Assembly: GCA_022821875.1 (NCBI GenBank)
Contig: JAJECV010000086.1
Coordinates: 1 to 32,213, forward strand
Direction of reading: 5' to 3'
Source: Rhodothermales bacterium
Lineage (GTDB): Bacteria > Bacteroidota > Rhodothermia > Rhodothermales > Bin80
DNA length: 32,213 nucleotides
Shown: piece after piece, positions 1 to 32,213 of the stretch
How the letters are laid out: every line of letters begins with the position of its first letter
How positions within the stretch are numbered: position 1 is the stretch's first letter
The notes under the pieces: model-generated
What the model saw: only the letters and a program-made list of their open reading frames with translations
Databases searched by the model: none
Told to the model about the DNA's origin: nothing
Position numbers and translations under genes: made by a program

Positions 1-11
1 GAATAATCCCC

Positions 12-37
12 GAAACACGACATTCGGATCGTGTTTC
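12..37. repeat. 9-bp inverted repeat (hairpin)
   Basis: GAAACACGA at 12-20 is the exact reverse complement of TCGTGTTTC at 29-37, with an 8-nt loop. There is no following T-tract, so it is a weak terminator candidate for a gene left of the window, or an operator. Confidence 0.4.
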
Positions 38-332
38 CTGATTCAAGATTCACCCCCAGAAGGGGGACAGGTAGTGTTCACTTTTCCCGGAAATCCCGCT
101 CTGCGTATATTCATATGGGGGGTAACCGTCGAAGTCAGGACCTGCACAAATTGACCGTCCATATCGATGATCACAAAAGAGTCAGGTGTTGTGGGAGTCT
201 GTCCTTTGAGCGAATTTGCCGCTCAACCCCAAAAGTAATAAGCATCGGTGCCAAACGGTATATACATACCTGTGCGACCGAAGGGAACAGGGTCACACGA
301 ATCCCACCGCGGCCACAAACACATCGAATTAA

Positions 333-389
333 TACATTCTATTGACAGTATATCCCGTTTTTTGTGAATTTTTGCAGTCAAAGCATACT
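333..389 (+). promoter_or_regulatory. Bipartite promoter/operator element A (orphan)
   Basis: This is the first of six copies of a 57-bp element. An upstream hexamer TACATT (333-338) is followed by 23 bp, a -35-like TTGTGA (362-367), a 16-bp spacer beginning ATTTTTGCAG, and a -10-like CATACT (384-389). No AbiEi start codon lies 9 bp downstream, unlike copies C, D and F, so it controls no gene I can recognise. Confidence 0.6.
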
Positions 390-523
390 ACCACGCCTTA
401 AAATAGATAACGATATTTGAATGGCGGCCAAACCATACTGGTGCCGGCTCCCCATAATGGAGTCAAGAAAATTTGCACATCATGACATGCACTCGTACAA
501 ATCCAGCAATCCCGTTCCGGTGA

Positions 524-568
524 ATCCATTTCTGATCCCTGCGGCTCCCGCAGGGATCAGAAATGGAT
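524..568. repeat. Perfect 21-bp inverted repeat with 3-nt loop
   Basis: Arms 524-544 and 548-568 are exact reverse complements around the loop CTC. The inner part pairs CCCTGCGG with CCGCAGGG. No T-tract follows on either strand, so it is not a standard intrinsic terminator. It lies between element copies A and B. It could be a small palindromic (REP/MITE-like) unit, an RNA hairpin or a protein-binding palindrome; the sequence does not say which. Confidence 0.75.
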
Positions 569-576
569 GGAAGCAG

Positions 577-633
577 TATATTGCAGTCGCAGTATTTCCT
601 GTTTTTTGTGAATTACTGCAATCAAAGTATACT
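577..633 (+). promoter_or_regulatory. Bipartite promoter/operator element B (orphan)
   Basis: Upstream hexamer TATATT (577-582), -35-like TTGTGA (606-611), 16-bp spacer ATTACTGCAATCAAAG, and -10-like TATACT (628-633), which is part of the palindrome AGTATACT. Spacing is identical to the other five copies. An ATG lies only 4 nt past the -10, too close to be a usual start, and no AbiEi gene follows. Confidence 0.65.
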
Positions 634-819
634 ATAAATGGTGCGACTAGACACTGGTTTTGCCCAAAGTATGGATCGAACAAGCAACTGGATTTGCGAC
701 TTAATCCAGGAAATGGTCTGGAATGATCCCGGTTTCTGGCGAGGGTTAATGATCTTGTTTCGGGAGCTAGGCTTTCCCCGGCTGCGGCACACATAACTCG
801 CACGAACCGATTTCTCTGA

Positions 820-876
820 TGTACTCTATTGTTGATAATTCGCGTTTTTTGTGAATTTTCGCATTCAATTTGTACT
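820..876 (+). promoter_or_regulatory. Bipartite promoter/operator element C, promoter of AbiEi copy 1
   Basis: Upstream hexamer TGTACT (820-825), -35-like TTGTGA (849-854), 16-bp spacer with ATTTTCGCA, and -10-like TGTACT (871-876). The AbiEi ATG starts at 886, 9 nt after the -10. Transcription would start within about 2-3 nt of the ATG, which predicts a leaderless mRNA. This is the most diverged copy, as is the gene it serves. Confidence 0.7.
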
Positions 877-885
877 GATTCTGGT

Positions 886-1698
886 ATGAGCAAACCCTAC
901 AAAATTCCCAAAGGCCGGCTTAAACTTGCATATGTATTGCGGAGTACCGGTACGTTTGTTCGCATTAGCGACGTTGAGAAAACCCTCAGTATCAGTCGCT
1001 CCGATGCCTCCAAGCAGCTCTCTAGATGGGTCAGTCAGGGTTTGATGCGGCGTACCGGTCCAGGAATCTATACAGCGGCGAGAATTGATCGTCTTGACGG
1101 TGAACAAGTACTCCATGACCCCTGGGCGCTCGTACCGGAATTATTCAGTCCGGCATATATCGGTGGTCGAACCATTACGGAACACTGGGATCTTTCGGAA
1201 CAGATCTTTCTGGATACATCTGTGGTCACGGGCCGCCCCTTGCGATCAAAGCATCAGAAATTAGCTGGTTGGTCGTACACCTTGAAGCAGATCCATCCGG
1301 ATAAAATTTTCGGACTTGATTGTGTGTGGTATGAAGACATAAAAATTGCAATCTCAGATCTTCCGCGAACGATCTTGGATCTCTTGGGGGATCCTGTATT
1401 CGGAGGTGGAACTCAGCATGTAATTGACTGTTTTGGAGAATACCTGCGTCATGACTGCAGGCAGGATGAAACGCTGATTTCCTACGCAGAACGTCTCGGC
1501 AACGGTGCCATTTTCAAGCGTCTGGGCTTTCTGGCAGAACTTATGTCAGATTCTACCTATCTCGTTGATGCCTGTAAGAAGAGAATAACCAAAGGCAACA
1601 CCAAACTTAGCCCGGATGTGCCATGTACTCGACTGGTGACGAGATGGCGGCTTTGGATTCCTGAGCGAGATTTTCGGTACGAACCGGATCGGTTCTAA
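886..1698 (+). CDS. abiEi: AbiEi-family type IV antitoxin, copy 1
   Basis: A 270-aa protein with an N-terminal winged-helix region (about residues 8-65: GRLKLAYVLRSTGTFV, then SISRSDASKQLSRWVSQG) and a central/C-terminal AbiEi region (YIGGRTITEHWDLSEQ, FGLDCVWYEDIKIAISDLPRT). In this family the antitoxin represses its own operon by binding operator repeats upstream and counters the AbiEii nucleotidyltransferase without direct binding. I chose ATG 886 because it lies 9 nt after the -10 of element C, the same distance as in the two paralogues, and gives the same length as them. It is the most diverged of the three antitoxin copies but has no visible lesion. Its partner toxin downstream is a wreck, so it is an antitoxin without a working cognate toxin in its own module. 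Confidence 0.88.
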   Translation: MSKPYKIPKGRLKLAYVLRSTGTFVRISDVEKTLSISRSDASKQLSRWVSQGLMRRTGPGIYTAARIDRLDGEQVLHDPWALVPELFSPAYIGGRTITEHWDLSEQIFLDTSVVTGRPLRSKHQKLAGWSYTLKQIHPDKIFGLDCVWYEDIKIAISDLPRTILDLLGDPVFGGGTQHVIDCFGEYLRHDCRQDETLISYAERLGNGAIFKRLGFLAELMSDSTYLVDACKKRITKGNTKLSPDVPCTRLVTRWRLWIPERDFRYEPDRF

Positions 1699-2122
1699 CG
1701 AAAAGAGCGGCAGATGGCCGACCTGTACGGATTGATCCCTCATACTACTGCGATGGATGATGTACCTGAATGGGCTTTCGCCGATACCAATTATCACAAC
1801 TCACTGGAGAATAGGCGAATTTTCCAGAAAGGGACTTGGCCGTGTGACCTTTGAATACCGCGAAGATTGCTGAATCTTGAAATGTTTCAAACCCTTGAGT
1901 TCGGAACCCTGTCAGGGAGCAGACTCCGCCACCGCACTCCATGATCCTCTGCGGAGATGCCGCTTACTCCCCCGCATCAAGATTGACATGGCATCTGACA
2001 AGGTTAGTGCTGTATCACCGGCTGAACATATGATCCGGCATGCTTCCAGTACTCCGGTTCCAGTAATGAGGTTTTCCCTGCTACGGTGTACACGGTGCTT
2101 ATCAATAGGAATTATATCCTAA
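1688..2122 (+). pseudogene. Degraded AbiEii toxin remnant, module 1
   Basis: Reading the frame that in the intact module starts inside the antitoxin stop, the ATG has become ATC (1688-1690), so the start codon is lost. The frame then gives DLYGLIPHTTAMDDVPEWAF and RRIFQKGT, recognisably the DLCGLNPHIIEKDYVLGWVL and HWIFKGGT of the intact toxin. The catalytic SEDLDF segment is missing through an internal deletion. After a TGA the frame resumes with IPRRLLNLEMF, equivalent to IPKRLLNFEIY, and later RIKIDMASDKV matches LKIDLTFDEVV. The last part (EHMIRHASSTPVPVMRFSLL) matches the aberrant tail of module 2, not the intact toxin. It has several stops and frame changes and cannot encode a working enzyme. 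Confidence 0.8.
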
Positions 2123-2203
2123 TTAACAACGGGCTATCTGACCGGTGCAGTTAGCTGGATTCCCGTTTTTCAGGATTCAGGGAACATTTTCAGCCGTAGA
2201 GCG

Positions 2204-2217
2204 CTAAACGCGTTTAG
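2204..2217. promoter_or_regulatory. 14-bp perfect palindrome (CTAAACGCGTTTAG)
   Basis: CTAAACG and CGTTTAG are contiguous reverse complements, followed by a T-rich run. It sits 39 bp upstream of the small membrane-protein start at 2257, so it could be an operator for that gene. With a zero-length loop it is a poor terminator hairpin. Confidence 0.4.
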
Positions 2218-2256
2218 TTTTATTTCTGGCATCATAACAACTCAAGTTACAAGCAC

Positions 2257-2517
2257 ATGGCGAGATCATTGAAATACTCCGACCTACAGGGGATGTCCGA
2301 ACAGGACCTCATTGAAGCGTATGACATGGAGGCCAAAACCACGAGGATGGGTGCGCAATTCTACCTAGACGAACTGGCACATTGAAGGCATCTGAATGTG
2401 GCTTGCGATGTGGCATCATTTACGAGGAAAATTCATCGTTATACTACCGTGATGCTTTCCCTTACAGTAGTTATGGTTATCCTTACGATCGTGATGGTTT
2501 GGCAGTCATTCATGTAG
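2257..2517 (+). pseudogene. Small membrane protein gene interrupted by an in-frame stop
   Basis: From ATG 2257 the frame encodes 42 residues (beginning MARSLKYSDLQGMSEQDLIE, ending FYLDELAH) to a TGA at 2383-2385. The same frame then stays open for 43 more codons to TAG 2515-2517. It reads SFTRKIHRY followed by a strongly hydrophobic stretch (TTVMLSLTVVMVILTIVMVW), a single membrane segment near the C terminus. An acidic cytosolic head with a YLDE-type helix followed by one membrane helix resembles small membrane-anchored proteins common in accessory regions; that resemblance is from memory. I read it as an 86-residue protein broken by one nonsense mutation. The alternative is a 42-aa peptide plus an unrelated hydrophobic frame. 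Confidence 0.45.
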
Positions 2518-2990
2518 CAAGTCGGGCAACCCTCTAGAACGGATGACTTAAGAGGCATAAGCAGACGTTCGCCGCCTTTTGATTTTTCCATGCATCCAGT
2601 TTTATGCCGGATCATATTCCTTGTGCGTTAGATATTTAAGCAGTCAGGAAAGCCGGAGGAGAACTTCCCTTATTTCTTGAACAGATTTGGCGACCCCGGT
2701 TCGTCCCATACTCCATCCGCGAATATCCGCCTGTAGCCCGTGGATAAAGTATGATGACGGAGTTAGACAGTACAACTGCATGTCGTAGATGGCCAAACCA
2801 TCTATTTTTCGCCTTTTTGACACTCTAAAGGGCGAAAAAACTCTCTTCGACCCTCTTGCAAAACTCCCCATCTCGAAGATTTTTTAGTCTGGATTATTAG
2901 TTTTGCAAGAACCTCTTCTATGACTATTCTGAGCAGTTTAATCCCGAAAAGTGTTGCTCAGATCTTCCTAGACTTTATCCACGGGCTGCT
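2518..2990. other. Gene-free spacer between AbiE modules 1 and 2
   Basis: No recognisable gene. A 75-codon minus-strand frame (2644-2871) and short plus-strand frames match no family I know and lack a convincing context. The only structure I can support is the interleaved inverted repeats at 2835-2909. The direct duplication shared with module 3 begins at about 2991. Confidence 0.5.
2835..2909. other. Interleaved inverted repeats (possible pseudoknot)
   Basis: AAAAAA (2835-2840) plus TCTTCGA (2844-2850) pairs with TCGAAGA (2873-2879) plus TTTTTT (2880-2885), leaving a 3-nt bulge. Inside that hairpin loop, CTTGCAAAACT (2855-2865) is the exact reverse complement of AGTTTTGCAAG (2899-2909). The two helices interleave, the geometry of an H-type pseudoknot if transcribed. 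Function unknown. Confidence 0.4.
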
Positions 2991-3041
2991 AAACCTTTCC
3001 CATGTAAGAACACACAGGGAACAAAAACGCATGGCAGTTAG

Positions 3042-3098
3042 TATACTCCACTACTTAAAATTTGCATTTTTCGTGAATTTTTGCAGATATTCTATACC
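3042..3098 (+). promoter_or_regulatory. Bipartite promoter/operator element D, promoter of AbiEi copy 2
   Basis: Upstream hexamer TATACT (3042-3047, in the palindrome AGTATACT), -35-like TCGTGA (3071-3076), 16-bp spacer starting ATTTTTGCAG, and -10-like TATACC (3093-3098). The ATG at 3108 is 9 nt past the -10. GCAGTTA precedes the upstream hexamer and GCAGATA the -10, so the two halves resemble each other as direct repeats 51 bp apart. Confidence 0.7.
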
Positions 3099-3107
3099 TA
3101 TGGTGAT

Positions 3108-3920
3108 ATGATTACACAACTGAGTTTACCCTAGGGGCAGACCAAATTGGCTACCGTGCTGCAGAATACCGACCAGTTTGTTCGCACTGCCGATGTTGAG
3201 CGGTCTCTCAATGTCAGTCGTTCCACCGCCTCCAAGTTGCTTTCCAGATGGGCCAGTCAGCGCTGGCTAGAACGTGTTGGCCCAGGAGTCTATACAGAAA
3301 TTGATCTTAGCCTAGTTGATGCCGGAGCGGTACTGAAAGATTCTTGGAATATCGTGCCGGAATTATTTGCGCCTGCATATATTGGTGGACTATCCATGAT
3401 TCAACACTGGGACCTTACGGAACAGATCTTTCATCCCATATTCGTAGTCACGGGCCGGCCCGTACGATCAAAGAAACAGAGAATCCTCGGTTTGTCATAT
3501 ATATTCAAGCATATTCGTCCAGATAAAATTTTTGGACTTGAGTATGTGTGGTACGAAAACATAAAGATCGCGATCTCAGATCTTCCAAGAACGATTGTAG
3601 ACATTTTTGATGATCCCTTGTTCGGGGGTGGAATAGATCATGTGATTTCGTGCTTTGACGAATACACACGCCATGACGGCAGGCAGGATGAAAAGTTGAT
3701 CTCCTACGCAGAGCGCCTCGGCAATGGAGCCGTCTTCAAACGCTTAGGCTTTGTGGCAGAGCATATGCCGGACTGTACCTATCTCGTTGATGCCTGTAAG
3801 AAGAGACTGACAAAGGGCAATGCCAAAATTGATCCAACCTATTCATGCCCTCGACTAGTGACGAGATGGCATCTTTGGGTTCCCGAGAATGAGTTTCAAT
3901 ACGAAAGAGATGGTTACTAA
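3108..3920 (+). pseudogene. abiEi: AbiEi-family antitoxin, copy 2, nonsense codon near the start
   Basis: This is the same length and layout as copies 1 and 3 (271 codons from ATG 3108), but codon 9, CAG in copy 3, is TAG here (3132-3134). The leaderless ATG would give only an eight-residue peptide (MITQLSLP). The remaining 262 codons are otherwise open and closely match copy 3, so the mutation looks recent. Translation could restart at TTG 3147, giving a 257-aa protein that lacks the first part of the winged-helix domain and starts just before VLQNTDQFVRTADVERSL. Such a product would probably bind DNA poorly but would keep the C-terminal region. I call it a pseudogene with moderate confidence; internal initiation or suppression is possible. 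Confidence 0.72.
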
Positions 3921-4563
3921 AACAGAAATTAGGCGAGTCAGGTATTTGTGTGGACTAGACCCCCATGTTATTGAGAAAGATTATGTGCTTGGATGGGTTT
4001 TAGCCGGTATCTATCATCATGCTTCACTGAAGGATCACTGGATCTTCAAGGGAGGAACCAGTTTCCATAAATGTCATTACGAAACCTTTCGGTTTTCCGA
4101 AGATCTTGATTTCACGATTACCGAGCTATCCCATCTCAATCGTGACTTTCTTGTTGAAACGTTCAGCGAAATCAGCGACTGGATATTTTATGCGACCGGT
4201 TTTGAAATTCCGAAAAGATTGCTCAACTTTGAAATCTATACAAATCCCCGCGGCTCGGAATCTTGCAAGGCCAAAATAGGTTACCGAGACCCCATCAGCC
4301 CCCGCATGGGATACCGCTCACTTCCACACCTTAAGATTGACCTGACGTTCGACGAGGTGGTTGCTGCTGTACCACCGATTGAACACATGATCCGGCATAC
4401 TGCCAGTACTCCCGTTCCAGTAATGAGGTTTTCCCTGCTACGGTGTACACCGTGCTTGTACATGTGCTCAATTAGTATATTGGAATTTCACTATATCCCG
4501 TTTTTTGTGAATTTTTGCAGTTATAGTATACTCAAATGCTACGAATCAACGCTATTTGCGTAA
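3910..4563 (+). pseudogene. 3'-truncated AbiEii toxin, module 2
   Basis: From the ATG overlapping the antitoxin stop (3910), or from ATG 3889 in the same frame, the first 150 or so residues match the intact copy 3 toxin. They include the nucleotidyltransferase signature GGTSFHK...SEDLDF and LKIDLTFDEVV. After position 4362 the sequence changes to a tail (EHMIRHTASTPVPVMRFSLL) unrelated to the intact toxin. The frame then runs through element E and stops at 4561-4563. The E-K and RDLYD motifs of the nucleotidyltransferase and the whole C-terminal WYL-like part are absent, so it should be inactive. The tail is shared with the module 1 remnant, so the rearrangement predates the separation of those two. 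Confidence 0.8.
4476..4532 (+). promoter_or_regulatory. Bipartite promoter/operator element E (orphan)
   Basis: Upstream hexamer TATATT (4476-4481), -35-like TTGTGA (4505-4510), 16-bp spacer ATTTTTGCAGTTATAG, and -10-like TATACT (4527-4532). This is the best match to a sigma-70 promoter of the six. It lies inside the open tail of the truncated module 2 toxin, 151 bp upstream of element F, and serves no recognisable gene. Confidence 0.65.
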
Positions 4564-4682
4564 CTGATCTGGAGTCCATCAAGTATGAATTCAGTTTCAC
4601 GAGTCTCCCTTATGGCCATGTTCAGGGCCCGAAACCTATCCCGGGTAAGAACACACGGGGAACAAAAATCCATGGCAGTTAG

Positions 4683-4739
4683 TATACTCTATTATGCAAA
4701 ATTTACGTTTTCTGTGAATTTTTGCAGATATCTTATACC
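4683..4739 (+). promoter_or_regulatory. Bipartite promoter/operator element F, promoter of the intact AbiE operon
   Basis: Upstream hexamer TATACT (4683-4688), -35-like CTGTGA (4712-4717), 16-bp spacer starting ATTTTTGCAG, and -10-like TATACC (4734-4739). The antitoxin ATG (4749) is 9 nt past the -10. This element should drive the antitoxin-toxin pair. AbiEi proteins are known autorepressors that bind repeated sites, so the two half-elements are the natural operator candidates. Confidence 0.72.
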
Positions 4740-4748
4740 TACAGTGAT

Positions 4749-5561
4749 ATGACGACACAACTGAGTTTACCCCAGGGGCGGATCAAACTGGCCGCTGTAT
4801 TGCGAAATAGTGGTGGTATTGTTCGCACTGCCGATGTTGAGCAGTCTCTCAATATCAGTCGTTCCACCGCCTCCAAGTTGCTTTCCAGATGGGCCAGTCA
4901 GCGCTGGCTAGAACGTATTGGCTCAGGAACCTATGCAGCAATTGATACTTGCTTTGTTGACCGCGGAGCGGCACGGTATGATTCTTGGAGTATCGTGCCA
5001 GAATTATTTGCGCCTGCATATATTGGTGGACTATCCATGATTGAACATTGGGACCTTACGAAACAGATCTTTCGTCCCATATTCGTGGTCACGGGCCGCC
5101 CCGTACGATCAAAGAACCAGAAAATCCTTCGTTTGCCATATATATTCAAGCATATTCGTCCGGATAAAATTTTTGGACTTGAATATGTGTGGTACGAAAA
5201 CATAAAGATCGCGATCTCAGATCTTCCAAGAACGATTGTGGACATTTTTGATGATCCCTTGTTCGGGGGTGGAATAAATCATGTGATTGAGTGCTTTGAC
5301 GAATACACACGCCATGACGGCAGGCAGGATGAAAAGCTGATCTCCTACGCAGAGCGTCTCGGCAATGGAGCCGTCTTCAAACGCTTAGGCTTTGTGGCAG
5401 AGCATATGCCGGACTGTACCTACCTCGTTGATGCTTGTAAGAAGAGACTGACAAAGGGCAATGCCAAAATTGATCCAACCTATTCATGCCCCCGACTAGT
5501 GACAAGATGGCATCTTTGGGTTCCCGAGAATGATTTTCAATACGAAAGAGATGGTTACTAA
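4749..5561 (+). CDS. abiEi: AbiEi-family type IV antitoxin, copy 3 (intact operon)
   Basis: A 270-aa protein with an N-terminal winged helix (about residues 8-65: QGRIKLAAVLRNSGGIV, SISRSTASKLLSRWASQ as NISRSTASK..., then ERIGSGTYAAID) and the AbiEi C-terminal region (YIGGLSMIEHWDLTKQ, FGLEYVWYENIKIAISDLPR). In characterised AbiE systems this protein represses the operon cooperatively and blocks toxicity of AbiEii without forming a stable complex. ATG 4749 is preferred over the upstream in-frame TTG at 4722, because 4722 lies inside the promoter spacer and 4749 is 9 nt past the -10. The toxin ATG (5551) overlaps this gene's stop codon region by 11 nt, typical of translational coupling. It is the only copy with both an intact promoter-start arrangement and an intact partner. 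Confidence 0.92.
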   Translation: MTTQLSLPQGRIKLAAVLRNSGGIVRTADVEQSLNISRSTASKLLSRWASQRWLERIGSGTYAAIDTCFVDRGAARYDSWSIVPELFAPAYIGGLSMIEHWDLTKQIFRPIFVVTGRPVRSKNQKILRLPYIFKHIRPDKIFGLEYVWYENIKIAISDLPRTIVDIFDDPLFGGGINHVIECFDEYTRHDGRQDEKLISYAERLGNGAVFKRLGFVAEHMPDCTYLVDACKKRLTKGNAKIDPTYSCPRLVTRWHLWVPENDFQYERDGY

Positions 5562-6747
5562 GAACGAAATTCTGAATGTCAAAGATTTGTGCGGACTGAA
5601 CCCCCATATTATTGAGAAAGATTATGTGCTTGGGTGGGTTTTAGCCGGTATCTATCATCATGCTTCACTGAAGAATCACTGGATTTTCAAGGGAGGAACC
5701 AGTTTCCATAAATGTCATTACGAAACATTTCGGTTTTCCGAAGATCTTGATTTTACAATTACCGAGCCATCCCATCTCAACTGTGACTTTCTTGTTGAAA
5801 CGTTCAGCGAAATCAGCGACTGGATATTTTATGCGACCGGTTTTGAAATTCCGAAAAGACTGCTCAACTTTGAAATCTATACAAATCCCCGCGGCTCGAA
5901 ATCTTGCAAGGCCAAAATAGGGTATCGCGGCCCCATCAGCCCCCGCATGGGATACCGCTCACTTCCACGCCTCAAGATTGACCTGACGTTCGACGAGGTG
6001 GTTGTGCTGCCACCGGTCGGGCGCACAATTCATCACCACTACAGCGATAATCCACAAGAGGAACCCTTGGTCAGATGCTACCCTCCAGAGGAGGCTTATG
6101 CGGAAAAAATCTGCGCTTTGGGACAGCGTGCAAAGGCACGTGATCTGTATGATGCCATCAATATATTCCGAAGTAATCAGGAACGGCCTGACCTATCTGT
6201 TCTGAATGACACAATCCGTAAAAAATGTGCTCACCGTGGTAATCAGCCCCCAACACTTGCTGATGTGCAGGCAAAAAGATGGGATCTCGAAAAAACCTGG
6301 CCCCCGATGCTGAGCCATCAGCTTCAGACACTTCCCCCGTTTGAGTCTTTTTTCCATGCACTGCCTGAATTTTTTGACTGGCTTGAAACCGGCACACTCC
6401 CCTCGCTGCCTGCCATTAATCAGATGGCAGCGGGGGACGAGATCATCCGAGAGCCTACACTGAAGCTGCCCGTCAATTTTAACAAACAGGTATCCGTTGA
6501 GGCCATCCGGTTTTCAGGAGTTAACTATCTGTGCGCTGACATCCAGTACAGAAAATCCACGGAGCGCATTGAGCCCTACTCACTGCGTCGAACAAAAGAT
6601 GGCCATCTTATACTTCATGCCGTCAGGGCTTCCGACGGGCAGCTTTGCAGTTATCAGGTTGACGAAATCGACGACGTGACGGTCACTCAACAGAGTTTCG
6701 ATCCTCGTTATCTGGTTGAATTACGCCCCAGGATCCAACCGTCATAA
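5551..6747 (+). CDS. abiEii: AbiEii-family nucleotidyltransferase toxin with C-terminal WYL-like domain
   Basis: A 398-aa protein from ATG 5551, which overlaps the antitoxin stop; ATG 5530 in frame is an alternative. The nucleotidyltransferase core shows G48-G-T-S followed by S63-E-D65-L-D67 (metal-binding aspartates), KIDLTFDEVV near residue 145, and a downstream EEAYAEKICAL (E185, K186) and RDLYDA (R197, D198). This is the DNA polymerase-beta-like fold of AbiEii; family members transfer nucleotides to RNA and related MenT toxins modify tRNA. Residues about 314-390 (EAIRFSGVNYLCADIQY, IEPYSLRRTKDGHLILHAVR, DEIDDVTVTQQSFDPRYLVE) look like a WYL-type ligand-sensing domain, which makes the protein longer than the roughly 300 residues of a minimal AbiEii. 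It is the only complete toxin of the three modules. Confidence 0.9.
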   Translation: MVTKNEILNVKDLCGLNPHIIEKDYVLGWVLAGIYHHASLKNHWIFKGGTSFHKCHYETFRFSEDLDFTITEPSHLNCDFLVETFSEISDWIFYATGFEIPKRLLNFEIYTNPRGSKSCKAKIGYRGPISPRMGYRSLPRLKIDLTFDEVVVLPPVGRTIHHHYSDNPQEEPLVRCYPPEEAYAEKICALGQRAKARDLYDAINIFRSNQERPDLSVLNDTIRKKCAHRGNQPPTLADVQAKRWDLEKTWPPMLSHQLQTLPPFESFFHALPEFFDWLETGTLPSLPAINQMAAGDEIIREPTLKLPVNFNKQVSVEAIRFSGVNYLCADIQYRKSTERIEPYSLRRTKDGHLILHAVRASDGQLCSYQVDEIDDVTVTQQSFDPRYLVELRPRIQPS

Positions 6748-7376
6748 ACCATGTCATGTGTGCAAATTCAGATCTTTCGGGGGCTGTGTAAATTGATTTT
6801 GCCTCAGGAATAACTGCCCGCTCCTCCCCGGTTACATCATGAAATTATTCTTTCTGGAGCATCCTGCAGAACTCTCAGGCTTTGAAAGGTTTTGCAGGAA
6901 CCTCTCTGGTAAACTGACATCCGGTTGCCATTCCGATATCTAAATGGCTCCGGCAGCTGGTCCGCTGGTACAGGAAAAATTTGATGATTCCGCGCCGATA
7001 CTGATCAAATCAGATTAAAAAAGAACCATTCACCGAATTCAAATACATTGAACTTGAACCTGATAAAGCATACCTGTGACTGTATCAGCCCTCACGATGG
7101 TCATGCCGCGGCATCCCTGCCTTTTCTGATCCTTGGAACGGTGGTTGCCGTGATCTCAGTTTTTATGCGAAGAACTGACCGAACCTGGAATGGAATACCC
7201 CCCAATAGACGGCTCGGCCATCTACGATACACAGTTGCACAGTCTAATTCTCTAATTCTATGTTCATAATTTATCCACAGACAGTTGGATGGGGACTCAT
7301 GGCTGCTGACAAAATGAGCAGAACATGCCCTCAGGCGTAAAACCATCCAGATGCCTGAATTTGCATCTCTCTATAA
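6748..7376. other. Gene-free right flank of the AbiE array
   Basis: No gene recognised; short frames on both strands look like chance. GGGGGCTGTGTAAATTGATT at 6779-6798 recalls the terminal inverted repeats of IS256-family elements, but I see no second end and no transposase. Base composition changes from A+T-rich to more G+C-rich after this stretch, consistent with it being the edge of the accessory block. Confidence 0.45.
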
Positions 7377-7406
7377 TTGACAGCGACACTTCATGACCGG
7401 TAAACT
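7377..7406 (+). promoter_or_regulatory. Sigma-70-type promoter of the TonB-dependent receptor
   Basis: Consensus -35 TTGACA (7377-7382), 18-bp spacer, -10 TAAACT (7401-7406). The start codon at 7440 leaves a short leader of about 25-30 nt. No riboswitch or Fur-like palindrome was recognised nearby. Confidence 0.55.
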
Positions 7407-7439
7407 CACGTACGAATTACACATAAACCCGAATTTTAG

Positions 7440-9533
7440 ATGAGAAAGACACTGACCCAATGGTTCGTACTTTTGGTGCTAATGCATCCTGTGATCCTTT
7501 TTGCTCAGAATGGCAGCGATACCCTGAGTGTCGTGGATATGGACGATCTGATTATTACGGCAGATCGGTACGAGTCCATACGGTCTCAATCTACGGGGGC
7601 CATCAGTGTGCTGAAAAATACAACTGTTTCACAGTTGGCCGGGGTTCAGAATCTGGGAGGAATACTGCGGCATATGCCGGGCTTTACAATGCTGCAACTG
7701 GATGGGATCGGGTATGATGTGCAGCCGATTGTACGGGGATTCTATGGCGGAGGCGAAGCCGAGTATGTTCTGCTGATGGTGGATGGACAACCGGTCAATG
7801 CCCTGGAAAGCGGACTCGTAAACTGGGATCAGATCCCTCTGGCCGCCATCGAATCCGTGGAAATCCTGCGCGGCGGCGCTTCCTCACTCTACGGTGATGC
7901 CGCCATCGGAGGGATCATCAATATTGTCACCGCCTCCGATGTCCCCTCCAACTACGCAATGGCCCTGTCCGGCGGCTCGTTCGGCACCTACAAAGTAAAT
8001 GGATCCGTGCGGAGGTCATTTGGGAAAAGAAAACTCTCCTCCTACGGCAACTACGAATCCACGCAGGGGTACCGCGAACATGGGGATCGTGCACTGGGAG
8101 GACTGGGGCTTGCATTTGACTTGATACGCTCGGACCAAGCCCTCCTGACTCTGTCCGGCTCCATGCATCAGAGGAACTATGATATTCCAGGCCCTCTCAC
8201 CACGGATCAGATCGCCCAGGATCGCCTGCAGGAATCTCCATTTTTCCAATTTGACCATAATGACGAGCGCACACAGCGGCTTGCACTGCAGGGACGGCTT
8301 CATCTGGGGGGGCAGTCCGAATTGCGGGGTTCGCTGGTTGCAAACCAGCGAACCCTTGAAGGGGGCCGTACTTTACCGCTGAGTGCAGAATTCGCAGACG
8401 TAAAATGGCGGGAATTTGATACGGCGCGCTTATTCGTGAGTGCACAATGGGTGGCTCCAAGACTCCTTGCAAAGGACCGCTTCACCATCGGCACTGATCT
8501 GCAGGGTGGACAACTGGATGTGGCATGGTATGATATGGTGACCGGTACGGCGGAAGACTTTAATGGGTTTGACGGAAAGAAAGGAGACCTCTCAAGCAAG
8601 GGGGACGGTTCCCGTCAGGCGCTGGCCGCGTACATGCAATATGATATTGAGCCGACCTCCCGGCTGCGCCTGTTGGCGGGGATCCGCTATGATCACATTC
8701 GGGATACGTATGCACCGGAAGGAGGCACAGAACAGGATGCAATTCATACCGCATTGAGTCCCAAAATAGGTCTTAACCTGCGCTATGTGGCCAATGCCCG
8801 ACATGTCGGCAGCTGGTATGCCAATGTTGCCAGATCCTTTAAAACAGCAACGCTGGATCAGCTCTTTGGTCAGAGGCTGATCCCGGTGCCCATGCCGCCC
8901 TACGGGATTACTATTTCCAATTCAGAACTGAAGCCGCAGACCGGTATCAGCCTTGAAACCGGCTTCTATCACCGCACAGCGCTCATCCCCGGCAACTTGA
9001 ACGGCGAAGTATCCCTGAGCATTTATCAGATGGATATGGAGGACGAACTGGATTTTCAGTTTGAGACCTTCCAATACGGAAACATTGCAAGCAGCCGTCA
9101 CAGAGGGATTGAGATGGGCGTGCAACTGGAGCGGACGGAGGTTGCTCTGTTCCGATTTAACTATACTCTGCAGAACGTGACCTACCGTGCCGGGGAGAAC
9201 AAAGGGAAATTTGTCCGCACGATCCCGCGTGATTATGTATCGGCCGCAATCAGCATCCCCGTTCTTGACCGGCTCCAGGCAATGGCAACGGTGCGAAGTA
9301 CGCGCCGCACCTGGCTGGATGATGCGAATTCCATTCGACTGGAAAACTTCTCTTCCGTAGACTTTAAAGTCATCTATACCCTGGGCTGGATGGCAGTGGA
9401 ATTTGAGACGGTCAACCTGATGAATAACACCTTCAGTACGACTGGATTCCTGGATCCAGGTGGATCGGATACAATCTTTATGTACCCCGCGGCAGGGCGT
9501 TCCATGCAGATGGGGATTCGGGTCGAGTGGTAA
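7440..9533 (+). CDS. TonB-dependent outer-membrane receptor
   Basis: A 697-aa outer-membrane active transporter powered by TonB-ExbBD. It has a signal peptide (about residues 1-22, ending VILFAQ), a TonB-box-like DDLIITADR near 33-42, a plug domain (about 45-160) with the hallmark VEILRGGASSLYGDAAIGG, and a long C-terminal beta-barrel ending in a terminal aromatic strand (MQMGIRVEW). It lacks the N-terminal carboxypeptidase-regulatory-like domain of the two receptors at the right end of the window, so it belongs to the BtuB/FepA-like rather than the SusC-like branch. The substrate cannot be read from sequence; metal chelates or cobalamin are typical for this branch. The convergent neighbour is an amidohydrolase, which gives no clear substrate hint. 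A consensus promoter lies just upstream. Confidence 0.93.
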   Translation: MRKTLTQWFVLLVLMHPVILFAQNGSDTLSVVDMDDLIITADRYESIRSQSTGAISVLKNTTVSQLAGVQNLGGILRHMPGFTMLQLDGIGYDVQPIVRGFYGGGEAEYVLLMVDGQPVNALESGLVNWDQIPLAAIESVEILRGGASSLYGDAAIGGIINIVTASDVPSNYAMALSGGSFGTYKVNGSVRRSFGKRKLSSYGNYESTQGYREHGDRALGGLGLAFDLIRSDQALLTLSGSMHQRNYDIPGPLTTDQIAQDRLQESPFFQFDHNDERTQRLALQGRLHLGGQSELRGSLVANQRTLEGGRTLPLSAEFADVKWREFDTARLFVSAQWVAPRLLAKDRFTIGTDLQGGQLDVAWYDMVTGTAEDFNGFDGKKGDLSSKGDGSRQALAAYMQYDIEPTSRLRLLAGIRYDHIRDTYAPEGGTEQDAIHTALSPKIGLNLRYVANARHVGSWYANVARSFKTATLDQLFGQRLIPVPMPPYGITISNSELKPQTGISLETGFYHRTALIPGNLNGEVSLSIYQMDMEDELDFQFETFQYGNIASSRHRGIEMGVQLERTEVALFRFNYTLQNVTYRAGENKGKFVRTIPRDYVSAAISIPVLDRLQAMATVRSTRRTWLDDANSIRLENFSSVDFKVIYTLGWMAVEFETVNLMNNTFSTTGFLDPGGSDTIFMYPAAGRSMQMGIRVEW

Positions 9534-9857
9534 CCAAAATCGCCGCCCGACCACCTCAAGGCAAACTCATCATCCTTGTCGCTTTCCAGACCGCTGCGCT
9601 GCGGGAACTTTTCTTTCCCCTGCCGGCAGCCTTGCAGGTGCGGGCGCACCGTGTCACCGGCTTTGTAATGGATCATTCTGACGGGCCCCACCCCCATCCA
9701 TACAACGCCAACCTTGCAGCGTAGAATCGTCCGGTGCAGCCCCGGAAAACCCTGCATAAAAGCCTCTCTTGAAGGGTACCGCCCGGCCTCACGATTGGTC
9801 CAACTTCCCTGACACGCCCCTTCTCTTTCCCGCCTTGCGGGTTGGAATCAAACCGGA
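9534..9857. other. Convergent intergenic region
   Basis: 324 bp between the receptor and the amidohydrolase stops. A frame starting GTG 9527 (65 codons) overlaps the receptor stop but matches nothing I know. A small hairpin, CCCGC (9829-9833) with GCGGG (9837-9841), lies just beyond the amidohydrolase stop and could help end transcription, though no T-tract follows. Confidence 0.4.
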
Positions 9858-11567
9858 TCATGGATCTCTCTGGTATAGAATGTTCCCGCCGATAATCGTA
9901 TAGAGCACCTCTGTAGAGAGAATCTCCTCATCCGGAATCGTCAGGATGTCCTTTGAAAGTACCGTAATGTCGGCCAGCTTGCCTGGAACGAGTGATCCTT
10001 TGATCTCCTCCTCAAACGCTGCGTATGCATTATTGATGGTGTACGACTGCAGCGCCTGTTCTCTGGAGAGTCGTTCCTCCGGGAAAAAGACCGATCCATC
10101 TGCAAGCCTGCGTGTCACCGTTGCATGATAACTTGCGAGGGGATCAATTGCCTCCACGGGCGCGTCCGTTCCGTTGGTGACAACTGCACCGGTCTGCCAT
10201 AAGGTCTGCCAGCGATATGCACCGCTTGCAGCCCGCTCCTCTCCCAGCCGGCGATAGACCCACGGAGCATCACTGATGGCATGGACTCCCTGCATCGCTG
10301 CAATAACCCCCAGACTCCCGAATCTGGGAATATCGTCTGGATGGATGTGCTGGGAATGCTCAATGCGCCACCGTAAATCTTCCTCTGCCGTGCCATAGAA
10401 CGATTCGTAAATATCCAGAACCACCCGGTTTGCACGATCTCCAATGGCATGGACATTGACCTGGAAACCATGGGCTTTTGCAATCTCCGCGGTTGCGTGG
10501 ACTTCTTCCACTGCAACCGTCTCAAGCCCGCTGGAAGAAGGCATATCTGCATAGGGTTCCAGCAGCCAGGCACCGTGAGATCCCAGCGCCCCGTCAATCG
10601 AACGCTTCACACTGCGTACCGTCAGGTGATGATTCCCGTATCCTATCATCCGATAATCTGCCAGTCGCTCCGACAGTTCCGTACTGTTTGATCGAATCAT
10701 TACATAGAGTCGAACCGGCAGGCTGCCCTCATCTGCCAACTCCCGGAAGAAGTCCACCGTACTGAATCCTGCACCGGCATCGTGGAACGATGTGATGCCA
10801 TGGGTAAGGGCTTCCTCCGCAGCCAGACGTGCCATAGTGCGCCGCTCCTCATCCAGTTCGGCGGCGCTCATGCCCTCTCTGGATTTTTCCAGTGCAGCCT
10901 CCACAAAATACTCGGCAGTCTCCCGCATAAGCCCCGTCAATTCTCCGCGCAGATCACGTACCAGTTCTCCACCGGCAGGATTGGGAGTTTCCGGGCTGAT
11001 CCCTGCCGCATTCATTGCAGCTTGATTCGCAAAGGCGGCATGGCCGCTGGCATGCCGCAGAAAAACTGGATTATCCGGAGACACCTCACTGAGGCTGTGA
11101 TGGGTCGGAACACCTTCTACCGTGCCGGCGGGAATGGAATCCCATTTTTCCTGATGCCACCCGCGACCGGTGATCCATTCGCCAGGTTCGGCATCAAGTG
11201 CTGCCGCTTCAACCATCGCAACAATCTCCTCCCAACTCTTGGTATTCGCCAGATCAAGGATCATCTTGGCCTCTCCAATGCCTAGATAATGGCCATGCCC
11301 TTCAATGAGCCCTGGAATCGCCAACTTTCCCCCCAGATCAATAACCTGCGTTTCTGCTCCGATGTAGGCTGCAATTTCTTCAGACGTGCCTACCGCCATG
11401 ATCGTGTCCCCGCTCACAGCCAGCGCCTCTGCCTCGGGCAGGGAAGGATCTACCGTTACAATCTTACCGTTGGTCAAGACGAGCCGTGCAGACTCATCCT
11501 GCGAACAGCCAAACCACAAAAGCGCTGCAAGAAGAAGCACCCCATTATGCAAGGAAATACATTTCAT
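9858..11567 (-). CDS. Lipoprotein metal-dependent amidohydrolase, YtcJ/Amidohydro_3 type
   Basis: A 569-aa protein from the ATG at 11567; an in-frame codon at 11600 would add 11 residues before a normal signal peptide, so I reject it. The N terminus is a lipoprotein signal (LLLAALLWFGC, Cys as lipid site). Next come a small beta-domain (VLTNGKIVTVDPSLPEAEAL) and the TIM-barrel amidohydrolase fold. Metal-site motifs are IPGLIEGHGHYLG (HxH), NVHAIGDRANR, RIEHSQHIHP and a late GTDAPVEAIDP (catalytic Asp), with the closing GSLVPGKLADITVLSKD. This is the layout of YtcJ-like exported amidohydrolases that cleave amide or N-acyl bonds. The substrate is unknown. It would be anchored in the periplasm or outer membrane. 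It converges with the TonB receptor and is not in an operon. Confidence 0.92.
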   Translation of the reverse strand: MKCISLHNGVLLLAALLWFGCSQDESARLVLTNGKIVTVDPSLPEAEALAVSGDTIMAVGTSEEIAAYIGAETQVIDLGGKLAIPGLIEGHGHYLGIGEAKMILDLANTKSWEEIVAMVEAAALDAEPGEWITGRGWHQEKWDSIPAGTVEGVPTHHSLSEVSPDNPVFLRHASGHAAFANQAAMNAAGISPETPNPAGGELVRDLRGELTGLMRETAEYFVEAALEKSREGMSAAELDEERRTMARLAAEEALTHGITSFHDAGAGFSTVDFFRELADEGSLPVRLYVMIRSNSTELSERLADYRMIGYGNHHLTVRSVKRSIDGALGSHGAWLLEPYADMPSSSGLETVAVEEVHATAEIAKAHGFQVNVHAIGDRANRVVLDIYESFYGTAEEDLRWRIEHSQHIHPDDIPRFGSLGVIAAMQGVHAISDAPWVYRRLGEERAASGAYRWQTLWQTGAVVTNGTDAPVEAIDPLASYHATVTRRLADGSVFFPEERLSREQALQSYTINNAYAAFEEEIKGSLVPGKLADITVLSKDILTIPDEEILSTEVLYTIIGGNILYQRDP

Positions 11568-11950
11568 GGGTTCAATATCCTGAAAATATGATTTCCCCAA
11601 AGATAGGGACTGCCGGGGGGATAAATGACTGCTCTGCAGGAATTAGAGCTGTCTGCGCATAAACGAAGAGATTCTGCTTGGCACTTGATCGGAAAGGTGC
11701 GACAAGACTTACCATCACCTCAACAAAACTGAATTCGTACCAGATGATGTTACCTGGAGGAGCAGCAGACACAGATCGTCCAGGTCGGAAAGTCCGCTCC
11801 GATGCTCCATAAAAACGCCAATCCGAAAACTCGAACCCGCCAAAAACAGATCTCTTCGGAAAATCCTGCAGAATGATTTGTCAGAGCGATCCGCTCTAGT
11901 TATCTTTGGGGAGAATCACTCCGCACTTCTTAACCATCCAGACAACAACG
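11568..11950. other. Divergent intergenic region with a small inverted repeat
   Basis: Lies between the divergent amidohydrolase and cupin genes and must hold both promoters. I could not assign either with confidence. AGAGCG (11884-11889) and CGCTCT (11893-11898) form a 6-bp inverted repeat with a 3-bp centre about 50 bp upstream of the cupin ATG, a plausible operator. Confidence 0.4.
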
Positions 11951-12316
11951 ATGAACCAACAGGCCACGCTGCACCGATGGGATGACATGCCGCTGGAAAA
12001 GGTCAAGGACGGCCTTGACCGGCGTATCATTACCGGGGAGCGAATGATGATCACCCATGTCTACCTTGAAAAAGATTGCGAGGTGCCGTGGCATGCTCAC
12101 GACAATGAGCAACTAACCTACGTTCTTCGGGGTGCCCTCCAATTCTGGCTTGGCCCCGGCGGCGAACAGGAAGTCATTGTGCACGAAGGGGAAGTCCTCG
12201 TCATCCCCTCCCGGCTCCCGCATAAAGCGGTTGCTCTGAAGGACACACTGGATGTAGATATATTCTGCCCTCCGCGTCAAGACTGGCTAGATGGAACCGA
12301 TGCGTATTTGCGTTAA
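11951..12316 (+). CDS. Small cupin-domain protein
   Basis: A 121-aa single-domain cupin starting MNQQATLHRWDD. Cupin motif 1 is visible as WHAHDNEQLTYVLRG (two His and a Glu as metal ligands) and motif 2 as VLVIPSRLPHKAVAL (the third His). Such proteins bind a divalent metal and serve as small sensors, isomerases or dioxygenases; nothing here fixes the reaction. ATG 11951 is preferred to an upstream TTG (11906), because the domain starts just after it. The downstream amylase start overlaps the end of this gene by 17 nt, so the two are probably co-translated. A sugar-related role is a guess from that neighbour only. Confidence 0.85.
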   Translation: MNQQATLHRWDDMPLEKVKDGLDRRIITGERMMITHVYLEKDCEVPWHAHDNEQLTYVLRGALQFWLGPGGEQEVIVHEGEVLVIPSRLPHKAVALKDTLDVDIFCPPRQDWLDGTDAYLR

Positions 12317-14156
12317 TTTTTTACTGCTCATTGGCCTCACCGCCCCGGCACAGGCCCAACCCCTGCTCAGCGATCCCCCATCCTGGGCGGACGAGGCGAT
12401 CTGGTATCAGATCTTCGTGGAACGATTCCGCAACGGAGATCCCTCGAATGACCCCACGCCGGAGGATATACGCGGTTTCTGGTTTGATTCACAGCCGGAC
12501 AACTGGGCACCGACCCCCTGGACCCATGACTGGTATAAACAGGAGGACTGGGCCATTGAGAATGACAAAGATTTCTATACCGCCGCGCAATGGCGGCGCT
12601 ACGGCGGGGATTTGCAGGGAATTCTGGACAAGCTGGATTATCTGAAGGATCTGGGAGTCAATGCGCTTTATCTGAATCCGATTAATGATGCTCCCTCCCT
12701 GCACAAGTTTGATGCGCGTCATTACCGTCATGTAGATCGTAATTTTGGCCCTGACCCGGCCGGGGACCGTGAGATTGCCGAGTCAGAGGATCCTCTGGAC
12801 CCGGATACCTGGCAGTGGACGGCCGCGGACCGCCTCTTTCTGAAACTGATCCAGGAGGTGCACGCCAGAGACATGCGGATCATTCTGGATTACTCCTGGA
12901 ATCACACCGGTGTGCGGTTCTGGGCCTGGGAGGATGTGCTGGAGCATCAGCAGGAGTCCGCGTTCGCAGACTGGTACGAGATCAACGAATTTGACGATCC
13001 AGCCACCCCCGACACAAACGAGTTTTCCTACGACGGCTGGTTAGGCGTAAAATCCCTCCCCGAACTGGCAAAAATCAACGTCCCGGAGGATCACACGCAC
13101 GGGGCACATGAAGGAGACCTTCATCCCGGCCCCAAAGCGCATATCTATAACGTTACCCGAAGATGGCTGGATCCCAACGGGGATGGAGATCCGGAGGATG
13201 GACTAGACGGATTCAGGCTGGATGTCGCAGAAATGGTTCCCCTCGGGTTCTGGCGGGACTACCGCAAATTCGTTCGGAGCATCAACCCGGAAGCCTACCT
13301 TGTGGGAGAGGTCTGGTGGGATTCATGGCCGCACCGGATGGCAGATCCGGTCCCCTGGGTTCAGGGAGATATATTTGATGCGGTGATGAATTACCGATGG
13401 TACATGCCAACGCGCAGTTTCTTCGCACAAACGCCCCCGAATCTGAGCGCATCCGGGTATGTGGCGCATCTGGATTCTGTCATGGCGGGGATCCCGAATC
13501 GCTTCTGGAATGCCATGATGAATCTTACTGCCAGTCATGACACACCTCGAATCAGCACTAGCATCTACAACCCGGCGCTCTATAAATATCACCAGAACCC
13601 CAGAGGAAATCCTGATTTCAAGGTGAATCGCCCGGATGCACGAACAAGGGCAATCCAGGAACTGATTCTCGTACAGCAATTCACCTGGCCCGGTGCCCCT
13701 CATATCTGGAACGGGGATGAGATGGGCATGTGGGGCGGCGATGACCCGGATGTGCGGAAGCCGCTCCTGTGGTCCGACTACCGCTTTGAAGATGAGCGTA
13801 CGCACCCGTCTGGTCTGGACAGACACCCGGATGTGGTTGTGGCGGATCACCAGCTGACCGGCCTCTACCGGCAGTTGATTGCGCTCCGCAAAGCAAACCG
13901 GCAACTGTTTATTCACGGAACCATCAAGTGGCTCACCGCAGACGATGAGCGCCGGTTACTTGCTTATGAGCGGCAGCTAAATGGAGAGCGTGCAGTGGTG
14001 GTCTTCAACGCATCCGACATGGCACAAGAACTGATCATCCCCGAGGGAAGCTATCGGCAGCTCTACCCGGCCGGTTCCGCAGACGCAGGGAATTCCTTGA
14101 CCATGCCTCCACGATCTACCCGTGTCTATTTGTCCTCCCCGGAAACCCCAAACTGA
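12300..14156 (+). CDS. Secreted GH13 alpha-amylase-family glycoside hydrolase
   Basis: A 618-aa exported enzyme from ATG 12300 (MRICVNFLLLIGLTAPAQAQ signal peptide); ATG 12291 is a weaker alternative. The TIM-barrel GH13 motifs are all present: region I DYSWNHTG, region II GFRLDVAEM (nucleophile D308), region III GEVWWD (acid/base E337) and region IV ASHDT (D414). A C-terminal beta-domain (RAVVVFNASDMAQELIIPEG) closes it. The N-terminal PSWADEAIWYQIFVERFRNG and the aromatic-rich insert DNWAPTPWTHDWY resemble the cyclomaltodextrinase/neopullulanase/maltogenic amylase branch, so cleavage of alpha-1,4-glucan oligosaccharides in the periplasm is likely. Its start overlaps the cupin gene, indicating one transcript. 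No SusC/SusD pair is nearby, so this is not a complete starch locus. Confidence 0.93.
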   Translation: MRICVNFLLLIGLTAPAQAQPLLSDPPSWADEAIWYQIFVERFRNGDPSNDPTPEDIRGFWFDSQPDNWAPTPWTHDWYKQEDWAIENDKDFYTAAQWRRYGGDLQGILDKLDYLKDLGVNALYLNPINDAPSLHKFDARHYRHVDRNFGPDPAGDREIAESEDPLDPDTWQWTAADRLFLKLIQEVHARDMRIILDYSWNHTGVRFWAWEDVLEHQQESAFADWYEINEFDDPATPDTNEFSYDGWLGVKSLPELAKINVPEDHTHGAHEGDLHPGPKAHIYNVTRRWLDPNGDGDPEDGLDGFRLDVAEMVPLGFWRDYRKFVRSINPEAYLVGEVWWDSWPHRMADPVPWVQGDIFDAVMNYRWYMPTRSFFAQTPPNLSASGYVAHLDSVMAGIPNRFWNAMMNLTASHDTPRISTSIYNPALYKYHQNPRGNPDFKVNRPDARTRAIQELILVQQFTWPGAPHIWNGDEMGMWGGDDPDVRKPLLWSDYRFEDERTHPSGLDRHPDVVVADHQLTGLYRQLIALRKANRQLFIHGTIKWLTADDERRLLAYERQLNGERAVVVFNASDMAQELIIPEGSYRQLYPAGSADAGNSLTMPPRSTRVYLSSPETPN

Positions 14157-14205
14157 TGGAATATGTCCCAATCTCTCATCACAATCGTACTCACCAGAAT
14201 ACTCC

Positions 14206-17200
14206 ATGCGTGATCTAAAATCACAGGATGCCCAGAGGGTTCAGGACACCGCTCAAGATCCGATACCGGAGAACGTTCCGCTCCCAAAAGGCTGGGCGCA
14301 GGCGATCAAATCGCTCAAAGAACGACTCATTGATACCAGCAAGCGGAACCGCCTGATCCACTCCCCTGTCGGCAAAGACCGGGGAAAACATCTTGATATC
14401 ATCGATGAACGCTCCGATGAGATCTTCAAGCTGCTGGTGCAGAAAAGGAAGAAGATGCAGTTCCTCCATTCCGGGGACGGATATGACGAGCCGGACCTTA
14501 TGGAGAACATCTTTATTCCAGACCCGGACCCTCCCGGCACCAGACATACCGATCTCAAATTGCAGACGCGCCTGACCAAGGATGCACTGCATAAGCGCCT
14601 CCTGCAGCTTTATCGTGATTCAAACAGTTCCATTGAGGAACAGGGGGCAAATCCCCTCTTCCTCGCGCTTGGGTTCGTGCGCTGGTATGAGAGTGATTCC
14701 TCCGCAATCAAACGCTTTGCGCCACTGGTGCTGCTCCCGGTTGAACTCATACGGGAAGGGGTCAAAGACAACTTTAAACTGCTGCTTCGGGATCAGGATC
14801 TGGAACCCAACCACTCCTTTGATGCCCTTATCAAGAGCGAATTTGAGGTTCGGCTCCCGCCATGGCCGGAAGGAGAGGAATGGCTGCCGTCCGGGTATTT
14901 TCAGCAGGTCAGTCATCTGGTCAGCAAGCGTGAGAGGTGGTGCGTATATGCCGATGTGATCCAGCTGGGCTTCTACTCATCCGGCAAATTTCTCATGTCC
15001 AAAGATCTGGATAATGCAGAACCAACCGACCTGATGCAGCAGCTCTTGTGCGGCGGCTTTGGGGATGGTTCTCCCCTGTTTGATCCAGATGAGAACCTTG
15101 ATGAGCGGTATACGAACCCCCAGGATCTTGGGCACATCATGGAAGCCGATGCATCGCAGACCCGCGTCATTGCCGCGGCACGGGACGGCCGCAGCATGGT
15201 CGTTCAGGGGCCGCCCGGTACCGGTAAGTCCCAGACCATTGCCAATATCATTGCCGTTTCCGTTCGGGACAATCAGAAGGTGCTGTTTGTGGCAGAAAAG
15301 CGGGCAGCGCTTGAAGTGGTCTATGATCGGCTGGAAGCGTGTGGGCTTGGCCCTCTGTGTCTGGAAATGCACTCCACCAAAGCCAAGAAAAAAGCCGTCT
15401 ATCAGAACCTGGGAGCGACCCTGGACCTGGGAGAACCCAAGGTGAATGACCACTCCGAATACGAACGCCTGAAGGCCGTGAGGGATGAATTGAACGATCT
15501 GTCCAGACAGCTTCACACGGTGGAAGACATCAGCGGCGAAACCCCCTACCTTGTCATTGGTCAACTGACCAGACTCATGGCCATCATCGCAAACGAAGAC
15601 CTGCCAAGACCGGACTACCAGATCAACGACATTGCAACCTGGGACCGTGAAACCGCACAGGTCGCCCGAAAGCAGGTGGCGCAGCTTGCCGGCTTAACCC
15701 GGCAATACGGACCGGAAGGGTCTCATCCCTGGCGAGGAGCCAACCGGAAAATGACCCCCATGGACCGCGACCGGCTCAGGGACAAAGTGATAACACTTCG
15801 AGGCTGCTTTCAGGAACTGAGAACCTGTCTGGAAACGGCATGCTCCGCGCTCAGCCATGACGCGGAGGGAGATCTGGTTTTTGTGGACCGCACCGTGACC
15901 CTGCTTCGCGCCATGAGAGACAGACCGGCGGAGGTAGATGATCTGGTGACGCGGGAGGAGGTGATGCGCCATGCAGGCAGACTGCAGGAGTTATTTGAGA
16001 CGATCCGGAACGAGCAGGCAGCCCGTACCGAGTTGGAAGCGTCTATGATGCCGAGCGCTTTCGAACGGGACTGGAGCACGGAACAGCGGGAGATTTCCAG
16101 ACGCCGGCATTCCTTTTTCCGATGGCTGAGCGGCTCCTACCGGAAGGCCGTAAAAGCGCTGAAGGAAGCCGCAAAAGACCTGCCCAGATCAACTACGGAC
16201 CGGCTGAAACTCCTAGACACCCTCATTCATCACCGGTCGCAGCTGCAGGAAATCGAGGAGCAGCGATCTCTGGGAGAACTCCTCCTTGGCCCGTTATGGC
16301 GGGGATGGAAGACCGATGTGACCGAGGCGCTGGCATCGGCCGGGTGGATCAACGAACAAATCAGACTGCTCGGCACATCCGATGCACTCCAAACGCAGAT
16401 TGCGAACTGGCCTGAAGATGCCCGTGCGGGTGAGCTTGCGGACCGGTTGCAGGATTGTGTCCACACGGTGGAAAAGAAGTGGGATGAGGTGGCCGGTCTG
16501 TGTGATCTGGATTTCCAGCAGGCCTTCGGGCAGGACACGATCCGCAGCGTACCGCTCGCCACGATCATGACGCGCATGTCTCTCTGGGAAAGAGACCCTG
16601 AAGGGCAGGACATATGGATCCAGCTGCATGACCGTGCGAATGCGGTCAGTGAGAACGGTCTGGATGAACTTCGCATCCGGCTGGCCGATGGCAGGCTTGC
16701 CCCGGAACATGCCTGTGACACGTATGACTATATCCGCGCCGAGGCGCTCTATCAGCGGTTTGAAAAGCTGAACCCCAATCTGCGCCAAATGAGCGGCCAA
16801 GAGCGCTCCGCACTGGTGGAAGAGTTCAAAAACCTCGATTCGGCTCCGTTGATGCTCAGTGCACAGGAAGTCATGTCTGCTCATTATGCATCCATTCCAG
16901 AAGGTACGCGCGGAAAAATGGGGGTGCTTCGCGGAGAGGCAAAAAAGAAGACCCGGCATATGCCGCTGCGCAAGCTTCTGAAAGAGGTGGGGGATGCGGT
17001 GCAGACCATCAAGCCGGTCTTTCTGATGAGCCCCCTGTCGGTTGCCCAGTATCTGGATCCGGACGGGCTGACGTTTGACCTGCTGCTGATTGACGAGGCC
17101 AGTCAAGTACGGCCTGCGGATGCGATTGGTGCCGTAATGCGGGCAAAACGCACGATCATTGTCGGGGATCAGAAGCAGTTGCCGCCAACGACCTTCTTTG

Positions 17201-18987
17201 AGAAACTGGTCACAATTGAGGAGGATGATGATGTGAAAAAGGATGTGGAAGAGGTGATTGCCGGACAGGTTGCAGATATGGAGAGCATCCTTGCACTCTG
17301 TGAGGCCCGAAACATGCCCGGCTGTATGCTGAAGTGGCACTACCGGTCGCAGCATGAATCGCTGATTGAAGTCTCCAATCAGGAGTTCTACGAGAACCGG
17401 CTCGTCTGCCCGCCCAGCCCGGCCGAGTCCACGGCCGAACTGGGACTCTCCTTTGAATTTGTCGGCGGAACCTACTACCGGGGCAGTGGCAAGGGAAATA
17501 ATCCACAGGAGGCCGAGGCGGTCATGAAGGCCGTTTTGGAGCACGCTAGAACGCGGCCAGATGAATCGCTTGGTATTGTGGCAATGAGTCAATCCCAGCA
17601 GACTACGATTCAGAATGAGGCAGAGCGGATGCGGGCCCTTCACCCGGAGCTCAACTCCTTCTGCAGCGAGGCAAAAGAGAGTGCCTTCTTTGTGAAGAAC
17701 CTGGAAACCGTGCAGGGAGACGAGCGGGATGTGATTTTGATCTCCATCGGATACGGGAGATCCGAAGACGGGCGGCTCTTTCAGAATTTTGGCCCCGTCT
17801 CCAATGATGGGGGTGAGCGGCGGCTGAATGTGCTGTTCACCCGGGCAAAAAAGCGGTGCCGCGTTTTCTCCTCCATCCGGCACACCGATATCCAGCACGA
17901 TAAAGCACGGCACCGGGGGCCCTACATGCTCAAGACCTTCCTCAAGTATGCCGAAACCGGCGAAATGGATGTCCCCGTCATTACCGGACGGGAACCCGAC
18001 AGCCCCTTTGAGGAGGCGGTCGCCAATGCGATCCGCAGGTACGGATACGAAGTCGACTATCAGGTCGGCTCGGAAGGGTTTCTGATTGACCTTGCCGTCA
18101 GGGATCCAGACCGGGAGGGAGCATACATTCTGGCCATTGAATGTGACGGAGCCCGGTACCACTCATCCCACTGGGCACGGGAGCGGGACCGGATGCGCCA
18201 GACACTTCTGGAGGGGAAAGGCTGGACCTTCCACCGTATATGGAGCACCGACTGGTTTGCGCATCCCGACACCGAAACCGAGCGGGCCGTGGAAGCCATT
18301 CGACAGGCGTGTGTGCAAAGGCCTGTAAATACTTCCAGGGCTCAGCGCCAGGCTGTGCTGGATCCGGTGATTGTGAGAAAAAAGAAATCCGGACAGCCCC
18401 CGAAGGAGTCCAGGAAATACAAAGAATTTGATTCTGATAACGGGTATGAGAAGTATGTCATGCGGACGTACCTTGACATCCACGAAGCTCACATCAGGGA
18501 TGTGGCCGACTGGATTGCAGCGATGGTGGAGGTGGAAGGGCCGGTTCATCAGGATCTCGTGGTTCGTAAAACACGGGAGGCCTGGGGATACGAGCACACG
18601 GGAAAACGCATCCGGGAAAAGATCCACGACGCACTCAGGTATGCGGTGCGCCGGGCAATGGTGGAGCGGTGTGATCTGGATCCGAATTTCCTGCAGAAGC
18701 GCGGCAGAGAGGTGCAGGTGCGAAACCGCAGCAGACTGGAGAACCCTCTGCTGAAAAAACCGGAAATGATTCCGCCCCGGGAGTATCAGAAAGCGATCCT
18801 GCGTGCGGTGGAGCGGTGCCTTGCGATCAGCCCGGAAGAATGCGCAGTGGAGGTTGCCCGCATGTTCGGCTTTCGATCCACCAGTGCAGCCTTCAGGAAG
18901 CAGGTGACCGCACAGATCTCTCCGCTGGTCCGGAACGGACATCTGACTGCCCAGCCGGACGGAACACTCCGCCAGCCGGACAACTAA
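14206..18987 (+). CDS. hheA: Hhe-type anti-phage protein: DUF4011, SF1 helicase, Vsr-like nuclease, DUF3320
   Basis: A giant single protein (1593 aa from ATG 14206; an in-frame GTG at 14122 lies inside the amylase gene and is less likely). The N-terminal DUF4011 region is seen in LKERLIDTSKRNRLIH and NPLFLALGFVRWYES. The SF1/Upf1-like helicase follows, with Walker A GPPGTGKSQT (near residue 335), a long helical insert, Walker B LLIDEASQVRPADA (near 960), GDQKQLPPT, WHYRSQHESLI, and VQGDERDVILISIGYG with NVLFTRAKKR. Residues about 1265-1365 form a Vsr/DUF559-type nuclease (FLIDLAVRDP and LAIECDGARYHSS, with FHRIWSTDWF). The C terminus has a DUF3320 domain (EYQKAILRAVERCLAISPEE). This order matches the single-gene Hhe defence system reported from defence-island screens, a match made from memory. 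No partner genes or methylase adjoin it. Confidence 0.9.
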   Translation: MRDLKSQDAQRVQDTAQDPIPENVPLPKGWAQAIKSLKERLIDTSKRNRLIHSPVGKDRGKHLDIIDERSDEIFKLLVQKRKKMQFLHSGDGYDEPDLMENIFIPDPDPPGTRHTDLKLQTRLTKDALHKRLLQLYRDSNSSIEEQGANPLFLALGFVRWYESDSSAIKRFAPLVLLPVELIREGVKDNFKLLLRDQDLEPNHSFDALIKSEFEVRLPPWPEGEEWLPSGYFQQVSHLVSKRERWCVYADVIQLGFYSSGKFLMSKDLDNAEPTDLMQQLLCGGFGDGSPLFDPDENLDERYTNPQDLGHIMEADASQTRVIAAARDGRSMVVQGPPGTGKSQTIANIIAVSVRDNQKVLFVAEKRAALEVVYDRLEACGLGPLCLEMHSTKAKKKAVYQNLGATLDLGEPKVNDHSEYERLKAVRDELNDLSRQLHTVEDISGETPYLVIGQLTRLMAIIANEDLPRPDYQINDIATWDRETAQVARKQVAQLAGLTRQYGPEGSHPWRGANRKMTPMDRDRLRDKVITLRGCFQELRTCLETACSALSHDAEGDLVFVDRTVTLLRAMRDRPAEVDDLVTREEVMRHAGRLQELFETIRNEQAARTELEASMMPSAFERDWSTEQREISRRRHSFFRWLSGSYRKAVKALKEAAKDLPRSTTDRLKLLDTLIHHRSQLQEIEEQRSLGELLLGPLWRGWKTDVTEALASAGWINEQIRLLGTSDALQTQIANWPEDARAGELADRLQDCVHTVEKKWDEVAGLCDLDFQQAFGQDTIRSVPLATIMTRMSLWERDPEGQDIWIQLHDRANAVSENGLDELRIRLADGRLAPEHACDTYDYIRAEALYQRFEKLNPNLRQMSGQERSALVEEFKNLDSAPLMLSAQEVMSAHYASIPEGTRGKMGVLRGEAKKKTRHMPLRKLLKEVGDAVQTIKPVFLMSPLSVAQYLDPDGLTFDLLLIDEASQVRPADAIGAVMRAKRTIIVGDQKQLPPTTFFEKLVTIEEDDDVKKDVEEVIAGQVADMESILALCEARNMPGCMLKWHYRSQHESLIEVSNQEFYENRLVCPPSPAESTAELGLSFEFVGGTYYRGSGKGNNPQEAEAVMKAVLEHARTRPDESLGIVAMSQSQQTTIQNEAERMRALHPELNSFCSEAKESAFFVKNLETVQGDERDVILISIGYGRSEDGRLFQNFGPVSNDGGERRLNVLFTRAKKRCRVFSSIRHTDIQHDKARHRGPYMLKTFLKYAETGEMDVPVITGREPDSPFEEAVANAIRRYGYEVDYQVGSEGFLIDLAVRDPDREGAYILAIECDGARYHSSHWARERDRMRQTLLEGKGWTFHRIWSTDWFAHPDTETERAVEAIRQACVQRPVNTSRAQRQAVLDPVIVRKKKSGQPPKESRKYKEFDSDNGYEKYVMRTYLDIHEAHIRDVADWIAAMVEVEGPVHQDLVVRKTREAWGYEHTGKRIREKIHDALRYAVRRAMVERCDLDPNFLQKRGREVQVRNRSRLENPLLKKPEMIPPREYQKAILRAVERCLAISPEECAVEVARMFGFRSTSAAFRKQVTAQISPLVRNGHLTAQPDGTLRQPDN

Positions 18988-19028
18988 GGCCGATATATTC
19001 CCTGCGTGGCGGCGGGGACCGCCCTCAA

Positions 19029-19460
19029 TCAGGACACAAGCTGCGCGTCCAGATTGAGGGTCGTGCCTGCGTAGAGCTTTGCAATCGGGCACCCGGTCCG
19101 GGTCGCTTCGGCCGCATCCTGAAACGCCGCATCATCCAGCCCCGGCACACTTGCCCGGACCTCCAGATCAATACTGGAGATATGGAAACCGCCCGCCGGA
19201 TCCGGCCCGAGGGTGACGGTTGAGCGCGTGTCCACACGGGTTGCCGTATTGCCGCGACCGTCCAGTTCATTGGAGAGGGCCATTGAGAAACACCCGGAGA
19301 TGGCGGCCGCCACCAGGTCTTCCGGCCCGATGCCCGGGGCCCCCTCAAAGCGGGAACTGAAGGTGAACGGCGTATCCAGGGATCCCCGGTCCGTTTTGAT
19401 GTGTCCGCTGCCGGACTTTAGATCTCCTTCCCAGGAGGCGTTTGCATGATTTACACTCAT
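19029..19460 (-). CDS. osmC: OsmC-type organic hydroperoxide reductase
   Basis: A 143-aa OsmC/Ohr-superfamily thiol peroxidase. The two redox-active cysteines are in AAAISGCFSMALSNEL and ATRTGCPIAKLYAG. The N terminus (ASWEGDLKSGSGHIKTDRG) and length match OsmC rather than Ohr. It would detoxify organic peroxides in the cytosol. It lies 12 nt downstream of a second OsmC-family gene on the same strand, so the two form an operon. It converges on the hheA gene with only 41 bp between stops; GGCGG/CCGCC in that gap can form a weak hairpin. Confidence 0.9.
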   Translation of the reverse strand: MSVNHANASWEGDLKSGSGHIKTDRGSLDTPFTFSSRFEGAPGIGPEDLVAAAISGCFSMALSNELDGRGNTATRVDTRSTVTLGPDPAGGFHISSIDLEVRASVPGLDDAAFQDAAEATRTGCPIAKLYAGTTLNLDAQLVS

Positions 19461-19472
19461 GGTTGAAAAAAT

Positions 19473-19919
19473 TTAATTTGCAGATTCTAGGGTATAGGGC
19501 TGGTCATTGATGGACCAGCTCACGGTGATAGAGGCGGTCTTTTCCAGGATTTTTGCCACCGAGCAGTACTTGTTAACACTCAGATCCACTGCACGGCGAA
19601 CTTTTTCCGGATCCAGTTCCCCCTCAAACTCATAATGTACATGCAGGTTGGTAAACAGCGCGGGCGTTTCCTCTTCTGCACGGTCATAGGTAATGGCGGC
19701 ATGGAATTTCCGGAGGTTCTGGCGCTGTTTTTCGAGGATCATTACAATATCAATCCCGCTGCACCCGCCAAGCGCCATGGCGACTGCCTGCATTGGACCG
19801 ACTCCCTGCCCGCTGCCTCCTTCTTCCGAGCCAGTATCAAAATGCAGCGTATTTCCATTGCTGTTCGCAGCAAGGAAGTGAAACTTGTTGTCTAAGCGCC
19901 GGAGCGTAACCTTGGCCAT
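19473..19919 (-). CDS. OsmC-family protein, YhfA-like branch
   Basis: A 148-aa OsmC-fold protein, first gene of the two-gene OsmC operon. The conserved cysteines are in AMALGGCSGIDIVMILEK and VNKYCSVAKILEKTAS, the pattern of the YhfA/YmaD-like branch rather than classical OsmC. The protein probably reduces hydroperoxides or binds a thiol ligand, but the physiological substrate of this branch is not settled. It is divergent from the DUF4097 gene, with about 138 bp between starts holding both promoters. The two neighbouring OsmC proteins are clearly different subfamilies and not a recent duplication. Confidence 0.88.
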   Translation of the reverse strand: MAKVTLRRLDNKFHFLAANSNGNTLHFDTGSEEGGSGQGVGPMQAVAMALGGCSGIDIVMILEKQRQNLRKFHAAITYDRAEEETPALFTNLHVHYEFEGELDPEKVRRAVDLSVNKYCSVAKILEKTASITVSWSINDQPYTLESAN

Positions 19920-20057
19920 CCGAAGTTTATTCAGCGATGGGAGATTGAACCGTCATCCCGCGCTCAGGATTCCATTCCACCTCTGTTTTGCAACTTAATT
20001 GTAAAATTATTCGTAGCCTTACCAGAAATGAAACCGTTTCCATACGATGATTTCAAG

Positions 20058-20963
20058 ATGAAACGCCTCTTTGCTGCTACGAAGATCCTTGGCCTTTCGG
20101 CCGCGGCCGTTCTGTTACTGGCTGCATTCAGATCCATCCCGACGGCCCGGGATGTGATCAAAAAAGAGTACCGGGTGAACCCGGGAGGGGAGCTTACGCT
20201 GGATCTGGACCGGGGCAATGTAGAAATTGAGGCGACCGGGGGCAATTATGTAAAGATTGAACTGGAGCGCCGTGCGCGGGCGGAAAGTGCAGAGGAGGCC
20301 GAGCGGATTCTCCAGTCGGCACACCGCTACGAGTTCGACAAGGACGGGGATGACGTACATATTCAGTCACGGGTGGAAGAGGAGCGCCGGCAAATGCGGT
20401 GGCGCAAGGGAGCGGCAATCAAAATTCGGCTGACCGTGCGCGTACCTGAGGAGTACGATATCCGTTTCAAAACCGGTGCCGGCAATATCACAATCATGGA
20501 GGTCATCGGAGACATTGAGGGCCGCACGGGGGCAGGCAACATCCTTATTGAGGATGTGGAGGGGGATGTGGATGTAAAATCAGGGGCCGGGAATGTGGAG
20601 ATCTCCGGGAATCTGTATGATACAGAGATTGTGACGGGGGCGGGCAACCTGTCTGTCTACGCCTCGATGGATGCACTGCATGCCGTTGCAGGTACGGGAA
20701 ATGTGACCGTGGAAATGCATGGGCAGCCCCGTGGCGAAAGCAAACTGCGCACCGGTGCGGGCAATGTCTCTCTCTCGCTCCCGGAAGATGTGCAGGCCGA
20801 GGTCCGGGGGACTGCGAGTCTGGGGACGGTGACCTGTGAGTGGCCGATTGAGGTTTCCAAAAAACTGCTCTCCAACTCGTTCTCCGGCAAGATCAATGGG
20901 GGCGGCGATGCATCTATTGTGATGTCTGCCGGAGTGGGGAATGTGTCCCTGCACCGTCATTGA
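20058..20963 (+). CDS. Exported DUF4097/head-GIN-like protein with TGAGN repeats
   Basis: A 301-aa protein with an N-terminal hydrophobic export segment (ILGLSAAAVLLLAA). From about residue 140 it is a regular beta-repeat domain in which strands are punctuated by TGAGN-type turns (KTGAGNITI, RTGAGNILI, KSGAGNVEI, VTGAGNLSV, RTGAGNVSL, SAGVGNVSL). This is the right-handed beta-solenoid of the DUF4097/putative auto-transporter adhesin head-GIN family, common in this phylum. Proteins of this kind sit in the periplasm or on the cell surface; their role is unclear. ATG 20058 is preferred over ATG 20028, since it begins directly before the export signal. It is monocistronic, with a strong hairpin 16 bp after the stop. 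Confidence 0.82.
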   Translation: MKRLFAATKILGLSAAAVLLLAAFRSIPTARDVIKKEYRVNPGGELTLDLDRGNVEIEATGGNYVKIELERRARAESAEEAERILQSAHRYEFDKDGDDVHIQSRVEEERRQMRWRKGAAIKIRLTVRVPEEYDIRFKTGAGNITIMEVIGDIEGRTGAGNILIEDVEGDVDVKSGAGNVEISGNLYDTEIVTGAGNLSVYASMDALHAVAGTGNVTVEMHGQPRGESKLRTGAGNVSLSLPEDVQAEVRGTASLGTVTCEWPIEVSKKLLSNSFSGKINGGGDASIVMSAGVGNVSLHRH

Positions 20964-20978
20964 TCAAGGTATGAGCAG

Positions 20979-20999
20979 GATCAGACAACCTGTCTGATC
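20979..20999 (+). terminator. 9-bp hairpin after the DUF4097 gene
   Basis: GATCAGACA (20979-20987) pairs exactly with TGTCTGATC (20991-20999) around a 3-nt loop, starting 16 bp after the stop codon. No clear T-tract follows, so it may stabilise the 3' end or terminate imperfectly. Confidence 0.5.
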
Positions 21000-21907
21000 T
21001 GCAATTCCTGCGAGCAGCCACGCCATTGGGGCCGTATGCACGGGCACCAGATTGCGGGGTGTCTCCTCCAGCCTTGAAGTTTCGAATATCTGGATGGCTG
21101 GAAACTCTCCATGAACTAGAGAGCACCCATCCAATTCACACAAGAACGCTAAGCGTGCGGAGGCTGTTATTTGCGTATCCGTCCAGAAACCCAGTGCGGA
21201 AGCCGCCCGGTAAAGCGGGGAACCCCGGCAAATCCATCCACTGCAACCGAATGTGACGGGTTCAACGTTTTCGCACTTCGGAGTGCCGTTTTTGGATAAA
21301 GATCCAATGTCCCTCTGTGGTGCCGCCTGTGCGCCAGATCCATCCGTTTACAGTGCTGATTTCTCCTTCATTCAATCCGATCCGGCATCTCCATGAATTC
21401 TATGCGGAAGATCCCGCGCTCTGTTCGATGTCTACAAACCGTTGTACCCATCTTGTCGTATCGAAATCCATGCCGACGAATACGGATGGTATCGGTCTTT
21501 TCATACAACCCTGTGGGCTTTTCGCAAGAGGTTGATTTCATTTTTTCAAGTTGAAAACGTTCCATTGAACCGCTGCAAGATCTTCCGCTTCAGGGTGCAG
21601 GATCAGTTGGAAATCTGGGTCGCCGTTATGAAGATGAGAAGGAATGTTGCAATTGAATATGCGATCTATGATGCAATGTCTGAATGCAGTCACAGCGCCG
21701 TTCCAATCCGTGTCTGAAGGGGGATTATATGCCGGGTCATCCCTTCAAATCGGAGACTGCATAGTTCCTCATGGACATAAGGGGTTTCAGATTAGGGGTT
21801 GGCGGCACGTACAACAGAAATCTTTGGTATATTTTTCGTACCTTGACCTTGGTACCGTTGCACCGGCAGGGTATTCAACCAATCAGCATGCTAAAATTGT
21901 CAGATAA
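21000..21907. other. Gene-free region with an unassigned terminator
   Basis: About 900 bp without a recognisable gene. Several frames of 60-90 codons overlap each other on the plus strand and match nothing I know. The terminator at 21273-21293 is the one clear signal and implies that something upstream of it on the plus strand is transcribed, either read-through from the DUF4097 gene or a small RNA. G+C falls towards 21900, ahead of the Cache/T9SS gene. Confidence 0.45.
21273..21293 (+). terminator. Rho-independent terminator
   Basis: Stem GCACT (21273-21277) with AGTGC (21282-21286), loop TCGG (the core reads as a CTTCGG-type tight loop), followed by CG and a run of five T (21289-21293). 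A textbook intrinsic terminator, about 310 bp past the nearest upstream stop codon. Confidence 0.65.
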
Positions 21908-23350
21908 ATGAAGTCGTTAATCAATAACTTATCTATCACGGCCGTGCTTTCGGTCATCTTTTTAGGAGCGGGAGTACCGTTATCCGAATCCCACTCCCTT
22001 CGTGCGCAGGTTCCCAAAGTCACTGCCGGGGCAGTCACCGGTGAGGATGGGAAAGTGAATGAAGATTCACTCAAAGCTTTTGTTACCTGGGCTACCTCGG
22101 TATTTGAAGGGATAGAGACCGATGAGGAGCGTACTAAATTGCTCGGTGAAGTATATGAGGAAGGCAGTGATTACAACTCAGGCAAGATTTATGTAGTTCT
22201 ATTTGCAACGGGCGGTACTGAAGGCAGTGATGGTAGAATTATCTATTATGGTAAGGATCCGAACTTGAATGGTTTGCCCGCGCTGGATGTAAAGGATGAT
22301 GAGGGCAATGAAGTTGTTAAGAAAATGCTGAAAGCAGAAAAGGGCGAAGAAGCAATCCGGGTGGAGTATTGCTGGAATGATCCGAGGGATAATTCGGACA
22401 ACGCGCCAGGTGCCACCTGCAAGTCCAGTTATGCGATGCGTTACGCATCTTCATTGACTGACAGTGATCTTGTTGTCGTTGGCGGATATTATCAGGATTT
22501 AAGTTTTTTAACGGTAACGCTTCCCGATGATCTTGAATATCCTGCTGTTTCCGCCTCAGACGTGAAAGACAGAGAGACCCTGAAGCAATTTGTAGAGGGG
22601 ACGGCGACATGGGTGACCCAACTCTTTGAATCGCTAGGAATTGCAGCTTCGCAGATGAGGGTGGAACTTAGGAAAGATGCTCAAGACGGAGGATTTTTCA
22701 AAGACGGTCTGGTCTATGTTTATATCATAACGAAGGGAGGGTATGTAATCTTTCACGGATTTGATGCGTGGCGTGAGGGTCGGACCGTCATCAATAATCC
22801 CGATCTGCGAGGAGACTCTACGTTCGTACGAAGAATCATCAATACAGCTCTGGACGGGGGAGGATATGTGGACTATTACTGGAACAATCCTGATGACCCA
22901 AACGATGACCCTGATCCAGATATTCTCCCGTTTGACCCGAATGCGGGAACGCTCAGGACGGCCTACTCGCAAACTCTTGAAATAGGGGGGATAACAGGAG
23001 AGCGGATCATCGCAGGTGCCTTCTTCCCGAGTGTCATAACCTCAGTAGAGGACGAAATCACCGAACTTCCGACAGAGTTTGTGCTCCATGGAAACTATCC
23101 TAATCCCTTTAATCCATCCACGCGGATCCAGTTTGATCTTCCTGAGAGAGCACAGGTAACGTTACAGGTTATGGATGTGTTGGGGCGTAAAGTGATAGAA
23201 TTACCCGCGCAATCATTTGAAGCGGGTGCGAATCACACCATCGAGTTGAATGCGATAAGCCTTGCGTCTGGAACTTATTTATACCGCATGACTGCCACGG
23301 GAGCAGAGAGCAGATATGAGAGAACGGGATTTGTGACGTTGGTAAAGTAA
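21908..23350 (+). CDS. Secreted tandem Cache-like protein with T9SS sorting domain
   Basis: A 480-aa exported protein with an N-terminal signal (about residues 1-34). Two related segments follow. The first (about 55-205) has KIYVVLFATGGTEG, IRVEYCWNDP and CKSSYAMRYASS. The second (about 215-370) has LVYVYIITKGGYVIFHG, GGYVDYYWNNPDD and LRTAYSQTLEI. The pattern of a V-Y-F/I sheet, G-x-V-x-Y-x-W-x-N-P and a closing S-Y-A resembles the Cache_2 ligand-binding fold seen in chemoreceptors, here duplicated. The C terminus (about 390-480) has NYPNPFNPSTRIQFDLP, VLGRKV and GTYLYRMTA, the type A sorting domain that directs T9SS secretion and surface anchoring. There is no transmembrane helix or signalling domain, so it would be an extracellular ligand binder. 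It is monocistronic. Confidence 0.8.
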   Translation: MKSLINNLSITAVLSVIFLGAGVPLSESHSLRAQVPKVTAGAVTGEDGKVNEDSLKAFVTWATSVFEGIETDEERTKLLGEVYEEGSDYNSGKIYVVLFATGGTEGSDGRIIYYGKDPNLNGLPALDVKDDEGNEVVKKMLKAEKGEEAIRVEYCWNDPRDNSDNAPGATCKSSYAMRYASSLTDSDLVVVGGYYQDLSFLTVTLPDDLEYPAVSASDVKDRETLKQFVEGTATWVTQLFESLGIAASQMRVELRKDAQDGGFFKDGLVYVYIITKGGYVIFHGFDAWREGRTVINNPDLRGDSTFVRRIINTALDGGGYVDYYWNNPDDPNDDPDPDILPFDPNAGTLRTAYSQTLEIGGITGERIIAGAFFPSVITSVEDEITELPTEFVLHGNYPNPFNPSTRIQFDLPERAQVTLQVMDVLGRKVIELPAQSFEAGANHTIELNAISLASGTYLYRMTATGAESRYERTGFVTLVK

Positions 23351-23824
23351 GAGAATTCTATCCATAAACGTATGCACGCACTTTAGCTGGATCTGGGAGG
23401 TCTCTATTCTACCCTGGGGCTGCTGCGCAGGGAAGATGGAAGACATTGAAGCCTGCGATGTACGCAATGGAGAAGTCAGAGATCGGAGCATCGTAGCGCG
23501 GAGGGCATCAAACAAAGGAGAGATCCTGCGGAGTTGCTGGAGCGAAGTCCCCGGCCTTAGGGAAGTTGGGAGCCCCCATCCCACGCCATACACGGAGATG
23601 GGATAGGGGTCCACGGGATCAAACAACTGCGGCAAATTTGTCGTTATGCGCGACGGTGCAACCTAAGGAAGGAGGAGGCCGGGCTAGCAAGACAATTATC
23701 CGTCAAACTGAGCCCCCGTCATATTGATTGTTTCTAGACACCCTCTGACCGACACCGCTTTTTATGTTAAGGGAACCATAGCGGCGCAGAATGTTCTAAC
23801 TGGTTTTGAGTGCCGAGAGATTAC
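23351..23824. other. Gene-free region, possibly structured or mobile-element remnant
   Basis: About 470 bp between the Cache/T9SS gene and the beta-oxidation operon. No gene is convincing. Around 23570-23620 CCCCCATCCCA and TGGGATAGGGG form a near-perfect inverted repeat, and 23400-23660 is unusually purine-rich. Its look recalls leaders of retroelements or other mobile elements, but no reverse transcriptase or transposase is present and I cannot name it. Promoter elements for the downstream operon must lie near its right end but were not clear. Confidence 0.35.
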
Positions 23825-26176
23825 ATGAAACGAAATTCTACACGTCTGCCGCTTCGAAGGGCGGCAGTAATTGGTGCAGGCACCATGGGGGCGCAGATCG
23901 CAGCCCATCTTGCCAATGCAGGCGTTGAGGTACTGCTCCTAGATCTGGCCTCAAAGGACACTGAGCCGCGTTCTCTGGTCAAAAAGCGCCTGAAAGATGC
24001 TTCACGGCTGAAGCCCAATCCGTTTTTTACGAAGGCAACCATGCAGCGTATTCGGTGTGGTACGATTGAAGATGATCTAGTGAAGATTGCCGAGGTGGAA
24101 TGGGTGATTGAAGCGGTGACGGAACGTCTGGACATTAAACAGGCCCTGTTAGAAAAGATTGAAGCACATACGGGTCCGGCTGCCATCGTATCCACCAACA
24201 CCAGCGGCATCCCGATCCGCATACTTGCAAAAGGACGCAGTCCGGAATTTCGGCAGCGTTTTCTGGGGACCCACTTCTTCAACCCGCCGCGATACCTTCG
24301 CCTTCTGGAACTGATCCCCCACCCTGACACGGACCCCCGGGTCGTAGACCGGATTACCTGGTATAGCCGCGTCCATCTGGGCAAAACGGTGGTGCCGGCC
24401 AATGATGTTCCGTATTTTATTGCGAACCGGATTGGGATTTATGGTATCATGGGAGCCATGGAGCAGTTTGTCCGCGGGGGCTATACCATTGAGGAGATTG
24501 ATACTCTGACCGGGCCACTGGCGGGCCGCCCAAAATCAGCCACCTTCCGGACTGCCGATCTGGTCGGGCTGGATGTGATGCAACTGGTGTGTGCAAACCT
24601 GTATGAGAGTGTTCCGCACGACGAAAGCCGAGAACGCTTCCTCGTACCGGCCGTACTGAAAACGTTAGTCCATCAAGGAGCCCTGGGAGCGAAAACCAAA
24701 GCCGGATTCTACCGGAAAGAGGGCCGCACGATTCAGTCGCTCCATCTCGGTTCAATGCAGTACGAAGATCCGGCAGAACTGAATCTTGGAGACCTGCGCA
24801 GGATCAAGTCTGCGGGCCCGCTTCCCCTGCGCCTCTCGGCATTGTTCAAAGATAAGGAACGCGCGGGGGCATTCTTTCGCAGTACAATGCTGGATCTGAT
24901 GGCCTATGCTGCAAGGCGAATCGGCGAGGTGACCGGCAGCCCTGCATGTGTAGATCAGGCCATCTGCTCCGGATTTGGCTGGAAGATGGGGCCATTTGAA
25001 ACATGGGATGCCATCGGGTTTGACGTGGTGAGAGAAGCAATGCTCAAAGAGGGACTGAACTTGCCGCAGTGGGTTTTGGATATGCCTGATCATGCATCCT
25101 TCTATCGGGATCGAAGCGTATATATCCCGGTCAAGAAAGAATATGAAGCGCAAACGGTTCCCGCTTCGGAAAAATCTCTGGCAATCATCAAAGCCGAGTC
25201 GGCAGGCGATCTGTGGTCCAACGAAGAGTCAGGGCTTGTTGACCTAGGAGATGGGGTTGCCCTGTTTGAATTCCGATCCAAGGCCTGTACGCTGGGAGCC
25301 AACGTCATCGGCGGCCTGTTAGATGCGATTGATCACGTTGAACACAGCCCTGATTTATATGGATTGGTGATCGGGAATGAAGGGACTCACTTCTCGGTGG
25401 GCGCAAACCTCGCCGAAATGGCCGCTGCACTGCAGTCCGGCAAACTCGAAATGATTGACCGGTATATTGCCCGGTTCCAGTCCGCAATGCAGCGGGTACA
25501 TTATGCCCGCAAGCCGGTCGTCGTGGCTGCCCATCAGCGGGCACTGGGCGGCGGCTGTGAACTGATCCTGTCTTCCCCACATCCCGTTGCCGCCGCCGAA
25601 ACTTATGCCGGACTTGTGGAACTGGGGGTCGGTCTGATTCCAGCGGGTACAGGAAGTATGCGACTCGCAGCAAAGGCCAGTGACGAGAATCATGGCCACG
25701 ACAGTAACCTGCTGCCTGATGTGATGCGCTATTTTGAAACGGTTGCAAAGGCAACGGTTTCCACTAGTGCAGAGGAAGCGCGTGAACTGGGCTTCCTGCC
25801 CGACCATGCATGCATTGTACTGAACAGTGCGCGGCGTTTTCATGCTGCGAAGCATGAGGTCCTGCGGCTTTCTGCTCAGGGCTATCGCCCCCCGGTCCCT
25901 CAAAAGATTCGTGTACTTGGCCGCCCCGGAGCCGCCGCCTTAAATACCGCCGTTTATCAGCTGCATCAAGGCAGATTCATCAGTGATTATGACCTGCATC
26001 TGGCCAGGCAACTCGCATATGTATTTACCGGCGGGGATTTAAGCGGAGCATCGGACGTGTCGGAATCCTATCTGCTGGACTTGGAGCGTGAGGTATTTCT
26101 CGGCCTTCTGGGACAGCCGAAAACACAGGAGCGCATCGCCGGCCTGCTAAAACATAACCGGCCCATCCGCAACTGA
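23825..26176 (+). CDS. fadN: FadN-type 3-hydroxyacyl-CoA dehydrogenase/enoyl-CoA hydratase
   Basis: A 783-aa bifunctional beta-oxidation enzyme. The N-terminal NAD-binding domain has AAVIGAGTMGAQIAAHLANAG and the dehydrogenase signature GTHFFNPPRYLRLLE. Two C-terminal dehydrogenase segments follow (FIANRIGIYGIMGAMEQFV; GFGWKMGPFETWD). A crotonase-fold hydratase lies at about residues 475-710, with NFSVGANL-type HFSVGANLAEMAA, QRALGGGCELIL and AETYAGLVELGVGLIPAGTG (catalytic Glu). The dehydrogenase-then-hydratase order is that of FadN, the reverse of FadB. It converts enoyl-CoA to 3-ketoacyl-CoA in the cytosol, feeding the thiolase encoded 12 nt downstream. ATG 23825 is preferred over an in-frame GTG at 23810. 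Acyl-CoA dehydrogenase genes that often complete this operon are not in the window. Confidence 0.92.
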   Translation: MKRNSTRLPLRRAAVIGAGTMGAQIAAHLANAGVEVLLLDLASKDTEPRSLVKKRLKDASRLKPNPFFTKATMQRIRCGTIEDDLVKIAEVEWVIEAVTERLDIKQALLEKIEAHTGPAAIVSTNTSGIPIRILAKGRSPEFRQRFLGTHFFNPPRYLRLLELIPHPDTDPRVVDRITWYSRVHLGKTVVPANDVPYFIANRIGIYGIMGAMEQFVRGGYTIEEIDTLTGPLAGRPKSATFRTADLVGLDVMQLVCANLYESVPHDESRERFLVPAVLKTLVHQGALGAKTKAGFYRKEGRTIQSLHLGSMQYEDPAELNLGDLRRIKSAGPLPLRLSALFKDKERAGAFFRSTMLDLMAYAARRIGEVTGSPACVDQAICSGFGWKMGPFETWDAIGFDVVREAMLKEGLNLPQWVLDMPDHASFYRDRSVYIPVKKEYEAQTVPASEKSLAIIKAESAGDLWSNEESGLVDLGDGVALFEFRSKACTLGANVIGGLLDAIDHVEHSPDLYGLVIGNEGTHFSVGANLAEMAAALQSGKLEMIDRYIARFQSAMQRVHYARKPVVVAAHQRALGGGCELILSSPHPVAAAETYAGLVELGVGLIPAGTGSMRLAAKASDENHGHDSNLLPDVMRYFETVAKATVSTSAEEARELGFLPDHACIVLNSARRFHAAKHEVLRLSAQGYRPPVPQKIRVLGRPGAAALNTAVYQLHQGRFISDYDLHLARQLAYVFTGGDLSGASDVSESYLLDLEREVFLGLLGQPKTQERIAGLLKHNRPIRN

Positions 26177-26188
26177 ACAACTTTGAAA

Positions 26189-27370
26189 ATGCAATCGTCA
26201 GCTGTAATCGTCACCAGTCTCCGCACGCCAGTTGGAAAGGCGAAGCGGGGAGCACTCCGTTTTCTGCGCCCGGAGGCAATGGGAGCGGAGGCCGTTCGGG
26301 CGGCATTGGACCGTACTCCGAATCTGAGCGCAGAGGAGGTTGATGATGTCCTCATCGGGTGCGCCTTCCCGGAGGGGCCCCAGGGCATGAATATGGGGCG
26401 CATCATTGCCGGTCGGGCCGGATTGCCCGACTCTGTACCTGGCGCCACCATCAATCGATTCTGCTCGTCCGGACTTCAGACCATCGCCATGGCGAATCAG
26501 GCCATCGGGCTGGGGCAGGCCGAGTGTATAATTGCCGGCGGGACTGAGAGTATGACGCTTGTCCCCATGAGCGGGTATTATTTTCAGCCGGACCCTGACA
26601 CAGCGGAGCAAAGCCCGGAGGTGTACGTCTCGATGGGCAATACGGCAGAGAATCTCGCAGAGAAATACAACATCTCCCGTGAGGATCAGGACCTCTTTGC
26701 ACTGCGCTCCCATGAGCGGGCGCTCGCCGCCCGGTCCGCGGGGCTTTTTGAGGAGGAACTCATCCCGCTGGATGTACAGCAGACCAGCGTCCGGAATGGA
26801 ACCCCGAACACGGTCCGTTACCGGTTCAGCGCGGATGAGGGGCCAAGGGCCGATACGAGCCTGGAGGCACTCGGCCGCTTGAGGCCGGTATTTCGGAAGG
26901 CGGGAAGTGTGACGGCCGGCAATGCCTCACAGATGTCGGACGGTGCGGCGGCGACGGTCGTGATGTCGGAGGCAATGGCCCAGCGTTTAGGTGTGGAGCC
27001 GCTGGCGCGCATGGTTGGCTTTGCGGTGGCCGGGGTTGCCCCGGATTTTATGGGGATCGGCCCGGTACCGGCGATCCGGAAAGTTCTTGCGCAGACCGGA
27101 CTGAATCTGGATCAGATTGGATTGATCGAACTAAACGAAGCATTTGCGGCACAGGCTCTGGCGGTCATCCGGCAGGCGGATCTGGATGAGTCTATTGTGA
27201 ATGTGCAGGGAGGGGCCATTGCACTGGGGCATCCGCTCGGCTGCACGGGGGCCAAACTCACGGCCACCCTGCTCCATGTAATGCACCGCCGCGGGATTCA
27301 ATACGGACTTTGCACCATGTGCATTGGGGGCGGAATGGGGGCGGCGGCCATCTTTGAATGCCTGAAATAA
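26189..27370 (+). CDS. fadA: Acetyl-CoA C-acyltransferase (3-ketoacyl-CoA thiolase)
   Basis: A 393-aa thiolase that cleaves 3-ketoacyl-CoA with CoA to release acetyl-CoA, the last step of beta-oxidation. The catalytic residues are C92 in [11 protein letters not shown]348 in [15 protein letters not shown] and C378 in [16 protein letters not shown], with the usual thiolase motif [12 protein letters not shown]. Length is typical of FadA/FadI-type thiolases. ATG 26189 is chosen over an upstream TTG (26183). It sits 12 nt after fadN on the same strand, so the two enzymes are made together. Which thiolase subfamily, and whether it prefers long chains, cannot be settled from sequence reading alone. 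Confidence 0.92.
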
Positions 27371-27386
27371 TCCGCCGACCGGCGGA
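27371..27386 (+). terminator. Hairpin after the thiolase gene
   Basis: TCCGCC (27371-27376) pairs with GGCGGA (27381-27386) around GACC, immediately after the stop codon. No T-tract, so moderate support as the terminator of the fadN-thiolase operon. Confidence 0.45.
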
Positions 27387-27432
27387 GGAAGAGCCTTGAT
27401 GTTCGTTTTACATGGAAGGCTGCATCTGAAGA

Positions 27433-27448
27433 CTTGCCGGGGGGCAAG
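27433..27448 (-). terminator. Hairpin after the DUF4249 gene (convergent side)
   Basis: CTTGCC (27433-27438) pairs with GGCAAG (27443-27448) around GGGG, 15 bp beyond the minus-strand stop at 27464. On the minus strand it is followed by TCTTC, a weak pyrimidine-rich tail. Together with 27371-27386 it fills the convergent gap between the two operons. Confidence 0.45.
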
Positions 27449-27463
27449 ATCATCCCGTCCACC

Positions 27464-28393
27464 CTACTCGGGGAGCGGCAGAATGACACTCGTATTTGTG
27501 TATCCTGCAAAAACACCCAGACCTCCGGTCACATTGGAATATACATTGATCGGCTCATCCAATAGCGGATCAAGGAATAGATTGTGTTCCAGTGTCCGCT
27601 GATATTCAAAATATTCTTCGCTCAAAGAGGATAGAACCAGCAGCAGTTCGCTCCGTCCGCCCCTTTCAGAAACCTCAACAGTTGCGGACCACGGATACGT
27701 GCCACCGTCAAAGTTTCTGTCTGTAACCACGATTGGATCCAAATCCCCGCAACCTGTCGTGCCGCGATCTTCGATATCAATTTCTGTTTCGGCCGCCGCC
27801 ACATACCCGCACGCCCATCCAGGATGTAACTCGTTAACTGATTTTCGATAATATAGACTGTCTATATCAGTCGCTACGTATTGGTAGATGCCGATCTGAT
27901 AAAAATTGGGATTTGGCTCGTCTTTGAATACAGCTTTCAGACGATAGATCGTGTCATCCCTGAATCCCCCTTCCCCTACTTTTTCAATTGAATAATCAGA
28001 AAACGGTACCGGTGGAGGAGCGGTTGAGGTCGCCTGGATACTGGTTGCGCCGGGGAGATCCACATGAAGTGTATACTTTGTACTTGACGCTGGAAGTCGA
28101 CCTTTATTTGCCCTGTACTCTCCATTCCCGACATAATTGAGCGCCTCAATCATGTTAGAACCATCCATGATTCGTACGGAGGCATCCGTGATGTATTCCG
28201 TACTCGTATCTCCCTTTGCGTTGATACCCAGGCTGCTGTGCAAAGTCACAGACCATACACTATCTGGTGAAAAAAAGCTCGTGGCAACCGGCTCCGGGGT
28301 GTATTCTGGCGGATTAATCTCAATGATCGTTTCACAGCCCAGACAAACGAAAATCAGAAACAGACTTAAATACTTCATAGAATTGGAGAGCAT
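27464..28393 (-). CDS. DUF4249 lipoprotein paired with a TonB-dependent receptor
   Basis: A 309-aa lipoprotein from ATG 28393; ATG 28378 is equally possible, and ATG 28405 would overlap the receptor stop. The signal peptide ends in a lipobox (IFVCLGCE), so the mature protein is lipid-anchored. The first mature segment (IIEINPPEYTPEPVA) and the repeated beta-sandwich pattern (VWSVTLHSS, ASVRIMDGSNMIEAL, TKYTLHVDLPG) match DUF4249, known mainly from FCB bacteria next to TonB-dependent receptors. It begins 1 nt after the receptor stop codon, so the two are translationally coupled. By analogy with SusD it may be the surface lid or substrate-capturing partner, but that function is inferred from context only. 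Confidence 0.87.
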   Translation of the reverse strand: MLSNSMKYLSLFLIFVCLGCETIIEINPPEYTPEPVATSFFSPDSVWSVTLHSSLGINAKGDTSTEYITDASVRIMDGSNMIEALNYVGNGEYRANKGRLPASSTKYTLHVDLPGATSIQATSTAPPPVPFSDYSIEKVGEGGFRDDTIYRLKAVFKDEPNPNFYQIGIYQYVATDIDSLYYRKSVNELHPGWACGYVAAAETEIDIEDRGTTGCGDLDPIVVTDRNFDGGTYPWSATVEVSERGGRSELLLVLSSLSEEYFEYQRTLEHNLFLDPLLDEPINVYSNVTGGLGVFAGYTNTSVILPLPE

Positions 28394-28394
28394 T

Positions 28395-30869
28395 TTAGAA
28401 TTCAATTCGGTAGGTTACAAAGGGGATCACGGGAAATGCGCTGATCTGCCTGAACTCAAGGAGCTCCTCATTTTGCCAATTCTTTCTGACCTCCAGAAGG
28501 AAGGGATTTTTTCGATTGTACGCATTATAGCCCCCAAAAGATAAGGTCCGATACCCCCACCGAATATTTCGCTTCAGATGCATGGACAGATCAATCCGAT
28601 GATGAGCACGCACACGATAGGAATTACGTTCCCCATACACACTCGGCACTTCGGCCCGGTTTCGACTAAAGAGGTCTTGTCCCCCTCCGGCGTCGTGTAC
28701 TACACCATAAAATCTGCCAACTGGAAGCCATGTGGCCTGTCCTGTGCCGTAAACCCAGACGGCAGAAATCTCTATGGCATCGGTCCAGTGATAGCTGGCT
28801 ACAATTGAAACGTCATGCAGACGATCAAATCTGTAGGGAAAGGTTTCACCGCCATTGAGTTCTGAAAACTTGCGCTCTGATTTTGTCAGGCTGTACCCCA
28901 CCCAGCCGGTGATCCGCCCAAAATGCCTCCGAACGAATACTTCTCCCCCATACGACCAGCCTTTTCCGGTCGTGATCCTTTCCTCCCAGCTATCCCCTGA
29001 AATGCCATATCGGCTCACCCCCTCTTTATACTCAATCAGCGAGTTCATTCTCTTGTAGTACCCCTCCAGTGAAACCTCATATTGTCTGTTCTCTGAATTC
29101 CATGCGAACCCCGTCGCGACTTGATGTGCACTTTGAGGACGAACCTGATCGGTAGCCGGAACCCATAAGTCCAGGGGAAGCGAAAGTCCACTGGCCGCAG
29201 ACAGCAGATGCGTGTATTGCTGCATGGAGGCATACGAAACTTTCATGGCTAGATTCGCGGCCATAATCCATCGTGCACTGAACCTCGGCTGCAGGGAACT
29301 GTATGCCCGGTCTTCAACGAAGAATGTGGAGGCTCGCAGGCCGACATTCATGGTTAAAACAGGGGAAAGGCGTAATTCATCCTCTACATAGGCATGTGCT
29401 TCCACGCTTCTTGTCAAATAATCTGGCGCATAGACGGTATCAACCGGTATAATGTTCTCACCGGATTGCCGCTCTTCAAATGTCCCTGTATGATAGGCAT
29501 GCATAATGCCACCGAGTCCAAATCGAATATAATGTTGAGGATTGGGGATAAAATCAAAGTCTATCCGGCCGATCACATCTGTGATGCCGGATGTAAAATT
29601 GCTTTCTTTAAAGAACAGTGTCGTGGAACGATCATTCACCGGTTGTTGAATCACTTCACGGTCGGTTCCAAGCCGATAGCGCGTGAGCCCCAAAAGCGTA
29701 TTTGAGAAGAATCGAGATCCATATACGCGGTTCCACCGGGCCGTAGCCGTCATGTTACGCCATCCGAGATCTCCCTCAGAGTACTCATCCTCGCTATCGT
29801 TCAGATCAAATCGATCCTGAGTATATCCGCGGTCCCGGCCCGTATAGAAACTCAGATACAGACGGTCCTTTCCAGACGCAATATAGTTGATCTTCGCACT
29901 GACATCATAAAAATAATATCCCCCCCGCGCATCCTCGTCAAGGAACGGGTACACCAACAGGTCCAGATAGGTGCGTCTTGCGGCGACGATAAACGATGCT
30001 TTATCTTTCCTGATTGGTCCCTGTACGGTAAAGCTGGAAGCAACCACGCCTACCGCTGCCGTTCCCTCAAACTCCTGCAGGTTCCCCTCTTGCATGCTCA
30101 GATCCACCACCGAGGATAACCGGCCTCCATACCGGGCCGGAAACCCTCCTTTAATCAGCGTCACATCCTTGATCGCGTCTCCATTGAACACGCTCATAAA
30201 ACCGAACAGGTGGCTGGCATTATAGACCGTAACCCCGTCCAGCAGGATCAAATTCTGATCCGGTGCTCCTCCGCGAACATAGAGTCCACTGGTTCCCTCC
30301 CGCCCGGATTGGACCCCCGGAAGGAGTTGCAGTGTCTTGAGGACATCAACCTCACCAGCCAGGACCGGCAGTGTCCTGATGGTTGCCACCGGCAGATTCA
30401 CCTCTCCCATCTGAACCGATTCCACGATTGACTCCCCGACGGCAACGACCTCAACATCATCAAGCCTGGTGGTCACAGATAGAAGTTCAATCGTTAATTG
30501 GACATCCTCGGTCAACTTTTGATTGACGGTCACAGGCGCATAACCGATATGCGAAACGAGGAGGCTTACCGAGTCGGCATTTACGGTCAGACTAAAGAAG
30601 CCGTACCGGTTTGTTGTTGTGCCGATACTGAACTCCGGCGCATAAACGGCCGCCCCAATCAGATTCTCACTGCTTTCCGCATCCACAACAAACCCGCTGA
30701 TGGTGTGCGTATTGCTTTCTTGTTCAACCTCTTGACCAGGAGCCTGATAAAAGAACGGTAAATATTCAACTTTATCCCGGCGTGGAAAATCATAGGCTTC
30801 GGCTTCGAGTGGCAGGCACGCGAAGAAAATAAGTATCAGGGATACCGGGTAATACGGTTTCGGAAACAT
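28395..30869 (-). CDS. TonB-dependent receptor with carboxypeptidase-regulatory-like N-terminal domain
   Basis: An 824-aa outer-membrane receptor from ATG 30869, which directly precedes the signal peptide (VSLILIFFACLPLEAEA); ATG 30884 would add five residues. After a short linker comes a carboxypeptidase-regulatory-like beta-sandwich (about residues 55-135: ISGFVVDAESSENLIGAAVY, TTTNRYGFFSLTV). A plug domain follows (about 160-270) with SGLYVRGGAPDQNLILLDG and KGGFPARYGGRLSSVVDL, then a barrel ending FVTYRIEF. It is the first gene of a two-gene unit with the DUF4249 lipoprotein. Its plug is closely similar to that of the divergent partial receptor at 31389, showing duplication. The substrate is not known. 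Confidence 0.92.
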   Translation of the reverse strand: MFPKPYYPVSLILIFFACLPLEAEAYDFPRRDKVEYLPFFYQAPGQEVEQESNTHTISGFVVDAESSENLIGAAVYAPEFSIGTTTNRYGFFSLTVNADSVSLLVSHIGYAPVTVNQKLTEDVQLTIELLSVTTRLDDVEVVAVGESIVESVQMGEVNLPVATIRTLPVLAGEVDVLKTLQLLPGVQSGREGTSGLYVRGGAPDQNLILLDGVTVYNASHLFGFMSVFNGDAIKDVTLIKGGFPARYGGRLSSVVDLSMQEGNLQEFEGTAAVGVVASSFTVQGPIRKDKASFIVAARRTYLDLLVYPFLDEDARGGYYFYDVSAKINYIASGKDRLYLSFYTGRDRGYTQDRFDLNDSEDEYSEGDLGWRNMTATARWNRVYGSRFFSNTLLGLTRYRLGTDREVIQQPVNDRSTTLFFKESNFTSGITDVIGRIDFDFIPNPQHYIRFGLGGIMHAYHTGTFEERQSGENIIPVDTVYAPDYLTRSVEAHAYVEDELRLSPVLTMNVGLRASTFFVEDRAYSSLQPRFSARWIMAANLAMKVSYASMQQYTHLLSAASGLSLPLDLWVPATDQVRPQSAHQVATGFAWNSENRQYEVSLEGYYKRMNSLIEYKEGVSRYGISGDSWEERITTGKGWSYGGEVFVRRHFGRITGWVGYSLTKSERKFSELNGGETFPYRFDRLHDVSIVASYHWTDAIEISAVWVYGTGQATWLPVGRFYGVVHDAGGGQDLFSRNRAEVPSVYGERNSYRVRAHHRIDLSMHLKRNIRWGYRTLSFGGYNAYNRKNPFLLEVRKNWQNEELLEFRQISAFPVIPFVTYRIEF

Positions 30870-31388
30870 ACACAGCATAAGCAATTGGATTTAGAAGTGC
30901 TGATGTTTTTTGGGTGGATGCCAGAGTTTGATTTTCTGGTCAACCTGCCTCGTGTCACGGCTCAAATTCACTCAATATACATGGGTTTACAGAGGGAAAT
31001 GCGTGATTGTTTCATCTTCACAAAAAATTCACATTTTCAGTAAAAAATCCGTATGGCATCCTTTGGATCCCGTCATTGGAGACCTCTCTGGATCAAAACT
31101 CAGACTTAATACTTGCCGTGATTTCTCAAAGCGGGAGAACTTTTTGACTCATCCCTTCATTATCCGGGCTTTGCCACGGGTATAGCCGGCAAAGATTATC
31201 TTTCTACTCGCAGATGAGTGCAAAACTTCAAGATGGCTTAACGCCCTGTATTCCGCTTATGCGGCAGCACGAACTGCTGAGTTTCGCGTATTCTCCCGAA
31301 GCATTCACCAATTCAGGTCGCATGGAATAAAACAGATACTGATTGGAAACATTGGTTCTCCGTATTCTATCTGTTAACGTTTTATTGC
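30870..31388. other. Divergent intergenic region between two receptor genes
   Basis: About 520 bp, A+T-rich, holding the promoters of both receptor genes. I see no gene. CACAAAAAATTCACATTTTC around 31019-31038, read on the minus strand, recalls the TGTGAATTTTTG core of the AbiE elements but lacks the spaced hexamers, so I do not count it as a seventh copy. No promoter could be assigned with confidence. Confidence 0.4.
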
Positions 31389-32213
31389 ATGAATCGCTTA
31401 TTGCGTTCACTGATCTTGGTCCCATCTTTGATCTTGCTCATCGGAGTGGATCGGCTGTCTGCACAGGAGGTCGTCGTCAGTGGCTATGTCACCGATGCCG
31501 ATAACGGGGAGGCGCTGGTCGGAACCAATCTCTACGAGATCTACATCCAGAGCGGAACGACTACAAATCAATACGGATTTTTCAGTCTTACCGTCCCCGG
31601 TGACTCTGCGGTAATCCGCTTCAGTTACCAAGGATACGAGACCTTAACGCTTGTTTTTTACGCCCCCCTGCAGGAACTCCAACAGGTTGAAATGCAGCCT
31701 GCCATCGTGGAGTACGATTCTCTGCTCGTCGTTGAGGCAGGTGAATATGAAGGACTTCACCAACAGGTTCAAATGAGCAATGTGAAAATCTCCATGTCAG
31801 AGATTGAAGCACTGCCGGCTCTACTTGGAGAGACGGATCTGCTAAAAGTCTTCCAGTTGATGCCGGGGATTCAGTCCGGCACGGAAGGCTCCACCGGACT
31901 GTATGTGCGCGGCGGAACTCCCGGGCAAACCCTCATCCTGCTTGACGGGGCCACGGTATACAACGCGGGGCACCTGTTTGGTTTTATGTCCACCTTCAAT
32001 ACCGATGCGATCAACAGTGCTGAGTTGTTCAAAGGAGGTTTTCCTGCCCGGTATGGAGGACGGCTGGTGGGCGTACTGGATATCACCATGCGGGAGGGAA
32101 ACCGAAAAGAGTTTGAGGGGCGGGGAGCGGCGGGACTGCTGGCCTCACGGATTACGGTAGAAGGGCCGCTTATAAGAGATAAAAGTTCGTTTATTATTTC
32201 CGCTCGCAGAACC
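31389..32213 (+). CDS. TonB-dependent receptor, 3' end beyond the window
   Basis: The frame is open from ATG 31389 to the window edge (275 codons), so the gene is partial. It has a signal peptide (LILVPSLILLIGVDRLSAQ) and a carboxypeptidase-regulatory-like domain (about residues 28-105: VVSGYVTDADNGEALVGTNL, TTTNQYGFFSLTV). The start of the plug domain follows, with TGLYVRGGTPGQTLILLDGA and KGGFPARYGGRLVGVLDI. These segments match the receptor at 28395-30869 almost position for position, so the two are paralogues transcribed divergently. By that symmetry a DUF4249 lipoprotein gene would be expected downstream, outside the window; that is a prediction. Confidence 0.9.
   Translation, partial: MNRLLRSLILVPSLILLIGVDRLSAQEVVVSGYVTDADNGEALVGTNLYEIYIQSGTTTNQYGFFSLTVPGDSAVIRFSYQGYETLTLVFYAPLQELQQVEMQPAIVEYDSLLVVEAGEYEGLHQQVQMSNVKISMSEIEALPALLGETDLLKVFQLMPGIQSGTEGSTGLYVRGGTPGQTLILLDGATVYNAGHLFGFMSTFNTDAINSAELFKGGFPARYGGRLVGVLDITMREGNRKEFEGRGAAGLLASRITVEGPLIRDKSSFIISARRT

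Follow-up and report, generated by a model that had tools for sequence, protein, structure and literature searches.

The gene at positions 21908 to 23350 of the window (the whole 32,213-nucleotide stretch that we analysed, from a Rhodothermales bacterium) encodes a protein in which two tandem Cache units are joined to a type IX secretion system (T9SS) sorting domain instead of to a receptor. We consider it fairly likely that this protein is a small-ligand binder, displayed on the cell surface or released from it, with short carboxylates as its probable ligands; its export, surface location and ligand are what we infer from the sequence. Our comparisons further place it in a family of Cache proteins that lack receptor parts, extend over several phyla and vary in their C-terminal module.

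Architecture of the tandem Cache protein

The ORF listing and its translation gave a 480-aa ORF with an ATG start on the + strand (21908..23350); the window is one complete contig, G000:C93, from a draft genome of 3.68 Mb. Pfam and NCBIfam scans outlined a tandem-Cache protein with a T9SS tail. A signal peptide is predicted at residues ~1-34 (21908..22009, +), with a hydrophobic core at residues 3-26 and a cleavage site judged by eye to lie near AQ/VPK, a call made from hydropathy alone. On the Kyte-Doolittle scale residues 3-26, that is, the signal peptide, were the sole stretch hydrophobic enough for a helix; no flanking membrane helices were seen over the whole protein, and the Pfam and NCBIfam scans found no output signalling domain in the ORF. 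Both results agree with the first-pass annotation, which had described an exported polypeptide devoid of membrane helix and signalling domain. The mature start, PKVTA, is nearly invariant across 13 rows of alignment A1.

Two Cache units follow, as that annotation had claimed. Unit 1 covers residues 36-204 (22013..22519, +) and unit 2 residues 212-378 (22541..23041, +), both delimited with the unit HMM. Pfam reported dCache_2 (PF08269; E 1e-16, 61.4 bits vs a gathering cut-off of 26.5) and sCache_2 (PF17200; E 2.8e-15, 57.0 bits vs 25), each over two stretches. In single comparisons of unit 1 with unit 2, hhalign returned a probability of 99.6% with E 2.9e-24 and BLASTP an E of 9e-8. By these sequence comparisons the duplication is real, and the profile comparison that had been named as its possible refutation upheld it. 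The motifs from which the fold had first been called are less evenly shared by the two halves: only unit 2 has an exact G-x-V-x-Y-x-W-x-N-P (GYVDYYWNNP), the corresponding stretch of unit 1 being IRVEYCWNDP, and the SYA of unit 1 is AYS in unit 2. Unit 1 also holds C155 and C171 (22370..22420, +), the only two cysteines of the protein. Their columns are invariant in all seven rows of alignment A4, and the first column hardly varies across the 13 rows of A1; their positions and conservation point to a probable C155-C171 disulphide.

The T9SS type A C-terminal sorting domain occupies residues 397-480 (23096..23347, +) and scored above the curated cut-offs of both PF18962 (Por_Secre_tail, 34.4 bits vs 27) and TIGR04183 (35 bits vs 23). 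The sorting domain proposed from the letters alone stands, and the source genome encodes the T9SS sortase PorU (NF033707, 975.9 bits vs a cut-off of 420). At least four further ORFs of this genome (on G000:C140, C43, C10 and C123) have tails 71-74% identical to this one, as if T9SS tails were drawn from one genus-wide pool.

Rfam had no match anywhere in the 32-kb window, no conserved upstream element was seen in an alignment of eight upstream stretches (some with approximate start coordinates), and no relative of the protein was encoded on any viral contig. Elsewhere in the window, PADLOC reported a run of five consecutive genes (829-6747), three AbiEi-like and two AbiEii-like, the first AbiEii-like gene being only 224 aa long and matching just the initial part of the profile. 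It also matched a 1621-aa protein (14122-18987) to its candidate system PDC-S37 (1655.7 bits); DUF4011, helicase and MTES_1575 nuclease domains were recognised in that protein.

Both units resemble solved Cache domains

The full-length model was modest (mean pLDDT 67.0, pTM 0.49, 7 sequences), and unit 1 modelled alone (m80c04dc3f7a1) was better (pLDDT 80.0, pTM 0.82). DSSP of the predicted models gave each unit a PAS-like sheet with a preceding helix. With VIA-align, unit 2 superposed on 4k08 (Z 11.1, 3.2 Å, 120 residues), 2qhk (Z 11.0) and PscD 5g4y (Z 10.6), with 119-124 residues aligned over the listed structures, and unit 1 on 4k08 (Z 10.1, 3.8 Å, 123 residues) and 5g4y (Z 9.1). Foldseek was less discriminating. 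The full-length model had 10 matches at E ≤ 0.001, in which PAS domains of HIF-3a:ARNT (rmsd ~22 Å) and GbpA ranked above TlpB, itself fourth, and 4exo was tenth; the unit 1 model had nothing at E ≤ 0.001, and PAS folds and Cache domains were mixed at the top of its matches. A search of the PDB with profile A1 retrieved TlpB (E 8.5e-6), PscD (1.3e-4) and 4exo (6.8e-4), together with 2qhk and 4k08, all at E ≤ 0.014. Three fumarate reductase chains in the same search (E 0.017-0.018) were taken as chance. Sequence and models together indicate a Cache fold in both units, and a fold unlike the PAS/Cache sheet, which would have spoken against the first reading, did not emerge (VIA Z 9-11 against solved Cache domains).

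In dCache domains one long N-terminal helix is common to both modules; in the full-length model, of modest confidence, helices precede each unit (residues 52-67 and 72-83, then 222-256). The tail region (~389-480) aligned in VIA-align with Ig-like sandwiches, including the mirolase C-terminal domain and PorU.

The carboxylate pocket is largely retained

PMC5062169 describes propionate in the PscD pocket as hydrogen-bonded by Tyr90, His103, Tyr143 and Lys156 and sandwiched between Trp92 and Trp145, with Tyr90, His103 and Lys156 conserved across the family seed; TlpB is described there as retaining Tyr90 without a ligand contact at that position. We anchored the pocket columns on unit 2, placing His103 to Lys156 through the PscD alignment and Tyr90 through the 4exo alignment, not that of PscD, and surveyed 128 aligned unit rows, which come from the 67 ORFs that were left of 86 once duplicates had been removed. 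At the positions of Tyr90/His103/Tyr143/Trp145/Lys156 unit 1 reads Y/Y/Y/W/K and unit 2 Y/H/Y/W/R; each unit retains three of the four PscD residues that hydrogen-bond the carboxylate. The Trp92 position is V in unit 1 and Y in unit 2.

The gammaproteobacterial tandems are uniform, with Y/H/W/W/K in all 14 unit 1 rows (12 with a barrel and two without) and Y/H/Y/W/K in all 14 unit 2 rows. Among the T9SS-tailed proteins of the Rhodothermales family f1, unit 2 (n=10) has Y in 9, H in 10, Y in 10, W in 9 and R in 9 rows, and of the 15 unit 1 rows, some of them fragments, nine have H and five have Y at the His103 position. Dadabacteria carry Asn at the His103 position of unit 2 in 14/14 rows. The later pocket columns are gaps in several groups (units 1 and 3 of a second family, f15, and many Dadabacteria unit 1 rows) because the domain match ended early. 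Since three of the four PscD residues are retained, C2-C3 carboxylate-type ligands are the most likely on this sequence evidence, that is, acetate-, propionate-, lactate- or pyruvate-like carboxylates. The Tyr at the His103 position of unit 1, the Arg at the Lys156 position of unit 2 and the Asn of Dadabacteria make a single common ligand doubtful.

Distribution of the family

We searched for relatives with the Cache part alone, since the full-length query could not discriminate: its T9SS tail has matches in 59/59 genomes. The Cache part was matched in 12 of 114 genomes of the order and, at E ≤ 1e-8, in 15 of 395 genomes of the phylum sample (nine within the order, the other six being weak partial matches). 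The source genome holds three Cache-T9SS proteins, two of them on contig C136 (C136:13894-15303, - strand, and 30238-31683, +), and genome G004, a near relative or near-copy of the source, carries a protein 97% identical to ours. Homologues within the genus and a second family, f15, answer the first-pass suggestion to look for further proteins joining Cache to a sorting domain.

One scan of named genomes yielded eight loci, six in Rhodothermales/Bacteroidota MAGs and two elsewhere, in a gammaproteobacterial MAG (44%) and a Dadabacteria MAG (32%). Only the last two carry these phylum names in their records; the further genomes called gammaproteobacterial or Dadabacteria here were drawn as relatives or class members of those two MAGs. 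Sixteen of 100 Dadabacteria genomes matched, including the first 13 listed, which have 2 to 14 match segments (not genes) each in genomes of 1.3-1.9 Mb, a strong expansion of Cache units that takes in G115 and its relatives G264-G275. A single protein can hold up to four Cache units. Short Cache ORFs without a tail (L129, L132 and L133, 172-211 aa) occur in other Bacteroidota.

No neighbour gene was common to more than six of the 21 regions compared, most neighbours being unannotated, and a conserved operon was ruled out on that count. On G000:C136 a 3440-aa type I polyketide synthase (L172:3321-13640, - strand; KS-AT-DH-MT-ER-KR-ACP then KS-AT) sits between the two other Cache-T9SS paralogs of the genome, and a homologous synthase adjoins a Cache gene in G007:C5.

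The C-terminal module changes with the lineage

Homologues of the source genus align through residue 480, the end of the T9SS tail, which exists in a divergent version in G005. Proteins of family f15 have two or four Cache units and a Pfam-confirmed tail in L073 and L077, the latter with a Lamin Tail Domain as well; in L078 the contig end cuts the ORF before any tail. PorU was above cut-off in the four Rhodothermales tested (G000, G009, G012 and G054), with no match in the two gammaproteobacterial genomes and the one Dadabacteria genome tested (G114, G119 and G115).

In 28 of the 32 gammaproteobacterial tandem loci examined, some of them near-copies of each other, the units are followed by an autotransporter-like barrel. 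The barrel form also occurs in Rhodothermales G009 (locus L067), with a broken copy over two contigs in G012. PF03797 matched none of 12 family barrels and OMP_b-brl two of the 12 (best E 0.0051); TIGR01414 gave 14.9 bits in L089, below its cut-off of 16, and no match in L067, and no PDB chain matched the barrel at E ≤ 1. Of the 12 loci that PF03797 had picked out, the A3 profile built on the barrel recovered eight, with E between 1.2e-21 and 2.7e-50 for this small set, among them five of the nine that lie above the PF03797 cut-off; the four it missed were L142, the strongest, L143, L145 and L151. The last residue of complete barrel members is aromatic. One Cache protein, L103 (L149 of the PF03797 set), has a PF03797 domain above cut-off. 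The source genome itself, its T9SS notwithstanding, has ten PF03797 autotransporter matches, nine of them above cut-off (three only jointly with neighbouring stretches) and eight lying on ORFs 1700-3430 aa long. TamL is reported to stand in for the TAM component TamA in Bacteroidota (PMC12045153), which bears on the assembly of the barrel form in this phylum.

Dadabacteria proteins end differently, with a hydrophobic C-terminal helix in all 17 de-duplicated ORFs, preceded in ten of them by the motif G[GA]C[AS]x[AS]. One such tail recurs 6-14 times per genome in 7/7 genomes of this group and is absent from G114 and G000. This recurrence suggests that the GGC-plus-helix tail is a signal of general use, for sorting or for anchoring; the NCBIfam CTERM models had no match in five proteins of this type (L112, L114, L122, L086 and L120).

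Probable transfer of the tandem and proposed exchange of the module

Over the tandem, the barrel-bearing L067 of G009 is 61.6% identical to gammaproteobacterial L084. Its identity to the T9SS rows of A1 is lower, at 41.2-46.0% for ten rows, of which three come from G004, and 32.9% for G005. This difference argues for cross-phylum transfer accompanied by a module swap. A chromosomal neighbour on the L067 contig is 78-93% identical within the genus (91-93% to G003 and G007) and 34-35% identical to its gammaproteobacterial counterpart, which assigns the contig to Rhodothermales; the G+C of the L067 stretch (0.517) is close to that of the 32-kb source contig (0.523) and not to that of L084 (0.671). 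Contamination as the origin of the G009 barrel form was ruled out by the neighbour identity and the G+C.

We built three trees, none of which holds L084 (its twin L087 was removed as a duplicate), L090 or L093. In the first, of 45 rows and including the long-branch row L070, the placement of L067 was not resolved. The 34-row tree, which dropped L070, L075, L078, L103 and seven of the 14 Dadabacteria rows, joined L067 with the T9SS rows at 96/99, while the alternative of L067 with the gammaproteobacteria was not rejected (AU p 0.119). The 43-row tree, from which the f15 rows and all Dadabacteria rows but four were additionally dropped, grouped L067 with the Rhodothermales T9SS clade at 100/98 (T9SS clade alone 100/100) and nested both within the gammaproteobacterial rows (94/99, not starred), while monophyly of the latter was not rejected (AU p 0.217).

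Cross-phylum transfer of the barrel form is well supported by the sequences, whereas its direction is unproved. We infer that an autotransporter-like fusion, common to Gammaproteobacteria and Rhodothermales, came first and that in the Rhodothermales line a T9SS tail would later have taken the place of the barrel. Four of the 32 gammaproteobacterial loci lack the barrel (L157, L102, L090 and L100), their ORFs stopping where it should start; in L090 the contig ends shortly after the stop. In two of these loci, from G779 and G252, the DNA beyond the Cache/barrel junction is 97% identical although the Cache parts belong to different clades, which suggests recombination at this junction in gammaproteobacterial loci. 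Sponge symbionts of different lineages exchange genes, attachment proteins included, according to PMC8163846.

A probable surface binder and its alternatives

The Sec machinery would export the protein, and the type IX system would then recognise its C-terminal domain and carry it outside. Two sCache_2-type pockets would thereby be exposed outside the cell, and the protein may bind and present, or sequester, its ligand at the cell surface. With neither membrane helix nor output domain, it should not signal in the manner of a Cache receptor. Host-interface recognition and carboxylate capture are our leading guesses for its use to the cell, sequestration being a further option.

Part of the evidence would also suit a surface adhesin or recognition protein, whose Cache units bind a protein or the host, the pocket being a relic, and aid recognition or retention in an animal host. 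Some Thaumarchaeota of sponges show an enrichment in Cache domains, for which a part in recognition of the host has been proposed (PMC7848895). The units are repeated up to four times in a protein, and the match segments of the Dadabacteria relatives reach the numbers given above. The structures that unit 1 matches include the complex of animal Cachd1 with FZD5 (Z 8.9), as might be the case for any Cache domain. Labels in the records of some named relatives (RHO1, SB0661) probably mark them as sponge MAGs. RHO1 probably refers to Rhopaloeides odorabile, a sponge sampled in PMC8163846. Against the adhesin, the pocket residues are conserved in most units with filled columns, unexpectedly for a relic, and we regard this explanation as rather unlikely, if the most serious competitor. 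A decoy or extracellular effector that sequesters a signal from the host or a neighbour would fit an export tail without an output domain and the absence of a neighbour gene common to most loci; nevertheless, the barrel and C-terminal-helix forms of the relatives would hold the units on the cell, which favours display over release and leaves the decoy improbable.

The same proteins could instead be loaded with ligand and serve as partners of a membrane sensor, as periplasmic binding proteins do for some receptors. The Cache fold and the kept pockets speak for this, but MCPsignal was found in none of ten genomes (six Rhodothermales, two gammaproteobacterial and two Dadabacteria), which makes a chemotaxis role or a chemoreceptor partner unlikely, and the loci, with mostly unannotated neighbours, have no gene common to most of them. 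We give this explanation little credence, and the surface sensor partner of the first-pass annotation, understood as a chemoreceptor partner, becomes unlikely with it. Least probable of all is an ordinary periplasmic soluble Cache protein whose tail goes unused: the short tail-less ORFs of other Bacteroidota offer a precedent, but here the tail exceeds two curated cut-offs, is aligned to its last residue among genus homologues and occurs together with PorU.

Favouring the surface-displayed or released binder, we also put forward, tentatively and at less than even odds, a wider proposal. At least three phyla, probably in large part sponge symbionts, may share a surface-displayed receptor-free Cache protein, obtained partly via horizontal transfer, with each lineage using an export route of its own, by way of a T9SS tail, an autotransporter-like barrel or a membrane anchor at the C-terminus. 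In organisms without chemotaxis receptors, such proteins would bind or present small carboxylates or host molecules at the host interface and sense nothing for the bacterium.

Comparison with known systems

The closest likeness is to the sCache_2 domains of chemoreceptors (PscD 5g4y, Adeh_3718 4k08, V. parahaemolyticus 4exo/2qhk and TlpB 3ub6-9), with which the units share the fold, the profile match and most carboxylate contacts. Those proteins, however, are membrane receptors with an output domain; here there is neither, and two tandem units precede a T9SS tail. With T9SS type A cargo (TIGR04183/PF18962) our protein has in common a sorting domain over both cut-offs and PorU in the genome, but its passenger is a Cache pair. 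The barrel relatives recall type Va autotransporters (PF03797) in that the passenger precedes a C-terminal domain with an aromatic end, homologous to eight of 12 proteins found with PF03797; unlike these, their own barrel is matched by PF03797 in 0/12 cases and falls just under the TIGR01414 cut-off, and the passenger is Cache.

A literature search, mostly without subscription journals, found no work joining "cache domain" with "type IX secretion", no such cargo and no swapped delivery modules on a Cache tandem; "cache domain" and "autotransporter" co-occur in PMC13090378, which treats a different subject. The surface Cache proteins of sponge-symbiont Thaumarchaeota, with their proposed host recognition, are similar in setting. 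The passages on Cache in that work (PMC7848895) deal in Pfam-domain counts and contain no delivery modules, tandem family or cross-phylum kinship, and the six Cache terms and accessions that we looked for are absent from its main text. Each part of the protein is known, and the sponge-archaeal enrichment of Cache was already published; what is new, as a variant, is how the parts are combined and that one delivery module stands in for another.

According to the 2016 account of the superfamily (PMC4822843), every protein in which Cache had been identified has an output domain, and the C-terminal membrane helix is the sole path by which a Cache domain outside the cell can signal. The present family breaks this rule: the pockets are for the most part preserved without a receptor, and the delivery module depends on the lineage. 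Its members form a circumscribed group in which to study the role of receptor-free Cache on the surface of probable sponge symbionts and, if our wider proposal is true, Cache would be a general surface-binding module, beyond its part as a sensor input.
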